From assembly GCA_026390595.1 (NCBI GenBank), contig JAPLFQ010000004.1, positions 1 through 64,000 of the forward strand: a DNA stretch of 64,000 bases, written 5' to 3'. A program made the translations under genes and the position numbers. This stretch comes from Ignavibacteriales bacterium. GTDB taxonomy: Bacteria; Bacteroidota; Ignavibacteria; UBA10030. Under the pieces are notes generated by a model, which was not told the DNA's origin, did no database searches, and saw only the letters and a program-made list of their open reading frames with translations. This document shows positions 1-64,000 of this stretch, piece by piece. Within the stretch, counting starts at the first letter, position 1. Every line of letters begins with the position of its first letter.

Positions 1-101
1 AGGCGAGAGAAGCTGTCTTGGAAGCAGTCGGAATCTACAACACCGAGCGTCCACACTTGAGTCTTGCAATGATGACACCTGAAATGCGCTTTGCAGCGTG
101 A
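1..101 (+). CDS. IS3-family transposase OrfB, C-terminal fragment (5' end outside window)
   Basis: Reading from base 3 gives an open frame to the TGA at 99-101 that encodes the last 32 residues of a DDE transposase, including the conserved tail YNTERPHLSLAMMTPE. This is the region after the catalytic Glu in the rve integrase core of IS3/IS150-type OrfB proteins. Compared with the complete copy at 59410-60195 there are six substitutions. The start codon and DDE residues lie upstream of the window, so whether this copy is intact cannot be judged. Confidence 0.85.
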   Translation, partial: AREAVLEAVGIYNTERPHLSLAMMTPEMRFAA

Positions 102-141
102 ACACTAAATCAACTCTGTCAACTTCTGGCCGGACGATACA
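1..141 (+). mobile_element. 3' end of an IS3-family insertion sequence (truncated by window start)
   Basis: The first 141 bases match, with divergence, the 3' end of the complete IS at 58958-60235: the same transposase C-terminus followed by the same right inverted repeat, running from about 116 and ending GGACGATACA at 141. IS3-family elements typically end in ACA, as here. The two copies are related but not identical (26 of 32 shared C-terminal residues), so they are separate insertions of related elements rather than a recent duplication. Orientation is the same as the second copy. The left end and any target duplication are outside the window. Confidence 0.85.
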
Positions 142-194
142 AGTGATGCTGAACTTGGAACTCGAGACCCAAAACTCTAAACTGTAAACTCGCC
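142..194. repeat. Spacer with AAACT-word tract before the first cluster gene
   Basis: Between the IS end and the ATG at 195 the sequence degenerates into overlapping words of the type AAACTC/TAAACT (about 171-191), finishing AAACTCGCC directly before the start codon. A longer tract of the same kind, ending AAACTCGCT, precedes the ATG at 20159. No Shine-Dalgarno sequence or promoter is convincing here. Confidence 0.5.
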
Positions 195-1265
195 ATGATC
201 ACGCTGAACGGCAAACAATACACACGGCGCGAGCTGGAACAGCACGCAGGTCACATCTCACAAATTGCTGGCGTGCGGATGATGGAGTTGCACGACGGCC
301 CGGAGGCAGGAGTGCGCATTGCGGATGTGCGAAGCGGCTCGGGGCTGCGATTCCAGGTAACGCTTGACCGGGGAATGGATATTTCCCTCGCAGAGTACAA
401 AGGAACGGCGCTTGCGTGGCGCTCTCCAAACGGGGATGTCCACCCATGTTTTTATGATCCGAAAGGACTGGGATGGCTGAAGTCTTTTCCGGGCGGACTT
501 GTAACCGGCTGCGGGCTTACGCAAGCCGGCGCGCCGGGAACCGATGATGGAGAGGAGCTGGGATTACATGGACGACTTTCCAACACTCCGGCAACACATG
601 TTGAGACAACAACTGAGTGGGAAGAAGACAGCTGCAAGTTCAAACTCAGCGGAATCGTGAGAGAAAACACGCTTTTCAGGCAAAACATCACGCTTCATCG
701 CACCATCGAGGTGGAGCTTGGAAGCTCTGTTTTCACCCTCCGCGACACAGTTGTGAACGAAGGCTTTCGTCCCTCGCCGTTGATGCTTCTCTACCACGTC
801 AACCTGGGCTGGCCGCTGCTTGATGACGGGGCGGTGCTGATGGTGAACGCGGAGGCGCCGACGCCGCGCGATGCAGAAGCAATGAAAGGAGTTGAGAGTG
901 CGACAAAGATTCCGGGACCGATACAGGGATACAAGGAACAAGTGTTCTATCATGACCTGATACCCGACTGGAGCGGATTCGCCACGGCGCTTCTGGCGAA
1001 TCGACGCCTGCACCTCGGCCTGTACGTTGAGTACCGGCAGAAAGAGCTGCCGAAGTTTACACAGTGGAAGATGGTGGGAGAGGGAGAATATGTTCTTGGG
1101 ATGGAACCGGCGAACTGCCTGGTCCAGGGGCGCGCAAAGGAACGTGAACGCGGCACGCTGAAAGTCCTCGATCCGGGGGAACAACGTGAGTTCCTCGTGC
1201 GGATTGGAATTGTTGACGGGGATGCCGCGCTTGACCAGTTCATACAGGAAAAGAACCTACGATGA
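195..1265 (+). CDS. Aldose 1-epimerase-like protein (DUF4432 family)
   Basis: A 356-residue cytoplasmic protein (no signal peptide or membrane segment) of the DUF4432 branch of the galactose mutarotase fold. The middle of the chain carries the family-typical segment GGLVTGCGLTQAG followed by LGLHGRLSNTPA (about residues 100-135), where the His would sit in the sugar pocket. Family members are thought to bind or interconvert anomers of sugars or sugar acids, but few have a measured substrate. It opens the 48-kb co-directional cluster and its stop overlaps the ATG of the next gene (ATGA), so it is probably translated together with the oxidoreductase that follows. Family placement is confident; substrate is unknown. 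Confidence 0.8.
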   Translation: MITLNGKQYTRRELEQHAGHISQIAGVRMMELHDGPEAGVRIADVRSGSGLRFQVTLDRGMDISLAEYKGTALAWRSPNGDVHPCFYDPKGLGWLKSFPGGLVTGCGLTQAGAPGTDDGEELGLHGRLSNTPATHVETTTEWEEDSCKFKLSGIVRENTLFRQNITLHRTIEVELGSSVFTLRDTVVNEGFRPSPLMLLYHVNLGWPLLDDGAVLMVNAEAPTPRDAEAMKGVESATKIPGPIQGYKEQVFYHDLIPDWSGFATALLANRRLHLGLYVEYRQKELPKFTQWKMVGEGEYVLGMEPANCLVQGRAKERERGTLKVLDPGEQREFLVRIGIVDGDAALDQFIQEKNLR

Positions 1266-2269
1266 CAGACAGGAAAATAGGAATCGGCCAGGCGGGAATT
1301 GCGAACCATGGGCGAACCATCGTCAACGCGACCCGCGATTCAGGCAATCTGCAGCTCGTGTCATGCTTTGACATCAACGCGGCCGCCAACGAAAAGGTAG
1401 CCCTCGAGTTTGGCGCTTCACGAAAATCAAATTACGACGATCTCGTGAATGACCCGGCTATTGAAGCAATCTCGCTGGTGACGCCGAATCATCTTCATCC
1501 GGAAGAAGTCGAAAAAGCTGTCAAAGCAGGGAAGCATATCTTCGTAGAGAAGCCAATCGGCAATACCGTTGCTGAGGCACGAGCGATGATGAAGGCTGTC
1601 AAAGGGTCGGGACTGGTGCTCATGGTCGGTCACAATACGCGGAGACGCCAGGTGTTCCGCCGTGCCAAAGCACTTCTCGAAGAAAAGCGTATCGGTGAAA
1701 TCGTCGCGATAGAAGCCAACCTCTCCCGCCCTGCGGGCTTGCAGGCGGGTCTCCCTCTTTGGAAGGCTGACCCGAAGACGTGTCCTCTGCTGCCGATGAT
1801 ACAACTCGGTATTCATTTCGTCGATACGATTGAATACCTGATAGGCCGTGTGGCACGTGTCAGTTGCTTCGCCGCGAATATTGCAATGCCGAATCAGGCG
1901 CTCGACTCGACCGCGGCCATCCTTCAACTTGAATCAGGTATCCCCGTTTCGCTCACCTCGTACTATGTTTCTGCGGATGCGTACTTTGTGCGGATCTATG
2001 GGACCAGGGGGACAATTCACTGCCTGCCTACAAAGCTGCGGCTTGAGCTTCTGGAGAAAGGGGAGTTTAAGGAGGCGATCGAAGAAGATTTCAGCTCTGA
2101 GGGGGCCGGAAGCTATGTCCTGCAAATGCGTGAATTTGGGGAGTGTATTTTGCAGGGTAAACAGCCTGAAACAGGGGGCGAGGAAGGGCTTCGAGCTCTT
2201 GCTGTAGTGGAGGCGATGGTCAAGTCTGTCGAAAATCACGCTGTCGTAGAACTCAAAGAAATCCTGTAA
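1262..2269 (+). CDS. Gfo/Idh/MocA-family NAD(P)-dependent oxidoreductase
   Basis: A 335-residue soluble protein with an N-terminal Rossmann domain (about 1-125) and a C-terminal alpha/beta domain. The family hallmark EKP is seen in HIFVEKPIGNT (about residue 96), the lysine of which is the usual catalytic residue, and LGIHFVDTIEYLIG supplies the conserved HxxD-type segment in the substrate domain. Members oxidise or reduce cyclic sugars, inositols and sugar acids. The start overlaps the preceding DUF4432 gene by four bases, suggesting a mutarotase-dehydrogenase pair. One of three members of this family in the cluster (others at 21053 and 42386), which are not close copies. Substrate is not inferable. 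Confidence 0.88.
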   Translation: MTDRKIGIGQAGIANHGRTIVNATRDSGNLQLVSCFDINAAANEKVALEFGASRKSNYDDLVNDPAIEAISLVTPNHLHPEEVEKAVKAGKHIFVEKPIGNTVAEARAMMKAVKGSGLVLMVGHNTRRRQVFRRAKALLEEKRIGEIVAIEANLSRPAGLQAGLPLWKADPKTCPLLPMIQLGIHFVDTIEYLIGRVARVSCFAANIAMPNQALDSTAAILQLESGIPVSLTSYYVSADAYFVRIYGTRGTIHCLPTKLRLELLEKGEFKEAIEEDFSSEGAGSYVLQMREFGECILQGKQPETGGEEGLRALAVVEAMVKSVENHAVVELKEIL

Positions 2270-2280
2270 AGGATCCCACC

Positions 2281-4302
2281 ATGCGATCATCCCGACGAAG
2301 ATTCCTGAATACAGCTGCCCTGACGGCAGCCGGTGTGGCGTTAAGCCCGTGGAAAGCCATAGCGGGGTACATTCCAGCTCCCGCCCAGAGAGGGGCCCAA
2401 CGCGGCTTGCTCTTTGACAAGGCCGATATTCCGCGCATTCGTGAGACATTCAAACTCCCGCGTTTTGCCCCATACTGGAAGTCACTGGTTGACGCGGACC
2501 TTGAAGCGGACAAGAAATATCTCAGCACAGGGGCCAAGCTGAACAACCACGCGGTAGATTTCCTGAAAGTACGGCAGATACTCGAACGGACGTCATTTGC
2601 ATACACTATCGGCGGCGAGAAGCGTCATCTCGAGGTCGCATTGCTGGCGATCGGAAAAGTTCTTGAATACAAAAAATGGGATTACTTTCTCGAGGGGGGC
2701 GAATTCACCATGGGATTGCAGCGCGCTCCCGAGGCAACCATCGCTATGAGTTTTGCACTTGAATGGTTGAACGACGACCTCGGCGGCGACCTGAAGAAGG
2801 AAATGGAAAGACAGATAGGTGAAAAAGGAGCGCCGGCCTGTTACCGCACGCTCTATGGCATGAAGTACCCTGATCGCGTCCGCGGCTGGAAATTCGACCC
2901 GGAAAGCGATTATCCATATCCCGTGGACATGAAGCGATGGCCCCTGATTCTGAACTCCACCAACCTCAAAGTCATTCCCATCTGCGGCCTCGGAGTCGGC
3001 GCCTGTCTGTTGTATGACAAGCATCCGCAGGCGAAGCAATGGCTCAACCTGGCTATCTCGAGCGCAAAAGCGTTTGCGCCGATGTTCGGCACAGACGGCT
3101 GCTATGACGAAGGGGTGAGTTATTGGGGATACACGGCCCTGCACCTTGCGATGTTTCTGGAGATCATGTACCGGAGGCTGGGGATCGATGAGCGAGGCCT
3201 GATAAACTTTTCAGGCACGGTGAGGTACGGACTGCAGATGTCCATGCCGAGTGTCGGAAAGCCAGATGATTGCGTGAATTTCGGTGACGCAAGCGTTGTG
3301 GGTGATGTCTCTGTTGCGGCATGGGTGGCACAGAAGAGTCGTGACCCCATTGCGCAGTATGTCACGACATCGGTCAGCGAGATCAGGACGCACTACGGTG
3401 CGATATGGTACGATCCATCAGTAGCGCCAAAGACGCCAGGACCAGAATTGTACGACGTCCGCTTTGCCAACGATGTCGTGGTGTCGCGTACCGGTTGGGA
3501 TACAGATAGCTCGGTCGTCGCAATACGCAGCGGTGGACCGGCAAACCATGAACATGCGGACCGCAACAGCGTTGTCTTCAAGGCGTACGGTGAACGATTG
3601 TTGCATGATCCGTTGCACGCGGCTTACCCGTATACATTACCGCATTGGGTGCTGCGCCTGACACAAGCACACACCGCTGTGCTTATTAACGGCAAAGGGC
3701 ATCAGTATCATGATGGCCATGAAGGCACAAACGCTTCATGGGCCGAGGCAAACGTGGTCCAGTACAAACCGACGGAGCATTCGCTTGTCGTAACCAGCGA
3801 TGCAACCGGGGCGTACCAGCTTGTCAATTCGGATGTAGCTCTCGTGCGACGAACGCTGATTTTCCTGAAACCCGATGTCATCCTGCTCTTCGACCGGGTC
3901 AAAATGAAATCAGCAAAGTCTACGGTGCAGCTCCGCTTCCAGATTTTCAACGAGGACGGAAAAGGAGAGTCGGAGATGATGCAAACAGGTTTCTTGATCA
4001 AGCGACCGCGGGCGACGTTGCGAGGAACGATCACGGGCTCCACACCGGTTGCCATGAAATCGGGTGTTCACACCACTCCGAAAGAAATCGGTGTGTATCC
4101 ATATCTCGAGGCTGAGGCGGGAGAGGGTCTGGATCATCAGATCCTGACTGTCTGCACGGCGCAGCGAGCGGGAAAAGAACACGGCAAAGTCTCGCACACG
4201 GTGCAAGGGACGGTCTTGACGGTGAAGGTGGATCATAACGGCCAGTCAAAGACCGTGACGATGCGCGGGGACGAAGATCTTCCCACAGTAACAATTATCT
4301 GA
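2281..4302 (+). CDS. Tat-exported heparinase II/III-like polysaccharide lyase
   Basis: A 673-residue protein. The N-terminus (SRRRFLNTAALTAAG) is a twin-arginine signal, so the protein is probably exported folded. Residues about 40-370 form the helical (alpha/alpha) toroid and the C-terminal half a beta-sandwich, the architecture of heparinase II/III (PL12/PL21-type) lyases. The segment NHEHADRNS (about residue 420) matches the HxHAD-type motif at the domain junction of the family. Such enzymes cleave uronic-acid-containing polysaccharides by beta-elimination; some relatives are hydrolases. AAAGGA at 2268-2273 serves as ribosome binding site. A second, distant member of the fold is encoded at 31429. 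The glycan attacked is unknown. Confidence 0.8.
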   Translation: MRSSRRRFLNTAALTAAGVALSPWKAIAGYIPAPAQRGAQRGLLFDKADIPRIRETFKLPRFAPYWKSLVDADLEADKKYLSTGAKLNNHAVDFLKVRQILERTSFAYTIGGEKRHLEVALLAIGKVLEYKKWDYFLEGGEFTMGLQRAPEATIAMSFALEWLNDDLGGDLKKEMERQIGEKGAPACYRTLYGMKYPDRVRGWKFDPESDYPYPVDMKRWPLILNSTNLKVIPICGLGVGACLLYDKHPQAKQWLNLAISSAKAFAPMFGTDGCYDEGVSYWGYTALHLAMFLEIMYRRLGIDERGLINFSGTVRYGLQMSMPSVGKPDDCVNFGDASVVGDVSVAAWVAQKSRDPIAQYVTTSVSEIRTHYGAIWYDPSVAPKTPGPELYDVRFANDVVVSRTGWDTDSSVVAIRSGGPANHEHADRNSVVFKAYGERLLHDPLHAAYPYTLPHWVLRLTQAHTAVLINGKGHQYHDGHEGTNASWAEANVVQYKPTEHSLVVTSDATGAYQLVNSDVALVRRTLIFLKPDVILLFDRVKMKSAKSTVQLRFQIFNEDGKGESEMMQTGFLIKRPRATLRGTITGSTPVAMKSGVHTTPKEIGVYPYLEAEAGEGLDHQILTVCTAQRAGKEHGKVSHTVQGTVLTVKVDHNGQSKTVTMRGDEDLPTVTII

Positions 4303-4330
4303 TGACGAAGCGCAGTCAGGTGTGGAACAT

Positions 4331-5578
4331 ATGAAAATCTCCGACAAGCACTTTGAAGAAGCCCTCAAGCTGATTCCTTGGGGGACACAGACAAACGCGA
4401 AGCGTCCGTATCCGCAGTTTGATGAGGTGATGCCGAAGTTCATCGAGCGCGGAAAGGGATGCCGCATCTGGGACATGGAAGGGAAGGAGTATATTGATTT
4501 TCGTCTGGCGCTCGGGCCGATAACGCTCGGGTACTGTTACGACGAAGTCGATGATGCTGTGCGTGAGCAGATGAAGAAAGGGGTGCTGTTCAGCATGGCC
4601 AGCCCTATCGAACTCGAGCTGGCACAGCTTCTGCACGAGGCCATCCCGAACGCGGAAATGGTACGGTTTATGAAGACGGGCGAGGACGCGAACCTGTGCA
4701 GTGTCCGTATCGCCCGTGCCTACACACACCGGGACATGATCCTCATCAGCGGATATCACGGATATCCCGACTGGTTTGCTGTGGACGACAGCCCGAAGAA
4801 CGGTGTTCCCGCGATTCTCAAGGACTACGTCAAAGTCATTCCCTGGGGAAACTGTGAGGAAGCGGAGAAGCTGATCAGACAATACAACGAACGGATTGCA
4901 TGCGTTGTATCGATTCCGTACGACCAGAACGACGATATCAGCGGTTCGTATATCAAACACCTGCGCAAGCTCACGCAGGAACACGGTATTCTTCTTGTCA
5001 TGGACGAGGTGTGGACCGGTTTTCGTCTGGCCTATGGCGGAGCACAGGAGTTGTTTGGTGTGAAGGCGGACCTCGCGAGCTATGCCAAAGCAATGGCCAA
5101 CGGCTATCCGATTTCAACCTATGTCGGCAAGCGGGAATACATGGAAATGCTGAACACGTTCAGGATCACGACGACGTATGCCGGTGAGACACTTTCCATC
5201 GCTGCCGCAATTGCCACGATGAAAATCATGAAGCGGGACAAGGTGCACGATCACCTGAACGCGATGGGGAAGAGGCTGATGGAGGGATTCAACCGCATCG
5301 CAGCGGAGTGCGGCGTCCACGCGCACGCGGCCGGACTGCCTCCGTCACCATATCTGAAATTCGATACACCGGACAAGGCGTACAATGAACGGTTGGAGTA
5401 CCTCTGGTTCAGGGAGCTATTCCGTGACGGGGTCTTCGTTGTCCTCCGCTGGTTTCTCTGCTATTCGCACAAGGAATCGGACATTGATGAAGCTCTTGAG
5501 AAGGCACGGAAGGCCCTCAAACGAGCACTGGAAGCAGAGCCGAAAGAGCGCGAGACCGCAAAACCGCTCTACTGGTAG
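4331..5578 (+). CDS. Class III (glutamate-1-semialdehyde aminomutase-like) aminotransferase
   Basis: A 415-residue PLP enzyme of fold type I. Recognisable parts are the N-terminal segment KGCRIWDMEGKEYIDF, the substrate region EDANLCSVRIAR, the HGYPDW turn, the cofactor-binding DEVWTGFR and the likely Schiff-base lysine in SYAKAMANGYP. It resembles HemL but sits in a sugar locus and lacks the company of other haem genes, so a catabolic aminotransferase or aminomutase acting on an amino sugar, amino acid or beta-amino acid is more likely. The frame is also open from a GTG at 4322; the ATG at 4331 is preferred because CAGG at 4317-4320 is ten bases upstream and the family start aligns there. 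Confidence 0.8.
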   Translation: MKISDKHFEEALKLIPWGTQTNAKRPYPQFDEVMPKFIERGKGCRIWDMEGKEYIDFRLALGPITLGYCYDEVDDAVREQMKKGVLFSMASPIELELAQLLHEAIPNAEMVRFMKTGEDANLCSVRIARAYTHRDMILISGYHGYPDWFAVDDSPKNGVPAILKDYVKVIPWGNCEEAEKLIRQYNERIACVVSIPYDQNDDISGSYIKHLRKLTQEHGILLVMDEVWTGFRLAYGGAQELFGVKADLASYAKAMANGYPISTYVGKREYMEMLNTFRITTTYAGETLSIAAAIATMKIMKRDKVHDHLNAMGKRLMEGFNRIAAECGVHAHAAGLPPSPYLKFDTPDKAYNERLEYLWFRELFRDGVFVVLRWFLCYSHKESDIDEALEKARKALKRALEAEPKERETAKPLYW

Positions 5579-5613
5579 GATATTCACATTCTCACACACC
5601 GCTGAGGAGCAGC

Positions 5614-7245
5614 ATGAACAATCGCCTGTATATCGACTGTTTCGCCATGGTTGGCAAGCGGGGCGCCAAGGACGTTGAAGCCCCCTGGAAAACGGAAGAT
5701 CTTATCGATGAGATGGAATGGTGCGGGATTCACGGCACGTTCATCACTCATGGTGTGGCGAAGGAATACGATCCGACCTATGGAAACCGCATGCTGCTGC
5801 GCGAGTTGAAGAAGAGTCCGCGTCTCTATGGGGTCTGGACGGTCATGCCGCATCATACGGGAGAAATGCCCCTGCCAAAAGACGTGGTAGGCGAGATGCG
5901 CGATCATGGAATCCGTGCGGCGAAAATGTACCCGCGCATACACCGCTATCCATTCAACATTGATTTTTGTGGTGTGCTGCTCAGAGAACTCGAGAAGAAC
6001 GAAATCCCCCTCATGGTCGAGGGGGGACATCTCTACAACTTCGACATCTTCGAGCCAAGCAACCAAGTGCTCCTCGCCGACCTCGATATCATCCTCGCCG
6101 CGTTTCCAAACCTGAAGGTGATTTTGCAGGGGACACGCTGGGAATCAACCCGTTTTACGAAACCGCTGATGACGAAACACCCCAACCTTCATCTCGATCT
6201 CTCGGCCCACCAGGGAAACCATGCCATCGAGCTGTTCACCGAATGGTACGGCGCCGACCGCATTGTTTTTGGTACGGGAGCGCTTGAAAAATCTCCCGGC
6301 GCCGCAAAGGCATTCATTGATTACTGCACATTGAGCGATGCCGACAAGCAACTCATCGCAGCAGGTAACATCTCCAGGCTGACCAAGCTGGATGTTCCAC
6401 CCGACCCGTACAGGGGCAAGAAGAATCCGGATTGGATCGTCGAACGCGCAAAGGCGGGCAAGCCGATCAACGACATGCTCGTCATTGATTCTCACGCTCA
6501 TATGTCCCATGACGGCGCAGCGGGTGTCGGCTTCATCCATTTGCCCTATGGCGATGCCAAGAGCATGTATGAGCGGGCGAAGCTGATGGGAATTCAGAAA
6601 GTCTGTGTCTCGGGATTTCTGGCAGTCTGGGCGGACTATGACGAGGGGAACAAGATCGTCTGGGACGCGATGAAACGTTATCCGGATTTCTACCGTGGAT
6701 ACGCCGTGCTGCAACCACAGTATGTGAAGGATTGGAAAAAAGAATTCAGAACCGCACACGGCAAATACAAGATGGGGGGCCTCAAGCCCTACAATCCAAG
6801 GACAAACCTCGCATACAACGATCCGCTCTGGGCCCCCTGGTTTGAATATGGCAACAAGATCAACGCGTATGCCTTGATCCATCCCTCCCCCAACGTGGTG
6901 CCTGAAGTAAACGAGATCGCGGCGAAGTATCCGAATATCGCGTTCATCATCGCTCACACCGGCGGGTCATTTCAGGATGCCAGGAAAGGCATCGAGATGG
7001 CGAAGAAAAACCCCAATGTCTACCTTGAAATTACACTGACATCTGTTACGTACCGGGTGATCGAGTTCATGGTTAAGCATGTAGGGGCAGATCGGGTCCT
7101 GTTCGGCACGGACCAGCCGATGCGCGATCCCATCCCCCAGTTTGGCTGGATGGCATATTCGCGCTGTACGGTGGCGGAGAAGAAAAAAATGTTCGGACTC
7201 AATATGCAGCGCATTCTAAAGCGAGTGAAGCTGTCGTCGAAGTAG
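5614..7245 (+). CDS. Tandem amidohydrolase-2 (TIM-barrel) protein with a degenerate first barrel
   Basis: A 543-residue soluble protein made of two fused amidohydrolase-related barrels (about 1-265 and 285-540). The second barrel starts with VIDSHAHM, the HxH metal motif, and has IIAHTGG and LFGTDQP, the later His and Asp expected in this superfamily. In the first barrel the equivalent positions read YIDCFAMVG and VILQGTRW, so the metal-binding histidines are absent, although IVFGTGALE still resembles the last strand. The first half is therefore probably non-catalytic. Members are metal-dependent hydrolases or decarboxylases, including lactonases acting on sugar lactones. It lies between the aminotransferase and a secreted glycosidase-like gene; the next ATG follows its stop with no spacer. 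Confidence 0.8.
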   Translation: MNNRLYIDCFAMVGKRGAKDVEAPWKTEDLIDEMEWCGIHGTFITHGVAKEYDPTYGNRMLLRELKKSPRLYGVWTVMPHHTGEMPLPKDVVGEMRDHGIRAAKMYPRIHRYPFNIDFCGVLLRELEKNEIPLMVEGGHLYNFDIFEPSNQVLLADLDIILAAFPNLKVILQGTRWESTRFTKPLMTKHPNLHLDLSAHQGNHAIELFTEWYGADRIVFGTGALEKSPGAAKAFIDYCTLSDADKQLIAAGNISRLTKLDVPPDPYRGKKNPDWIVERAKAGKPINDMLVIDSHAHMSHDGAAGVGFIHLPYGDAKSMYERAKLMGIQKVCVSGFLAVWADYDEGNKIVWDAMKRYPDFYRGYAVLQPQYVKDWKKEFRTAHGKYKMGGLKPYNPRTNLAYNDPLWAPWFEYGNKINAYALIHPSPNVVPEVNEIAAKYPNIAFIIAHTGGSFQDARKGIEMAKKNPNVYLEITLTSVTYRVIEFMVKHVGADRVLFGTDQPMRDPIPQFGWMAYSRCTVAEKKKMFGLNMQRILKRVKLSSK

Positions 7246-9630
7246 ATGAAGTCAACGATCATCAGCATACTGCTTATGGCATTGCAGTCAACCGGCATGA
7301 GCAACGATCTTGCGCAGGGGAAGAACCGCATTGCCATCGAGAATGAATTCATCCGGGTCGTTGTTGACCAGGATGGAGGCGTGTGCCGGGAAACGTACTA
7401 CGTCAAGAAGGGGAAGTCCTGGATTGAGATACTCCAAAGCGGAAGTTCACTGCGGCCGGACCCGATCATCCGGGGAAACGGCGAAGTGGTTCCGCTCAGG
7501 AGCGCGTCGGTTTCGAAGGGCTCCGGGAAGACTCAAATCGTCATCGTGAGACCGGCGCCGGGTGAAGGGGTGACGCTGAAATCCATTGAGCTGCACAAAG
7601 GGGAACGGTGGGCACGAGTAACGTTCGCATACAGGACGGGAGGAAACCTCCGGCTCGAATCGTTCTGGTCGACCTATTCGTTTGTGCCGGGTGGAAAACG
7701 CTATGCGGCGTATAAGCCGCTCGATTTTGTCTGGACGCCGCAACTTCGCCCGGAGCCGGAACATATTATCGCGGATCACGCGTTCCGTTCACCGGCACTG
7801 ATGCTGCAAAAAGACGGATACTTTGCTTCCCTCGTTCCGGTGCTTTCGGACGTGGATGGCAGGGGGCGGAAGATACGGACCGTCGCAGATCTTCAGGTTG
7901 AAACCGCCGATCAACCGTTCTTTTCCATTGGACTGCAGAACTGGATTCCGGAACCGTACCGTTTTCGGAACACTCATGTCTATTATGTCGCTCCGGATTC
8001 ACTCGCTCCTGTTATGGGCGATACGACGGTCACGATGAACTACCTCCTGTTTCTTCGTTCCGATGCTCCGAAGCGCGAAGGATTTCGCGACGTGGTACGA
8101 TATCATTGGATGACTTCCGGAGCGGCGAACACACAGCGGCCGGCCGGACCGCAGTCGGAGCCTTTTTCGTCATACATTCAGAAGGCGTGGTATCAATTCG
8201 TGCCTCAGGTCGCACTCGACACGCAGTATCATGGGGTTCCGGTCACGCTGCTTCGCCAGGCCAGGCTCGCGTGGAGCAACAAACTTCCTAAGTCGGCCGA
8301 CAACGACAGCTGGTTCAATGTCTGGTTCAACGCATTGCGGACCGCATATGGAATGTACTTGCATGGGAAAACCGTTGACGATCAGCATCTGATACGTCAG
8401 GCGACACAAGTTCTCAATTTGGCGCTCCTGGCGCCACAGCAGAAGGGAATTGCGCCATCGATATTTTACATCGACAGCGCCGGCGGCCATTGGGTTGCAG
8501 ATCATGCGTGGGGAGGAATTGACGATGGCCGCAATCTTCCCGCGTTCCACAACGCCTGGACCTGCTACTGGCTGCTGCAGTGGATCGATCTCGAGCCCGA
8601 ACGAAAGACGGAGATCCTCCGCTTCACAAGAGCGTTTGCAGATTTCCTGGTTCTCAAGCAGCATCGCAACGGAGTGATACCCTCCTGGTATGATCCGACG
8701 ACCCTGGAACCGGTGGAAACATTCAGGGATGAAAACGCGGAAACGGCCGGAGCGGCATTGTTTCTCGCAGAATTCTATTCCCGGACCAAAGGCACCAAGT
8801 ACCTGCGCGGCGCAGAACGGGCAATGCAGTATATGTTCAAATCTGTTGTGCCGGAGCGAAAGTGGTTTGATTTCGAAACATTCTTTTCGTGCTCCCGAAA
8901 ACCGCTCGGGTTTTTCGATTCGTACACGCAGCAGAATCCTCAAAACACGCTTTCCATGCATCAAGCGGCTGAAGCGTGCTATGAGTTGTTCAGACTGACA
9001 GGCAAGACAGAATACAAAGACCGCGGCGTCGCGATCGTGGATTATCTCTGTCTGTATCAGCAGGTGTGGAGCCCCCGGTGGCTGTCGCGGGAACTGTTCG
9101 GCGGTTTTGGAGTCCAGAACACCGATGCAGAATGGAGCGATTCCCGTCAGGGGTACTTTGCGGTGACACTGATGAAATATTATGAATTGACGGGGCAGAA
9201 GGAGTACTTCGAGCGTGGCGTGGCGGCATTACGGTCCATGTTCTCGTTGTTCGAGTCGCCGACCTCACCGAGGACGGCGGAAAATTACGGGCACTCAGGA
9301 TACGACCAGCCTGCGGGTGTGACAGGACTTCACTGGGGAACGGGAAGTTCCGTTGTCTCGATACACCTGATCACTCGCCGGTTCGGCGATGCCTACGTCG
9401 ACGTAAAGGGGAAATGGGGAGTTGGCATCGATGGATGCAGGATCCCGACTGTGACAATTGCGGGAACGGAAATTCATGTAGAGGTTGTGGACAATCTTGT
9501 GAAGGCGAGGACAATCAAGTTGAAATTCGGCAACGTGGCGAAATCCCACTACGAGATCATCGTGAACAATAAACCCCTTGGACGCGTTTCTGCCGCAATG
9601 TTGCGGGGAGGGATCGATGTCGCACTCTAA
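7246..9630 (+). CDS. Secreted six-hairpin-glycosidase-like protein, function unknown
   Basis: A 794-residue protein whose ATG follows directly on the preceding stop codon. A hydrophobic N-terminus (MKSTIISILLMALQSTG) suggests export. The N-terminal 300 residues are beta-rich; about 330-690 is helical with repeated aromatic-rich helices (WFNVWFNALRTAYG, NAWTCYWLLQWIDL, MHQAAEACYELFRLTG), the look of an (alpha/alpha)6 barrel as in unsaturated glucuronyl hydrolases and related glycosidases. A short beta domain closes the chain. I do not recognise a specific GH or PL family. Its 3' end overlaps the next gene by 14 bases, tying it to the propeller/toroid gene set downstream. Confidence 0.6.
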   Translation: MKSTIISILLMALQSTGMSNDLAQGKNRIAIENEFIRVVVDQDGGVCRETYYVKKGKSWIEILQSGSSLRPDPIIRGNGEVVPLRSASVSKGSGKTQIVIVRPAPGEGVTLKSIELHKGERWARVTFAYRTGGNLRLESFWSTYSFVPGGKRYAAYKPLDFVWTPQLRPEPEHIIADHAFRSPALMLQKDGYFASLVPVLSDVDGRGRKIRTVADLQVETADQPFFSIGLQNWIPEPYRFRNTHVYYVAPDSLAPVMGDTTVTMNYLLFLRSDAPKREGFRDVVRYHWMTSGAANTQRPAGPQSEPFSSYIQKAWYQFVPQVALDTQYHGVPVTLLRQARLAWSNKLPKSADNDSWFNVWFNALRTAYGMYLHGKTVDDQHLIRQATQVLNLALLAPQQKGIAPSIFYIDSAGGHWVADHAWGGIDDGRNLPAFHNAWTCYWLLQWIDLEPERKTEILRFTRAFADFLVLKQHRNGVIPSWYDPTTLEPVETFRDENAETAGAALFLAEFYSRTKGTKYLRGAERAMQYMFKSVVPERKWFDFETFFSCSRKPLGFFDSYTQQNPQNTLSMHQAAEACYELFRLTGKTEYKDRGVAIVDYLCLYQQVWSPRWLSRELFGGFGVQNTDAEWSDSRQGYFAVTLMKYYELTGQKEYFERGVAALRSMFSLFESPTSPRTAENYGHSGYDQPAGVTGLHWGTGSSVVSIHLITRRFGDAYVDVKGKWGVGIDGCRIPTVTIAGTEIHVEVVDNLVKARTIKLKFGNVAKSHYEIIVNNKPLGRVSAAMLRGGIDVAL

Positions 9631-10612
9631 ATTTCTGATGGCGGTTGTTTTCCTCGTGTCGTGCGGGAGCGGACTGCTGTTCGCCCGGCAGGATACTTTG
9701 TATATGTCGGTTCTCAATTCACGCAAGCACCGTCTTGGTGCGCTCGACAATCCGACCGTCGGGCTCTTCGTCAGCACGGATGCTGGCGTGTCGTGGAAGC
9801 ACAGAGGATGGACGGGCTATATTCGCACGTTCTATACAGAAGCGGGTTCTGACGGTGTGCTTTGGTCGGCATGCGGCAATGGAGTACTCCGATCATCCGA
9901 CCATGGCCTAATGTGGCGGATCGCGACGGGTTGGCAGGTGACCGAAGTGCTGAAAGTGAAGGTGGATCCGTCGAATCCGGCAGTCGTCTATGCCGCAACG
10001 GCATACGGAGTCTTCAAGACTCAAGACAGCGGTGAGAGCTGGAAAGAGCAAAATGCCGGTTTTCTGAAACCGTTTGTCTCCGATATCGTCGCAGATCGGA
10101 CCAACACCATGAAACTCTTCGCTGCAAGCGAAGACGGCGTCTACATGAGCACTAATGCCGGCGATCGGTGGCGGTTGATTGGTCTGAAAGGAAAAGGGAT
10201 TCGGACACTCCTTCAGCATCCGGCGCAAGCTCGAACATTCTTCGCCGGGACCGAGGATGACGGATTCTTCATCACGTCTGACGGAGGAGCGACCTGGCAG
10301 CAGTCGAACGGCGGCCTCACGCAGATGACCGTCTACACGATTGCGTGCGATCGCGCGAATCCGGACTTGGTGTACATCGGAACACACGGTGGCGGCGCGT
10401 ATCGCTCGTCCGATCGCGGTAAGAACTGGAAACAGATAACCCAAGGTTTGGATAATCTCGTCGTGCATTCCCTTGCAGTCCTTCCGTCAAATCCTTCGGT
10501 TGTGTTTGCAGGAACGTTGAACGGCGGACTGTTCAAGAGCACCGATCGCGGAGAACATTGGATCTTTAACAGCCAGGAGGAGGGACAAGTGTGGGGGCTT
10601 TGGGTACGTTGA
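9617..10612 (+). CDS. Secreted Asp-box (BNR/sortilin-like) beta-propeller protein 1
   Basis: A 331-residue protein with a cleavable-looking signal peptide (hydrophobic stretch to about residue 24). Seven Asp-box motifs of the form S-x-D-x-G-x-x-W are visible, for example STDAGVSW, SSDHGLMW, TQDSGESW, TSDGGATW, SSDRGKNW and STDRGEHW, spaced about 40 residues apart, so a seven-bladed propeller is expected. No sialidase catalytic Arg triad or Tyr is evident, so it is more likely a binding or scaffold protein than a neuraminidase. The start at 9617 is chosen over an upstream ATG at 9578 because GGGGAGGGA precedes it. It overlaps the preceding gene (14 bases) and the next (22 bases). Two paralogues follow at 12414 and 13489. 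Confidence 0.75.
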   Translation: MSHSKFLMAVVFLVSCGSGLLFARQDTLYMSVLNSRKHRLGALDNPTVGLFVSTDAGVSWKHRGWTGYIRTFYTEAGSDGVLWSACGNGVLRSSDHGLMWRIATGWQVTEVLKVKVDPSNPAVVYAATAYGVFKTQDSGESWKEQNAGFLKPFVSDIVADRTNTMKLFAASEDGVYMSTNAGDRWRLIGLKGKGIRTLLQHPAQARTFFAGTEDDGFFITSDGGATWQQSNGGLTQMTVYTIACDRANPDLVYIGTHGGGAYRSSDRGKNWKQITQGLDNLVVHSLAVLPSNPSVVFAGTLNGGLFKSTDRGEHWIFNSQEEGQVWGLWVR

Positions 10613-12435
10613 GGATCTCAAAGACTATACTGCCGTCGCTTTGTGTGATGGCGCTGACGTGTCTCAGCTCTGTATCGCTTCCGGCTCAGGGCGGGTTGTC
10701 CCCTGCCGCCCAGTTCGAGCAGCGCCGGCAGCGTCTTCTCGACGTGGTCAGTCAAGAGCGGGATCGCGGATTCTTCACCGTGACAGCGAAGTTCCTGACC
10801 GGGCGGGACAAGGAATGGGCGGCAGCAATGCTCGATTCGCTTACCACCGACGAGAGCATCGGCGGCATGTTCTATTCCTACACGGCAATTGGGACATACT
10901 TGAGACTCCGGGACCAGTTGCCGGATTCGCTCAGGCGGAAAATTCGACAGGCATACCGTACACGGACGATGTACCGGGGCGACACGGAAAACCACTGGGT
11001 GATGTACTACACCGGTCTCTATCTGGCTGCTCAGACGTGGCCGGGCGAGAATAGATCCCAATGGTTCAACGGCAAAAGCTCCACGGAGAATTTCAGAGAA
11101 GCTGAAGGGTGGCTGAACCGCTGGATGAAGATCGCCTCAACGATCGGTCAGGGTGAGTTCGACTCTCCGACGTATTTCACTGTGTTTATGACGCCAATGC
11201 TGACGCTCTGCGAGTATGCGAAAGATCCGGTGATGAAGCGAAAGGCCGAAATGATGGTTGACCTGCTCTTCGCCGACTATGCGGTTGATCATATCGGCGG
11301 CAACTACGCCGGCGGGCATGCCCGGGACTACCCGGAAGATATCGTCAATCCATTATCGGCGCCGACTGCTCTCTGGGCCTGGCTCTACTTTGGCGAGCCC
11401 AAGACCGAGCTTTGGACCGAAACCCGTTACCATCCCCGCCACAGGGGTGGATGGGAGCCTGCTTTTGGAGCGATGTCCTCCTATCGATTACCGGAAATCA
11501 TCTATCGGATTGCGACGGATCGTTCGAAGCCATACGTCGCAACGGAGACCAAACGTGTCCGCAACATTATTCGATTCGGACAGGAGAAGAATCCCCCCGT
11601 GTATAAGTACATGTATATGACCCGTTCGTATGCGCTGGGTTCGCTTCAAGGTGGAATTCTTCAGCCCATCCAGCAGCACACGTGGGACATCACGTACGTT
11701 TCTGACAAGCCGAACAACACCATCTTCACCCTTCATCCGTTCTCTTCGGGCAAAGAGCTGGCAATGTTCTTCCCTGAAGAACAGAAATTTCTGGCGGATG
11801 AGGTGAACCGCTACCATCTCGTGTACACAGATCCGAACAAATGGAACTCCAGTTCGCCGTACGAGCAGACGTTTCAGCACAAGAACTCGATCATCGTCCT
11901 CTACAATATTGACAAGGGTGTTACACAGCCGCACGTCGACGGCTTCTTTCCGAAAACTCTTGAAGAACGAAAAGAGGATCCGTCGGGGTGGATTTTCTGC
12001 CGGGCCGGATCGGTGTATGTCGCTTTATTTCCGCTCAAGCCGTATGAATGGATTGACGAGAAAATAAACTGGCGGTGGCGGAGCAATGAGCTCAAGAACG
12101 GTGTTGTGGCAGAGGTGGGGTCGTCCGATGATGATGGAACGTTTGAGGAATTTCAGAAACGAATCGCCACATTGAAGCCTGCGTCCAACGCTGACGACAA
12201 AACCCTCACGGTCCGATACCGAACGCGTGGCGGGGACGATATGATGTTCACCTATGGCGGTGAACGGAGACTCAACGGCAAGAACATCGATTTCAGAACG
12301 TACAAACTATTCAATGGTCCATTCATTCAAAGCGAGCGGGGCAGCGGCATTGTGAGGATGCTTTCTCAGGGTCAGGTGCTTGAGCTCGACTTTAATAAGG
12401 TGACAATCAGAGAGTGGAAACAACAAGATCGGTAA
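10591..12435 (+). CDS. Secreted toroid-like protein A (GDTENHW family), putative polysaccharide lyase or hydrolase
   Basis: A 614-residue exported protein starting at a GTG with a strong ribosome binding site (AGGAGGAGGG at 10575-10584, six bases upstream). A signal peptide ends near residue 33 (SLPAQ). The N-terminal 300 residues are helical with conserved YRGDTENHW (about 129-137) and IGQGEFDSPTYF, followed by KRVRNIIRFG and GSLQGGILQPIQQHTW and a beta-rich C-terminus. The Asn-His pair and helical toroid followed by beta-sandwich recall alginate- and heparin-type lyases, but I cannot assign a PL or GH family. The protein at 14513 is a clear paralogue. Encoded between two propeller genes and overlapping both by 22 bases. 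Confidence 0.65.
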   Translation: MGALGTLRISKTILPSLCVMALTCLSSVSLPAQGGLSPAAQFEQRRQRLLDVVSQERDRGFFTVTAKFLTGRDKEWAAAMLDSLTTDESIGGMFYSYTAIGTYLRLRDQLPDSLRRKIRQAYRTRTMYRGDTENHWVMYYTGLYLAAQTWPGENRSQWFNGKSSTENFREAEGWLNRWMKIASTIGQGEFDSPTYFTVFMTPMLTLCEYAKDPVMKRKAEMMVDLLFADYAVDHIGGNYAGGHARDYPEDIVNPLSAPTALWAWLYFGEPKTELWTETRYHPRHRGGWEPAFGAMSSYRLPEIIYRIATDRSKPYVATETKRVRNIIRFGQEKNPPVYKYMYMTRSYALGSLQGGILQPIQQHTWDITYVSDKPNNTIFTLHPFSSGKELAMFFPEEQKFLADEVNRYHLVYTDPNKWNSSSPYEQTFQHKNSIIVLYNIDKGVTQPHVDGFFPKTLEERKEDPSGWIFCRAGSVYVALFPLKPYEWIDEKINWRWRSNELKNGVVAEVGSSDDDGTFEEFQKRIATLKPASNADDKTLTVRYRTRGGDDMMFTYGGERRLNGKNIDFRTYKLFNGPFIQSERGSGIVRMLSQGQVLELDFNKVTIREWKQQDR

Positions 12436-13433
12436 TTCTGTTTGCAGCTACATTGCTTCTCGGTGGTACATCCATTTCGGGTGGATTGATTGAGCTCGCC
12501 AGCCTGCCGAAGCAAGAGGGCTTCTATGCCGTAGTATTTTTGAATCGTGGGCAGGTCACTGGCAACACGCGCACTGTCGGACTCTTCAAGCGCGCACCAG
12601 GCGATACAACCTGGGCGAACCAGTACCAACCAGGTCTTCTGACCTTCGGTATGGGGAAGTGGCAAAAGGGGGCAACGTTGCGTCGATATTTGTGCATGGG
12701 GAACGGTCTTCACCGGTCGGACGATGACGGACGTTCCTGGCGCGTAGTTACCGATTGGCACACGGAAGAAGTACTCTCTGTAGCTCTCGATCCACGGGAT
12801 TCGGCCCTTCTTTATATCGGCACGCCGTTCGGAGTGTTCAAGTCAACAGACGACGGTACCCATTGGACGAAGAAAATGCAAGGGATGAAGAAGTGGTTTG
12901 TCAAGAATGTGCTTCTGGACCATGCCAATCCAGACATCTTGTATGCCGGCGCAGAAGACGATCTCTATCGATCGACGGATCGCGGTGAACACTGGACCCC
13001 GTTGCACGTCGGGGCTCAATACATCGAAGTTGTCATCCAACACCCATTTGATGTTCAACGGCTGCTTGTTGGAACCGAGGATGATGCCGTCCGGGTGACC
13101 ACGAACGGTGGTCGCACCTGGAAAGCGGGGATTGGACTGCCGAAAACCGCATTCTACGGTCTCTGTAGTTCGTCGGACGGCCGGACAATGTATTGCGGAG
13201 GCTACAAGACGGGATTGTGGAAGAGCCTTGATGGGGGGCTTTCGTGGAGTCTGCTCTGGCCAGCCTCTGATATTGAGGCGATTTTCACGATCTTTGTTCA
13301 TCCGGAGGATCCTCTCCATTTGATGGTTGGCACGAGTGGTCAGGGGATCTATGAATCACTCGACGGTGGAATATCCTGGCTGTATGCCGGGTTGCGCGGA
13401 TGCCACGTGAAACAGATCGCTTTCTATCCGTGA
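12414..13433 (+). CDS. Secreted Asp-box beta-propeller protein 2
   Basis: A 339-residue protein starting at a GTG inside the end of the toroid A gene (22-base overlap). The N-terminus (VILFAATLLLGGTS) is a signal peptide. About six Asp-boxes can be seen, such as RSDDDGRSW, STDDGTHW, STDRGEHW, TTNGGRTW, SLDGGLSW and SLDGGISW. The arrangement LGxPFGVFKSxDDG is shared with paralogues 1 and 3, so all three derive from one ancestor. No catalytic residues of sialidases were recognised; a glycan- or protein-binding role beside the toroid enzyme is the plain inference. No further domain is appended. Confidence 0.75.
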   Translation: METTRSVILFAATLLLGGTSISGGLIELASLPKQEGFYAVVFLNRGQVTGNTRTVGLFKRAPGDTTWANQYQPGLLTFGMGKWQKGATLRRYLCMGNGLHRSDDDGRSWRVVTDWHTEEVLSVALDPRDSALLYIGTPFGVFKSTDDGTHWTKKMQGMKKWFVKNVLLDHANPDILYAGAEDDLYRSTDRGEHWTPLHVGAQYIEVVIQHPFDVQRLLVGTEDDAVRVTTNGGRTWKAGIGLPKTAFYGLCSSSDGRTMYCGGYKTGLWKSLDGGLSWSLLWPASDIEAIFTIFVHPEDPLHLMVGTSGQGIYESLDGGISWLYAGLRGCHVKQIAFYP

Positions 13434-13488
13434 CCAGACAACGCTGCTCTCGTACGAATAAGAACTCTTACGTTATCGAAGGTGTCGA

Positions 13489-14496
13489 ATGAAAGCTACT
13501 CTTTTCCTGGTTGTCTTCTGTATTCTTCTTGTCGCTGTGCCGTTGGCGCTTCAGGCGCAGCAGTCTACTGTGTTTGCATCAGTTCTTTCCACGAAACTCT
13601 TTGTTGTCGGTGCTGCGAATCCTGAGACGGGGTTGTACACGCAACTGACGAACGAAGATACCGTGTGGCACCATCTGGGAGCCAAGAACATCCGGGAGTT
13701 TGGTGTGGCTGTGCATACGCCTTCAAAGGGCCAGGTCATCTGTCTGGCTTCCGGAAACGGCGTTCATAGGACCACCGATGGAGGCAAGACATGGAAAGTC
13801 ACGACCGGTTGGCAGATCACCGAAGTGTTGTGTGTGATCATCGACCGTCGCGATCCGAACATCATGTTCTGCGGCACCCCATACGGGGTGTTCCGGACGC
13901 TTGATGGAGGAGCGGTCTGGTCAGAATGCAACAACGGTATCGCGGAAAAATTCACACAGTCCATCATCATCGATCACGCGAATCCGTCGGTTGTCTACTG
14001 TGCGACAGAGGACGGTGTCTATCGGAGCGAGAACAGAGGGGATGTTTGGAAGCGTACCGGTTTGAATGTCGGCGGTGTGCGTGTCGTTGTGCAGAGTCCA
14101 AAGGATGTGAATGTACTTGTCGCCGGCACGGACGACCATGGCATCTACATCACGCGCAACGGAGGCCGGTTTTGGGAAAAGAACGAAGCCGGATTGGATC
14201 ATCAGACGTTTTTTACGGTCGTGTTCGATCCGTCGAACCCTCAGGTTCTCTATGCCGGGGGATATGTGACAGGCGTCTACAAGTCGATTGACGGAGGAAC
14301 AAGCTGGGCGCGAAAGAATAACGGCCTGCCCGTTCTGAACATTCATTCGATTGCCGTTGATCCGACAAACAGCCAGAGGGTGTTTGCAGGATCGATGTGG
14401 GGGGGCGTGTACCGATCGGATGACGGCGGCGACACCTGGAGAAACATCGGATTGAGCGGCTCACAAGTGTGGCAGATTATTGTAGAACCTTTCTAA
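13489..14496 (+). CDS. Secreted Asp-box beta-propeller protein 3
   Basis: A 335-residue protein with a typical signal peptide (LLVAVPLALQAQQ, cleavage near residue 24). Six Asp-boxes are visible, including TTDGGKTW, TLDGGAVW, TRNGGRFW, SIDGGTSW and SDDGGDTW. It is closest in layout to propeller 1: after the signal peptide both begin with a short strand (LYMSVLNSRK versus VFASVLSTKL) and end with a W-rich last blade (QVWGLW versus QVWQII). It is followed after 16 bases by toroid B, repeating the propeller-then-toroid order seen at 9617-12435. Function is unknown; probably a periplasmic or surface partner of the toroid proteins. Confidence 0.75.
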   Translation: MKATLFLVVFCILLVAVPLALQAQQSTVFASVLSTKLFVVGAANPETGLYTQLTNEDTVWHHLGAKNIREFGVAVHTPSKGQVICLASGNGVHRTTDGGKTWKVTTGWQITEVLCVIIDRRDPNIMFCGTPYGVFRTLDGGAVWSECNNGIAEKFTQSIIIDHANPSVVYCATEDGVYRSENRGDVWKRTGLNVGGVRVVVQSPKDVNVLVAGTDDHGIYITRNGGRFWEKNEAGLDHQTFFTVVFDPSNPQVLYAGGYVTGVYKSIDGGTSWARKNNGLPVLNIHSIAVDPTNSQRVFAGSMWGGVYRSDDGGDTWRNIGLSGSQVWQIIVEPF

Positions 14497-14512
14497 CGAG
14501 GAAACCCGAACA

Positions 14513-16336
14513 ATGAGACACATGACGCATGTTCTGCTTCTGACCCTTACGTTGTGCGCTGGTGCGTACGCCCAGATGGTGAATCGTGAAACCTACCTGA
14601 AGGAATTCGAAAAACGCGCAGCGTTCGTGACGTCAATCTATGACACGATACAAGCCCCGGGATATTATCAGGCCGCAGTCCGGTATGCGCACAACAAGGA
14701 GATCACCGTTGCTGACAGGATGTTCAAGGAGTTGTTGCGAGATCCGCGCGGCGATATGTTCTGGATGATTCCATGCATCGGAGCGTACCTTGTTGGAAAA
14801 GACAAAATGTCGGAAGACACCCGGGCTGTCGTCCGTAATGCCTGGAAAACGTACGCACCGTACCGCGGGGACACGGAGAATCACTGGTGCATGTACTATT
14901 CCTCTCTCTATCTTGCGGCCGAGCAATGGCCGAACCTGCCCGGGAGCGAGTGGTACAACGGAAAGTCCTCGGAAGAAAATCGCAGGGAGGCACGGGAGTA
15001 TCTCATCCACTGGATGAACATCACAACGACGATCGGTCAGGGAGAATTCGTTTCGCCGGACTATTTTCCGGAGTACGCAATGCCAATGACCCTGTTGGCA
15101 GAGTTTGCGAAAGATCCCGAGATGAAAACCCGCGGCACGATGATGGTCGATTTCATCTTCGCGGATTTTGCGGCGGAACATCTCGCCGGACAATATATTG
15201 GAGGGTACAGCCGGATCTACCAGCCCGCGGTGTTCAAGCCGCTGCTCTCCGGAGCGTCGCAGTTCGCCTATCTGTATTTTGGAACCGGTGAGCCGACGAA
15301 TTCAGGTTGGGTTGTTCTCCCAGCTCTCACTTCCTATCGACTGCCGGAGATCATTTACAATATCGCTCTCGATCGGAGCACGTCGTACATTCACAAGGAG
15401 CGAAAACGCGTCCGCAACGTCATTCGCTTCGGGGCCGAAAAGAACCCCCCGGTGTACAAGTATTCGTATGTGACAAAAGACTATGGGATTGGGTCTCTCC
15501 AGGGGGGCATTTTGCAGCCAATTCAGCAGCATACGTGGGGTGTGCGCTATCTCTACGGCCGTCCCTATACAACAATTTTCGGCTTACACCCGTACTGGTC
15601 AGGCTGGGAAGTTGGCATGTTTTTCCCAGAAGAGGTGAAGACGCTTATTGCCGACGTCGTGGCGTCGAAGGGAACGTATAACAATCCGGACAAATGGACA
15701 GGCGGCTCACCGTTTGAACGTACGTTTCAGCACAAGAATTCACTCATCGTTCTGTATGACATCAAACCCGGCACAACCACCGAGCACATCGATGGCTTTT
15801 TCCCGCGTAACCTTGAAGAACGCATTGTGGATCCCTCCGGCTGGATCATCTGCAAAGCAGGGGATACGTACGTTGGCTGGTATCCGTTACAGGAGTACGA
15901 GTGGAAGGAAGAGTCTGACACCCCGGCAAATTCGCTGAACGATATCGGCCGCCCGCAGCTGGAACGCGGCAAGGAAACCGGAAACTGGCGCCTGCGCAGT
16001 TACAAGCTGCAAAACGGCTATGTCATTGAAGTCCGGTCAAAAGACGAAATTGGATCCTTCGATCGCTTCAAAGCAAAACTTGCATCGCACATCCCAAAAG
16101 CAACGCTCACGCCCGGAGCTGTTTCCGTCCGGTACAGTTCGCTCGAAGGCGATAAGATGGAATTCGCGTTTCCGGAGAAACGCGTGCTGAACGGAACCTC
16201 GGTTGATCTCACGAAGACAAGGCTCTTTGACGGGCCGTTCCTGAGCGCCGATGTGGGAAGCGAGAAGCTGACCATCACCTACAAGTCCAAGAAGATGATC
16301 CTAGACTTCAAGGCAGTGAAAGTCATAGAACAATAA
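14513..16336 (+). CDS. Secreted toroid-like protein B (GDTENHW family), paralogue of toroid A
   Basis: A 607-residue exported protein (signal peptide LTLCAGAYAQ). It is collinear with the protein at 10591: YRGDTENHW (about 117-125), IGQGEFVSPDYF, KRVRNVIRFG, PVYKYSYVTKDYG, GSLQGGILQPIQQHTW and GFFPRNLEER all recur at matching spacing, while the C-terminal 130 residues diverge more. Retention of the Asp-Thr-Glu-Asn-His-Trp block in both copies suggests that it is functional, perhaps the catalytic or metal site. The pair most likely processes related sites in one glycan. Start ATG at 14513 follows GAGG at 14499-14502. No sequenced family I can name contains it with certainty. Confidence 0.65.
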   Translation: MRHMTHVLLLTLTLCAGAYAQMVNRETYLKEFEKRAAFVTSIYDTIQAPGYYQAAVRYAHNKEITVADRMFKELLRDPRGDMFWMIPCIGAYLVGKDKMSEDTRAVVRNAWKTYAPYRGDTENHWCMYYSSLYLAAEQWPNLPGSEWYNGKSSEENRREAREYLIHWMNITTTIGQGEFVSPDYFPEYAMPMTLLAEFAKDPEMKTRGTMMVDFIFADFAAEHLAGQYIGGYSRIYQPAVFKPLLSGASQFAYLYFGTGEPTNSGWVVLPALTSYRLPEIIYNIALDRSTSYIHKERKRVRNVIRFGAEKNPPVYKYSYVTKDYGIGSLQGGILQPIQQHTWGVRYLYGRPYTTIFGLHPYWSGWEVGMFFPEEVKTLIADVVASKGTYNNPDKWTGGSPFERTFQHKNSLIVLYDIKPGTTTEHIDGFFPRNLEERIVDPSGWIICKAGDTYVGWYPLQEYEWKEESDTPANSLNDIGRPQLERGKETGNWRLRSYKLQNGYVIEVRSKDEIGSFDRFKAKLASHIPKATLTPGAVSVRYSSLEGDKMEFAFPEKRVLNGTSVDLTKTRLFDGPFLSADVGSEKLTITYKSKKMILDFKAVKVIEQ

Positions 16337-16359
16337 CGCGTGAAGATTGCGCTGCAGCC

Positions 16360-17301
16360 ATGAATCAAACGAAACATCTCGACGTTGTTGTGGCCGGCCT
16401 GGCGCTGGCTGATATCATCGGACGCCCGGTGGAGTTCAACAAACCGCCGAAGCGCGGCACGCTGAGACTTATTGATTCGATAACGCTGACGACCGGCGGC
16501 AACGTCTCCAATGTGGGCATTGATCTGGCCCGGCTCGGTTTCAGGGTCGGGGCGATCACGAGGGTGGGGAACGATCCGATCGGCCGGTTTGTCATCCAGC
16601 ATTACCGGACGTTCGGGATGGATACTGAGGGGGTGACGATCGACGCCAAGGCGCAGACCTCGGCGACTATTGTCGGCGTGGGTGCCGACGGCGAGCGGAC
16701 GTTTCTCCATACGCGTGGATGCATGAAGAATTTCCGGGCCCAGGATATTCTCTCACGGATTCCATTAATTCAGAAAGCTTCCATCATTGCGATCGGATAC
16801 CTCGGCCTTCTCCCTGAAACCGAAAAGGAATTCAAACATCTGTTCCGCACGCTGAAACATGAGACATCGGTGAAAATTCTGCTTGATACCGCCGCGTCTC
16901 CGCACGTCACGGCAAAGGACCTCAAGGGTTTTATGCCATACGTGGATTATTTTATTCCCAGTTACGAGGAAGCAGTTGCGTTGACCGGCCGCAAGACCCC
17001 GGAATCAATTGTCGATGCCTTGTTCGATGCAGGCGCTCCGCACATCGTTGGCGTCAAACTCGCCGAGCGGGGATGCTATATATCGGATGGCCGGCACGGC
17101 AAGATGGTCAAAGCAACACGTGTCAAGAGGGTGGTCGATGCCACCGGTGCTGGTGATGCGTTTGTGGCCGGTTTTATAGCCGGAACACTGAAAGGATTGG
17201 ATCCGTTCAAAGCCGCCCGCGTTGCGAACGCGGTGGCTGCAAGCTGCGTCTCTGCCGTTGGTGCGTCAACCGCAATCAGAACGTTGGGTGAATATCTGTA
17301 A
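16360..17301 (+). CDS. PfkB-family carbohydrate kinase
   Basis: A 313-residue cytoplasmic ribokinase-type kinase. The substrate-side signature is TGGNVSNVGIDLARLG (about 46-61) and the ATP-side signature DATGAGDAFVAGF (about 263-275) with the catalytic Asp in GAGD. These enzymes phosphorylate free sugars, 2-keto-3-deoxy sugar acids or nucleosides at a primary hydroxyl. In this position, after the secreted lyase-like genes and before GH38, it could phosphorylate a monosaccharide or keto-deoxy acid released from the glycan. It differs from the LacC/FruK-type kinase at 33694, which acts on phosphorylated hexoses. Exact substrate unknown. Confidence 0.85.
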   Translation: MNQTKHLDVVVAGLALADIIGRPVEFNKPPKRGTLRLIDSITLTTGGNVSNVGIDLARLGFRVGAITRVGNDPIGRFVIQHYRTFGMDTEGVTIDAKAQTSATIVGVGADGERTFLHTRGCMKNFRAQDILSRIPLIQKASIIAIGYLGLLPETEKEFKHLFRTLKHETSVKILLDTAASPHVTAKDLKGFMPYVDYFIPSYEEAVALTGRKTPESIVDALFDAGAPHIVGVKLAERGCYISDGRHGKMVKATRVKRVVDATGAGDAFVAGFIAGTLKGLDPFKAARVANAVAASCVSAVGASTAIRTLGEYL

Positions 17302-17360
17302 TCTCGTAGAGCACCGGCCTTACCGTTGAATCCAGGGTACGATTGTCTTTCATGGGTGTT

Positions 17361-20042
17361 ATGAAAACAACATATCATATTGTATCGCATTCGCACTGGG
17401 ATCGGGAGTGGTATTTTCCATTCGATCGCTTTCGGTCGATGCTTGTAGACATGATCGAAGATCTCCTGGAACTGATGGAACGAAACCCCGAGTTCAAGTC
17501 CTACACGCTCGACGGCCAAATGGCCGCCGTGATGGACTACCTTGAAATTCGTCCCGACCGGGCCGAAACGTTGCGCCGTCTGGTGGAGGAAAAAAAGCTC
17601 TTCATAGGTCCCTGGTATATCCTCAACGACGAATTTCTTTCCAGCGGTGAATCACATCTCAGGAATCTCTCCCTCGGGTTTCGTCTTGGCGAACGTCTTG
17701 GCGGCGTGATGCCGGTTGGATATATCCCGGATCAATTTGGGCACATAGCTCAAATGCCCCAGATATTGCAGGGATTTGGCATCGATACAGCGCTGATCTA
17801 CAGGGGCTTTGGAGGGGAACCGGGGCAGGAGTTGTCCGAGTATTGGTGGATAAGTCCCGACGGAACACGCGTGCTCATGCACCATTTGCCGCGGGATGGA
17901 TACAGCGCGGGCTATTTTGCCTCAACGGATGAGTCCGTCATTCTGCAGAAGTTTAACCGCTTGAAAAAGGAATTGGACGCGCGGGCCACCACCTCGCAGC
18001 GCCTCTTCTTCAACGGCGGCGACCATCACTGGCCCGACGAAGAAGTCACGGTGGCTCTCGCCCAATTGCGGAAGCACTTCGACGCCGATTTCAAGCACAG
18101 TAACTTTCCGGACTTTTTTGCCGCGGTCAAACATGAACTCAACGCGTCGACGTCACTCCCGCGGTTGGAGGGCGAAACGCGTTTCGGTTTCCGCTATGCG
18201 TTCGCAGTGCTGGGCGGAGTCTTCTCGAGCAGGATGTACCTCAAGCAGTTGAATGCCGAATGCGAAACACTCCTGGAACGGTATCTCGAGCCGCTCAATG
18301 TTCTCGCCGTGGCGGGCGGGCTGCGGAGCAGGGCGCCGCAGATTGAACAGGCATGGAAGTACGTGCTTCAGAACCAGGACCATGACGCGATATGCGGGAC
18401 CAGCGTTGACGAGGTTCATCGCGAAATGGTGGTGCGCTACAACAAGGCAATGCAAATTGGAAACCATGTGCGAGCCGAATGTCTTGCGGCGCTGTTGCCG
18501 TATGACGAGCGCGAGCACCACGACGACCGGTTTGTATTCGTGTTTAACCCGTCGCCGTTCACACGCACGGAGGTTGTGGAGGCCGATGTAGAATTCTTCC
18601 TGCAGGACGTCGTGGTCGGTTTGAATCCTGAAGTGAACGTGGACGCGAAACGTCCTTCGGCCAAGGGATTCAAGCTCATCGACGCACGTGGAGCAGAAGT
18701 GCCGTATCAGGTGCTTCGCAGGAAAGAAGATTTTGGTGTGACGTATTCGAAGCACGACTATCCTCATCAAACGCTCGCGGACCGGTTTTCACTGATCCTT
18801 TCGGCACAGAACGTGCCGGCCCTCGGGTGGAAGGGATTGTCGGTCGTACAAACGGAAGACATGCCCCGTTACGAATCGGCGCTCCGGCTCGGCCGCAATT
18901 TCATGGAGAATGACTTTGTGCGAGTCGAGGTGGCACAGACCGGGGTTGTTTCCCTGACCGACAAGTCGACCGGGCTGAGGTTTGAAAAGATCAACTTCTT
19001 CGAAGACTCGGGTGACGTGGGGGATGAATACAATTACTCATACCCGGAACGGGATGAATGGATTGTGTCGGATCAACGTCGGGCACTTGTTTCGGTTGAG
19101 GAAGAGGGTCCCCTGCGCGTAGCGCTCAGAATTGATCATCGGATGATGGTGCCGGTGTCAGCTACGACGGATGAGAAGTCCCGTTCTTCCCAGAAAACCG
19201 AGCTCGCGATTTCCACGGTGCTGTCGATAACGCAGCTGTCGAAACGTGTAGATATCAAGACCACGGTCTTAAACTCGGTCAAGGATCATCGCCTGCGGAC
19301 GCTGTTTGCCACTGGCATCACGACGGACGAGTCGATTGCAGATACGCCGTTTGCCGTTGTCAATCGCAAGCACCGGCTGTACGACACCACGCAGTTTGCG
19401 ATCGAGCATCCGGCGATGGTCGCACCGATGCAGAGATTCGTAACGATACGCGACGCGCAGAAGAGTTTCACGCTGATCGTCAAGGGACTTCCCGAATACG
19501 AGCTCAAGCTCGATGAACCGGGCGTGTTGGCGTTGACATTGCTTCGATGTGTGGGAAAACTCTCAGGTCGGGAGCTGATTACACGTCCAGGCGGCGCCGC
19601 CGGATGGTGGAATGAAACACCTGATGCGCAATGCCCGGGAACGCACACGTTCGAGTATTCTGTCCTGCCTGGCACAGCCGGCGACGTTTCGGATTGGTCC
19701 TCGATCCTGAAAGAAGTCGAACTCTTCACGGTTCCTCCTCTGACCGTCAACCGGAAGAACGATCAACTGGTTCTGGAACACAGCTTTGTTTCAATAACAC
19801 CAGATTCGCTCACTCTTTCGGCCCTGAAAACTGCCGATGAAAAAAGGGGAATTGTGCTCCGTGTCAGCAATCCGGTTGACCGCACGGTTCAGGGAGAAAT
19901 TCACTTGAGCCTGCCGGTCAAGGAAGCGTTCAGGGCAAAAATGAACGAGGAGATTACAGAAGCGGTCCCAGTGTCGAAGGGGCACAGATTGCACATCACT
20001 GTGAAGCCGTTCGAGGTCGTTACGCTGCTGATTCATGTGTGA
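17361..20042 (+). CDS. Glycoside hydrolase family 38 alpha-mannosidase
   Basis: An 893-residue cytoplasmic enzyme. It begins with the GH38 zinc site HSHWDREW (about residues 10-17; His12 and Asp14 as ligands), followed by GYIPDQFGH with the catalytic Asp nucleophile and QDHDAICGTSVDEVH, which supplies the later His ligand. The rest is the helical linker and large beta domains of the family. The layout is that of bacterial GH38 enzymes such as MngB, which cleaves (6-phospho)mannosylglycerate. Three in-frame starts exist: TTG 17343 (with AGGG five bases before it), ATG 17352 and ATG 17361; the last is chosen because homologues start just before the zinc motif. No signal peptide, so its substrate is imported. 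Confidence 0.9.
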   Translation: MKTTYHIVSHSHWDREWYFPFDRFRSMLVDMIEDLLELMERNPEFKSYTLDGQMAAVMDYLEIRPDRAETLRRLVEEKKLFIGPWYILNDEFLSSGESHLRNLSLGFRLGERLGGVMPVGYIPDQFGHIAQMPQILQGFGIDTALIYRGFGGEPGQELSEYWWISPDGTRVLMHHLPRDGYSAGYFASTDESVILQKFNRLKKELDARATTSQRLFFNGGDHHWPDEEVTVALAQLRKHFDADFKHSNFPDFFAAVKHELNASTSLPRLEGETRFGFRYAFAVLGGVFSSRMYLKQLNAECETLLERYLEPLNVLAVAGGLRSRAPQIEQAWKYVLQNQDHDAICGTSVDEVHREMVVRYNKAMQIGNHVRAECLAALLPYDEREHHDDRFVFVFNPSPFTRTEVVEADVEFFLQDVVVGLNPEVNVDAKRPSAKGFKLIDARGAEVPYQVLRRKEDFGVTYSKHDYPHQTLADRFSLILSAQNVPALGWKGLSVVQTEDMPRYESALRLGRNFMENDFVRVEVAQTGVVSLTDKSTGLRFEKINFFEDSGDVGDEYNYSYPERDEWIVSDQRRALVSVEEEGPLRVALRIDHRMMVPVSATTDEKSRSSQKTELAISTVLSITQLSKRVDIKTTVLNSVKDHRLRTLFATGITTDESIADTPFAVVNRKHRLYDTTQFAIEHPAMVAPMQRFVTIRDAQKSFTLIVKGLPEYELKLDEPGVLALTLLRCVGKLSGRELITRPGGAAGWWNETPDAQCPGTHTFEYSVLPGTAGDVSDWSSILKEVELFTVPPLTVNRKNDQLVLEHSFVSITPDSLTLSALKTADEKRGIVLRVSNPVDRTVQGEIHLSLPVKEAFRAKMNEEITEAVPVSKGHRLHITVKPFEVVTLLIHV

Positions 20043-20158
20043 AATCGCCGGTGGTAAATGGCAAACGGCCAACAGTGAACAGTTGTCAACTTCAAAACCT
20101 TAAACTTGAAACTCTAAATCTAAACTTCAAACTCATAATCCAAAACTCAAAACTCGCT
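20043..20158. repeat. Degenerate AAACT-word intergenic tract
   Basis: This 116-base spacer is one of the longest gaps in the cluster and from about 20085 to 20158 is built of overlapping variants of AAACTT, AAACTC, TAAACT and CAAAACTC, ending AAACTCGCT directly before the ATG at 20159. The words are not an exact tandem repeat. A frame is open through the tract from 20039, giving a low-complexity N-terminal extension of about 40 residues, which I take to be chance. The same kind of tract precedes the gene at 195. No promoter or terminator was recognised. Confidence 0.6.
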
Positions 20159-20983
20159 ATGTCCACACTTCCCGGAAACCAGCTTCGCACCAGCAGAATT
20201 CTCAACCCTTCTTCAGGCAACGGTATCGTTGTTGCGATCGATCATGGTCTCTTCATCGGACCCCTTCCGGGCATCGAAGATACAAGCAAAGCGATTGATG
20301 TACTGCTGCCGGGTCAGCCTGACGCTATTCAGATGACGCCGGGGACCACGCGCGCCAATCTTCATAAATTCTACGGCAAGAACAAACCTGGCGTAATTGT
20401 CCGCCTCGATGCAACGAACATCTGGCGGAAGAAGCCCGCCCCGAAAGAAGGATACTACACGCACGTCGCAACTGTAAAAGACGCAGTTCAACTCGGAGCG
20501 GACGCCGTCGTGACATTTTTGTTTGCGGGTTACGATACCGACGCTCAGGAGGCGGATAACCTGCAGACGCTCGCACGGATCGCAGCAGAAAGCCGCGAGT
20601 ACGGAATTCCCTTCATCGTGGAACCGCTGGCGATCCAGAAGGGGGCAAACGTGGTTCGCGATTTCGAAATCATGAAGCTCATCATACGCATGGCATCTGA
20701 AATCGGGGCAGACCTGATCAAAGCGGATTTTCCTGAATCGAAGAAACAATTTCAGGAACTCATCGGCGTTTCATCAGTCCCAATCCTCGTGCGAGGTGGA
20801 CCAAAGATGGACTCCGACCGTGAAATGCTCCAGATGGTAAAAGATGCCATTGACTGCGGCGCCAAGGGGATTGTCTTCGGGCGCAACGTATGGCAGCATA
20901 AAGATCCTGCGAAGATTCTCAAGGCGCTGGCGGCAATTGTGCACGAAGGCCAGAATGTTACGAAAGCGTTGAAAGCGCTCTAG
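20159..20983 (+). CDS. Class I aldolase of the DhnA/LsrF type
   Basis: A 274-residue TIM-barrel aldolase. GIVVAIDHGLFIGP near the N-terminus is the family's first strand, ADAVVTFLFAGYD the middle, and GADLIKADFPE carries the lysine expected to form the Schiff base; RGGPKMDSD and AKGIVFGRNVWQ form the phosphate-binding strands. Relatives include archaeal-type fructose-bisphosphate aldolase and LsrF; most act on phosphorylated ketoses. It fits downstream of the PfkB kinases as the carbon-carbon cleaving step. The frame is open 40 residues further upstream, but that extension is encoded by the low-complexity tract and does not resemble the family, so the ATG at 20159 is taken as start. Confidence 0.85.
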   Translation: MSTLPGNQLRTSRILNPSSGNGIVVAIDHGLFIGPLPGIEDTSKAIDVLLPGQPDAIQMTPGTTRANLHKFYGKNKPGVIVRLDATNIWRKKPAPKEGYYTHVATVKDAVQLGADAVVTFLFAGYDTDAQEADNLQTLARIAAESREYGIPFIVEPLAIQKGANVVRDFEIMKLIIRMASEIGADLIKADFPESKKQFQELIGVSSVPILVRGGPKMDSDREMLQMVKDAIDCGAKGIVFGRNVWQHKDPAKILKALAAIVHEGQNVTKALKAL

Positions 20984-21052
20984 CCGGCAGGGTGCCGGGT
21001 GAAAGCGTGAAACAACAGTTGTGCGGCATTAACGACCGAAAGGGTTGATGTG

Positions 21053-22177
21053 ATGCAAAAAGAAATCCGTGTTGGGTTGATTGGTTTTGGGCAAATGGGC
21101 CGCATTCACTCGTATGCCTATCGCTCGATCCCCATGTACTATGATGGCAGCCCCTGCAAGATCACGCTCAAATGTGTCTGTGACACAAACGAATCGCTTG
21201 CGAAAAAAGGGGTGGACCAGGCGGGCTTCGAGTCGTACACAACCGACTATCGAGAACTCATCGCCCGCAGCGATATTGATGTCGTCAATATCTGCACCCC
21301 GAACAAGCTGCACAAAGACTCGGTCATCGCCGCGCTCAGGGGCGGCAAGCATGTGTATTGTGAGAAGCCGCTTGCGTTCGACGAAGCGGAGGCAAAAGAA
21401 ATCGTGGCAGTAGCAGATCAATCGGGCTTGAAACACCAGATAACGGCGGAATACCGTTTCATCCCCGCCATCATGAAGGCCAAAGAGCTGATCAACGCGG
21501 ATTTCGTAGGGCGGGTGTTTCATTTTCGCGGCTTGTATCTGCATTCGGGTTATATCGATCCAAAACGGCCGCGTGAATGGCGCTTGGTGAAAGAAATGAT
21601 CGGCGGCGGTGTGCTTGTTGATTTGGGTCCGCACATCCTGGATATCATGCAATATCTCGTCGGCGATGTTGACATGGTCTCAGCGACGATGGAAACGTTC
21701 TTCAAAGAGCGCCCGCTCCCTGAAAATCCAAAAAAGAAAGGGAAAGTGGATGTCGAAGACGCTATTACAGCGTTGCTGAGGTTCAAGAATGGCGGTATCG
21801 GGATCGCCGAAATGTCGCGTGTGGCCACAGGCGCTGAAGACGAGATGCGCTTTGAGATCAACGGTCAGACCGGAGCGCTGAAATTCAATTTGATGAACCC
21901 AAACGAGCTGCTTGCCTACAACGCGAATGATGCGAAGGGCGTACAGGGGTATAAGTCGATCAGCACGGTACAGAAGTATCCCGCTCCAGCGATCATGCCG
22001 GCTCCGAAATTCACCATGGGGTGGGTGCGGTCGCATGTGGCGGCACAATACAGTTTTCTCGACTGCGTCGTGAATGACAGAATTCCGTCACCGAATTTCC
22101 ACGATGCGCTCAAGATTCACCACCTGATGGAAGCAATCTACAAGGCGGTCGAGGCAAAGCAATGGGTGAAGGTCTAA
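21053..22177 (+). CDS. Gfo/Idh/MocA-family oxidoreductase
   Basis: A 374-residue dehydrogenase. The Rossmann signature GLIGFGQMGRIHSYAY is at residues 9-24 or so, the catalytic EKP in VYCEKPLAFDE (about 104-114), and VDLGPHILDIMQYLVG is the substrate-domain segment with the conserved DxxxH. Starts at GTG 21050 and ATG 21053 are adjacent; the ATG is preferred, with AAAGGG about nine bases upstream. Typical substrates are myo-inositol, glucose-type sugars, sugar acids or NDP-sugars. Its 3' end overlaps the ferritin-like gene by 16 bases, so those two are probably translationally coupled, an unusual pairing. Confidence 0.88.
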   Translation: MQKEIRVGLIGFGQMGRIHSYAYRSIPMYYDGSPCKITLKCVCDTNESLAKKGVDQAGFESYTTDYRELIARSDIDVVNICTPNKLHKDSVIAALRGGKHVYCEKPLAFDEAEAKEIVAVADQSGLKHQITAEYRFIPAIMKAKELINADFVGRVFHFRGLYLHSGYIDPKRPREWRLVKEMIGGGVLVDLGPHILDIMQYLVGDVDMVSATMETFFKERPLPENPKKKGKVDVEDAITALLRFKNGGIGIAEMSRVATGAEDEMRFEINGQTGALKFNLMNPNELLAYNANDAKGVQGYKSISTVQKYPAPAIMPAPKFTMGWVRSHVAAQYSFLDCVVNDRIPSPNFHDALKIHHLMEAIYKAVEAKQWVKV

Positions 22178-23436
22178 AAGGAATTGAGAATCTACTACTC
22201 GGAAACATGAAGGGAAGGCGCATGGCAGGCACGTTGACCGTTCAACAAAATCTTGAACTCCTTGGCCGCTACCGGTACGTCGAGATGCAGTGTATGGAAT
22301 TGATGGGGAGCTGGGCTTATACGATGGTCGATCCGGAAATCAAGATCGGATTCGGCCGGCACATGTTTCAGGATTCCGTCCATGCGGACTTGCTGGGCAA
22401 GCGCATTCCCGAACTGAAGGGGCGGTCACAGCATTTCCATTCCATACCCCCAAGTGATGAGTTTGTCAAATTGCTTGAGAAGATCTGGATGGAATCCGAC
22501 GAGCTACTGCGCATGGTTGGATTGTATCGGATCTTGAAGCCCGAACTTGTCAACGCCTATCGACGCCACATAGAGCGCCTCGAACTTCCCGCTGATGAAC
22601 CGACAGGCCGCATTCTTCTGCTGATCGCCGATGAGGAGCAGGATCACATCGAGTGGGCTGACAAACTCATCGGGCGGCTCGCTTCTGACGGGAAACGGTC
22701 TGAAGAGATCGCCGCATGGCAGAAGACTCGTACACAGGAAATGCACGCAGCCGGTGGTGTTTGGGGAGAAGGAAGAAAGGGGGGCACGTACGTTTTCAAG
22801 AAGACGCATCCGTACAGCAAGCTCCCCGTTCGCGATGGTCGGTGGAACATCCTGCAAGATCCTGCGGAGTTCAAAGAGAAGGATTGGTCGTTTGACACGA
22901 ACGACGGGAAACTCCATCTGCTTCACGACCTGCTGAACAGCGAATTCATCACGGTAGAGAGGATGGGGCTGATCCTGTCTGATTTTCCGGAAATACCGTG
23001 GCAGATGAAACTGGATATGGCGCGTCAGGCGTGGGATGAAGCGCGGCACGCGGAAATTGTTCAGCGACGCCTGGAAGAACTCGGCGGCCATGTTGGCATG
23101 TTTCCAACAAGTTGTTTCGGGTGGGAACAGGACGTCAATCGTCCGGACCCGCTGGAACGCCTGGCCCTTTCGAACATGACGTTCGAGAGCGAGAGCTGCA
23201 AACATCTGCGTGACTGGATAACAAAAGCGAAACGCACAGGGGATACACGTTCCCTGCAGCTTGTGGAATTTCTTCTCGCTGACGAGGTCAATCACGTCTT
23301 GTACGGTGTCCACTGGATCGACGAACTCACGAAGAACGATCCCGAGCGCCGGAAACGGGTGATGGCGTATCCTGAAGAAGTCTTGGCGAGTCAGCATCCC
23401 GTTGGTGTCTATTTCAAGGAAACAAAGAACGCCTGA
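22162..23436 (+). CDS. Tandem ferritin-like (DUF455-type) di-iron protein, function unknown
   Basis: A 424-residue protein consisting of two ferritin-like helical bundles. In the second, SEFITVERMG, DEARHAEIV (ExxH), ESESCKHL and ADEVNHVLYG (ExxH) give the full set of Glu and His ligands for a di-iron centre. In the first, YVEMQCMEL, FQDSVHADLL (DxxH instead of ExxH) and ADEEQDHIEW (ExxH) suggest a second, slightly altered site. Relatives include DUF455 proteins and oxygenases such as MiaE; the reaction is unknown. GAGG at 22151-22154 supports the start at 22162; internal ATGs at 22207 and 22222 are possible. Coupled to a sugar dehydrogenase gene and followed by a fumarylacetoacetase-fold hydrolase, so an oxidative step in the pathway is conceivable. 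Confidence 0.7.
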   Translation: MGEGLKGIENLLLGNMKGRRMAGTLTVQQNLELLGRYRYVEMQCMELMGSWAYTMVDPEIKIGFGRHMFQDSVHADLLGKRIPELKGRSQHFHSIPPSDEFVKLLEKIWMESDELLRMVGLYRILKPELVNAYRRHIERLELPADEPTGRILLLIADEEQDHIEWADKLIGRLASDGKRSEEIAAWQKTRTQEMHAAGGVWGEGRKGGTYVFKKTHPYSKLPVRDGRWNILQDPAEFKEKDWSFDTNDGKLHLLHDLLNSEFITVERMGLILSDFPEIPWQMKLDMARQAWDEARHAEIVQRRLEELGGHVGMFPTSCFGWEQDVNRPDPLERLALSNMTFESESCKHLRDWITKAKRTGDTRSLQLVEFLLADEVNHVLYGVHWIDELTKNDPERRKRVMAYPEEVLASQHPVGVYFKETKNA

Positions 23437-23483
23437 CCATAACCCCGGCCGGGAGACCCATTACATCCCCGAGGAAAACCGCA

Positions 23484-24380
23484 ATGAAGGTAGCACAATT
23501 TGAAGATACGCAGGGTTACTGCATCGGCATCTTTGACAAGGGTCGATGGATCAACCTCTCCGACGCTGAAGCGGCATATACAGCGATTACGCAAAAGGTC
23601 GTCGTGGAGCCGACGACAACGATTCTTCAGCTTCTTGAAGACGGTCGCTTCGATCCGGCAGAATTCAGAGTCGTTCTACAATTCCTGGAGAAGCACAAGC
23701 TCGAGAAACAGTATCTGATCAGCAAAGACGCGGTTCTGAAGGCCCCCATCCTGCGTCCCCCAAAAATCGTCGCACTTGGTCTCAACTACGCACTCCATGC
23801 CAAGGAAGGTAACGCGGCGGTTCCGAAGGAACCGATCATCTTCATGAAGGCAGGCTCCTCGGTGATTGGTCCGGGTGATACCATCCTGCTGCCAAAAGGT
23901 TTGGGGAGAATGGATCATGAAATCGAATTGGCCGTCATCATTGGGCGGCGGACAACAGCGGCAAGGAAAAAGGACGCCCTGAGTTATGTAGCCGGCTATA
24001 CGATACTGAACGACGTGACGGCGCGCGAGCTGCAGACAAGCGATCTTGAGAAGAAACACCCATGGTTTCGTTCGAAGAGCTATGATACGTTTACGCCTCT
24101 TGGCCCCTGGATCGTGACGGCAGACGAAATCGGCAGCCCGATCGAGCTCGGACTCGAATGCCGCGTCAACGGCACCGTACGTCAGAAGTCGAACACAAAG
24201 AACATGGTTTTTGACGTGCCCACGCAGATTGAATTCATCTCCAAATTCATTACCCTGGAGCCCGGCGACATCATCTCCACGGGAACCCCCCACGGGATCG
24301 GACCGATAAAACATGGCGATGAAGTCGTTTGTCGGATCAAGAATATCGGCGAACTGAAGAACCCGGTTCGGGATCGATGA
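23484..24380 (+). CDS. Fumarylacetoacetate hydrolase-family protein
   Basis: A 298-residue protein with a short N-terminal domain and the FAH fold from about residue 90. ALGLNYALHAKE opens the catalytic domain, GRMDHEIELAVIIG contains the metal-binding Glu pair, NDVTARELQ the Asp/Arg segment, and STGTPHGIG the conserved C-terminal loop. Members hydrolyse or decarboxylate 1,3-diketo acids, or dehydrate keto-deoxy sugar acids (for example diketo-deoxy-rhamnonate hydrolase). In this locus a role in sugar-acid breakdown is the likeliest. The next gene's ATG overlaps its stop (ATGA). GAGGAAAACC just upstream is the ribosome binding site. Confidence 0.88.
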   Translation: MKVAQFEDTQGYCIGIFDKGRWINLSDAEAAYTAITQKVVVEPTTTILQLLEDGRFDPAEFRVVLQFLEKHKLEKQYLISKDAVLKAPILRPPKIVALGLNYALHAKEGNAAVPKEPIIFMKAGSSVIGPGDTILLPKGLGRMDHEIELAVIIGRRTTAARKKDALSYVAGYTILNDVTARELQTSDLEKKHPWFRSKSYDTFTPLGPWIVTADEIGSPIELGLECRVNGTVRQKSNTKNMVFDVPTQIEFISKFITLEPGDIISTGTPHGIGPIKHGDEVVCRIKNIGELKNPVRDR

Positions 24381-25480
24381 AGATTGATCAGGTTACACTG
24401 ACGCATGTGCGAGTCCCGCTCGTCGAGCCGTTCAGAATCAGCAACGGCGAGATCGCAGAGAAAGACGCGATCCTGGTGGGTGTGTTCAGTGGAGGACTTG
24501 TGGGATATGGAGAATCCTCTCCGATGTCAGGGTCATTCTATTCAGACGAGACCCCGGAATCGGCGTGGAACTGTCTTATGAATGATCTGATTCCCGGGTT
24601 GCTTCGAATTGCTCCTGATTCAATCGAAGAAATCAATACGCTGGTCGATCAAACGAAAGGAAACGCGTTCGCAAAGGCGGGTATCGAAACAGCCTTTTGG
24701 GATTTGCAGGCACAACAAGACGGAAAACCATTGTGTGCCGAGTTGGGAGGCAGCCGCACTAAGGTTGAATCAGGCCTTGCCGTGGGGATCTATCCGACGG
24801 TGCGGGAGCTTCTCCGGGCGATCGAGAAACATCTCGTTGAAGGGTACAAACGGGTGAAGATAAAAATTCAGCCCGGCTGGGATATGAAGCCGCTGAGCGA
24901 GGTCCGTGGAGAGTTTGGCAAGATTGCTCTGATGGTCGACGCCAATTGCGCGTATACACTGAAGGATCTTCACCATCTCAAAGCGCTCGATGATTTTGAG
25001 TTGATGATGGTTGAGCAGCCTCTTCCAAAAGACGACCTGGAAGGACATGCTGCACTGCAGGCCGTCCTGCGGACTCCGGTGTGCCTTGATGAAAGCGCGA
25101 AGGATGTTCCGACGGTGAAAAGAGCCATCGAGCTCAAGGCGTGCAAGATCGTAAACATCAAGATTCAACGCGTGGGCGGATTACAGAACGCAAAGAAAAT
25201 GCATGATCTCTGCGCCGAGAATACAATACCTGTGTGGGGGGGCACGATGCCGGAGCTGGGCATCGGCGGCGCTCAGACGGTACACCTTGCCACGCTGGGG
25301 AATTTCATGTTCCCGACAGACGTAGAATCCTCGAGGAGATGGTTTGTCGATGATATTATCGAACCGCTCCTGGAAGTCCGGAATGGAATGATCTCCCTGC
25401 CGGAAAGTACGGGCAACGGCTACAAGGTCGATCCTCGCAAAGTTCAACAGTACAAAGTCCGGGAGGAGAGCTTCAGATAA
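24377..25480 (+). CDS. Enolase-superfamily enzyme of the OSBS/N-succinylamino-acid racemase type
   Basis: A 367-residue MLE-subgroup enzyme. Catalytic acid/base lysines are in VKIKIQ (Lys161, Lys163) and NIKIQRVGG (Lys262); the Mg ligands are Asp188 (VDANCAY), Glu213 (VEQPL) and Asp238 (LDES). The C-terminal GGTMPELGIGGA corresponds to the segment typical of o-succinylbenzoate synthase and N-succinylamino acid racemase. No other menaquinone genes are nearby, so racemisation of an N-acylamino acid, or another abstraction of an alpha proton, is more likely than MenC function. The start at 24377 overlaps the preceding stop; an upstream in-frame ATG at 24329 lies inside the FAH gene and is unlikely. 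An M20 deacylase lies 3.8 kb downstream. Confidence 0.82.
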   Translation: MKIDQVTLTHVRVPLVEPFRISNGEIAEKDAILVGVFSGGLVGYGESSPMSGSFYSDETPESAWNCLMNDLIPGLLRIAPDSIEEINTLVDQTKGNAFAKAGIETAFWDLQAQQDGKPLCAELGGSRTKVESGLAVGIYPTVRELLRAIEKHLVEGYKRVKIKIQPGWDMKPLSEVRGEFGKIALMVDANCAYTLKDLHHLKALDDFELMMVEQPLPKDDLEGHAALQAVLRTPVCLDESAKDVPTVKRAIELKACKIVNIKIQRVGGLQNAKKMHDLCAENTIPVWGGTMPELGIGGAQTVHLATLGNFMFPTDVESSRRWFVDDIIEPLLEVRNGMISLPESTGNGYKVDPRKVQQYKVREESFR

Positions 25481-25529
25481 ACTCGGCGATGCTCGTTCGC
25501 AGAGAACAGACAAAAGGGAGCTCGGGAAC

Positions 25530-27290
25530 GTGAGAAGAATTCTTTCATGTATTTATCTGGTGATGGTGACGGCATATATGAACGCGGACGCGCAGCAGGG
25601 CAGTTGGGTTGAATCCACGCTTGCATCGATGACGCTCGAGGAGAAAATCGGCCAGCTGTTCGCCGCCGATCTCGTGGCGGTCTATTCGAACAGAGAGAGC
25701 CCCAGCTTTCAGCTTGCGAAAGAGTTTGTGCACAAGTACCACGTCGGCGGCTTCATCCTCGCCGGTGGCACTGTGAGTGACATCGCTCTCGTCACCAATG
25801 CGTTGCAGCGTGAATCAAAACTCCCGCTTCTCATCAGCGCCGACCTGGAAGGGGGGCTTTGGTTCAATCATCCCTATCGGTGGTTGATGGGCAGGGGTCC
25901 GGAACTTCCCAGGTTTGTCGGTGGTGGAGGAACCCCGCTGCCGTCCTGCATGGCAGTCGGAGCGACCGGGAATACCCATTTTGCCTATGAATTCGGCAGA
26001 ATAACCGCCCGGGAGGCTCGTGCAGTAGGCATTCACTGGATTAACGCTCCGGTGGCAGATGTGAACAGCAATCCGCACAATCCCATCGTCAATACAAGGT
26101 CTTTCGGTGAAGATCCTGCGCAGGTAGCGGCGATGGTAGAGGCATACGTACGAGGAGCCCAGGAAGAAAAGGTCATAGCGACGTTGAAACATTTTCCGGG
26201 TCATGGAGATACTGAAGAAGACACTCACATGCAGCTTCCTTCGCTGCCGTTTGATCGCGCCAGGCTTGATGCCGTGGAATTTGTGCCGTTCAAAGCGGGT
26301 ATCAACGCGGGTGTGCAAGCGGTGATGACCGCGCACATAGCGCTCCCGAACGTCGATCCTGAAAAACGCCCCTCCACGCTTTCACCGGTCATCGTGACCG
26401 AACTGCTCCGTAATCATCTTGGATTCAAAGGGCTGGTCGTCACAGATGGCATGACGATGCAGGGAGTGACCGATCACTTCAGCGCTGCTGAGGCGGCTAT
26501 CCGCGCGATCGAAGCCGGCGACGATGTCGTTCTGGTACCGGCTGATTTTGCGCAGGCGTACAATGGTGTGCTCGGCGCAGTGCGCTCGGGCCGGATATCA
26601 CTGGCACGCGTTGAAGAGTCTGTCCGTCGCGTGCTCGCGGCGAAGGTGTGGGTAGGCATCGACCGCGCGCGAACCGTCAATGTCGAGAATATCTCGAACA
26701 TCGTGGCGCCGCCGGAATCAGAGAGAATTGCCGATTCCATGTTCAGCGCTGCTGTCACGCTTCTGAGGAATCAGGGAAACGTCCTGCCGCTTTCCCCTGC
26801 GGCGCGAGTTCTGGTTGTCACGGTGACCGACGAGCCGAACCTTCAAATTGGCGACGCGTTGGCCAGCGTGTTGAAAACGAAGCATCAGTCAGTTGCCCTG
26901 TCACACGTGTGGAATGAATCTTCGCCTGATGCGATCAGCCGCATCATCGCCGAGGCTCAGACCGCCGACATCATCGTCGCGGGGATCTATCTCTCCGTAG
27001 GAGCCTGGAAAGGACAACTTGGTTTCTCACCGGAGCTGCGGAAGTTCTTTGACAAGCTTTCAACGTTGAAGAAACCAGTGGTGACCATAGCCTTTGGTGA
27101 TCCCTACGTTATCGAGAAGCTTCCAACGACTGATGTAATCATAGCAACATACACTGGCGTGCGGAAGGCGGAAGAAGCGGCCGCAAATGTATTGCTCGGC
27201 AAATCCGAGGTGAAGGGGAAACTCCCCGTCACCATTCCCGGGAAGTTCACACGAGGCGACGGGATTCACCTTACTCCCATTGCACGGTAA
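25530..27290 (+). CDS. Secreted glycoside hydrolase family 3 (NagZ-like beta-N-acetylhexosaminidase)
   Basis: A 586-residue exported enzyme (signal peptide about 1-22, ending MNADAQQ), starting at GTG 25530 with GGGAG at 25517-25521. The GH3 barrel occupies about 30-375: KHFPGHGDTEEDTH (220-233) is the NagZ-type loop with the catalytic His/Asp dyad, and VVTDGMTMQGV holds the nucleophile Asp306. A second alpha/beta domain follows (about 400-586). The dyad marks beta-N-acetylglucosaminidases and phosphorylases rather than beta-glucosidases. In Gram-negatives NagZ is cytosolic, whereas this one is exported and longer, more like Bacillus NagZ/YbbD. It could remove GlcNAc-type residues from the target glycan or act in wall recycling. 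The downstream ROK kinase may use its product. Confidence 0.88.
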   Translation: MRRILSCIYLVMVTAYMNADAQQGSWVESTLASMTLEEKIGQLFAADLVAVYSNRESPSFQLAKEFVHKYHVGGFILAGGTVSDIALVTNALQRESKLPLLISADLEGGLWFNHPYRWLMGRGPELPRFVGGGGTPLPSCMAVGATGNTHFAYEFGRITAREARAVGIHWINAPVADVNSNPHNPIVNTRSFGEDPAQVAAMVEAYVRGAQEEKVIATLKHFPGHGDTEEDTHMQLPSLPFDRARLDAVEFVPFKAGINAGVQAVMTAHIALPNVDPEKRPSTLSPVIVTELLRNHLGFKGLVVTDGMTMQGVTDHFSAAEAAIRAIEAGDDVVLVPADFAQAYNGVLGAVRSGRISLARVEESVRRVLAAKVWVGIDRARTVNVENISNIVAPPESERIADSMFSAAVTLLRNQGNVLPLSPAARVLVVTVTDEPNLQIGDALASVLKTKHQSVALSHVWNESSPDAISRIIAEAQTADIIVAGIYLSVGAWKGQLGFSPELRKFFDKLSTLKKPVVTIAFGDPYVIEKLPTTDVIIATYTGVRKAEEAAANVLLGKSEVKGKLPVTIPGKFTRGDGIHLTPIAR

Positions 27291-27301
27291 GAGAACGTCA
27301 C

Positions 27302-28321
27302 ATGTCTCTGACAACTCAATTTCTAGGTTTGACACTTCAAAGCCCGGTTCTTGTCGCGTCCGGTCCTGCCAGTCACGACGTGAATCAAATACGACTGGCC
27401 GAAGAACAGAAGTCAGGGGCCGTGGTCTTGAAAACCGCCTGCTCGGACAAATTCGAACACATGCGGTCGTGGCCGAGGCCGCGCTACAAGATGCTCGACT
27501 GGGACAAACAAATCGCCGGTCGATCAAAACACTTCAGCCTCTATTCATACGAACAGGGCTACAGCGGGACGCTGAAAGACTATTGGGAATTTATCCGAGT
27601 CAGCAAGAGCCATGCTTCGATACCGATCATCGGAAGCATCTTCGCCGATGAAGCCCGCGATTGGTCTGAGATGGCGAAGAACGTCGAGCAGAACGGGGCA
27701 GACGCGATCGAACTGGATATCTCGTCGCCGCACAGACCCGGTAGCGTTGCGTTCGAAACAACGTTCGTCAGCGCAATCAAGATTGTCGTAAAGTCCGTGC
27801 ACATCCCCGTGCTCGTAAAGCTGACGCCGGGTCAGGAAGTTGTCCAGCAGTGTCTGGTCGCGCAGGAGTGCGGCGCGTCGGCGGTGACACTCTGTAATCG
27901 CATACGAGGCATCGACGTCGACATTGAGAGTCAGCGTCCGATCCTGCACGGTTACTATGCGGGAATTGGAGGGCCCTGGGCGAAGTACTACACGCTCCGC
28001 CACGTGGCAGAGGCCGCACAGGAAATCACGATTCCTATCAGCGGCACCGGGGGTATCATAAGCGGTGAGGATGTCATCAAATACGTGCTGCTGGGGGCAT
28101 CCACCGTTCAGATTCTTTCGGTTATCATGGTCAATGGCTGGAATTCCATCTCGCAGATCAACGGGGAGATCGAAGAATATCTGAGGCAAAAAGGCCTGAA
28201 TTCATTGGAGCAAATACGCGGAAAGGCGCTTGAGGCGCTTGCGCGTCCCGAAGAGATCATTCGATGGTCGGGGGAACCGAAAACAGGAGCGCGCAACGAC
28301 TGGAAGGAACTGAAGAAGTAG
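27302..28321 (+). CDS. Dihydroorotate dehydrogenase-like / PreA-like flavoprotein
   Basis: A 339-residue FMN TIM-barrel protein. LTTQFLGLTLQSPVLVASGP is the start typical of PyrD and PreA, ADAIELDISSPH corresponds to the NxSCPH strand, PVLVKLTPG carries the FMN lysine, and ISGTGGIISGEDVIKYVLLGAS is the phosphate-binding end. In the substrate strand the usual Asn and Cys are replaced (ELDISSPHR), so ordinary dihydroorotate or pyrimidine chemistry is doubtful. A separate two-cluster ferredoxin is encoded 53 bases downstream, which matches a split version of dihydropyrimidine dehydrogenase PreA, whose ferredoxin domain is normally fused. Role in this locus is uncertain. Confidence 0.78.
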   Translation: MSLTTQFLGLTLQSPVLVASGPASHDVNQIRLAEEQKSGAVVLKTACSDKFEHMRSWPRPRYKMLDWDKQIAGRSKHFSLYSYEQGYSGTLKDYWEFIRVSKSHASIPIIGSIFADEARDWSEMAKNVEQNGADAIELDISSPHRPGSVAFETTFVSAIKIVVKSVHIPVLVKLTPGQEVVQQCLVAQECGASAVTLCNRIRGIDVDIESQRPILHGYYAGIGGPWAKYYTLRHVAEAAQEITIPISGTGGIISGEDVIKYVLLGASTVQILSVIMVNGWNSISQINGEIEEYLRQKGLNSLEQIRGKALEALARPEEIIRWSGEPKTGARNDWKELKK

Positions 28322-28373
28322 GTGGGATTGGCATCCGCGCAGGCGGACCGCTCTCCACTCAACTTAACGAGTA

Positions 28374-28700
28374 ATGGGACAACAAAGAAAATATCCGGGG
28401 CTGCCTCCTCTTCCACCCCCTTTTGTCAAAGATTTTCCGCCAATCGCGGTAGTCGTGGAAGAAAAGTGTATCGCGTGTGATCGCTGTCCACCGATCTGCT
28501 TTTTCGATGCGATTGTAATGGAGAATCGCCCGGGGCATCCCTACAAGCGTACGGCAGTCGTCATTCCGGAGAACTGCACCGGTTGTGGACTCTGCTTTGA
28601 AGCCTGCCCAACAGACGCGTTTCTCTGGATCCCGGATAATACCGCGGAGAGCCGGTCTCCGAAGGCCCCGCACAAGTCCGACAGGGACATTGATATATGA
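28374..28700 (+). CDS. 2x[4Fe-4S] ferredoxin
   Basis: A 108-residue ferredoxin with two CxxCxxC-type cluster motifs, CIACDRCPPIC (about 33-43) and CTGCGLCFEACP (about 68-79). Loops around the first motif are longer than in clostridial ferredoxins, as in the C-terminal domain of dihydropyrimidine dehydrogenase. It is most simply the electron donor or acceptor for the flavoprotein encoded just upstream. Its stop overlaps the start of the cyclase gene by four bases, indicating a translationally coupled set of three. Confidence 0.9.
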   Translation: MGQQRKYPGLPPLPPPFVKDFPPIAVVVEEKCIACDRCPPICFFDAIVMENRPGHPYKRTAVVIPENCTGCGLCFEACPTDAFLWIPDNTAESRSPKAPHKSDRDIDI

Positions 28701-29314
28701 ATGTTGTGGATTTAACACATCCGATCAGCGTGGAGACACCCGTCTATTTTCCATGGCATCCCGCAACCGAGATTGAGCAGACGGCCACGTATCAGGAACA
28801 TCGATGCGAGGTACGCCGCTTGAGTTTCGGGAGCCACAGCGGGACTCACATCGACGCGCCGAGCCACGTCTTCGAGGGCAAGCCGACGCTGGATCAGTAT
28901 GATCCTGCTCTGTGGTATGTGGATGCGCAGGTTCTGGATTTCACCGGACGTGCGCCCAGTGAGAAGATCACGAAGGAAGAAATCCGCGCCAAGTTCCACA
29001 CGAAGTCAATCGGGGTTGTTGTGAAAACGGGATGGGATGTCCGGTTTGGGCAGAAAGATTACTACGCTACCTACCCGCCTCTTTCGAATGAAGCGGCGGA
29101 GTACCTGGTTGACATGAACATTCGCGTGCTCGCCGCGGATACGCCGTTCACGCTCGACGTGCACTACATCATCCTGGGGCATGGCATACCATTGATAACG
29201 AATTTGAACAACACGGCCCGGCTGAAGGAAGGAATGATCAAGCTCATCTCGGCCCCATTGCTCATCAAAGGGGGCGATGGCGCTCCGGCCCGAGTATTGG
29301 CAGTCACCGCATAA
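28697..29314 (+). CDS. Cyclase-family (kynurenine formamidase-like) metal-dependent hydrolase
   Basis: A 205-residue protein of the cyclase family. The N-terminal DLTHPISVETPVYF and the metal motif HSGTHIDAPSH (about 52-62) are diagnostic. Members include kynurenine formamidase, isatin hydrolase and enzymes that close or open polyketide or amide rings. ATGA overlap with the ferredoxin gene and the M20 gene seven bases downstream suggest work on a product of the flavoprotein, perhaps opening a cyclic amide or lactone; that is an inference from order only. Confidence 0.85.
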   Translation: MNVVDLTHPISVETPVYFPWHPATEIEQTATYQEHRCEVRRLSFGSHSGTHIDAPSHVFEGKPTLDQYDPALWYVDAQVLDFTGRAPSEKITKEEIRAKFHTKSIGVVVKTGWDVRFGQKDYYATYPPLSNEAAEYLVDMNIRVLAADTPFTLDVHYIILGHGIPLITNLNNTARLKEGMIKLISAPLLIKGGDGAPARVLAVTA

Positions 29315-29321
29315 CCTGATC

Positions 29322-30449
29322 ATGGATCAAGTAGTATCACTTCTTTCCGATCTTGTCGCAATCCCGAGCATGAACCCAATGGGAAGGGGACGCACGGGAC
29401 CGGAGTATTGCGAACAATCGATTGCTGAGTTCGTCCGGGGAATCCTCGTTCAGAATTCGATCGACTGTGAACTGCAACAGGTGCTCCCGGGCCGGCCAAA
29501 CGTTGTCGGCCATGTCAACGTTGGTGCAGCGCGGACGATCATGCTCGAAGCGCACCTCGACACCGTGCAGGTGGATACGATGGCTGTCGAACCGTTCACG
29601 CCCGTCATTCGCGGCGGTCGGCTCTATGGCCGGGGATCGTGTGATACCAAGGGATCAATGGCAGCGTTCCTGCAGGCAGCCATACGGTCCATGAAAACAC
29701 CTGAACGGCTGCGGTACAATATCGTCCTCCTCTTTGTCGCTGATGAAGAATATCGATTCACCGGAGCGCAGCACGCCGTAAGGAATGGGCTGAAGGCAGA
29801 TTTTGGCATTGCGGGGGAACCGACCCAGCTCAGAATTGTGCGGGCACACAAGGGTGTCACACGCTGGAAAATATTCACGACAGGCCTGGCGGCGCACTCC
29901 GCATATCCGGAGCGCGGAAAAAATTCCATCTATGCGATGTCGCACATTGTCAACCGGCTTGAGCGATATGCTGCAGAATTGTACGCGCGCCACGCTCATC
30001 CTGTGCTTGGCGCTCCATCGCTCAGCGTTGGCGTCATCGAGGGGGGACAGGCGGTCAATATCGTTCCGGACCGGTGCTCGATTGAATTGGACCGTCGAAC
30101 ACTACCGGGCGAAAGCATGCAAAGCGTCCTCGACCCGGTCCGGGCGTTGTTACAAGACCTCTCCGATTGGGAGATGAAGGAACCCTACTTGTCCGTTGCA
30201 GGCATGGAGGTATTGCTCGGAGCTCCCGTCGTTGAAGCTTTGGCGAACTCCATCCACGCAGTGCTTGGCGATGCTGCAACCGAAGGTGCGCAGTACGCCA
30301 CGGACGCCGGCATCTACAACGCCGCCGGGATTCCGACGATCGTTTTTGGTCCCGGGGACATTGCCCAGGCACATACCGAATCGGAATTCATCGACCTTTC
30401 TCAACTGGATCTGGCCGTGGCCATTATCGAGAGGCTCCTGACTACATGA
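29322..30449 (+). CDS. M20-family metallodeacylase (ArgE/DapE/CPG2 type)
   Basis: A 375-residue zinc hydrolase. Metal-site segments are LEAHLDTV (His, Asp), GRGSCDTKG (bridging Asp), VADEEYRFTG (catalytic Glu pair) and GIAGEPTQL, with the last His in QAHTESEF; the middle lid domain is AHKGVTRWKIF to SIELDRRT. It removes acyl groups from amino acids or peptides. It should not be read as the arginine-pathway ArgE, because the arg operon here uses ArgJ, which recycles the acetyl group. Pairing with the NSAR-type racemase at 24377 would fit deacylation of an N-acyl amino acid. Start at 29322 is preferred over an ATG 45 bases upstream inside the cyclase gene. Overlaps the ROK gene (ATGA). Confidence 0.85.
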   Translation: MDQVVSLLSDLVAIPSMNPMGRGRTGPEYCEQSIAEFVRGILVQNSIDCELQQVLPGRPNVVGHVNVGAARTIMLEAHLDTVQVDTMAVEPFTPVIRGGRLYGRGSCDTKGSMAAFLQAAIRSMKTPERLRYNIVLLFVADEEYRFTGAQHAVRNGLKADFGIAGEPTQLRIVRAHKGVTRWKIFTTGLAAHSAYPERGKNSIYAMSHIVNRLERYAAELYARHAHPVLGAPSLSVGVIEGGQAVNIVPDRCSIELDRRTLPGESMQSVLDPVRALLQDLSDWEMKEPYLSVAGMEVLLGAPVVEALANSIHAVLGDAATEGAQYATDAGIYNAAGIPTIVFGPGDIAQAHTESEFIDLSQLDLAVAIIERLLTT

Positions 30450-31396
30450 TTCTTGGACTCGACATCGGCGGGACGAAAACAGCGGTAGTCGTGGGAACAT
30501 CGCGCGGTGAAATTCTCTCTCGCCGGCAGTTCACAACGGCTTCGGAGCGCGGCTTCGAGAACGTGTTCGACGAGCTTTCCATGACTATCACTCAGGTGCT
30601 GGCGAGTGCACCGGAGCCCGTGAAAGCGATCAGCGTTTCGGTCGGTGGTCCACTCGACGTGCTGAAGGGGATCATCAATTCTCCCCCCAATCTCCCCGGA
30701 TGGAACAATATTCCCTTGAAGGATCTCCTCACAAACAAGTTCTCTCTCCCTGTGTTTGTAGAACACGACGGCAACGCCGGAGCGCTTGCGGAGTTCTACT
30801 TCGGTGCCGGCAGAGGATTCCGCAATATTGTCTTTCTGACTATGGGCACAGGCCTCGGGGCCGGGTTGATTCTTGACGGCAGGGTGTACAGAGGAACGAC
30901 GGACACGGCGGGAGAGGTAGGGCACATACGTATCGCCGAGGACGGTCCGCTCTGCTACGGGAAAAGTGGATCATTGGAAGGATATGGAAGCGGCACCGGC
31001 ATAGCGAGGCTTGCGCATATGATGTTCCCGTCTCTGTGGGGCGGCTCGGCAACCGTATTGGATGTGTATGTCGCTTTGAAGCAGGGATCGCCCGAAGCGA
31101 AGCAGGTGTTCGAACGTGCGGCTACGTACCTGGGACGCGGGTTCGCGATGATCACGGATTTCATCAATCCTCAGCGCATTATACTTGGAGGACTGGGCTT
31201 GCGGATTGCGGATGCGTTTCTCCCGTTCGCAGATGCAGTGTTTCGCCAGGAGGCTCTGCCGCAGTCGGGCGCCGCATGCAGTATTGTTCCTGCCCAATTG
31301 GGGGAAGCCATCGGTGACGTTGCGTCGCTGTGCGCTGCTCTCGATCAGGGCGGTATGATTGACAACTCGGTACCATTCAGGGGAGGTTCACATTGA
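30446..31396 (+). CDS. ROK-family sugar kinase lacking the zinc-cysteine motif
   Basis: A 316-residue ASKHA-fold kinase. The phosphate-binding MILGLDIGGTKTAVV starts the protein, FVEHDGNAGALAE holds the catalytic Asp, and TMGTGLGAGLILDG the adenosine-side loop. After the usual His (GEVGHIRI) the ROK consensus CxCGxxGCxE is replaced by LCYGKSGSLE, so all three zinc cysteines are missing. Such variants exist among bacterial ROK kinases, so activity is not excluded. It may phosphorylate glucose, N-acetylmannosamine, N-acetylglucosamine or another sugar freed by the GH3 enzyme. Overlaps the M20 gene by four bases. Confidence 0.85.
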   Translation: MILGLDIGGTKTAVVVGTSRGEILSRRQFTTASERGFENVFDELSMTITQVLASAPEPVKAISVSVGGPLDVLKGIINSPPNLPGWNNIPLKDLLTNKFSLPVFVEHDGNAGALAEFYFGAGRGFRNIVFLTMGTGLGAGLILDGRVYRGTTDTAGEVGHIRIAEDGPLCYGKSGSLEGYGSGTGIARLAHMMFPSLWGGSATVLDVYVALKQGSPEAKQVFERAATYLGRGFAMITDFINPQRIILGGLGLRIADAFLPFADAVFRQEALPQSGAACSIVPAQLGEAIGDVASLCAALDQGGMIDNSVPFRGGSH

Positions 31397-31428
31397 TTGT
31401 TATTGATTACTTCCGGAAGGCATGTGCG

Positions 31429-33672
31429 ATGAAACGGTCAGTCGCAGTCATGGTAATCCTGCTCGCGGGGGCATGCAGCGCGCTCTCGCAGAAGTCTCTC
31501 TACCTCGATCAGATCAAGAAATCAGTAGATCGGGGCTGGCAGGAATACCCCGCACAAATCGAGCAATGGAAGAAGAACTATCAGCCAAGTGTCCTCTGGG
31601 GATACAACCCTCCGGGAGGACCCGCATACCTCGCCGGTGCGCTCGGCTTTTTGTATGAAGAAACGAAAGACATCAGCTGCGCGAAGAAAGCCGCGGAAAT
31701 TCTGGCGTCGTATGGCGATCTGCGCAACAGCTATCCGAAGGACTACGCCAGGACCCGGGCTGAATATGTCAACGGCATTCCGGCCATATCGAATTTCTTT
31801 TTCATGCCCCCGTTCATCCGTGCCTATTTGAGGATCAAGGACTGCGGTGTGCTCGATCAGAACACGCGCAAGAACATCGAAGAGAATGTTGCCGGCAGCG
31901 CTGATTTCATTTTCTATTTCCCTGAATGGGGGACGCACAACCGCGCAATGCTCCGCGCAGAAGCGCTTATGTATGCCGCACTGGCCATGCCGAACCATCC
32001 GCATGCGGAGAAGTGGAATCACATGGCGCAGATCCTTGGAGACGACAATCTGAAGCAATGGGAGATCGAAGACGCCACGGTGTACCATCCGGTTTGGCTG
32101 ACGGCGCTCTACTCGTATGCGGATGCGGCGGGCAGGAAAGAGCTGTTCGATTCGCCGCTGACGAAATACTATCCGCAATACTATCAGAAACTCATCGGTC
32201 CACAAGGGACCATCCCCGAATTCGGCGATGCCCGATGGTCCTCAGGATGGGATGGACTCCGCTGGGTGGCGATATTCGAGAAGGCAGCGGCTGTGTACAA
32301 AGATCCCCAATTGAAATGGGCAGCACAATCTGTGCTCGAATCGTTCAACAAGAGAGGGGGAGTGGTGGGGGTCGGCGAAGCGTATTACCTGGCCGATGCG
32401 TATCGGTGGACGGACGAAACCGTGAAGCCGCAAAAACCGGTCAGTCTTTCACAGGAAGTGCTTGACGACCTTGTCGGCAAGAAGATCGTTTTTCGAAACG
32501 GATGGGATCCAACAAGCACCTATATGCTTCTGAATTACAGGGATGAAGGAGACGGCGGGCTGCTCTATCGGGATTTTCTCCGCCAGACAATCTCAGTGGA
32601 AGAAGAAAAGATGCACCACGGACACGCGGATGAAAACAGCATACCCCTGCTGATGAGCGAAGGATCGGTTCTCCTGCATGATGCAGATTACCGGAGCGAT
32701 CTCCCGAGCGGCCCGTACGGAGCGTGGCGGCAGGACTATTTTCACAACCGGCTCATTGCCCGTCCGGGCAAGCGCGACAGTCGGCAAGGACTGCTCGAGT
32801 TTGTTCAGAATTCCGGATCGTATCGGGCCGTCCGGACACAAAAGATCGATTTTCTCAACCTGAAGGAAGTGGACATGAGCCGGACAAGGCTCGTCGACCA
32901 GGACCTTGGATATCAATCGGACCGGGTGATCACGTACATCAAAGAAGAAGGATGGTTCGTGGTCGTCGATGCAATAAAGATTCTCCGGTCCGGGTATTTC
33001 ACGTTTGCGAATCTGTGGCATGCGCAAACAATACTGGAAAAAGGAAAAGACTATCTCGATATCGTAACCGATTCGATCCAGGGGCAAAAATTCCCTTCGT
33101 CGAGATCGCTGCTCCTGGTGTTTCCTGAGGCGTATCAGAAAACTCTCGGCGTCGAGCCGATCTCCCGGAGCACACAGAAGGAGAATGCGGTATTCCAAAC
33201 AGTTTCAAGCCAGTACAAAGCCGGTGACACCGAACTGTTTGTCACCGTTCTTATCCCTCACACCCGTGGAGAAAAATTGGATGGACTGAAATCCAGGGTA
33301 AAACTCATCGATGTCAGTGCGCCCTACAAAGCTGTGGGGCTTGAAATCAAGAGGGGCGGTCGTTCATCGTATCTTTGTGTAAAAGTCGACCTCGACATGG
33401 ATATCGCAAGGGAGAATGTTCGTCCCCGCTATCTCTACACACTCGGCAAAGTTGGATACGGCGATATCGAAACAGACGCCAGTTATCTGTTTGCGACTGT
33501 CAACAATGGAAGAGTGGCATACTCGGCTTCAAACGTTCTTAAAGTACTCTATAAGAACAAGCCGATGTTCGAAGCTCTTGCCAACAGCCATCCGCTGCAG
33601 CTCGACGGAACCACCGAACGCATCGGGTACGTGAAATGGAGATATTGGGAAGACACGGTCGAATACAAGTAA
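31429..33672 (+). CDS. Secreted heparinase II/III-family lyase-like protein
   Basis: A 747-residue exported protein. The signal region MVILLAGACSALSQ could be a signal peptide or a lipoprotein signal with Cys near residue 16. About 30-330 is a helical toroid (EWGTHNRAMLRAEALMYAA) and the rest a beta-sandwich, the heparinase II/III arrangement; HHGHADENSI (about 397-406) is the hallmark at the junction, and HNRLIARPG follows as in the family. GGAAGG at 31415-31420 marks the ATG at 31429; a TTG start at 31393 is less likely. It is only distantly related to the Tat-exported enzyme at 2281, so the two probably cut different linkages. Confidence 0.8.
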   Translation: MKRSVAVMVILLAGACSALSQKSLYLDQIKKSVDRGWQEYPAQIEQWKKNYQPSVLWGYNPPGGPAYLAGALGFLYEETKDISCAKKAAEILASYGDLRNSYPKDYARTRAEYVNGIPAISNFFFMPPFIRAYLRIKDCGVLDQNTRKNIEENVAGSADFIFYFPEWGTHNRAMLRAEALMYAALAMPNHPHAEKWNHMAQILGDDNLKQWEIEDATVYHPVWLTALYSYADAAGRKELFDSPLTKYYPQYYQKLIGPQGTIPEFGDARWSSGWDGLRWVAIFEKAAAVYKDPQLKWAAQSVLESFNKRGGVVGVGEAYYLADAYRWTDETVKPQKPVSLSQEVLDDLVGKKIVFRNGWDPTSTYMLLNYRDEGDGGLLYRDFLRQTISVEEEKMHHGHADENSIPLLMSEGSVLLHDADYRSDLPSGPYGAWRQDYFHNRLIARPGKRDSRQGLLEFVQNSGSYRAVRTQKIDFLNLKEVDMSRTRLVDQDLGYQSDRVITYIKEEGWFVVVDAIKILRSGYFTFANLWHAQTILEKGKDYLDIVTDSIQGQKFPSSRSLLLVFPEAYQKTLGVEPISRSTQKENAVFQTVSSQYKAGDTELFVTVLIPHTRGEKLDGLKSRVKLIDVSAPYKAVGLEIKRGGRSSYLCVKVDLDMDIARENVRPRYLYTLGKVGYGDIETDASYLFATVNNGRVAYSASNVLKVLYKNKPMFEALANSHPLQLDGTTERIGYVKWRYWEDTVEYK

Positions 33673-33693
33673 GCATCCTCCGGCTGTATTGAT

Positions 33694-34620
33694 ATGATTC
33701 TTACGATCACACTGAATCCCATGCTCGACAAGACCGTTCACATCGAGCGGCTGGAACGGGGCCTCATCCATCGGGCAAAAGCCATGGAAATGGTCCCGGG
33801 AGGCAAAGGTATTAACGTTTCCCGGCAGCTGAAGCGTTTGGGCATCAAGACTCTCGCGACGGGATTTCTGGGGGGAGAGGTCGGAGGTGTTATGGCCCGG
33901 CTCCTGAGCCAGGAAAAGGTCGATCATGATTTTATCATGACGGATGCAATGACGCGGGATGGGGTTACATACCTAGAACCTGACGGAACGTGGACAGCAA
34001 TGTTTGAGCCGTCGCTCGGAATCGATGTCCTGTATGTGCACGAACTCAACAAGAAGATTGCATCACTACTATCCACGAGCACCTGGATCGTCTGTGGAGG
34101 AAGTTCGCCGGGTCATGAAGCGGACGATCTGTTCTATGAGGCAATTGTGATGGCGCACAAAACGGGCGTGCCCAGCGTGCTCGATTCGTATGGGAAGGCC
34201 TTCGAGCTCGCTATGAAGGCACCGCCGACACTGGTCAAGCCGAATAAAAGAGAGTTCGAAGTCACATACGGCAGGACACTGCACACTCCGGCCGATCACG
34301 TTGATGCGATAAATTTCCTGTTCGCAAAAGGGGCTCGCTATTGCATCATCTCAGATGGGGGAGCATCGTTTTTCGCCGGTGTTCAGGGGCATTATTGGAG
34401 AATCACGCCACCCGCAGTGAAAGCGGTGAACGCCACCGGTTCGGGGGATGCCATGATTGCCGGGATCCTTTATGGTTTTCGCCAGGGGTGGAAATTTGAG
34501 CGATGCCTCGCGTTCGGAACAGCTGCCGGCGCCGCAAATGCCCGGGTCTGGGATGTGGCATCGCTGGCGTTGGAAGACATTACCAGGCTGGAATCTGAAG
34601 TCGTCATGCAGCGAATCTGA
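33694..34620 (+). CDS. 1-phosphofructokinase/tagatose-6-phosphate kinase-like PfkB kinase
   Basis: A 308-residue PfkB protein of the LacC/FruK group. MILTITLNPMLDKTVHI is the typical N-terminus, VPGGKGINVSRQLKRLG the substrate signature, VKPNKREFE the middle segment and NATGSGDAMIAGI the ATP/catalytic-Asp signature. This group phosphorylates hexose phosphates to bisphosphates for aldolase cleavage, so a link with the DhnA-type aldolase at 20159 is plausible: kinase then aldol cleavage to trioses. The separate PfkB at 16360 lacks the phosphohexose-type N-terminus. Confidence 0.85.
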   Translation: MILTITLNPMLDKTVHIERLERGLIHRAKAMEMVPGGKGINVSRQLKRLGIKTLATGFLGGEVGGVMARLLSQEKVDHDFIMTDAMTRDGVTYLEPDGTWTAMFEPSLGIDVLYVHELNKKIASLLSTSTWIVCGGSSPGHEADDLFYEAIVMAHKTGVPSVLDSYGKAFELAMKAPPTLVKPNKREFEVTYGRTLHTPADHVDAINFLFAKGARYCIISDGGASFFAGVQGHYWRITPPAVKAVNATGSGDAMIAGILYGFRQGWKFERCLAFGTAAGAANARVWDVASLALEDITRLESEVVMQRI

Positions 34621-34634
34621 GGATATGAATCGGC

Positions 34635-35678
34635 ATGAATAATCGCTATCTGAGTGTTCTCAATGGGGAAACCCCAGATCAAGTCCCTTTTCTGCCTGCC
34701 ATCTACGAACACAAAGCATGGTTTGTGGGGGAGACACCATCGCGGGTGGCCCGTGATGCTCGCTTGCTGACAACGGCTATGCTGGCGGAATATGAACGTG
34801 TCCAGGCGGATGCACTCATCCTCGGCATCGATGTGTACAACGTCGAAGCAGAAGCGCTCGGTTGCTCCGTGACGTACTATGAGGGAAACGATAACTCTGT
34901 CCCCGCCATTGGATCTCACGGTGCTGTCTTTCACGGATCGGACGATATAGCGTCTCTCAGGATGCCGGACCCGCAAAAGGACGGCAGAATGCCGTTGAAC
35001 CTTGAAGCGGCCCAAAATGTTATAAAGGTGCTTGGGAAGGAAATCCCGATACGTGGCGCGGTCTCGGGACCGTTCTCGCTTGCGGCGCATCTGGCTGGCC
35101 CGGGAAATTTCTTCCTGCTTCTGATGATGAAGCCAGATCTGGTCAAAGCCCTGCTGAAGTTTGCGTCGGAAGTCATCAAACAGTACGGAAAGGCGTTTAT
35201 TGAGCTGGGGTGTGGCGTCGTTGTGTTTGATTCGCACGCTTCACCCGATCTCCTCTCGCCGGACATGTACCGCGAGTTCGTGTTGCCGCCGACACAGGAG
35301 ATCATCACGCACTTCCATGAGCTTGGTGTGCGGCATGTCCCGCTGATTATCGGCGGCAACACCACAAAAATCCTGGATGCGTATCTTGAGACCGGTGCAA
35401 ACAATATCCTTTGCGACACAAAAGCGGATGTCCGGGAATTCCTTGAACGATGTTCAAAAACACGGCGAGCATTCCGCCGTAACATCAGCTCATCGGATTT
35501 TCTTGAAATCACCTCGGACGAAGTTCGTCAGCGTGCGCTCAAGAGCCTTGAAGAATCAAATGGCTATCCGGGATTCATCCTCGGATCTGCAGTTCTGCCA
35601 TACGGGACTCCGGTCTCCCATCTGACCGCGATGCGGGAAGCGATACAAGAATACAAGACACGAGCCGTCTCGGGCTGA
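34635..35678 (+). CDS. Uroporphyrinogen decarboxylase-family (MtaA-like) corrinoid methyltransferase
   Basis: A 347-residue URO-D-fold barrel. In this family the context decides function: the next two genes encode a corrinoid protein and an MtaB, which is the company of MtaA-type methylcobamide:acceptor methyltransferases, not of haem synthesis. The N-terminus (LSVLNGETPDQVPFLPAIYEH) and SGPFSLAAHLAG are family-typical. The zinc motif HxC of MtaA is not conserved; the strand reads PLIIGGNT (about 237-244), with a Cys later in NILCDTK. It may therefore use another ligand set or acceptor. In bacteria the acceptor would be tetrahydrofolate rather than coenzyme M. ATG 34635 lies 15 bases after the PfkB stop. 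Confidence 0.78.
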   Translation: MNNRYLSVLNGETPDQVPFLPAIYEHKAWFVGETPSRVARDARLLTTAMLAEYERVQADALILGIDVYNVEAEALGCSVTYYEGNDNSVPAIGSHGAVFHGSDDIASLRMPDPQKDGRMPLNLEAAQNVIKVLGKEIPIRGAVSGPFSLAAHLAGPGNFFLLLMMKPDLVKALLKFASEVIKQYGKAFIELGCGVVVFDSHASPDLLSPDMYREFVLPPTQEIITHFHELGVRHVPLIIGGNTTKILDAYLETGANNILCDTKADVREFLERCSKTRRAFRRNISSSDFLEITSDEVRQRALKSLEESNGYPGFILGSAVLPYGTPVSHLTAMREAIQEYKTRAVSG

Positions 35679-35733
35679 AAGTCCGTTTGACGAAACAGGA
35701 ACACCCTCATTCACCGATCAAGAAGAAAAGGCC

Positions 35734-36375
35734 ATGAAGGAACTGCACGATCTCGCGTTGCTGCTGGAACAGGGACAAGCTCAAAAAGTTGCCGAGCTGA
35801 CTCAACAATTAGTGGACACGGGTCTATCGCCACAGACGATTCTCAATGACGGATTGATCGCGGGCATGGCTGTCGTTGGGGAGAAAATGCGAAACGGAGA
35901 AATGTACCTGCCGGAGGTCCTGCAATCGGCAAGTGCGATGCATGGATCGCTGAAAATCCTGAAGCCGCACCTGTTACGGGAAGGGGCGCAATCGCGTGGG
36001 AAGGTGCTCTTGGGGACCGTCAAAGGCGACATGCATGACATCGGAAAGAACTTAGTCGGCATTATGTTGCAGGGGGCCGGATTCGAAATTGTCGACCTCG
36101 GACTCAACGTCTCAACGCAAAAATTCGTTGAAGCGATCACAACACACCAGCCGGCGGTACTCGGTCTTTCAGCAATGCTTACAACCACGATGCTGAACAT
36201 GAAGACGACACTGGATGCGATCAGTGAAGCCGGGCTCCGGTCCAACGTGAAGATCATCATCGGCGGTGCGCCGGTGAACCAGAAGTTCGCCGATGAGATC
36301 GGGGCTGACGGGTATGCCCGTGATGCGGTCCTTGCGGTGGATACAGTCAAACAGCTCCTTGGGCTTCGCGGATAA
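35734..36375 (+). CDS. Methyltransferase cognate corrinoid protein (MtaC/MtbC type)
   Basis: A 213-residue B12-binding protein. The N-terminal helical cap (about 1-85) includes GLIAGMAVVGEKM and YLPEVLQSA, and the Rossmann B12 domain begins KVLLGTVKGDMHDIG, with the DxHxxG motif whose His101 is the lower cobalt ligand; the later GLSAMLTTTM and IIIGGAPV strands complete the binding site. It shuttles methyl groups between the substrate-side methyltransferase (36401) and the acceptor-side enzyme (34635). No corrinoid reactivating ATPase (RamA/RACo type) is found in the window. AAGAAAAGG precedes the start. Confidence 0.92.
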   Translation: MKELHDLALLLEQGQAQKVAELTQQLVDTGLSPQTILNDGLIAGMAVVGEKMRNGEMYLPEVLQSASAMHGSLKILKPHLLREGAQSRGKVLLGTVKGDMHDIGKNLVGIMLQGAGFEIVDLGLNVSTQKFVEAITTHQPAVLGLSAMLTTTMLNMKTTLDAISEAGLRSNVKIIIGGAPVNQKFADEIGADGYARDAVLAVDTVKQLLGLRG

Positions 36376-36400
36376 CAGAGAGAACAAAAGGGGGTTGTCC

Positions 36401-37774
36401 ATGTCGGGATATTTCAAGGCGCTGGCCATTCCAACGGCATCAGGTTTGATGTTTGGCAGGTCAGCCACGACAGTCAAATGCGGATTTGGGTTGGAGCTTG
36501 GCAAAGGGGAGGTCTATCCAGAACTCAACTTCACGCTCCCGACCATGGCACTCGATGAGTCAACGTGGAAAACGGTCGTCGGCCACTACGAGGAGATTGG
36601 AGCGATCGTTCAGCGTGCTGCGAAACGGATGAAGATTCCCGGCCTGATGATAGAATACGAACTCCTTCCTCCGATGACGGAACACCCGTCCTGGGGAGCA
36701 GAGATCACTGCTCTTCTGCACAGGCACCTCAAGCAAGCCCATGACGATTTTGGCCTGCCGTGTGCGTTGCGCGTCACGCCGACTGATATCCGGGACGTCA
36801 CCCGTCCACCCGACCTTCGATTCGGGAAACCGGTCGAAGCGCTGTTGCAGTCGTTCGAGCAATGTGCAGCGGCCGGAGCAGATGTACTCTCCATTGAGTC
36901 CGTGGGTGCGAAGGAAGTCCATGACGAAGCTCTGCTCTACGGGGACGTAGAAGGAATTATCTTTGCGCTCGGCGTGCTGGCACCGCGGGACATGGAGTTT
37001 CTCTGGAAGAAGATTGTTGCAGTGTGTTCTGCTCACAATGTCGTTGCCGGCGGAGATTCCGCCTGCGGCTTCGCAAACACGGCGATGCAGCTCTCCTCGC
37101 AGGGAATGCTTCCGGAAGTTCTCGCCACGGTTGTCCGGGCGGCAAGCGCCGTTCGAAGCCTCGTCGCATATGAATGCGGTGCCCAGGGTCCTTCAAAGGA
37201 TTGTGCCTATGAGGGGCCGGTAATAAAGGCGATTACAGGGACTCCCATCGCGATGGAAGGAAAGTCTGCGAGCTGTGCGCATTTCAGCCCGGTTGGCAAT
37301 GTTGCCGCCGCAATGTGCGACCTTTGGAGCAACGAATCTGTACAAAACGTACGGTTGCTGTCCGGCCCTGCGCCGGAGGCATATCTCGAATTGCTCGCGT
37401 ACGACTGCCGCTTGTTTAATAAAGCGCTCCAGACGGGAACGGAAGCGGCATATCAGAAGCTCCTGGTGGAGTCGGATATCCACCTGAGTCCGCAGGCGTA
37501 TATTCTGTCGCCCGATGCAACGGCGAGAATAGCTGCGGCAATCGTCAGGGAGTCGAACCACTATGCGATGACACTTGGTGCCGCGAAGGAATCAGTTTCA
37601 ATCATGCGCGAAGGAGTGGAGAAGAAAACGCTCGATTTGAATTCCAGGGAAATCGAATGGCTGGAGAGGATCAGCCGGGAACTGGACTCTCTGCCTTCCG
37701 ATGAGCAGGACTTGATGGCGTCGATGCAGGACAAATACGGACATTTGTTTTCCGCTGCAAGCTATGGTCTTTGA
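36401..37774 (+). CDS. mtaB: MtaB-type methanol (or related substrate):corrinoid methyltransferase
   Basis: A 457-residue protein, close to the 461 of Methanosarcina MtaB. Near the N-terminus GKGEVYPELNFTLPTM is the family signature. The zinc ligands known from MtaB (Glu164, Cys220, Cys269) have counterparts at nearly identical positions: Glu166 in SIESVG, Cys222 in GGDSACGFANT and Cys268 in GPSKDCAYEG. The segment MEGKSASCAHFSPVGN is also typical. It should move a methyl group from methanol, or a similar methylated compound, to the corrinoid protein encoded just upstream. AAAAGGGGG at 36387-36394 identifies the ATG at 36401; the frame is open upstream only inside the corrinoid gene. Its presence in a glycan locus suggests methyl groups come from the substrate. 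Confidence 0.9.
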   Translation: MSGYFKALAIPTASGLMFGRSATTVKCGFGLELGKGEVYPELNFTLPTMALDESTWKTVVGHYEEIGAIVQRAAKRMKIPGLMIEYELLPPMTEHPSWGAEITALLHRHLKQAHDDFGLPCALRVTPTDIRDVTRPPDLRFGKPVEALLQSFEQCAAAGADVLSIESVGAKEVHDEALLYGDVEGIIFALGVLAPRDMEFLWKKIVAVCSAHNVVAGGDSACGFANTAMQLSSQGMLPEVLATVVRAASAVRSLVAYECGAQGPSKDCAYEGPVIKAITGTPIAMEGKSASCAHFSPVGNVAAAMCDLWSNESVQNVRLLSGPAPEAYLELLAYDCRLFNKALQTGTEAAYQKLLVESDIHLSPQAYILSPDATARIAAAIVRESNHYAMTLGAAKESVSIMREGVEKKTLDLNSREIEWLERISRELDSLPSDEQDLMASMQDKYGHLFSAASYGL

Positions 37775-37907
37775 TCTATTGCAGTTCCGAGGGACGGGCG
37801 CTCCGTTCCATGCACCGTGAGCAGGCCGCGCCCCTTGAATATATAACCGCCGAACAGTGAACACTGGCTTTTCTTCCATTATCGATCACTTAGTCTGAAG
37901 GTATATC

Positions 37908-40241
37908 ATGCCCACTATCATTGAAGCGCTCTCACAGGCAAAAGTCATCCATACCACAACCCCTTCGATGCAGGTCGAACAGACCGTCGCTCACGAACTT
38001 CAAGCGATCGCTGGTCATCGTGTGGATATCAAGCACAGCGCAGGTTTGACCGCTGCCCCCGGAAGTATCCGCGTCGCTGTCGTCAGAGAAAAGAAGAAAT
38101 GGCAGAGTATTCATGCCGGTCTCGATGAATCGAAAGACTGGATGATGGTGCGGGCCAAAAGCGGATCGGGAATCGAACTGCTTGCCTCACGTCCTCACCT
38201 CCTCTACTATCTTTACACAATGATTGCCGAAGATTGGAAAGGCATGGCGGTGGAGGAGTTTGCGAAAGGGAAAATCGTCCATCCCTCATTTCAGAACCTC
38301 CGCCCGGTCTACGATCTCTTTCTTACGCAGCACGCGCGCACGGTGCGTAATTTCGACCGGGAAGCACATGTGCGGAATCTTGCCAGGCTCGGCTTCTCGC
38401 ATGCCGAGGTGAACGGACTTGCGTTTGCCGTTCCCTTTGAGCGCGGTCCAAAGGGAGAACTGCTGCATCGTTTCTATACGTACTGCCCTTCGCTTGATCA
38501 ATTCGTTTCCAGCCGCCTGAACAAAGGAATCTATGATGATGATTATCTCCAGGCAAACCTGAATTTCCTGAAAACAAACGCAGCCCTGGCTGAAAAATAC
38601 GGGCTTGCACCGGGTCTTGTCTGTTTCGAACCCCGCTCGGTTCCCGACAACCTCCTTGAACGCTACCCGATGCTTCGCGGCGCACGTGTCGATCATCCTA
38701 TTCGCAGCTGGCATCCCCGATACAATCTCTCGATCGCACATCCGGTAGTGCGGGAACATTACGCGGAAATGGTGGGAAATCTGCTACGGGAAGTGCCGGC
38801 TCTGGAATACATGTCGGTGTGGTCAAACGATAGCGGGGCAGGATTCGAATACACGAATTCGCTCTACGTTGGCCGCAATGGCAGCGGTTACGTCATTCGA
38901 GAATGGAAAGGAGATACAGAGATCGCGGAGGCTGCTGCGAACAATCTCATGCGCTTTATGAAAACACTGCGCGATGCAGGACGCACCGTGAATCCGAATT
39001 TCAGAACACTCATCCGGCTCGAACCATTCTGGGTCGAGCACGATTACATCTGGAAACAGCTGGGTGACGGGGTCGACGTCGAAGTATCATCGCTCCTGAC
39101 AAAAGGGTGGAAGCTTGCCTATCAGCATCCGAAATACAAGGAAGCGCGCGAGATTCATGGCACAGCCCTCCACAACCGGTTCGTCGACGCGGAGAAACCC
39201 ATCATCGAAGAACTTCGGAAAAAGAAGTCGGAAGCAGACGTTTATTTCAATCCCGGAACCATCTGGAATCACGAGCCGCTCCTGGGGATTGCGTTCCCAG
39301 GTTTAGTGTATGACAAATTAACGGACATGGCGAAACAGGGAGTGACGACCCCATGCTTCAACGGGAGTGCCACGCCGCAGTCGTTTGCTCCGTATAACAT
39401 CAACCAGGAGCTGGTGCGGTCGTTTCAGGCGAATGCGAGCCTCGACCTCGATGTGTTCCTGCAGGAAAAAGCGGCCGCATGGGTTGGCGAATCTCTGGCG
39501 GCTGATCTTGTGAAAGTGTGGAAACACTCGGATGAAGCGTACCGATCGTTCCCGCTTCCGATCTGGATCTATTCGTCATGGGGAAACTGGTACCGCCTCG
39601 CCACACGGCCGATTGTTCCGAACGTGGAAGCCATCTCCGAAAAAGACCGGGAGTACTATGAGAACTTCCTGCTCGCGACCTCTCATAATCGCTGCCGTGT
39701 GGACTTCCGCTACGACGTCGGATTCGACCTTGTCGATCCGGCGCACGCGTATCATTGCCTGAAGCTGGTCGATCGGGACCTCTTCCCCGAACTCGATGCG
39801 GCCTTGAAGCTTCTCCGGCAGATGAAGACCAGAGCAACGACGGACTCTGCGCTTGCGTGCATTGAGGACACTACGGACAGGATGCGAGCGCTGTATTGCT
39901 GGTATCGTACGCAGCGGAACGTGACTGCCTGGGTCGCCGGTGTTCATGGATATCTCGAGTCGAAGGACCGGAAGATCAAAAAGGAATCGCGCAGGCTGCT
40001 GAAGGAAATGGTGCTCGACGAAATCGCAAATACCAAAACACTGCTCACACTCTGGGAAACGTCAAGGACAAACTGGATGATTCTCTCCGATGTCGGCGAG
40101 ACGACATTCATCTACTATAAGAACTTCGGTGAGCAGCTGAAGCGGAAAATCGCCCTGATGAAGGGGCACGAAAATGACGAACCGTACGTGGATCCGGATT
40201 TCCAGTGGCGCGTGCCGGGATTTACGGACTACAAAGGATAA
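37908..40241 (+). CDS. Glycoside-hydrolase-like TIM-barrel protein, family not assigned
   Basis: A 777-residue protein without a signal peptide. About 1-120 looks like the alpha/beta domain that precedes the barrel in GH20, GH67 and GH84 enzymes (for example GIELLASRPHLLYYLYTM). From about 130 a barrel follows, with SHAEVNGLAFAVPFE, YNLSIAHPVVREHYAEM and YMSVWSNDSGAGFEYTNS as candidate strand ends carrying acidic residues; the final 200 residues are helical. It is probably a cytoplasmic exo-glycosidase, but the catalytic acids cannot be named. The 133-base spacer before it (37775-37907) is among the longest in the cluster and could hold a promoter; none is convincing. Confidence 0.6.
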   Translation: MPTIIEALSQAKVIHTTTPSMQVEQTVAHELQAIAGHRVDIKHSAGLTAAPGSIRVAVVREKKKWQSIHAGLDESKDWMMVRAKSGSGIELLASRPHLLYYLYTMIAEDWKGMAVEEFAKGKIVHPSFQNLRPVYDLFLTQHARTVRNFDREAHVRNLARLGFSHAEVNGLAFAVPFERGPKGELLHRFYTYCPSLDQFVSSRLNKGIYDDDYLQANLNFLKTNAALAEKYGLAPGLVCFEPRSVPDNLLERYPMLRGARVDHPIRSWHPRYNLSIAHPVVREHYAEMVGNLLREVPALEYMSVWSNDSGAGFEYTNSLYVGRNGSGYVIREWKGDTEIAEAAANNLMRFMKTLRDAGRTVNPNFRTLIRLEPFWVEHDYIWKQLGDGVDVEVSSLLTKGWKLAYQHPKYKEAREIHGTALHNRFVDAEKPIIEELRKKKSEADVYFNPGTIWNHEPLLGIAFPGLVYDKLTDMAKQGVTTPCFNGSATPQSFAPYNINQELVRSFQANASLDLDVFLQEKAAAWVGESLAADLVKVWKHSDEAYRSFPLPIWIYSSWGNWYRLATRPIVPNVEAISEKDREYYENFLLATSHNRCRVDFRYDVGFDLVDPAHAYHCLKLVDRDLFPELDAALKLLRQMKTRATTDSALACIEDTTDRMRALYCWYRTQRNVTAWVAGVHGYLESKDRKIKKESRRLLKEMVLDEIANTKTLLTLWETSRTNWMILSDVGETTFIYYKNFGEQLKRKIALMKGHENDEPYVDPDFQWRVPGFTDYKG

Positions 40242-40259
40242 GTGTAACACACCGTGTCA

Positions 40260-41399
40260 ATGCGTATTCTCATAGCGCCGGATTCGTTCAAAGGGTCGAT
40301 GACCGCTCAGCAAGCGGCTTTCGCAATGGAACGGGGCGTGTTGCTGGCGATCCCCGACGCAACGGTGATGAAGCAACCGGTGTCTGACGGAGGAGAAGGA
40401 CTGGTCGATGTTGTGACGCCTGCTCTCGGGGGCCGCATCGTTAGCTCGATGGTCAGTGGTCCTCTCCCGGGTCAACGCATCACGGCACGATGGGGATTGT
40501 CGGCAGACGGTTCGACGGCCATCATTGAAATGGCTGAAGCGGCCGGTCTGCCGCATGTTCCGAGGGAACTCAGGAATCCGAACATCACAACGACGGCCGG
40601 AGTTGGCGAACTCATCAAGGCCGCACTTGACGCCGGAGTCACCTCCATCGTCATTGGAATCGGCGGGAGTGCAACGAATGACGGGGGAGCGGGGATGGCC
40701 GAAGCGTTGGGCGTTCAGTTTCTGGATTCCGCCGGAAAGCCGATCGGGCGCGGCGGGGCAGAGCTTGTGAATCTCACGCGCATCGATCTGGAGCAGAAAG
40801 ATGAGCGTCTCGACAACGTTGAAGTTCTTGTGGCCTGCGACGTGCAAAACACGTTGTGCGGAAGAGAAGGCGCTTCCGCGGTGTATGGGCCTCAGAAGGG
40901 GGCAACACTTTCCGATGTGTCGGTGTTGGACAAAGCGCTCGAGCACTTCGGCAGAACTATTGAATCGCAGATGAACATCGACGTGCTCTCCCTCCCCGGC
41001 GGCGGGGCTGCCGGTGGTCTCGGTGCCGGTCTCGTCGCATTTTGCGGCGGCACACTGTTGAGCGGGATCGATCTCATCCTGCGGGTAACGAAGTTCGAAG
41101 AACGCCTGAGGGAATCCGATCTCGTCATCACGGGTGAAGGGAAGATTGACCGGCAGCTCCAGTATGGGAAGGCGCTCTCTGGTGTCATTGAACGCGCCCG
41201 GAAGTTTACGGTGCCGGTTGTTGCAGTGGTCGGCAGAATTGAAGGAGAGCGGGAGCTGTTCGTGAACAGCAATGCTCTTGCCGATCTCGAGTCGTTGATG
41301 GATGGACAGACGACAGAGGCGGATGCTATGAGCAATGCGTCGCACCAGGTTTCCGAGAAGACGAAACTCTTGCTTCAGCGGTATTTAAGTCGTACTTAA
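40260..41399 (+). CDS. Glycerate kinase (GarK/GlxK family)
   Basis: A 379-residue enzyme starting MRILIAPDSFKGSMTA, which is diagnostic for the GarK/GlxK-type glycerate kinases, followed by MKQPVSDGGEGLVD, GIGGSATNDGGAGMAEALG and the C-terminal DLVITGEGKID. It phosphorylates D-glycerate to 2-phosphoglycerate (3-phosphoglycerate in some members), feeding sugar-acid or glyoxylate-derived carbon into lower glycolysis. A GTG two codons upstream (40254) is an alternative start. With the GH38 gene of the MngB type in the same locus, glycerate could come from mannosylglycerate-like compounds, or from aldol cleavage of keto-deoxy acids. Confidence 0.92.
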   Translation: MRILIAPDSFKGSMTAQQAAFAMERGVLLAIPDATVMKQPVSDGGEGLVDVVTPALGGRIVSSMVSGPLPGQRITARWGLSADGSTAIIEMAEAAGLPHVPRELRNPNITTTAGVGELIKAALDAGVTSIVIGIGGSATNDGGAGMAEALGVQFLDSAGKPIGRGGAELVNLTRIDLEQKDERLDNVEVLVACDVQNTLCGREGASAVYGPQKGATLSDVSVLDKALEHFGRTIESQMNIDVLSLPGGGAAGGLGAGLVAFCGGTLLSGIDLILRVTKFEERLRESDLVITGEGKIDRQLQYGKALSGVIERARKFTVPVVAVVGRIEGERELFVNSNALADLESLMDGQTTEADAMSNASHQVSEKTKLLLQRYLSRT

Positions 41400-41447
41400 C
41401 ATTATTCTAGCCATTCCGTAGGTCCCTTTGGTGGAGGAGTCTTGTCA

Positions 41448-42374
41448 GTGAGCGCATCGTTGAAGCCTTCTCGTCTGCTCGATACGCTGGCTGTTGCTTT
41501 CCTCGCCGTTGTGTGGGGAATGGCGTGGCCGATCGCCAAAATAGGCCTTCGTGACTGCGATCCGATGCTCTTTGCAGCCCTCCGGAGTCTCATCGGCGGT
41601 ATCTTTCTGTACGCGTGGCGGAGCACACGGAAGGACAAGGAAACTCTTGATCGACAGACGTTCTGGGTTGCCTTCATCTCGGGGACGTGTTGGGTGGGAA
41701 TTCCCATGGCATTCATCTCGTGGGCGCTTCTCTATATCAACGTGGGGCTCGGGGCGATCATCCAGAGCACAACGCCGTTCTTTGTCGCCATCTGCGTGTA
41801 CTACATGCTCGGCGAGAAACAATTTACATTTGCCAAGACCGGCGGTCTTGTCATCGGCTTTCTGGGTATCGTGCTCCTGTTTTCAGACAAGCCCATATTC
41901 GATTTTACAAGCATGGCTGTGCTTGCCGGTCTGGCAATCCTGATTACATCGATCGCCAATGGATATGGCCAGGTCTATGCGCGGAAGCATTTCAAGGGAA
42001 AAGATCAATACGGGTTTATGACGGCGATTTTGATTATCGCCGCACTTGAGACGCTGCCATTCAGTTTCATCAACGGGCTTCCGAGGATAGAGCTGACAAC
42101 AGGATTGGTGCTTTCCACGCTGTATCTCGGCATTGTTGCCTCGGCCATACCCTTCGCGGTGTATTTTGCGCTTCTTGTGCGTGTGGATATCGTTGTGCTT
42201 TCCATGGTTGGATATGTAATACCTGTGATCGCTGTTGCCTCGGGGATACTATGGTTCGGTGAAAGCATGTCACCCACTGAAATCACAGGGTCGGTCCTCG
42301 TCCTGGTGGGGGTTGTTCTCGCTACGCAATATGATCTTGTGAAGACAAAATTCTTGTCCCGGAAAACCTCGTAA
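41448..42374 (+). CDS. EamA/DMT-family membrane transporter
   Basis: A 308-residue membrane protein with about ten hydrophobic segments arranged as two EamA repeats (about 12-140 and 155-300). AVFLAVVWGMAWPIAKIGL and LALLYINVGLGAIIQSTTPF are typical of the first repeat, SVLVLVGVVLATQY of the last helix. Drug/metabolite transporters of this type move metabolites, amino acids or sugars across the inner membrane. GGAGGAG at 41433-41439 points to the GTG at 41448; the TTG at 41442 is too close to it. Direction and substrate are unknown. Confidence 0.85.
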   Translation: MSASLKPSRLLDTLAVAFLAVVWGMAWPIAKIGLRDCDPMLFAALRSLIGGIFLYAWRSTRKDKETLDRQTFWVAFISGTCWVGIPMAFISWALLYINVGLGAIIQSTTPFFVAICVYYMLGEKQFTFAKTGGLVIGFLGIVLLFSDKPIFDFTSMAVLAGLAILITSIANGYGQVYARKHFKGKDQYGFMTAILIIAALETLPFSFINGLPRIELTTGLVLSTLYLGIVASAIPFAVYFALLVRVDIVVLSMVGYVIPVIAVASGILWFGESMSPTEITGSVLVLVGVVLATQYDLVKTKFLSRKTS

Positions 42375-42385
42375 AGGATTCTCAC

Positions 42386-43297
42386 ATGATTCGCATCGGC
42401 CTGGTTGATCTCGACACGTCTCATCCGAAGACCTTTACAAAAATCCTCAACGCCATGCCCGGTGTGAAAGTCAACGCACTGTGGGACGGACGCGATGTGT
42501 GGCCGGAGGGGTACGACGAACGGTTCGCGAAAGAAAATGACATTCCCAACGTCTGCAAGCGGCTTGAAGACATGATCGACCATGTCGATGCAGTCATGGT
42601 TCACGGCGTGAATTGGGATAAACACGTCGACCGTGCGTACCCGTTTATCGTAGCCGGGAAGCCGGTGCTGATCGACAAGCCGATCGTGGGGAAAGTGCGA
42701 GACATCTATACGCTGCTCGAGCTCCAGGTCACGCACGGCACACCCGTGTACGGAGGCTCCGCCCTTCGTTTTGCCCAGGAGATCGGCATGCTCCGTTCAC
42801 AGGCTGATCGGGTTGGAGAAGTATCGACAGCGATTGCAACCGGGCCGGGAGACTTTTTCAGCTACGGCATTCACACGACAGAACTGGCGCAGGGGATGGT
42901 TGGCACCGGGGCCAACTACGTTGACTATGTAGCGGAGAACAAATCATCGGTTATCGCTGTAACCTACCATAACGGATTTGTTCTGTTGCTTCAGCTTCAG
43001 CAGCCATTTCATGAATGGTCGATGTGTCTTTACTCAACGACCGGTATGCACACGATGCGAGTCGATCCGACACGGATTTATGAGCCCTTCCTGCAGAACT
43101 TCATAGATATTGTGAACAAGAAAGATGTTTCCTTCTCTCTGGAAGCACCGCTGGAGGCGGCAAAAATCCTGATAGCAGCAAAACTGTCCCGGCAGCATGG
43201 CGGCAGGATTTATCTCTCGGAAGTCCCGGCGGAAGAAGGCTTCGATGGAGCAGCGTACGCGGCCGAATACGCTGCAGCGAAACGCAGGGGAATATAA
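42386..43297 (+). CDS. Divergent Gfo/Idh/MocA-family oxidoreductase
   Basis: A 303-residue protein. The EKP motif appears as VLIDKPIVGK (about residue 93), and the C-terminal domain (YGIHTTELAQGMVG) resembles that of other members. The N-terminal dinucleotide loop is altered: GLVDLDTSHPKT replaces the usual glycine-rich GxGxxG, so NAD(P) binding may differ or be lost. Relatives of this shorter type are common in glycan and inositol loci. It is followed three bases later by the nucleotidyltransferase gene, which suggests coupled expression with sugar activation. Confidence 0.75.
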   Translation: MIRIGLVDLDTSHPKTFTKILNAMPGVKVNALWDGRDVWPEGYDERFAKENDIPNVCKRLEDMIDHVDAVMVHGVNWDKHVDRAYPFIVAGKPVLIDKPIVGKVRDIYTLLELQVTHGTPVYGGSALRFAQEIGMLRSQADRVGEVSTAIATGPGDFFSYGIHTTELAQGMVGTGANYVDYVAENKSSVIAVTYHNGFVLLLQLQQPFHEWSMCLYSTTGMHTMRVDPTRIYEPFLQNFIDIVNKKDVSFSLEAPLEAAKILIAAKLSRQHGGRIYLSEVPAEEGFDGAAYAAEYAAAKRRGI

Positions 43298-43300
43298 CAC

Positions 43301-44179
43301 ATGAGCAGGGGCGACAAACGCGCGGTGATTCTGGCTGGCGGCATCTCCTCAAGGATGAAAAACTCATCGGTGGATCCTCGCCTGGACGCGGAGCTCGTCC
43401 GGCAGGCGGCGGAGCGGACAAAAGGTATGATCGCGGTCGGCGAGGGAGGACGTCCGTTTCTCGATTACCTGTTGAACAACATGAAGCACGCCGGGCTTCA
43501 GGACATCGTGATCGTCATTGCCGAGCACGATTCCGAATTGCGCCGGTACTACGGTTCCAGGGACCGTGAGAACGATTTCCATGGGCTGCGTATTTCGTAT
43601 GCCATCCAGCGAATCCCTCCAGGCAGGAAGAAACCTATCGGGACATCGGATGCTCTGACACAAGCGCTCTTGAGCCGGCCCGATTGGGAAGGGGGAGACT
43701 TCATCGTCTGCAACAGTGACAACCTCTATACCGTTCGCTCTTTTACAATGCTCCTTGAGTCCGCCGCGCCCAACGCACTCATCGATTATGACCGGTCGGG
43801 CCTCGAGTTCGATCAAACAAGGATCGCTCAATTCGGCATCACGAAAAAGGATGCGGAGGGATTTTTGCTGGAGATCGTTGAGAAGCCGAACATCGAAGAG
43901 CTCGACAGCCTTCGCTCGAGCGACGGAACCCTCCGTGTCAGCATGAATATTTTCCGGCTGAACTATTCCATGATGTTCGGGCCATTACGGGACTGTCCCG
44001 AAAACCCTGTCCGCCAGGAAAAGGAACTCGTCACGGCTGTGACGAACATGGTCAAAGCGAATCCACGGTCACTGATAACGCTCCCCCTGAAAGAACACGT
44101 GCCCGATTTGACGTACAAGGAAGATATTCCGATCACACGGGAGTATCTGGCGAAGCACTTCGCCACAATGGAGTGGTAG
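43301..44179 (+). CDS. Sugar nucleotidyltransferase-like protein
   Basis: A 292-residue protein of the nucleotidyltransferase GT-A fold. RAVILAGGISSRMK is the nucleotide-binding loop (LAGGxSSRM form), IGTSDALTQALL the middle motif, and FIVCNSDNLY the metal-binding Asp-containing strand. A stretch after the loop (PRLDAELVRQAAERT) is longer than in GalU or RmlA. It likely makes an NDP-sugar from a sugar 1-phosphate, and the galactokinase gene next to it would supply such a 1-phosphate. Nucleotide and sugar specificity are not readable. Confidence 0.78.
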   Translation: MSRGDKRAVILAGGISSRMKNSSVDPRLDAELVRQAAERTKGMIAVGEGGRPFLDYLLNNMKHAGLQDIVIVIAEHDSELRRYYGSRDRENDFHGLRISYAIQRIPPGRKKPIGTSDALTQALLSRPDWEGGDFIVCNSDNLYTVRSFTMLLESAAPNALIDYDRSGLEFDQTRIAQFGITKKDAEGFLLEIVEKPNIEELDSLRSSDGTLRVSMNIFRLNYSMMFGPLRDCPENPVRQEKELVTAVTNMVKANPRSLITLPLKEHVPDLTYKEDIPITREYLAKHFATMEW

Positions 44180-44242
44180 CGTCCCTTCCGCCCAAACAAT
44201 GGCGGACACGGTCATCCCATCACAACGAACGCGAATACTTTC

Positions 44243-45718
44243 GTGCGTCCTCTGCAACACCCATCCCCGGATGTCTTGCTTGCACTGTACAACTGCCCTC
44301 CCGGAGAGCTTGCCGCACACCATGCCCGCTATGATCGCCTCACCAGGCTATTCGGGACTCATTGTTCTGGTACGCCGCAATACATTGTCCGCGCACCAGG
44401 CCGCGTAAACCTCATCGGCGAACACACCGACTACAACGGCTATCCCGTGCTTCCGATGGCCATCGATCGGGATTTTGTCTTTGTCGTTGCTGCTGCACCG
44501 GGCCTGACCGTTCAGCTGCGGAACGAAGACCCCTCCTTCGAAATAAAAACCTTCAATGCAGCATTGCCCCTCTCCCCGTATCCGCAGGGGGACTGGGGAA
44601 ACTACGTGAAGGCCGCCGTACACGGGATTCTCGAAGCCGGTTGGGTCGATCCGAAGCATGCACATGGTTTCGATGCCATTGTCGGTGGGACAATTCCGGA
44701 GTCTGCGGGCTTGTCTTCATCGTCGGCGCTGGTTGTGGCATCCGCACTGGCGTTCCTTGCGGCGAACAACACGAAGGTTGAGGCACCTGTACTTGCAGAC
44801 CTGCTTGCCCGCGCCGAACGCTATGTCGGCAGTGAGGGGGGCGGCATGGACCAGGCAGTCTCGTTGTTGGCGGAGACAGGAACAGCGTTGAAAATCGATT
44901 TCTTTCCTCTGAGAACAGAGTCCATCCCTCTTCCGGAAAACATGGTCTTCGTGGTCTGCAACAGCTTGATTCGTGCGCCGAAGAGCGAAAGCGTTCGCTA
45001 TGAGTATAACCGGCGGGTGATCGAATGCAGGATGGCCACGGCACTTCTAACAAAAGCCGTTAGAGAGAATACGGGAACAAAGATTTCACCACTCCGGCTT
45101 GCCGACCTCTCTGCAGAACGGCTTGGCATAGAGAGGGCAGTCGTGAATGGATGGGCTTTGGCAGTGATCGGCGAACGCCCGCTCTCACTCAATGAAATTG
45201 CGCAACGGCTTGGCAAGACGCCTGAGAGCATTGAGAAAGAACTCTGTACGCTGCAGGACGGGAGCACGTTCAAAGAGCCCCCAAAGGGTTTTCGCGTCTG
45301 GAATCGATATCGCCATGTGGTGTCAGAGGCAGAGCGGGTGCATTTGATGGTGCACGCGTTGCAGGAAGGAAACCCGGCAGAAATTGGATCACTGATGAAT
45401 CAATCGCACGCCAGCTGCCGGGACGACTACGAGATCAGTTGTCCTGAGCTGGAAGCCCTTGTTTCCGTCGCAAGGGACCATGGCGCTCTCGGCGCGCGTC
45501 TGACAGGAGCCGGATTTGGCGGTTGCACAGTCAACGCTGTCCCTGCAATACATGTTGAGCAGTTCCTGAAGGGTGTGAAGGGAAAGTACTACGAGGGGTA
45601 TGTGAAGAGGGAAAAAAAAGGGGTGTTCACCGCTTATCGTGATCTTCGGGATGTTCTCTTTCCGTGCCGGGCCTCAAAGGGCGCCGGATATTGGCCAGCT
45701 GCAGAACTCATGGGATAG
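44243..45718 (+). CDS. galK: Galactokinase of the long GALK2-like (GalNAc-kinase) type
   Basis: A 491-residue GHMP kinase, about 100 residues longer than ordinary bacterial GalK. Signature 1 is GRVNLIGEHTDYNGYPVLP, the ATP loop PESAGLSSSSALVVA and the C-terminal motif LTGAGFGGCTVNAV. Between them SLNEIAQRLGKTPESIEKEL forms a helix-turn-helix-like insertion, followed by RHVVSEAERV and LMNQSHASCRDDYEISCPEL. From memory these segments, and RYVGSEGGGMDQ, follow the human GALK2 and yeast Gal1 pattern much more closely than E. coli GalK. Substrate could be galactose, GalNAc or a related sugar, giving a 1-phosphate. The GTG at 44243 has no clear ribosome binding site. The nucleotidyltransferase upstream may use the product. 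Confidence 0.85.
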   Translation: MRPLQHPSPDVLLALYNCPPGELAAHHARYDRLTRLFGTHCSGTPQYIVRAPGRVNLIGEHTDYNGYPVLPMAIDRDFVFVVAAAPGLTVQLRNEDPSFEIKTFNAALPLSPYPQGDWGNYVKAAVHGILEAGWVDPKHAHGFDAIVGGTIPESAGLSSSSALVVASALAFLAANNTKVEAPVLADLLARAERYVGSEGGGMDQAVSLLAETGTALKIDFFPLRTESIPLPENMVFVVCNSLIRAPKSESVRYEYNRRVIECRMATALLTKAVRENTGTKISPLRLADLSAERLGIERAVVNGWALAVIGERPLSLNEIAQRLGKTPESIEKELCTLQDGSTFKEPPKGFRVWNRYRHVVSEAERVHLMVHALQEGNPAEIGSLMNQSHASCRDDYEISCPELEALVSVARDHGALGARLTGAGFGGCTVNAVPAIHVEQFLKGVKGKYYEGYVKREKKGVFTAYRDLRDVLFPCRASKGAGYWPAAELMG

Positions 45719-45724
45719 TCCTCT

Positions 45725-47509
45725 ATGCCTGTTTTCAATACCGTTAACCTTCTCGACTATGTACTGATAACCCTGCATTTTGTCGTCATCATCTGGGTCG
45801 GCATCTATGCTGCAAAACAGAACAAGAACACAGAGGAATACTTCAAAGGAGGGGGGCAGATTCCGTGGGTCATCGCCGGACTGTCAAACTGGGTTGCGGG
45901 ATATTCTGCGTTTATGTTTGTCGCGGCAGCCGGCTTCGCGTACTTGAACGGAATTGGGGCTGCACTGATTTTCACATCTGCTCTCTGGGCGTACCTGCTC
46001 GGCTACTTCTTCTTCGGCAGGCTCTGGCGGCGGGCACGGCTTGCATCACCTCTGAGCTTTCTGACGCGCCGTTACTCGCCTTCAACTACCTATTTCTATT
46101 CCGTTACCGCAATCATACCGAACATCGTCGGCATCGGCCAGGGTCTCTACATTCTCTGCATCTTTATCTCGACGGCGCTCGGGTTCAATGAGCGGATTTT
46201 CGATCTGGGATTTGTGACTCTTAGCGGCTTTCAACTTTCGATTGTTCTTGTCGGTACGGTCATGGTTGTCTATTCGGTCATCGGCGGACTCTGGGCTGCG
46301 GTTATTTCCGATTCTGTGCAGGCGATCATCGTCACGATCATGACATTCATCATCTTCCCGGTTGCGTTCTTCTACCTGGGAGAGGGTCAGGGATTTATGG
46401 GCGGAGTGAAGAGATTGATCGCTGAAGCCCCTGATGGTTTTCTAAGACTGAGCGGGGATACGGCAAAGCCCCTGTTCCTTCTCGCGTATTTCCTCAACGT
46501 GATGTTGGGATACAATGTGGGGTGGGCGCTGGTTCAACGATACAGCAGCGTCGCCGACGAGCGCGACACAAAGAAGATGGCCATGCTTTGCGCTGTGCTT
46601 TCCGTTGTCGGTCCACTCCTGTGGATTCTCCCTGTGATGGCAGCCAGGATCATCTTTCCGGACATGGGGAGACTCTGGCCGTCACTCGCAGTTCCTGCGG
46701 AGGCATCGTTTGTCAGCCTCGTGCTGATGCTTCTGCCGCATGGACTCATCGGGTTCGTCGTGTCTGCCATTCTTTCTGCGACCCTTGGACAATCGGGTGA
46801 CACATTCAACTGGCTCTCGGCTACAGTCACGAGGGACATGTACGTCCCGCTGAGCAAACGATGGGGCAAGAAAGTGCCTACGGAAAGAAATCAGCTGCGG
46901 GTTGCACGCTCATCGATGTTCATCGTTGGCGTACTCGGCATCTGGGTGGCATTCTATATTCCAAAGTTTGGCGGAGCGTTTCAGTTTGCTCTGCAATTTT
47001 ATTCCCTCACCGCGGCGTTCATGATGCCAGTGTTCCTCGGGATTTTGTACAGACGCACTCCGTGGTGGTCTGGGATGGCGTCGTGCAGTGCCGCGATCAT
47101 CCTTGCGCTGACTCTCATGGCGCTTGGTCTCTGGAGCGATCAGGCCTTTGCCAGAAACATGCTGAGTGAATCGATTGCGGCATCGGTTGTCTTCTTCGGA
47201 TCAGCATTTTGGTTCAATCCTGACGACCCTCGTCATGCCGGATTGATTGCCCTGGAAAAGGATCTGCAAACGCCGGCTCATCGGGAATCGGCCCATCTCA
47301 AACCAGTTGGCCTCGGGGCATACGTCCTCATTGGCAAAATCTGTGTGATCATGGGCTTGATCATGATTGCGTGCGTTTTTGCGCCGTCAACGTTGATTGC
47401 ATCATCATCGCTCAATGTTGTTGCCGGCGTGATGAGTCTGTTGCTGGGCTTTGCCATTCTTTACCTTACGAGGGGTCAGTCACGATCGAAGGAGGGTTCC
47501 GGTCTATGA
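45725..47509 (+). CDS. Sodium:solute symporter (SSS/SLC5 family)
   Basis: A 594-residue inner-membrane protein with about 13-14 hydrophobic segments. VGIYAAKQNKNTEEYFKGG and WVIAGLSNWVAGYSAFMFV in the first part and SVIGGLWAAVISDSVQAIIV in the middle are characteristic of the SSS fold (helices TM1, TM2 and the loop before TM6). It is the most obvious sugar or sugar-acid importer in the cluster, driven by sodium. The ATG lies six bases after the galK stop and its own stop overlaps the next ATG, linking uptake and metabolism in one transcript. Confidence 0.92.
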   Translation: MPVFNTVNLLDYVLITLHFVVIIWVGIYAAKQNKNTEEYFKGGGQIPWVIAGLSNWVAGYSAFMFVAAAGFAYLNGIGAALIFTSALWAYLLGYFFFGRLWRRARLASPLSFLTRRYSPSTTYFYSVTAIIPNIVGIGQGLYILCIFISTALGFNERIFDLGFVTLSGFQLSIVLVGTVMVVYSVIGGLWAAVISDSVQAIIVTIMTFIIFPVAFFYLGEGQGFMGGVKRLIAEAPDGFLRLSGDTAKPLFLLAYFLNVMLGYNVGWALVQRYSSVADERDTKKMAMLCAVLSVVGPLLWILPVMAARIIFPDMGRLWPSLAVPAEASFVSLVLMLLPHGLIGFVVSAILSATLGQSGDTFNWLSATVTRDMYVPLSKRWGKKVPTERNQLRVARSSMFIVGVLGIWVAFYIPKFGGAFQFALQFYSLTAAFMMPVFLGILYRRTPWWSGMASCSAAIILALTLMALGLWSDQAFARNMLSESIAASVVFFGSAFWFNPDDPRHAGLIALEKDLQTPAHRESAHLKPVGLGAYVLIGKICVIMGLIMIACVFAPSTLIASSSLNVVAGVMSLLLGFAILYLTRGQSRSKEGSGL

Positions 47510-48438
47510 AATCAATAGTTCGCATCGGTGCCGCTCAGCTTCCAACCGTCATTGATGGTGCTTCATTTGAAGAGAAGCAGAAGAAGAACCTGGCACAAAT
47601 CCTTGAGATGCTGGAGCTCGCAGGCAAGCGAAAATCGGATCTTGTTCTCTTCGGTGAGTACGCCAATCTGCACCACAGGACGTGGTCTGAGGACAAGAAG
47701 GAGTATGTCCCCGACCCCATTCCGGGAGCATTTACAAAGGCGGTTGCCAGACGCGCAGCAAAATTCAAGATGAACGTGGCCTTGCCGATGTTAGGTACAT
47801 ACAAGGGGGTGCTCTCAAGCTGGGTGGTTCTCTTCAACAGGACCGGCACAATCATTGGATGCTACCAGAAAGCGCATCCTACAATGCCGGAGCAGGGAAT
47901 CGGGATCAGGCCGGGAAATGATCTCACGGTATACAAACTCGACTGCGCATCCGTCGGCATTATGACCTGCATGGACATCGAGTATCCCGAAGTCGCCCAG
48001 GTGTTCATGCTGAGGGGAGCCGATCTCCTGTTGTTCCCCCATGTGCAGGGGAGCTGGGGGGAAGTGGACTGGGAGATCCGCTATCGTGCGCGTGCAGTGG
48101 ACACGGGACTTCCGGTTGTTTCATCATGCTATGGTTATCCCGAAGGAGAGTGGATGCCAGGCAAGATGATCGGACGGAGCAGCGTGATAGGGCGGGATGG
48201 ACTTGTGCTCGCCGACATGGGGCGGCGTATCGGTCTGTTGACATATGACCTGGACCTGAGCGCCAAACGGATTACGCCTTTCTATTTCAACGAGAAGCAG
48301 GATCGCACACTCGCAGTGACGGCGTCGCGGCGGCCGGAATTGTATGGTGATCTGGTGGAAGAAAAGGCGAAGAAGAAGGCGCGGAAGGAGATAAAGATGA
48401 AGGCGGCATCAAGAAAAGTCCCAAGCGGTAAAACGTAA
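47506..48438 (+). CDS. Carbon-nitrogen hydrolase (nitrilase superfamily)
   Basis: A 310-residue enzyme with the Glu-Lys-Cys triad: Glu51 in LFGEYAN, Lys122 in YQKAHPT and Cys155 in IMTCMDIEYPE. Superfamily members hydrolyse amides or N-carbamoyl groups; beta-ureidopropionase and N-carbamoyl-amino-acid amidases are close in length. A lysine-rich C-terminal tail (EEKAKKKARKEIK) is unusual and probably disordered. AAGGAGGG at 47489-47496 selects the ATG at 47506, overlapping the symporter stop. It is the last gene of the co-directional cluster. With the PreA-like flavoprotein and class III aminotransferase it could form part of a reductive cyclic-amide pathway, but no dihydropyrimidinase is seen. 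Confidence 0.86.
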   Translation: MKSIVRIGAAQLPTVIDGASFEEKQKKNLAQILEMLELAGKRKSDLVLFGEYANLHHRTWSEDKKEYVPDPIPGAFTKAVARRAAKFKMNVALPMLGTYKGVLSSWVVLFNRTGTIIGCYQKAHPTMPEQGIGIRPGNDLTVYKLDCASVGIMTCMDIEYPEVAQVFMLRGADLLLFPHVQGSWGEVDWEIRYRARAVDTGLPVVSSCYGYPEGEWMPGKMIGRSSVIGRDGLVLADMGRRIGLLTYDLDLSAKRITPFYFNEKQDRTLAVTASRRPELYGDLVEEKAKKKARKEIKMKAASRKVPSGKT

Positions 48439-48634
48439 GACGTCAAACGTTAGACGGGAGTGTAATCCGAAATTCATTTCGGAACCAATGCGGGGCTTAA
48501 ACGTAAGAAGTGAGACGGTAGACGTAAGACGGTAGACGGAATCGACACTCGGCAATCGCAAACTTGTGGTGAGCGAAGCATGCACTGAGCGCAGCGAAGT
48601 GTCGAACCATCGACAATTCCGAAGCGCTTTCTTG
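48439..48634. repeat. Convergent spacer with GTAAGACG-word tract and a dispersed-type repeat
   Basis: The spacer between the end of the cluster and the end of ychF is non-coding. It contains variants of the word GTAAGACG/GTAGACGG, including the 12-mer AGACGGTAGACG twice at 48513-48524 and 48527-48538, and an inverted repeat CCGAAAT/ATTTCGG at 48467-48482. At 48570-48606 lies a sequence with two related halves (TGAGCGAAGCATGCAC and TGAGCGCAGCGAAGTG), a type seen repeatedly in many bacterial genomes. No T-rich terminator was found for either flanking gene. Confidence 0.55.
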
Positions 48635-49732
48635 CTACAGATTAAACCTCACAAACATCACATCCCCGTCTTCGACAGCGTAATCCCTTCCGTGAACATG
48701 AAGCAAGCCTGCCTCCTTGAGAGCGTGTTCTGACCCGGTGCGATCAAGATCTGAATACTTCAAAATCTCCGCCCGAATAAACCCCTTCTCGAAATCAGTG
48801 TGAATGACTCCTGCAGCGGCAGCGGCATGCGTCCCGTTCGGGATCGTCCATGCGTGCAGCTCTTTGGGGTTGACCGTGAAGAACGTGATCAGCCGGAGAA
48901 GGTCGTATCCTTCGCGGATAAGCTGGTTCAATCCCGATTCCTTCATTCCAAGCTCTTGCAGGAATGGAGCTCGTTCTGCTTCGGGCAGGTCGGCAATCTC
49001 TGCCTCAACCTCAGCGCTGATGAGAACGACTTTAGCGGATTCTTTCGCTGCAACGGCGCGCACCTGTGCCACATAGTCGCTTTCTGTTGAAGAATGTCTC
49101 TCGTGGACGTTGCAGATGTACATGACGGGCTTGTTCGTGAGGAGATGGAGGTCTCGGAGCCAGAGATTTTCGTCGTCGTGTGTTGTCGAGAAATATCGGG
49201 CGAGCCGGCCAGCGGACAAATGGTCGCGGACGCGGGGATAGAATGCAACCTCGTCCCGGGCATGTTTATCACCTGATTTTGCGCGCTTCTCAGCTTCGGT
49301 GCGCTTCCGGTCTATTGTTTCGATGTCTTTCAGGATGAGTTCGGTCTCAACGATCTCGATGTCCCGCTTTGGATTTACTGAACCGTCGACGTGAATAACA
49401 TTGGTGTCGTCGAAACAGCGGACAACATGGGCGATGGAATCGACACTGCCGATGTGGGAAAGAAACTGGTTGCCGAGGCCTTCTCCTTTGCTGGCGCCCC
49501 GGACAAGTCCGGCGATATCAAGAAATTCAAGTGTTGTGGGGACGGTCTTTGCGGGTTTGTAGATTTCAGTAAGTCTGTCGAGGCGGCGATCGGGGACCGG
49601 GACAATGCCGACGTTCGGATCGATTGTGCAGAAGGGATAGTTAGCGACTGCTGCGTCTGCTGAGGTGATCGCGTTGAACAATGTTGACTTTCCGACGTTC
49701 GGAAGTCCTACGATTCCGCACGTGAAGCCCAT
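48635..49732 (-). CDS. ychF: Ribosome-binding ATPase YchF (Obg-family)
   Basis: A 365-residue protein with P-loop GLPNVGKSTLFNAIT at the N-terminus, DIAGLVRGASKGEGLGNQFL as switch region and NKPVMYICNVHE replacing the G4 motif NKxD, the change that gives YchF its preference for ATP over GTP. A coiled-coil insert and the C-terminal TGS domain (from about residue 280, FFTVNPKELHAW to DGDVMFVRF) follow, matching the usual length of about 363. YchF binds ribosomes and acts in stress and translation control. It is divergent from argC and ends convergently with the catabolic cluster; AAGAAGGGA lies upstream of its ATG. Confidence 0.97.
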   Translation of the reverse strand: MGFTCGIVGLPNVGKSTLFNAITSADAAVANYPFCTIDPNVGIVPVPDRRLDRLTEIYKPAKTVPTTLEFLDIAGLVRGASKGEGLGNQFLSHIGSVDSIAHVVRCFDDTNVIHVDGSVNPKRDIEIVETELILKDIETIDRKRTEAEKRAKSGDKHARDEVAFYPRVRDHLSAGRLARYFSTTHDDENLWLRDLHLLTNKPVMYICNVHERHSSTESDYVAQVRAVAAKESAKVVLISAEVEAEIADLPEAERAPFLQELGMKESGLNQLIREGYDLLRLITFFTVNPKELHAWTIPNGTHAAAAAGVIHTDFEKGFIRAEILKYSDLDRTGSEHALKEAGLLHVHGRDYAVEDGDVMFVRFNL

Positions 49733-49795
49733 GTTTGGTCATCCCTTCTTGAGTATCAGGTACAATCCGCCCTATAGCATCTGCATCCCCAAAAT

Positions 49796-49809
49796 ATTCC
49801 ATGTGGAAT
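49796..49809. promoter_or_regulatory. Palindrome in the ychF-argC divergent region
   Basis: ATTCCATGTGGAAT has perfect six-base arms (ATTCCA/TGGAAT) around TG. It sits 30 bases upstream of the two ARG-box-like sites and 64 bases before the ychF start, a position suitable for an operator or a further regulator site for either gene. No binding protein can be named; a small chance palindrome is possible. Confidence 0.35.
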
Positions 49810-49838
49810 CAAAAACTCCATATTACCACACAAATGCC

Positions 49839-49873
49839 TTGCATATTTATGCAAACACTTGTATATTTATCCA
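49839..49873 (+). promoter_or_regulatory. argC promoter with two overlapping ARG-box-like operators
   Basis: TTGCAT (49839-49844) and TATATT (49862-49867) are separated by 17 bases, an ideal sigma-70-type promoter for argC (GTG at 49896). Two 14-base sites overlie it: TGCATATTTATGCA (49840-49853, arms TGCAT/ATGCA) and TGTATATTTATCCA (49860-49873). Both follow the ARG-box layout TGnAT-N4-ATnCA, and their centres are 20 bases apart, similar to the about 21-base spacing of tandem ARG boxes in E. coli. Repressor bound there would cover both promoter elements. argR lies in the same operon, so autoregulated arginine repression is expected. Prediction from sequence only. Confidence 0.72.
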
Positions 49874-49895
49874 TCATTAATCTGGATGGATCAAA

Positions 49896-50924
49896 GTGGC
49901 AACGACGATTTCGGCATCAATTATTGGCGCCTCAGGATACTCCGGCGCAGAACTGATGAAGATCCTGCTGCGACACAAGCAGGTGAGGATTGAAAAACTC
50001 TTCGCAAACAGCTCGGTTGGCAAACGAGTCACAGATCTCTACCCGTGGTTTGGGAGCAGAGTGGATTCGGTGTATGAGCCGTACTCTGTTGATGCAGCCA
50101 GCACGAGCGACATCGTGTTTATTGCACTGCCGTCGGGAGAAGCGATGAACCTTGTCCCCGAACTTTTGGGGCGCGGAAAGAAAGTGATCGATTTCGGCGG
50201 CGATTTCCGCCTCAAGGATGTTTCTCTGTACGAGAAGTTCTACAACCATGAACATAAGGCAAAAAACATTCTGCATCAAGCGGTATTCGGACTTCCGGAG
50301 TGGAACCGTGAGCACATCATATCGGCTTCCCTGATTGCTAATCCCGGCTGCTACGCCACGAGCGCGATCCTGCCGCTGGCGCCGATCTTAAAAGAAGGGA
50401 TCGTGCAGTCTCACGGTATCACCATCAGCTCCCTGTCGGGAGTGTCCGGAGCGGGGCGCAGCGCGAGTGCCGATCTTTCATTCACAGAAGTCAATGAATC
50501 GGTGAAAGCATACAAGGTCGGCGTGCATCAGCATATCCCGGAAATCAAGACCACGCTCGAGGAAATCAGCGGCACATCGGTGTCGCTCACGTTCGTTCCG
50601 CATCTCCTCCCGATTACGCGCGGCATTTACACAAGCATCTATGCTCCGCTTGCGAAGAACGTCACACAGTCTGATGTCATGGCCGCGTTTCAGAAGCATT
50701 ACGGCCGCGAGCCGTTCATCCGGATCTCCGAGACGGCGATACCGGAGATAAGGAATGTCAACCATACAAACTTTGTGGACATCGGCTTCAGGGTCTACAC
50801 TGATAACAATCAGCTTATTATCCTCTCAGTAATCGACAATCTTATCAAGGGAGCCGCGGGACAGGCGGTTCAGAATATGAATTTAATGTTTGGAATCAAT
50901 GAGACGGAGGGACTTCTCTCGTGA
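49896..50924 (+). CDS. argC: N-acetyl-gamma-glutamyl-phosphate reductase
   Basis: A 342-residue NADPH-dependent reductase for the third step of arginine synthesis. IIGASGYSGAELMKILLRH is the Rossmann motif, IALPSGEAM and FGGDFRLKD conserved blocks, and ANPGCYAT holds the catalytic Cys152. Late motifs include PHLLPITRGIYTS. The start is a GTG (49896) with GGATGGA upstream. It is the first gene of the arg operon behind the ARG-box promoter, and its stop overlaps the argJ GTG (four bases). Confidence 0.97.
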   Translation: MATTISASIIGASGYSGAELMKILLRHKQVRIEKLFANSSVGKRVTDLYPWFGSRVDSVYEPYSVDAASTSDIVFIALPSGEAMNLVPELLGRGKKVIDFGGDFRLKDVSLYEKFYNHEHKAKNILHQAVFGLPEWNREHIISASLIANPGCYATSAILPLAPILKEGIVQSHGITISSLSGVSGAGRSASADLSFTEVNESVKAYKVGVHQHIPEIKTTLEEISGTSVSLTFVPHLLPITRGIYTSIYAPLAKNVTQSDVMAAFQKHYGREPFIRISETAIPEIRNVNHTNFVDIGFRVYTDNNQLIILSVIDNLIKGAAGQAVQNMNLMFGINETEGLLS

Positions 50925-52138
50925 TAACAATTTCTATGGATGATTGCCAGGGGGGCGTAACTGCTCCGAAAGGTTTCCGGGCGGCAGGTATGTATTGCGG
51001 CATACGGAAGGTCAAGAAGGACATCGCGATGATCGTGTCCGAAGTGCCCGCCATATCGGCAGGAGTATTTACGCTCAACAAGACTCAGGCCGCATGCGTG
51101 CTGGTAGACAAGATCCAGCTCAAGCGCTCCACAGTGTGCTCGGCGGTGGTCGTCAACAGCGGTAACGCCAATGCGTGTACAGGAGAACGAGGTTTGAATG
51201 ACACGTGGGACATGGTGAAAGCCACGGCAAGAGCGCTGAATGTGCCCGAGGAACAGGTGATGGTGTCTTCCACCGGCGTCATAGGTCAGTATATGCCGAT
51301 GGAAAAGGTTCTGCCGGCCATCCCTGAACTGGCAGCGAAATTGAGCACGAACGGTAACGGCGATGCTGCCGAGGCGATCATGACCACGGACACATTCCCG
51401 AAGGAAGCCGCAGTCCATTTCACGCTTGGGAAAAAGGTCGTGACAATTGGAGGGACTGCAAAAGGATCGGGCATGATTGCGCCGAACATGGCAACCATGC
51501 TCGCGTTCATTACCACCGATGTCGCGATTTCGCAGGATTTATTGTCGAAGGCGCTTCGGGCCGCCAATAACCGCTCGTTCAATCGCATCACGGTGGACGG
51601 TGATATGAGCACGAACGATATGGTGCTCGTCATGGCGAATGGGCTGGCCGGCAACGTGCCGTTGACGGAGCACTCAGAGGAGTTTCAACTCTTCGGCGCA
51701 GCCCTGGAATACGTGCTGATCAAGCTGGCAAAGATGATTGCGAAGGACGGCGAAGGGGCGACCAAGCTCGTAGAAATTATGGTAAAAGGAGCGAGGTCAG
51801 AGGACGAAGCGGCGCAAGCGGCGAAAGCGGTTGCGAACTCAAATCTCGTCAAAACCGCGATCCACGGTGCCGATGCCAACTGGGGCCGGATCCTGGCCGC
51901 GGTCGGTTACTCTGGAGTCGATTTCAACCCGGATAACGTCGAGATTTCGTTCGGTGAACTTCCCGTTCTCAAGAAGAACTACGAAATCGTTCTGGATGAG
52001 GAAAAAGCAAAGGAACTGCTTCTGAAAGATTCAGTCATCATCGTTGTTGACCTGAACCAGGGGAGCCAGTTTGCACGCTTCTGGACGTGCGATCTCACGA
52101 AGGAATATGTTCACATTAATGCGAGCTACCGGTCATGA
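50921..52138 (+). CDS. argJ: Bifunctional glutamate N-acetyltransferase/amino-acid acetyltransferase
   Basis: A 405-residue Ntn-type autoprocessing enzyme. The self-cleavage site is in GSGMIAPNMATMLAF, with Thr192 as nucleophile and N-terminus of the beta chain. VNSGNANACTG, SSTGVIG and ATKLVEI are family blocks, and GADANWGRILAA lies near the C-terminus. It transfers acetyl from acetylornithine to glutamate, making the acetylated cycle self-sustaining; if bifunctional it also uses acetyl-CoA. This explains the absence of argA and of a dedicated argE. GTG start overlapping argC; stop overlaps the argB ATG. Confidence 0.97.
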   Translation: MITISMDDCQGGVTAPKGFRAAGMYCGIRKVKKDIAMIVSEVPAISAGVFTLNKTQAACVLVDKIQLKRSTVCSAVVVNSGNANACTGERGLNDTWDMVKATARALNVPEEQVMVSSTGVIGQYMPMEKVLPAIPELAAKLSTNGNGDAAEAIMTTDTFPKEAAVHFTLGKKVVTIGGTAKGSGMIAPNMATMLAFITTDVAISQDLLSKALRAANNRSFNRITVDGDMSTNDMVLVMANGLAGNVPLTEHSEEFQLFGAALEYVLIKLAKMIAKDGEGATKLVEIMVKGARSEDEAAQAAKAVANSNLVKTAIHGADANWGRILAAVGYSGVDFNPDNVEISFGELPVLKKNYEIVLDEEKAKELLLKDSVIIVVDLNQGSQFARFWTCDLTKEYVHINASYRS

Positions 52139-52989
52139 TCGACGCCACGCGAAAAGAAGAAGTGCTCATCGAAGCGCTGCCGTACATACAAACGTATGAA
52201 GGAAAGACGTTTGTGATCAAGTACGGCGGAGCGGTGATGACGGACGAGAAGCTGAAGCAGACGTTCGCGAAGGACGTCACGATCCTGCGGAAAATAGGCG
52301 TCAATATCATCATTGTTCACGGCGGCGGGAAAGAGATCACCCAAACGGCGAGCGCACTCGGCGTGGACACAACGTTTGTCGACGGTCAGCGATACACCGA
52401 TGAGAAGATGATCGAGGTGGTGCTCATGGTGCTGGCGGGACTTGTCAACAAAGAGATCGTGAACCTGATCAACACGAACGGCGGTAACGCGATAGGACTC
52501 TGCGGTGTGGACAACATGTTGCTGAGGGCCCGCAAGCTTGTGGCAAACGGGACAGATTTGGGACTTGTCGGTGAGATTACGAACGTAAACCTTCCGTTCC
52601 TCGGTCTCTTGCTGCAGAACTCGATGATGCCCGTGATAGCTCCGATAGGCATGGGGGAGAACGGGCAATTGTTCAACATCAACGCGGATCTTGCGGCCGG
52701 CGCGGTGGCGAGCGCGCTCAAGGCCGAAAAGCTCGTCTACCTGAGTGACACAGAAGGCATCCTCGTGAAAGACAAGCTTGTTTCGACGCTGACCAAGTCT
52801 CAAGCGGACAAGTTTATTCAGGATGGGGCAATCTTTGGCGGTATGATTCCAAAAGTCACCTCTGCGTTTGACACGCTGGATGCCGGAGTAAACAAGGTTC
52901 ATATCATCGACGGTCGTATCAAGCATTCGCTGCTCCTCGAGATTTTCACAGACGAAGGTATCGGAACGCAGATGGTGCATGATGAATAG
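52135..52989 (+). CDS. argB: Acetylglutamate kinase
   Basis: A 284-residue amino-acid kinase for the second step of arginine synthesis. FVIKYGGAVMTDE contains the phosphate-binding Lys and Gly, IIVHGGGKEITQT the acetylglutamate site, GLCGVDNMLLRARK and INADLAAGAVASALKA later conserved blocks. The N-terminal helix (RKEEVLIEALPYIQTY) is of the kind present in arginine-inhibited, hexameric kinases, so feedback inhibition is likely. ATGA overlap with argJ. Followed after 52 bases by argR. Confidence 0.97.
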   Translation: MIDATRKEEVLIEALPYIQTYEGKTFVIKYGGAVMTDEKLKQTFAKDVTILRKIGVNIIIVHGGGKEITQTASALGVDTTFVDGQRYTDEKMIEVVLMVLAGLVNKEIVNLINTNGGNAIGLCGVDNMLLRARKLVANGTDLGLVGEITNVNLPFLGLLLQNSMMPVIAPIGMGENGQLFNINADLAAGAVASALKAEKLVYLSDTEGILVKDKLVSTLTKSQADKFIQDGAIFGGMIPKVTSAFDTLDAGVNKVHIIDGRIKHSLLLEIFTDEGIGTQMVHDE

Positions 52990-53041
52990 GTGGGCATCTA
53001 CAACAACGCACTGAATTGTCTGAAACAGATTATGAGGGAAC

Positions 53042-53503
53042 ATGAACAAGCAACGCAGACATTTCGCGATTAAACAAATCATCGGACAACAGATGATCTC
53101 GAACCAGGACGAGCTGTGTCAGGCGCTGGAAAAGGCTGGTCATTCGGTGACGCAGGCAACCTTGTCGCGCGACATGAAGGAACTCGGCATCGCACGTGTT
53201 CACAGCGCAGACCGGGTCCGTTACGTGCTCAACATTGAAAGCGAAGAGCGGAGACTTGTGCCGCTCATCGGGTATGAAATAGAGCGCATCGAATCCAACG
53301 AAACCATGATCGTCATCAAGACGCTGCCGGGCCGGGCGCAGGGTGTTGCGGAGCTCATAGACGGCATGCGCCACCCGGCCATCCTGGGAACGCTTGCAGG
53401 AGACAATACGATCTTTATCACCCCCGCATCCGTTGCGAACATCGAAGATACATTGGAGCTGATCAGGGGCTTCACGACATCCAAGAAATCGGAAGTCGCG
53501 TGA
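53042..53503 (+). CDS. argR: Arginine repressor ArgR
   Basis: A 153-residue ArgR/AhrC protein. The winged-helix domain (about 1-70) includes ISNQDELCQALEKAG and TQATLSRDMKELGI, the recognition helix; the C-terminal oligomerisation domain has PGRAQGVAELID and LGTLAGDNTIFI, the GDNT/GDDT segment that contacts arginine in trimer contacts. Being inside the operon it presumably controls, with ARG-box-like sites upstream of argC, points to autoregulation. GAGGGAA lies immediately before the ATG. Confidence 0.96.
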   Translation: MNKQRRHFAIKQIIGQQMISNQDELCQALEKAGHSVTQATLSRDMKELGIARVHSADRVRYVLNIESEERRLVPLIGYEIERIESNETMIVIKTLPGRAQGVAELIDGMRHPAILGTLAGDNTIFITPASVANIEDTLELIRGFTTSKKSEVA

Positions 53504-53520
53504 TGCTCACGAAAAAGCTT

Positions 53521-53680
53521 CTCACGCAAAGCCGCAAAGGATCGCAAAGAAACGAAGCAGGCGACATTCTTAAGATGATTCCGTTCATTCGTTGAGGTTC
53601 CCTGGAGAAGTCCCGTAGGGACGAAATGCTTGTAGTTTGAAGAAAGAAAATGATTGAGCTCCGTCAGGAGCGGCACGCAG
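53521..53680. repeat. Dispersed-type palindromic repeats between argR and argG
   Basis: Three copies of CGCAAAG occur at 53525-53531, 53533-53539 and 53543-53549. Further on TCCCGTAGGGA (53611-53621) and GCTCCGTCAGGAGC (53658-53671) are short palindromes joined by an A/T-rich stretch (about 53622-53657). Such paired TCCCGTAGGGA/GCTCC-GGAGC elements are, from memory, widely repeated in Bacteroidota/Chlorobi genomes. No ORF is present. The hairpins may affect argG expression, since argG has no clear promoter of its own. Confidence 0.5.
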
Positions 53681-53729
53681 TTCATGAAACAGGAGATTCA
53701 CCCAACCACGTATTTCGAAAGACACGAAC

Positions 53730-55013
53730 ATGAAGAAGCAAAGAATTGCTGTGGCATACTCCGGCGGCCTCGACACGTCAGTGATCGTAAAATGGCTTCA
53801 GGAGAAATATGATGCTGAGATCATTACCGTGACAGGGAACCTTGGTCAGAAGAAGGAACTGACGGGCGTTTCAGAGAAGGCGTACAAGACCGGCGCAAAA
53901 AAGGTCTACATCCAGGACCTGCGGGAAGAATTTGTCGAAGAATACATTTTCCCGTCGCTGAAGGCCGGGGCACTGTACGAGCATACGTATCCCATGGCAA
54001 CTTCGATCGGGCGTCCGCTGCTGGCGAAATCGCTGGTTGAAGTCGCGAAGCGGGAACGCTGCACGGCAGTTGCGCATGGCTGCACGGGCAAAGGAAACGA
54101 CCAGGTGCGTTTCGAGGCGGCGATCGCTGCGCTTGCTCCGAATCTCAAAGTTCTTGCGCCGCTTCGTGACTGGGAATTCAAATCACGCGAAGAAGAAATC
54201 GCATACTGCGAAAAACATGGCATTCCCGTAGCCGCAACAAAGAAGAACCCCTACTCCATCGATGAAAACGTGTGGGGTACTGCAATAGAATGCGGTGTTC
54301 TGGAAGATCCGATGGTTGAGCCCCCGGCGGACGCATATCAACGCACAGTGTCTCCACAGGACGCGCCCGACAAGCCAACCTATGTCACAATCGAGTTCAG
54401 GCATGGTGTCCCCGTTGCACTCGATGAAAAGAAGATGTCGGGATATGAGATCATCGAGTCGCTCAATGACATTGCCGGTGCAAACGGTGTCGGACGGATT
54501 GACCTGATTGAGAACCGCCTGGTCGGCATTAAGTCGAGGGAAGTGTATGAAGCGCCAGCCGCCGTTGTGCTGCATTTTGCTCACCGCGAACTTGAGCGGT
54601 TGACGCTCGACAAAGAAGTGGCGCACTACATGGGAAAACTGGCCCAGGACTACGCGACATTGATCTATAACGGCCTCTGGTTCACGCCTCTCCGTTCTGC
54701 AATGGATGCATTTGTGAATGAAACGCAGAAGACCGTCAACGGAGTTGTAAAACTCAAACTCTACAAAGGCAATGTCGAAATCTCCGGACGAATGTCACCA
54801 AACTCATTGTACGACACAAAGCTTGCTACATACACAGTCGAAGACACCTTCGATCACAAGGCGAGCGAAGGATTCATAAAGATCTACAGCCTTCCCGCAA
54901 AGACCTTCTACCAGGTGAATCCCAAAGGTCTGGCAAAAAAGCAAGTACTGAAACGTAAAGTGAAGAAGGCCGCGGCCAAAGTGCGGCGGCAGTATCGCGG
55001 CAAGTCTTCCTGA
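53730..55013 (+). CDS. argG: Argininosuccinate synthase
   Basis: A 427-residue N-type ATP pyrophosphatase. The P-loop [15 protein letters not shown] is at residues 8-22, [14 protein letters not shown] the citrulline/aspartate region, and [11 protein letters not shown] and [14 protein letters not shown] later signatures. It condenses citrulline and aspartate with ATP. The C-terminus ends with about 25 residues that are unusually basic ([15 protein letters not shown]), beyond the normal fold; such Lys/Ala tails are probably flexible. Separated from argR by a 226-base repeat-bearing spacer. Confidence 0.97.
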
Positions 55014-55046
55014 GGAAATGTTTTGACTTCTGGCCTGACTAGAACC

Positions 55047-55171
55047 GGTCTCAAAAACAGGCTGTCACTCCCGAATGCGTTTGTCGGGAGTCCAGACAGC
55101 GCCGTCTGGATTCCCGCCTAAAACGAGCGGGAATGACATCATTGCTAGGGTGACATTTTTGAGATGGCTCC
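55047..55171. repeat. MITE-like element with three consecutive hairpins
   Basis: The ends, TCTCAAAAA..TGTCAC (55049-55068) and GTGACATTTTTGAGA (55150-55164), are inverted copies apart from five extra bases on the left. Inside are three hairpins: ACTCCCGA/TCGGGAGT (55067-55092), CCAGAC/GTCTGG (55092-55109) and ATTCCCGC/GCGGGAAT (55110-55134). CATTCCCGC-type repeats occur in many bacterial genomes. The closed symmetry suggests a non-autonomous mobile repeat or a structured RNA. No coding frame. Confidence 0.6.
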
Positions 55172-55232
55172 AAGGCAAGTGAGCGAACATCTGTTCAATT
55201 GAGCAGCCAACGCATTTAGGCCAACGTGATTC

Positions 55233-55302
55233 AGATCCTTCGCTTCGTCCGCCTTCCACCAGACGGATGGCTAACAGGTCGGCGGACTTTGCTCAGGATG
55301 AC
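55233..55302. repeat. Imperfect inverted repeat (GATCCTTCGC / GCTCAGGATGA type)
   Basis: AGATCCTTCGCTTCGTCCGCC at one end and GGCGGACTTTGCTCAGGATGA at the other are inverted with several mismatches; the inner arms GTCCGCC (55247-55253) and GGCGGAC (55281-55287) pair perfectly. From memory, sequences of the kind AGATCCTTCGCTTCGCTCAGGATGAC are recurrent in many environmental bacterial genomes. Probably a degraded dispersed repeat. Confidence 0.45.
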
Positions 55303-55477
55303 TCTCACTTGTTTTGGTTGGCAACATTTCGTCTTCGTTGTTACCGATGCCTGCGTCGGCGACTAGTATTTGCCCTTCCTGCCCGATGTAAATCACCGAC
55401 CCATTGCTTGAATCTCTACCCAAATCTTGGTTCATTAGCACTTGTCATTTCTCTTTGAATACCAGGAGGTTTTCACA

Positions 55478-57307
55478 GTGGCCAGTCTGCGCGTGTTTCT
55501 GACACTTTTCATTTCAGTTGCAGGTATCGCTTCTCCCATTATCCCCGACCATCACTCCCAAATTGACTCGCTGTTTCTGCGCGTAGTAGTCCCGGGCGGA
55601 GATACCACGCGCTCAAGCTCTCCGCGCCATCGAATCGCCGGATGCACGAATCCGGCATCGAAGGCGTTCGTGAACGGGAAGGCGGTGAAGGTGTATCCCA
55701 GCGGTGCGTTCGTATCGCTTCTTGACCTTTCATACGGCATCACTACACTGCACATTATGGTGCACGGAGTGAACGGCGACTCCCTCTCGAAGGATTTCTT
55801 CTTCTTCCGGCAGGAGCCGCCGAAACCGTTAACCCATGAGCCAGCGGTCATCGATGTCCAATCGGTCGAGCCGCGTCAGGATCTCTGGCTGGGAAAAGAC
55901 GATATTCTGGAAGTGAAATTCCTGGGCAGTCCCGGCTACAAGGCGTACTTTGATGTCGAGGGAGTTGAGTCCGGCGTTCCGATGATCGAGTCGGAATCAA
56001 AGGACGCGAGTGTAGGATCGGGAATCTATATTGGTCGATACAAGGTGAAGGAGATGGATCAGGCGAGAGAGGTTCAGATCAGAGTGAAACTCAAAAGCAG
56101 TTTCTGGGGAAGCGAAAAAGGGTTCTCGAAAGGGAAGGTTTCGATGCTGCCCCGGGAACTTCCGCTGGTGGCGGTGGCAACGGGACGGAGACCATTCCTG
56201 AATGCCGGCCTGGGCGAAGACCGGCTCGGAGGAGCGAAGCTCGGTTACATACAGAGCGGCGTGCGTTTGCAGGTGGTTGGCAAAGTCGGACGTCAGTACA
56301 AAATCCGGCTCTCCGATGCGATGACGGGATGGCTGCCCGAGGATTTTGTCCAACTGCTTCCGCTCGAAACCCCGCAACCCAAGTCACTCACCGGTTCTAT
56401 TTCGGTTACCGGCACCGATGCAGAGGACGTGATCAACCTTTCGCTTAGCCAGCGCCTTCCATATCTTTCCGATCAGCTTACCGATCCGGCCGCGCTCGTC
56501 GTCGATGTGTATGGAGCAACGTCGAACACAAACTGGATTACGCATCACAAGTCTGCAGCCGGTATCAAGAGTGTCAGTTGGGACCAGGTTTCTACAGACC
56601 ATTATCGGCTCACCATCGCGCTGGCATACGGACAACACTGGGGATATGACGTCGGCTACGACCAGGGTTCTACGCTCAGGATACGCGTCCGAAGGCCGCC
56701 CGTAATTTCGAATCAGGAGTCGGTTCTTGCCGGGCTCACCGTCGCGGTCGACGCGGGGCACGGGGGAGACAACTCGGGTGCGTCGGGATCGACGGGCGTG
56801 ATGGAAAAGAATGTGAACCTGGCCATCGCTTCTTACATACGCTCTCTTCTCGAATCGAAGGGAGCGAAGGTCGTCATGACGCGGACTGATGATGCAGCCG
56901 TTGCGATGCTCGACCGGACGGATGCGATTGTGAATTCCGGAGCGCGGATCCTCGTTTCGATCCATTGCAACTCCATCGGAGACAACTCCGACGCTGAAGC
57001 GATTGCCGGGACGAGCGCGTATTACCGTCACCTTGGATACCAGCCCCTGGCAACGCTCATGTATGGCGCAATGCTCGAACTTGGACTCGGTCAATTCGGT
57101 GTGGTAGGGAGTTTCAATTTCTCGCTCAATGCTCCGACGCAATTGCCCAACGTTCTCGTCGAGACGGCGTTTCTATCGAACCCGGAAGATGAAATGAAGC
57201 TGCTGGATGACGGTTTTCGGCAGGCGATCGCGGGAAAAGTTGTTGCGGGGCTCGAGCAATTTGTCCGGACATATGCCGGCCAAAGAAGTGGCGAACCGAG
57301 GCAATAA
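55478..57307 (+). CDS. N-acetylmuramoyl-L-alanine amidase with SH3-like and N-terminal domains
   Basis: A 609-residue exported protein. GTG 55478 is chosen because AGGAGGT (55464-55470) is seven bases upstream; a signal peptide (FLTLFISVAGIAS) follows. A region with two beta domains spans about 40-230, an SH3-like domain about 240-295 (LQVVGKVGRQYKIRL, MTGWLPEDFVQL), then an AMIN-like stretch (about 300-410). Amidase_3 occupies about 420-605: DAGHGG, TGVMEKNVNL, SIHCNS and LVETAFLSN supply the zinc His/Glu/His and the catalytic Glu. It cleaves the amide between MurNAc and the stem peptide in the periplasm. Lying between argG and argH is odd for a wall enzyme and may be simple insertion. Confidence 0.9.
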   Translation: MASLRVFLTLFISVAGIASPIIPDHHSQIDSLFLRVVVPGGDTTRSSSPRHRIAGCTNPASKAFVNGKAVKVYPSGAFVSLLDLSYGITTLHIMVHGVNGDSLSKDFFFFRQEPPKPLTHEPAVIDVQSVEPRQDLWLGKDDILEVKFLGSPGYKAYFDVEGVESGVPMIESESKDASVGSGIYIGRYKVKEMDQAREVQIRVKLKSSFWGSEKGFSKGKVSMLPRELPLVAVATGRRPFLNAGLGEDRLGGAKLGYIQSGVRLQVVGKVGRQYKIRLSDAMTGWLPEDFVQLLPLETPQPKSLTGSISVTGTDAEDVINLSLSQRLPYLSDQLTDPAALVVDVYGATSNTNWITHHKSAAGIKSVSWDQVSTDHYRLTIALAYGQHWGYDVGYDQGSTLRIRVRRPPVISNQESVLAGLTVAVDAGHGGDNSGASGSTGVMEKNVNLAIASYIRSLLESKGAKVVMTRTDDAAVAMLDRTDAIVNSGARILVSIHCNSIGDNSDAEAIAGTSAYYRHLGYQPLATLMYGAMLELGLGQFGVVGSFNFSLNAPTQLPNVLVETAFLSNPEDEMKLLDDGFRQAIAGKVVAGLEQFVRTYAGQRSGEPRQ

Positions 57308-57516
57308 CTGAGTGAATCGGGAGCATTCTCACCATTGATACGGTGGTGAAATTTGAGTATTTTGGGTGTGTGAAGATGGTAAAGTGGTTAATTAGTTAGT
57401 TGGTCAATCAGGCAAATCACTAATCAACCAACCACCCATCCCGAACTTGCCAATCACCAATTAACAGCTACGAATCAACCTACCACAATCGACAATCGAC
57501 GATCGGAAATCCTCTT
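57308..57516. repeat. Word-like ATCAACCA/GGTTAATTAG spacer before argH
   Basis: From about 57380 the spacer consists of variants of GTTAGTTGGT and its complement ATCAACCAACCA, then AATCACCAATTAAC, and finally CGACAATCGACAATCGACGATCG. The first half is weakly self-complementary. TCACCA/TGGTGA (57329-57349) with an A/T-rich 3' side could be a weak terminator for the amidase. Similar word tracts, with different words, fill spacers at 142-194, 20043-20158 and 48439-48540. Confidence 0.5.
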
Positions 57517-58908
57517 ATGGCTCATCGCGCACTCTGGAGTGGACGGTTTACGGAACCCCTGTCTGACGTAGCATTGAAATTCTCTTCTTCCATCGATCTC
57601 GACAAGCGTTTGTACCGGGAAGACATTGCCGGCAGCATTGCTCACGTTGAAATGCTGAGCGCAACGCATATTCTCACTGCATCGGAATCGAGAAGAATCC
57701 GTACGGCGCTGAACCAGATTCAAAAAGAGATCGAAACCGGCAAATTCCGGCTCACGGCAGAACATGAAGACGTACATCTTGCGATCGAGCAGAGGCTCAT
57801 TCAAAAGATCGGACCCCTCGGAGGGAAGCTCCATACTGGCCGGAGCCGCAACGACCAGGTTGCGCTCGACGAACGGTTGTTTCTCCGCTCTGAGATCAAG
57901 AAGATAAACAAGCTCATCATCCAGCTGCAACGCGTGCTCCTCTACAAGTCGGAGAAATATTTCGGTGTGCTCATGCCCGGCTACACTCACCTGCAGCGGG
58001 CACAACCCGTTCTGTTGTCGCATCATCTGCTTGCATATGTCTGGATGCTCGAGCGTGACTACGAGCGGTTGCATGACGCGTTGCGCCGCGTGAACAGATC
58101 GCCGCTCGGCGCTGCCGCGCTGGCGGGAACCTCGTTCCCGATCGACAGGGCGAAAGTGGCAAAGAAACTTCATTTTGACGGCATTGTTGAGAACAGCCTG
58201 GACGCCGTGAGTGACAGGGATTATCTCATCGAATGCATCTCTTGCTGCAGCATTATCATGATGCATCTGAGCCGTATGGCGGAGGAGCTTGTTCTGTGGA
58301 GTACAAAAGAGTTCGGCTTTGTCCATATCAGTGATGCCTACACAACCGGCAGCAGCATCATGCCGCAGAAGAAGAATCCAGATATGGCCGAGCTGGTGCG
58401 CGGCAAGACCGGGCGCGTCTATGGAGCCCTCGTGAATCTGCTGACAGTGATGAAGGCGCTCCCGTTGGCCTACAACAGGGACATGCAGGAAGACAAGCTC
58501 CCGATGTTCGAAGCGGTCGATACAACACAGCAGTGCCTTGCGATCGTTGCCCAGATGCTTGTGCATTCAACATTCGATAAACACCGGATGGAAGAGGAAC
58601 TCCGCAATGATTTCCTGACAGCGACGGAGATCGCAGATTACCTCGTTCGTAAGGGAATGCCGTTCAGGGAAGCGCACGAAGTAACGGGCAAAATCGTCTC
58701 CCATTGTCTCGGCCATCGCATGTATCTGGGCAATCTCGACATCGAAACACTTCGAACGTTCTCGAAACTGTTTGCTCCGGACATGCTTGACTACCTGTAT
58801 CCACAGAAGAGTGTCGAGCACAAGAAATCTGCCGGCAGCACATCGCCGCATGACGTCAAGCGGCAGATTGTTCACTGGTCAAGGGTGTTGAAAGGGAGGA
58901 AGGGGTAA
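57517..58908 (+). CDS. argH: Argininosuccinate lyase
   Basis: A 463-residue enzyme of the fumarase/aspartase superfamily, catalysing the final step to arginine and fumarate. ALWSGRFTEPLSD opens the chain, AEHEDVHLAIEQRL and HTGRSRNDQVALDERL are the first conserved regions, GYTHLQRAQPV the His-containing one, and GSSIMPQKKNPD (about 283-294) the superfamily signature with the catalytic Ser in its flexible loop. Last gene of the arg operon; its own terminator hairpin downstream is split by an insertion sequence (58958-60235). Confidence 0.97.
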   Translation: MAHRALWSGRFTEPLSDVALKFSSSIDLDKRLYREDIAGSIAHVEMLSATHILTASESRRIRTALNQIQKEIETGKFRLTAEHEDVHLAIEQRLIQKIGPLGGKLHTGRSRNDQVALDERLFLRSEIKKINKLIIQLQRVLLYKSEKYFGVLMPGYTHLQRAQPVLLSHHLLAYVWMLERDYERLHDALRRVNRSPLGAAALAGTSFPIDRAKVAKKLHFDGIVENSLDAVSDRDYLIECISCCSIIMMHLSRMAEELVLWSTKEFGFVHISDAYTTGSSIMPQKKNPDMAELVRGKTGRVYGALVNLLTVMKALPLAYNRDMQEDKLPMFEAVDTTQQCLAIVAQMLVHSTFDKHRMEEELRNDFLTATEIADYLVRKGMPFREAHEVTGKIVSHCLGHRMYLGNLDIETLRTFSKLFAPDMLDYLYPQKSVEHKKSAGSTSPHDVKRQIVHWSRVLKGRKG

Positions 58909-59014
58909 CAGGCGTTAAGCGGTGGGAGTAAACAGTAAATCGTGAATAGTGAAGCCGTGTCTCGTCCGGGAATAAGTTGACAGGTAGTAATTACCTACCA
59001 ACAGGAGCCGGGCG

Positions 59015-59377
59015 ATGGAAAAGGTACAACGTCGTTTCAGTATAGCATTTAAGCAAGCCGTAGTTGCGGATGTGACGTCGGGACAGTATACTGTGCTCGA
59101 AGCCTCTCGGATCCACGAGGTACATTTTGCCATCATCTATCGATGGATGAAGCAATATGGTGGACCGGGTTCTCAAACACGGATCGTGAGGATCGAGATG
59201 CCCGATGAACGCAACCGCATTCTGAAGCTGGAGCAGGAGAAACAGGCGTTGGAGAAAGCACTTGCTCATGCCCAGCTGAAAATCATGACCTTGGAAGCAA
59301 CACTCGAAGTCCTGGAAGAACGCACAGGGCAACGCCTTAAAAAAAAGACCGACACGCCGTTATCGGACGGCTCCTGA
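59015..59377 (+). CDS. IS3-family OrfA (transposase DNA-binding subunit)
   Basis: A 120-residue protein. The N-terminal half is a helix-turn-helix of the IS3/IS911 OrfA kind (FSIAFKQAVVADV, EASRIHEVHFAIIYRWMKQY); about 68-108 is a leucine-zipper coiled coil (ILKLEQEKQALEKAL) that would dimerise the transposase. It ends shortly after the slippery run in RLKKKTD, where ribosomes may shift to the orfB frame. On its own OrfA usually acts as a repressor or DNA-binding regulator of transposition. Confidence 0.92.
   Translation: MEKVQRRFSIAFKQAVVADVTSGQYTVLEASRIHEVHFAIIYRWMKQYGGPGSQTRIVRIEMPDERNRILKLEQEKQALEKALAHAQLKIMTLEATLEVLEERTGQRLKKKTDTPLSDGS
59341..59347 (+). other. Programmed -1 frameshift site A AAA AAG
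   Basis: Eight A residues (59339-59346) followed by G overlap the orfA frame so that zero-frame codons AAA AAG end the heptamer A AAA AAG, the classic slippery sequence of IS3-family elements. Slipping back one base continues at 59347 as DRHAVIGRLLRREANVS and runs without a stop into the orfB start at 59410 (63 bases later, same frame). The product would be an OrfAB fusion of about 393 residues, the active transposase. Confidence 0.88.
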
Positions 59378-59409
59378 GGCGAGAAGCAAACGTAAGCCAA
59401 GCCTGTCAG

Positions 59410-60195
59410 ATGCTTCGAATCTCTCGGCAGGCAGTCTATCAGTATGCCGGACGCCAGCATAAGCAGCAAGTGGATGAAGAGGGGATCATCCATCAGGTAC
59501 GCTTGATTCGGCACGAGATGCCACGCATCGGCACTCGAAAGCTCTATGATCAGTTGCAGCCGATGCTTCGAGAACTGGGCATTGGCCGAGATAGCTTCTT
59601 CGAGGTGCTGCGACGGCATCGGTTGTTGGTTCACCCTCGAAAGCGGTTTGTACCAACAACGAACAGCCGTCATACGCTGCCGGTTTATCCGAACCTGCTC
59701 AAAGGAACCAAGGCAGATGGTCCTGGTCGGGTTCTGGTGGCAGATCAAACGTATCTGCACTTGGAGCGTGGCTTCTGCTATCTGTCGCTTGTGAGTGATC
59801 TCTACAGCCGAAAAATCCTCGGCGTCGATGTCGGTCCGACACTGGAGGCGGTTGGGCCACTGCGAGCACTTGCAGTGGCTCTCAAGGACATCAGAGGCAA
59901 TGATTGCTTCATCCATCACTCGGATCGTGGAGTGCAGTATTGCAGCACCGAGTACAGGGCGTTCTTAAAATCTCACGGTGGCCAGAGCAGCATGTCGGCT
60001 CCGGGGTGCCCTTATGAAAACGCTGTAGCCGAGCGGATCAATGGCATCCTAAAATCAGAGTTCTATCTGGACAGAATCTTTGCCTCGATTGATCAGGCAC
60101 GAGAGGCCGCCCTGGAAGCAATAATGATCTACAACACCAAGCGTCCACACTTGAGTCTGGCCATGATGACGCCAGAGATGAAATATGCTGCATGA
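59410..60195 (+). CDS. IS3-family OrfB (DDE transposase catalytic part)
   Basis: A 261-residue protein, probably made mainly as the C-terminal part of OrfAB through the frameshift at 59341-59347. It contains an N-terminal HTH_21-type region (EMPRIGTRKLYDQL) and the rve integrase core with Asp112 (VLVADQTYL), Asp172 (HHSDRGVQY) and Glu208 (AVAERINGILKSE), giving the DD(35)E spacing of the family. The gene is uninterrupted, so the element looks functional. An ATG at 59410 allows separate translation. Confidence 0.93.
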   Translation: MLRISRQAVYQYAGRQHKQQVDEEGIIHQVRLIRHEMPRIGTRKLYDQLQPMLRELGIGRDSFFEVLRRHRLLVHPRKRFVPTTNSRHTLPVYPNLLKGTKADGPGRVLVADQTYLHLERGFCYLSLVSDLYSRKILGVDVGPTLEAVGPLRALAVALKDIRGNDCFIHHSDRGVQYCSTEYRAFLKSHGGQSSMSAPGCPYENAVAERINGILKSEFYLDRIFASIDQAREAALEAIMIYNTKRPHLSLAMMTPEMKYAA

Positions 60196-60235
60196 ACACT
60201 TAACCAACTCTGTCAACTTCTGGCCGGACGACACA

Positions 60236-60266
60236 CCGCATCGGGAGTCCGGTGCGGCTTTTGTTT
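60236..60266 (+). terminator. argH rho-independent terminator, remnant now serving the IS
   Basis: CCGCATCGG (60236-60244), loop GAGT and CCGGTGCGG (60249-60257) pair along nine positions (one U-G), followed by CTTTTGTTTCTC. If the IS and one CCG are removed, the left arm extends into AAGCCG (58952-58957) and the right arm to CTT, giving a 12-bp stem with one wobble and a GAGT tetraloop, a typical terminator 43 bases after argH. The duplicated CCG rebuilds most of the stem, so transcription from the IS should now end here. Confidence 0.82.
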
Positions 60267-60275
60267 CTCATGGAA

Positions 60276-60362
60276 GGTGCCACGCACCCATTGAGAAGTC
60301 CGACTTCTACCCAGGGGAGACCTGGAAGAAGTCGGACTTCTTCCGTGAAGGTGCGTGGCACC
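60276..60362. repeat. Nested REP-like palindrome (GGTGCCACGCACC outer arms)
   Basis: GGTGCCACGCACC (60276-60288) pairs perfectly with GGTGCGTGGCACC (60350-60362). Inside, GAAGTCCGACTTCT (60295-60308) pairs with AGAAGTCGGACTTC (60327-60340), and CCAGG (60311-60315) with CCTGG (60321-60325) around GGAGA. Each middle arm is also nearly self-complementary. It ends five bases from the stop of the minus-strand deacylase gene, so it may be that gene's 3' structure. Its layered symmetry resembles REP elements mobilised by REP-associated transposases; no such transposase is in the window. Confidence 0.7.
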
Positions 60363-60367
60363 ACAGG

Positions 60368-62032
60368 TTAACGCGCGTAGCCGGGTCCGCGGAGAACGCG
60401 GCCGGGGAGATTGCCCGTGAATTTGCCGTTTTCCCAGACCGGTTTGCCGTTGACGACGACAAGGCTCATCCCCTCGGAGTATTGGTGCGGATTCTCAAAC
60501 GTCGCTTTGTCGGTGACGGTCTCCGGATCAAACATCACCAGATCTGCATAGAACCCCTGCTTCAGAATGCCGCGGTCCTTGATGCCGACCCGCTGGGCGG
60601 GAAGCGACGTCATTTTCCGGATCGCATCCTCAAGCGAAAGAACCTTGCTTTCACGCACATAGAGAGCAAGAATGCGCGGGAAGCTTCCGTACGCACGCGG
60701 ATGCGGTCTTCCTTCGAACAGCGGTCCGTCGAGCGCCCGGGCACTGGCGTCTGAGCAGAAGCTCACCCACGGCTGACCCATCGCCATCCTCAAATCCTCC
60801 TCCGTCATCGCAAAGACAACACGGCTTGATCTGGCTGAGTCTGCGATGATGAAATCGAACATGGCTTCAATCGGGTCTTTCTTCCAGGCCGCGGCGACCT
60901 CGGTGAATCGTTTTCCTTCCCATTGCTTCAACACAGGGTTGGCAACATACGAAATCATCATGAGTTGGAAGTCCATGCCGCGGGACTTTCCGCTGGCCTC
61001 CAGCTCTTTCCTAACCTGCTTGCGGACCATCGGATCCTTCAGCCGTTCCAGGAGTTTCAGCGTTCCCCCTTCCTGAACCCATCCCGGGAGCGGCGCGCTG
61101 AGGGAATTGCCGAACGCAATGTACGGATAGACATCGGCCGTCATATCCAGGCCTTTATTCCTGTGGTCCTGAATCATGTGGACGATCTCGGACATCTTCC
61201 CCCAATTCGGTTTTTCCGCCGTCTTGAGGTGCCAGATTTCCACCGGGATCTTCGCTGCGCGTCCGATATCGGCTGCTTCCAGGACTGCTTCGACAATCTT
61301 TTCCTGTTCGTTCCGTATGTGGGTCACGTATATCCCGCCGAATTCCGCCGCCGCTTTTGCAAGTTCGATCAGCTCCGGGGTTTTTGCATACATCGCCGGT
61401 GTGTACTCAAGCGCAGAGCTGACACCGAGAGCCCCCTGCTGCATGGCTTCGCGGACGAGTTGACGCATTTGATCCATCTCGGGCACGGTAGGCTCACGGT
61501 TCTCGAATCCGATGACGTACTCCCGCACCTGTGCCGCACCGACGTACGATGCAAGATTGATGGCTGTCTTGTTCTTCTCCACACGTGCGAAGTATCCGTT
61601 GAAATCCGTCCAATCGGCGGTCAGATTATACTTGTCGAGGGAAGGCTTGAGTTCTTTGAGAACCTTGTCGTTGAGGGGTGCCGCTGATTCCCCCTCTCCG
61701 TTGATCTCTGTCGTGACGCCTTGAGATATCTTGCTCATCGCCCGGTTATCGACGAGGATGACATGCTCCGATTGCCCGAGTGCATCGATGAAGCCCGGCG
61801 CAACAATCTTGCCGGCGGCGTCAATGACGCGTTTTGCAAGCTTAGGATCGAGTTTTCCGATTGCCGTGATCCTGTCCCGATAGATCCCGATGTCGGCCTG
61901 ATACCACGGATTGCCCGTTCCGTCGATGATCTTGCCGTTCTGGATAATAAGGTCGTAGGGCCCCTCCGGCGACGTCTGGCAGGAAAGGGCTGCAAACGAG
62001 AGGAGGAGAAGAATGAATAGGCCAGGTTTCAT
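60368..62032 (-). CDS. N-acyl-D-amino-acid deacylase-family lipoprotein (amidohydrolase)
   Basis: A 554-residue protein with a lipoprotein-type signal (LSFAALSCQ, Cys near residue 18), so probably anchored in the periplasm or outer membrane. DLIIQNGKIIDGTGNPWY and KIVAPGFIDALGQSEH are the start of the D-aminoacylase/dihydroorotase-like fold. At the position of the usual HxH metal motif the sequence reads IDALGQSEH, a variant found in one branch of the family. The later YVTHIRNE, EIWHLKTAEK and SFCSDASA segments supply further His and Asp ligands. Typical members remove the acyl group from N-acyl-D-amino acids. First of four minus-strand genes at the window's right end to be listed, but last in transcription order. 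Confidence 0.82.
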   Translation of the reverse strand: MKPGLFILLLLSFAALSCQTSPEGPYDLIIQNGKIIDGTGNPWYQADIGIYRDRITAIGKLDPKLAKRVIDAAGKIVAPGFIDALGQSEHVILVDNRAMSKISQGVTTEINGEGESAAPLNDKVLKELKPSLDKYNLTADWTDFNGYFARVEKNKTAINLASYVGAAQVREYVIGFENREPTVPEMDQMRQLVREAMQQGALGVSSALEYTPAMYAKTPELIELAKAAAEFGGIYVTHIRNEQEKIVEAVLEAADIGRAAKIPVEIWHLKTAEKPNWGKMSEIVHMIQDHRNKGLDMTADVYPYIAFGNSLSAPLPGWVQEGGTLKLLERLKDPMVRKQVRKELEASGKSRGMDFQLMMISYVANPVLKQWEGKRFTEVAAAWKKDPIEAMFDFIIADSARSSRVVFAMTEEDLRMAMGQPWVSFCSDASARALDGPLFEGRPHPRAYGSFPRILALYVRESKVLSLEDAIRKMTSLPAQRVGIKDRGILKQGFYADLVMFDPETVTDKATFENPHQYSEGMSLVVVNGKPVWENGKFTGNLPGRVLRGPGYAR

Positions 62033-62094
62033 GCGATCACCTCAGAATTATTTGTGGCCGCGTCATGAGACTTCCCATGTCAAACCGCGGTGGC

Positions 62095-62673
62095 TCAGAT
62101 GATGTCGGATTTGTACAACACCAGAAGAATGAGAGCAGCAGTCAGAACAAATGAGACGGCAAAGGCTTTCAGGGGATGGAGTTTTTCCGCGTTCTTCATT
62201 CCAAAGTAGCAGATGACGCCGGGTGCGCCCCATGCCAGGCCGAGTAATGTCAGGCCGACTGAAATATTCGGCAGCAGCCGGGAGTCGTCGTCGGGGAAAA
62301 CAAGGACCGACAACAGAGTCAGGATGATGGAAATGAACGATGTGAAGACCAGGGGGGCGGTCCCCAGTCCAACGAAACCGAGGGCGTGCGGAAATTCTCC
62401 GAGACCTCCCAACATATCCGCCGTCGCATGGAAGACCAAAGCAAGGAAAACCCAAAACAGGTACGTGGTAAGTCCGGAGATCAAAAACGACAGCAAGCCA
62501 ACCCCGATCGTCTCGGTTTGAATGAAACCCGAAAAGAATGCATCAAGCGATGTAAACAGAGCATACGTACTCACGACCATGAACGACTCCCGCAGACGCG
62601 GCGAATCGTACAGCGTAATCGTCGTATATTCCGGGTCGACCATGACCTGGAATAACTGCTGGAGGTAGTTCAT
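62095..62673 (-). CDS. Yip1-family integral membrane protein
   Basis: A 192-residue inner-membrane protein with about five hydrophobic helices (for example FWVFLALVFHATADML, FTSFISIILTLLSVLVF, FAVSFVLTAALILLVLY) and a short cytoplasmic N-terminus (YLQQLFQVMVDPEYT). The fold and length match Yip1/DUF1282-type bacterial proteins, whose function is unknown. It is 62 bases upstream of the deacylase gene in the direction of transcription, and may be co-transcribed with it. Confidence 0.72.
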   Translation of the reverse strand: MNYLQQLFQVMVDPEYTTITLYDSPRLRESFMVVSTYALFTSLDAFFSGFIQTETIGVGLLSFLISGLTTYLFWVFLALVFHATADMLGGLGEFPHALGFVGLGTAPLVFTSFISIILTLLSVLVFPDDDSRLLPNISVGLTLLGLAWGAPGVICYFGMKNAEKLHPLKAFAVSFVLTAALILLVLYKSDII

Positions 62674-62789
62674 GAATGCCTGAGGCTGTCGGCGCGTGGT
62701 TGAATAGCTAAAAAATAGTACATCATTTGCGCTGGAAAATCAAGCACGAATACGGCAGGGGAATTCCCCGGCCGGTGCAACAGAACCGG

Positions 62790-63692
62790 TCAGGCCGACT
62801 GGCGTACTGCGATTTTGTCCCAACCCTTGATCAGCAGAGGCGCAACGGCGAGAGCGAGGAACGCCACAGCGACGCCAACCACCGCGTCCGTCACATAGTG
62901 ATAGCGAGCATAGAACGTTGAAACGTACAAGGTCAACACAATGGGTGTGAGTATGTAAAAGGAGGGGCGATGATAACGGTAGGCCATGATCCACATGATT
63001 GTGGCAGCCGCGGCATGGGGACTGGGTATTGTGCCGCCGACGTAGTGAACATTGGAACGCATCAGTTCGCCGAGAAACGTGAACACATAGCCATTGAGCG
63101 GGACCGTATACAGATTGCCGATCGTCGCTATCGGGCCGGCGACAGGGAAGAGAATGAAACCGATGTCGCAGAGGATATTGGCGAAACCCAGCGTGAAGAA
63201 ATAATCCTCCATCGCAACGTCGCCCCGCACGTAGTAAATGATTCCACAGAGAACCGGATACATTGGCAAATAGAAGACATATGCAAACATCATCCATTCC
63301 GTAAGGGCAGGCGTGGTATAATGCTGCAACCACAGCGTCGGTTGCACGCCAAAGATGTACTGCTCTCCGTCGAGTACGTATTCATCGAGCCAGCGTCCAT
63401 GAAGGATCAACTGGAGCTTGTCAACCGCCCCGAACAGATACGCATACGCCAGCGTTATGGCGGCAACGCGCAAAAAGAAGCGGAGGAATTTTGTGTTGGC
63501 TCGCTGCGAGAGATAGACGACAAGAAGATAACCCAGCGCAACGCCGACGTTTTTGAGAATCAGCAGTGCCCACCCTTCGACGCGACCGCTGAACAGGAGC
63601 GCCAGGAGACTGAACAAGGCGAGTGTGAACAGGATCAGTCCGTCGGTTGCCCGCAGAGGGAGGTTCGCGATTGTTATCGTCTTGTCGGTCAT
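62790..63692 (-). CDS. PAP2-superfamily membrane phosphatase (inositolphosphotransferase-like)
   Basis: A 300-residue polytopic protein with six or more membrane segments. The PAP2 motifs are TIPSPHAAAA (motif 2, PSxH) and FYARYHYVTDAVVG (motif 3, with the Arg, nucleophilic His and Asp). It probably dephosphorylates a lipid or undecaprenyl phosphate at the outer face of the inner membrane, or transfers a head group. The open frame extends 48 residues upstream of the chosen ATG (63692), but that part lacks any family resemblance and overlaps the next gene. A palindrome GGGGAATTCCCC lies just past its stop (about 62757-62768). Confidence 0.82.
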   Translation of the reverse strand: MTDKTITIANLPLRATDGLILFTLALFSLLALLFSGRVEGWALLILKNVGVALGYLLVVYLSQRANTKFLRFFLRVAAITLAYAYLFGAVDKLQLILHGRWLDEYVLDGEQYIFGVQPTLWLQHYTTPALTEWMMFAYVFYLPMYPVLCGIIYYVRGDVAMEDYFFTLGFANILCDIGFILFPVAGPIATIGNLYTVPLNGYVFTFLGELMRSNVHYVGGTIPSPHAAAATIMWIMAYRYHRPSFYILTPIVLTLYVSTFYARYHYVTDAVVGVAVAFLALAVAPLLIKGWDKIAVRQSA

Positions 63693-63733
63693 GGAGCGGT
63701 GCTCTTCATCAGTGTGTTGGAGTGAGGTGGCGG

Positions 63734-64000
63734 TCAGCGCATGTAGCAAATGAAAAAGTCGAGAGAGACGCCAAGGAGCCAGTGAATCAGGATAATAAAC
63801 AGGAGCGAGCGTGTCCGGAACGCCAGAACTCCCCACACCAGCGCTCCGATGATGGAACTATAGATCTCGCCTGAAGGCTTTCCGATATGAACGATACAAG
63901 AGAGAGCGGTTTGAACGAGAATCGACTGCCAATCGCCAAGCGATTGCCTGAGTCCGAACTGCATGAAACCGCGGAAATAGATCTCCCAGCCGATGTAGAA
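63734..64000 (-). CDS. CPBP-family intramembrane protease, C-terminal part (5' end outside window)
   Basis: The open frame runs from the window edge to a stop at 63734 and gives the last 88 residues of a CAAX/CPBP protease. The first motif appears as GWEIYFRGFMQFG (the EExxxR-type helix, with a single Glu), the second as TALSCIVHIGKP with the catalytic His, and the third as LFIILIHWLLG. These membrane metallo- or glutamic-type proteases process or degrade membrane proteins and prenylated peptides. An internal ATG at 63964 is not the true start, since motif one lies upstream of it. Confidence 0.8.
   Translation of the reverse strand, partial: FYIGWEIYFRGFMQFGLRQSLGDWQSILVQTALSCIVHIGKPSGEIYSSIIGALVWGVLAFRTRSLLFIILIHWLLGVSLDFFICYMR

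Follow-up and report, generated by a model that had tools for sequence, protein, structure and literature searches.

The toroid proteins torA and torB are probably members of a so far undescribed family within the toroid lyase superfamily, a family in which each member has a dedicated Asp-box propeller as its functional partner. They are encoded in the window, i.e. the whole stretch of 64,000 nucleotides that was analyzed. The computation supports this reading through the predicted fold, a conserved active-site pattern, tight co-occurrence, gene fusion and clade-to-clade pairing.

A locus encoding two toroids and three propellers

In the list of open reading frames of the window five genes on the forward strand follow each other in the order propI-torA-propII-propIII-torB (Table 1). 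This confirms an earlier note on this DNA, which had described the order propeller, toroid A, propeller, propeller, toroid B with overlapping or close coding borders. The overlap amounts to 22 nt both for propI/torA and for torA/propII, and the gaps are 55 nt for propII/propIII and 16 nt for propIII/torB. The listed frame of propI begins with a TTG codon at 9578; the ATG at 9617, which is internal to this frame, is the likelier start. As judged by eye, all five proteins possess signal peptide-like N-termini. The upstream gene of a 794-aa protein, for which no Pfam or NCBIfam match above cut-off was obtained, overlaps propI by 14 nt and is abutted without any gap by the gene preceding it. Coupled translation, which the note had used as evidence specific to the pairs, is weaker than claimed and was rejected as such because the overlaps run through the operon.

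The full five-gene order was found in 8 of 18 related loci (L003-L008, L012 and L017); in L005 torA is split, and in L017 contig ends truncate both propI and torB. The remaining loci represent truncated or variant versions of it. Since the arrangement is conserved, a chance origin is excluded. Besides GH38, a sugar kinase and a heparinase-type lyase, the window also encodes an aldolase. A rhamnose/fucose acid pathway considered for the downstream MR_MLE, FAA and DHO genes was dropped; the MR_MLE protein passed the cut-off for o-succinylbenzoate synthase.

Table 1. Genes of the locus, context genes and putative active-site residues of torB (codons counted from the start at 14513; near and distant rows are those of the toroid alignment).
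Feature	Position	Strand	Description
Heparinase II/III-type lyase	2281..4302	+	Context; separate lyase whose sequence resembles those of PL35 and PL15 enzymes of solved structure
794-aa protein	7246..9630	+	Context gene outside the pair; overlaps propI
propI	9617..10612	+	Clade I propeller of the Asp-box (Sortilin-Vps10/BNR) type, 331 aa; partner of torA on its 5' side
torA	10591..12435	+	Clade A toroid of the lyase superfamily, 614 aa, with GTG as start codon
propII	12414..13433	+	Asp-box propeller, 339 aa, clade II, 3' of torA, GTG start
propIII	13489..14496	+	Clade III Asp-box propeller, 335 aa; partner of torB on its 5' side
torB	14513..16336	+	Toroid lyase-superfamily protein, 607 aa
torB domains			Alpha-toroid about 25-290, beta-domain about 290-607 (predicted model)
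torB Asn123-His124	14879..14884	+	Proposed carboxylate neutraliser/base; Asn123 in 71/73 near and 22/22 distant rows, His124 in 71/73 and 18/22
torB Glu178	15044..15046	+	71/73 near, 20/22 distant rows
torB Tyr184	15062..15064	+	Proposed catalytic Tyr; 71/73 near, 22/22 distant rows
torB Arg234	15212..15214	+	71/73 near, 22/22 distant rows
PfkB sugar kinase	16360..17301	+	Context; syntenic with torB in relatives
GH38	17343..20042	+	Context; syntenic in relatives

Asp-box propellers

The three propellers scored 87.9, 58.6 and 70.9 bits against PF15902 (Pfam gathering score 33). This Sortilin-Vps10/BNR match (PF15902, PF02012) names a predicted propeller fold and not a function. Against the F510_1955 family glycosylhydrolase model (NF045728, cut-off 175) only 128, 91.1 and 119.8 bits were reached. 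In a search of their own genome the E-values were at most 8.9e-171 for the three propellers and 2.6e-33 for the BNR protein ranked next.

GH33-type sialidases possess a conserved arginine triad. Judged from the columns of an alignment of 75 propellers alone, such an arginine set is absent, with arginine present in at least 60% of the sequences at only two columns (55 and 52 of 75). This fits the earlier statement that the propellers lack sialidase catalytic residues, and it argues against the propeller as an independent enzyme, e.g. an exo-acting hydrolase or lyase, that would catalyze the reaction preceding or following that of the toroid in a sequential chemistry without complex formation. 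Such a role nevertheless has several features in its favor. Among the solved structures nearest to the propellers in sequence and fold are glycan enzymes, namely the BNR 'putative glycosyl hydrolase' 3b7f and GH74 xyloglucanases, with which the propellers have the fold and the Asp-box repeats in common. Moreover, Glu/Asp112 (74 of 75), Thr106 (70 of 75) and Trp108 (72 of 75) are conserved outside the Asp-boxes, and within the propeller clades conservation is higher at positions -12 to -6 relative to the Asp-box Asp (means of 0.70-0.96) than at -19 to -14 (0.52-0.62). GH74 enzymes, however, carry two tandem propellers per chain, which together form the active site. A site of this type is impossible in the propellers described here, which consist of a single domain of about 335 aa and differ further in their conserved Thr-x-Trp-x-x-x-Glu element and their toroid partner. 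Four fusions and the near-constant adjacency of the two genes point to a subunit as well. We therefore consider an independent enzyme rather unlikely.

Predicted fold and putative active site of the toroids

The earlier note had described the toroids as paralogues with a conserved block. Indeed, torA and torB are 46% identical and both contain YRGDTENHW and LQGGILQPIQQHTW. Their assignment to no nameable family also held. Neither protein gave a Pfam match at E ≤ 1, the Heparinase II/III C-terminal model (PF07940) included, and no NCBIfam model was matched above cut-off, the single sub-cut-off match of torA having an E-value of 0.025. Among 30 members of toroid profile A4 the only Pfam match at E ≤ 0.1 was Acetyltransf_3 (2 members, best E 0.002), and 26 members of profile A6 yielded zero NCBIfam matches at E ≤ 0.01. 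These results support a family without a library model, as judged against Pfam and NCBIfam. Searches of the PDB sequences (phmmer with torA, hmmsearch with profiles A4 and A6) revealed nothing beyond chance, and no sequence similarity to PL35 GAGases, PL39 or PL15 exoHep was found. Comparison of A6 with the family of the window's heparinase-type lyase (4 rows) by hhalign resulted in a probability of 0.2%. Of 288 genomes from one phylum, 43 gave at least one match to the toroid profile.

Structure prediction, which the note had proposed as a check, gave a confident torB model of a lyase-type fold with an alpha-toroid plus a beta-domain (mean pLDDT 86.3, pTM 0.88). All 28 Foldseek matches in the PDB at E ≤ 0.001 were toroid polysaccharide lyases, i.e. 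alginate, glycosaminoglycan, hyaluronate, chondroitin, xanthan or exo-heparin lyases. The whole-chain TM-scores were only 0.29-0.44 and the rmsd was above 10 Å. VIA-align showed a Z of 10.9 to PL35 8khw over 392 residues with PL8, PL39, PL17 and human DS-epimerase within 1 Z, values which for such mostly helical folds (Z under about 13) may mean a common arrangement only; lyase families missing from this list carry no meaning. The two-domain fold of the superfamily PL8/12/15/17/21/33/35/39/40, a toroid followed by antiparallel beta sheets, is present in the predicted torB model.

The putative active site was located in a toroid alignment of 95 rows, whose 73 near rows include the window's own torA and torB. 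By sequence order and spacing, Asn123 and Tyr184, which are 61 residues apart, agree with the Asn and Tyr that the superfamily carries in its toroid at a distance of about 53-60 residues. The conserved Asn and Tyr match the catalytic Asn/Tyr pattern of toroid polysaccharide lyases. His340 and His359 are candidates for the beta-domain His, each being His in 57 of 73 near rows. In the distant rows the corresponding positions are His in 7 and 13 of 22, so the beta-domain His is not fixed.

Spacings of 53-57 have been described across PL12, PL15 exoHep, PL17, PL33, PL35 and PL39 (PMC12088678, PMC11848413). In the PL40 ulvan lyase Uly1040, with Asn245, Glu301 and Tyr305, the spacing is 60 (PMC12915356). 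As far as the available part of its description goes, Uly1040 resembles torB in its (alpha/alpha) toroid with an antiparallel beta domain and in Asn/Glu/Tyr (spacing 60 vs 61), a likeness by fold and residues. In the same source it differs from the toroids in its length (856 aa vs about 600), in its metal-linked base His485/His487, which has no clear counterpart in the toroids, and in being presented without a propeller partner. Neighboring Asn and His residues with a Tyr 53-54 positions further on, comparable to N123-H124 and Y184 of torB, are reported for the PL39 alginate lyase (N186/H187/Y239) and PL15 exoHep (N336/H337/Y390) (PMC12088678); the PL39 Tyr is numbered 239 there and 259 in PMC11848413. 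Both chains are larger than the toroids, their solved entries comprising 770 and 841 residues. The PL35 GAGases (8khv and 8khw, the latter at the top of the VIA list in a tie) contain Asn, Tyr and the beta-domain His in the same order as Asn123, Tyr184 and the candidate beta-domain His of torB, whereas their Asn-Tyr spacing is 54 and the available descriptions mention no propeller partner.

The glycan processing suggested earlier is supported by the predicted fold and the active-site pattern. The same fold and the same Tyr/Asn chemistry would also serve a uronyl C5-epimerase. Human dermatan sulfate epimerase (6hzn, Z 10.1) was among the VIA matches, and DS-epi1 and these lyases are described as having the fold and the catalytic Tyr in common (PMC11848413). 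We regard an epimerase as quite improbable, however: the genes around the toroids, including GH38, the sugar kinase, the aldolase and the heparinase-type lyase in the window, look catabolic, GH78, GH127 and an SSF importer adjoin scanned relatives, and the significant Foldseek matches are lyases throughout.

Pairing of toroids and propellers

The neighborhood search suggested in the note revealed a propeller for 67 of 71 informative near toroids, within 200 nt in 61 cases, fused in 4 and within 2 kb in 2; the other 4 (L019, L100, L101 and L108) have none in the locus. These 71 toroids are 75 rows minus four (two L133 duplicates of L020 genes, a fragment in L005 and a contig-edge fragment in L015), with the window's own torA and torB left out of the count. 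The near set is not a random sample, because it comes partly from the related-locus search and partly from chosen genomes. The note had held that toroids occurring regularly without a propeller would speak against the pairing. This applies to the distant relatives, of which 0 of 22 have a propeller, but not to the near family.

In the 288 genomes of one phylum the toroid-positive and the propeller-positive sets were identical (14 genomes), and no genome had one family but not the other at the level of E 1e-100, absences that are limited to the best 4 toroid and best 7 propeller first-look candidates scored per genome. In the own phylum a high-scoring propeller was found in 7 genomes and a toroid in all of them; the score thresholds that set this propeller subfamily apart from the remaining BNR proteins were chosen after the gap in scores had been seen. 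The pairing spans at least two phyla and was seen in Verrucomicrobiota as well as in Ignavibacteria-type MAGs and further genomes of the phylum group to which these belong.

Toroid and propeller are fused in one chain in four cases from two phyla, with the propeller at the toroid C-terminus. In one of them (L013) a clade II propeller is joined to a relative of torA. The frames of L025 and L026 (961 and 971 aa) were rejected as fusions, since each is a long open frame next to which the propeller is encoded separately. In the trees the clades pair as A-I (5'), A-II (3'), B-III, V1-V1 (3', 3 fused) and V2-V2, where membership was read off the trees and 10 of the 71 rows, lying outside A, B, V1 and V2, are left out. 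In Ignavibacteria-type clade A two different propellers flank one toroid. The toroid and propeller distances of 18 V2 pairs correlated with r 0.75, matched by 0 of 2000 permutations in a test that takes no account of common descent of the species. When paralogues of the same genome were exchanged, r fell clearly in one of three cases, modestly in another and hardly in the third. A propeller dedicated to each toroid, as postulated before, is supported by the clade pairs, the spread over phyla and the fusions.

The L013 fusion, folded with an unpaired alignment, reached a pLDDT of 89.6 and a pTM of 0.69; therefore no defined interface is predicted, which is not evidence against contact. Its Foldseek and VIA match lists were filled by propellers and apply to the propeller half alone. 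Mere operon history, i.e. the joint inheritance of secreted proteins that are unrelated but serve one catabolic pathway, would fit the overlapping or abutting gene ends throughout this operon part and the clades A, B, I, II and III, which largely follow the same loci, but is very improbable in view of the scanned Verrucomicrobial loci, where the pair stays while the other neighbors differ (GH78, DUF6807, GH127, M28), of the flips in order (propeller 5' in 45 and 3' in 16 of the 61 adjacent pairs) with adjacency kept and of the fusions in two phyla. The near-constant co-production of a lyase-fold protein and a propeller suggests a two-part sugar-cutting machine.

For the toroid with its dedicated propeller we infer lyase activity, a substrate, the formation of a physical complex and a recognition role of the propeller. 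Most likely, an acidic (uronate-containing) glycan chain would be held in the cleft between the two toroid domains. The role of Asn123, together with His124, would be to neutralise the carboxylate of the uronate, and Tyr184 would perform the beta-elimination, aided by the beta-domain His and Glu178/Arg234. The secreted propeller belonging to each toroid, encoded alongside or fused C-terminally, would most likely hold the glycan or set the chain specificity via its clade-specific loop face. More tentatively, and with somewhat less than an even chance, the pair may form an obligate two-component glycan lyase whose propeller subunit completes or gates the toroid cleft, both parts having co-diversified for different acidic glycans.

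In the available parts of the literature toroid lyases are portrayed as two-domain enzymes acting alone (PMC12088678, PMC11848413, PMC12915356), and titles and abstract openings contained no toroid lyase with a propeller partner. If true, the proposed pairing would be a two-component arrangement without an example in the literature found on toroid lyases. One could then test directly if the specificity of a lyase can be determined in trans. The analysis also brings to light many relatives with a lyase fold whose toroid part is covered by no Pfam model. Since these relatives share the Asn/Glu/Tyr/Arg core, they are ready targets for enzyme discovery.

Gene module and toroid family

The ORF listing confirmed the five open reading frames of the module and their proposed order on the plus strand. 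They encode the putative lyase-fold secreted proteins torA and torB (toroids) and three Asp-box propellers. The paralogy of torA and torB was borne out by 46% identity, and the motifs quoted in the earlier note are common to both. The propellers matched the Sortilin-Vps10 and BNR models above the Pfam cut-offs. A search of the 4.77 Mb genome revealed two toroids and three propellers, the latter with E ≤ 8.9e-171; the BNR protein ranked after them lies in a 713-aa frame and scored 2.6e-33. The nearest public relatives of the window are MAGs, most of which carry the label Ignavibacteriales/Ignavibacteria or Bacteroidetes. In one MAG (L005:4685-6588) torA lies in two overlapping frames, probably due to a frameshift or an assembly error.

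Coding regions of the module and selected neighbouring genes (positions in the window)
Feature	Position	Strand	Remark
Heparinase II/III-type lyase	2281-4302		similar in sequence to PL35 8khw (E 3.5e-14) and PL15 3a0o (E 8.7e-14)
794-aa protein	7246-9630		no library match above cut-off
propI	9617-10612	+	ORF, propeller
torA	10591-12435	+	ORF, toroid
propII	12414-13433	+	ORF, propeller
propIII	13489-14496	+	ORF, propeller
torB	14513-16336	+	ORF, toroid
MR_MLE protein	24329-25480		o-succinylbenzoate synthase cut-off passed (280.5 vs 200.65 bits)

Neither torA nor torB hit a Pfam model at E ≤ 1 or an NCBIfam model above its cut-off. Among 30 relatives from the toroid alignment A4, the only Pfam match at E ≤ 0.1 was Acetyltransf_3 in two proteins (best E 0.002), probably by chance, and none of 26 relatives from alignment A6 matched NCBIfam at E ≤ 0.01. 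PDB sequences showed no match beyond chance to torA or to either toroid profile. Judged by these sequence searches, neither Pfam nor NCBIfam has a model for the toroid family, in agreement with the earlier view that they belong to no nameable family.

Predicted fold and candidate active site

The structure model of torB, built from a 30-row alignment (mean pLDDT 86.3, pTM 0.88), is helical up to approximately residue 286 and continues as a predominantly beta domain. All 28 Foldseek matches in the PDB at E ≤ 0.001 were toroid lyases (alginate, glycosaminoglycan, hyaluronate, chondroitin and xanthan lyases and exoHep), with a best E of 9.1e-6, identities of 8-10% and whole-chain TM values of 0.29-0.44. 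VIA-align matched the model to the polysaccharide lyase PL35 8khw with a Z of 10.9 (392 residues, rmsd 5.8), in a range where, for mostly helical folds (Z below about 13), a mere common arrangement can be shared. PL8, PL39, PL17 and human dermatan sulfate epimerase followed within 1 Z, and the matches cover both domains (residues 26-570). According to the model, torB matches toroid lyases at the superfamily level and not as a member of any one matched family.

Conservation was analyzed in 95 toroid rows, 73 near (E < 1e-80 against the A4 profile, including torA and torB) and 22 distant. In torB numbering, Asn123, Tyr184 and Arg234 are each kept in 71/73 near rows and all three in 22/22 distant rows; the corresponding counts are 71/73 and 18/22 for His124, 71/73 and 20/22 for Glu178, and 72/73 and 19/22 for Gln406. 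Candidates for a beta-domain histidine are His340 (Tyr184 +156; His in 57/73 near and 7/22 distant rows) and His359 (Tyr184 +175; 57/73 and 13/22). The catalytic sets given for this fold in PMC12088678, PMC11848413 and PMC12915356 combine a His of the beta domain with an Asn that is followed, 53-60 residues on, by a Tyr. Table 4 of PMC12088678 lists N240/Y294/H424 for PL12, N192/Y246/H401 for PL35, N201/Y258/H413 for PL17, N186+H187/Y239/H405 for PL39 and N336+H337/Y390/H555 for exoHep, with the exceptions PL15 alginate lyase (Arg314) and PL21 (Glu205). For PL33 N238/Y291/H444 (PMC11848413) and for PL40 N245/Y305/H485 plus Glu301 (PMC12915356) are given. The putative toroid set N123-H124 ... 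E178 ... Y184 fits this catalytic order and spacing.

The 22 distant rows (L083-L085, L116-L131) represent a wide superfamily. Pfam scans of ten of its members gave nothing above cut-off except extra domains in one. At L080/L128 a distant toroid, a GDSL esterase and a DUF1961 domain share one reading frame, suggesting that de-esterification may be coupled to cleavage.

Pairing of toroids and propellers

Adjacency was determined for 71 near toroids, after removal of four duplicates or fragments from 75 rows in the retrieved loci. A neighbour was a same-strand ORF matching the propeller profile A2 at E ≤ 1e-5; since every ORF was taken at its first start codon, some overlap lengths are too large. 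A propeller overlaps or lies within 200 nt in 61 cases, upstream of the toroid in 45 and downstream in 16; it is fused in four and lies 1.2-2.0 kb away in two. The fused chains carry the toroid N-terminal to the propeller and stem from a Bacteroidetes-labelled MAG (L013, 912 aa) and from Verrucomicrobiota, the phylum to which the Opitutaceae locus L018 belongs (L103, 985 aa; L109, 967; L110, 1060). Toroids regularly lacking a propeller, which the earlier note regarded as evidence against the pairing, are found in the distant set (0/22 with such a propeller in their loci, L083 lying near a contig end); in the near set 4/71 lack one in the locus (L019 from Thermoflexibacter, L100, L101, L108).

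The co-occurrence search proposed earlier was carried out by scoring the best four toroid or seven propeller first-look candidates per genome. Among 288 Verrucomicrobiota genomes, near toroids (E < 1e-100) and the propeller subfamily (best E < 1e-100) occur in the identical 14; 29 more contain solely weaker toroid matches, and G415, outside the 14, has a partial propeller match (2.9e-51) within a 755-aa frame. Among 296 genomes of the window's own phylum, nine contain near toroids and three weaker toroid matches alone. Propeller matches at E ≤ 1e-35 were found in 12, seven of which (best E ≤ 2.6e-99) all belong to the nine. The other five (1.3e-41 or weaker, 0/5 with a toroid) were taken as other BNR proteins. 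In the two remaining toroid genomes (G164 with L089, G208 with L088) a diverged propeller directly adjoins the toroid (E ~1e-33 to 1e-32, window profile). The Fisher p values of 4e-24 and 1e-12 overstate significance because relatedness was ignored.

The tree of 71 toroid domains contains clades A (n=14), B (16), V1 (11), V2 (20) and others (10); a quick propeller tree of 75 rows (SH-aLRT only, weak deep joins) contains clades I, II, III, V1 and V2. Clade A adjoins I on the 5' side (n=10) and II on the 3' side (10 plus one fused), B adjoins III (14) or II (2), V1 adjoins V1 (8 plus three fused) and V2 adjoins V2 (18 on the 5' side, three on the 3' side). Three A-III pairs on the 3' side fit loci lacking propII (L011, L014 and L094 among them), in which the same propeller adjoins torB on its 5' side. 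Toroid and propeller distances of 18 V2 pairs correlate with r 0.75, equalled by 0/2000 permutations; within-genome paralogue swaps in three V2 cases gave 0.69, 0.53 and a nearly neutral 0.746. Therefore, torA is probably partnered by two propellers and torB by one. This would refine the earlier proposal of one dedicated propeller per toroid.

In a model of a fused chain the propeller has a pLDDT mostly > 90 beyond residue ~670, with a weak linker to the toroid; since the overall pTM is only 0.69 (unpaired alignment), relative placement is not predicted. The closest solved propellers by sequence and Foldseek are 3b7f (a putative BNR glycosyl hydrolase), GH74 xyloglucanases and dispase autolysis-inducing protein; the VIA list is headed by 3b7f and a 7-bladed designed protein. 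Outside the Asp-boxes, Thr106 (70/75), Trp108 (72/75) and an acid at 112 (74/75) are nearly fixed. No Arg column exceeds 55/75, which fits the claimed lack of sialidase catalytic residues. Relative to the Asp-box Asp, positions -12 to -6 are better conserved within clades than positions -19 to -14; from the Asp-box layout we infer that these would form loops on opposite faces. This pattern fits a putative ligand-binding face and is also compatible with catalysis.

Neighbouring genes and possible function

The module is surrounded by genes for DUF4432, Gfo/Idh, the heparinase II/III-type protein (a candidate second lyase of the operon), a class III aminotransferase, a double amidohydrolase, the 794-aa protein, a PfkB kinase, GH38, a DeoC/LacD-type aldolase and Gfo/Idh. 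The 794-aa protein accompanies the module in conserved synteny in many relatives, is absent from L016, and shows weak C5-epimerase and pectate-lyase matches below cut-off. Unrelated genes probably follow in the same run; operon membership further downstream is doubtful because the MR_MLE protein passes the o-succinylbenzoate synthase cut-off. The Verrucomicrobiota scan, covering chosen neighbours, found GH78 (L018, L020) and DUF6807 (L018). Further neighbours are a class V aminotransferase, peptidase M28 and an SSF importer (L112), GH127 and M28 (L106) and a heparinase-type lyase (L115); L088 and L089, from the own phylum, likewise have SSF importers close to their toroids. The gene settings look catabolic, and L018, L020, L106 and L112 hint at a rhamnose/arabinose-containing glycan or glycopeptide.

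On the basis of the model, the toroids are an uncharacterised family within a known lyase superfamily. Their dedicated Asp-box propeller is conserved, clade-matched and sometimes fused. The architecture is unusual, and the chemistry would be ordinary if the lyase reading is right.
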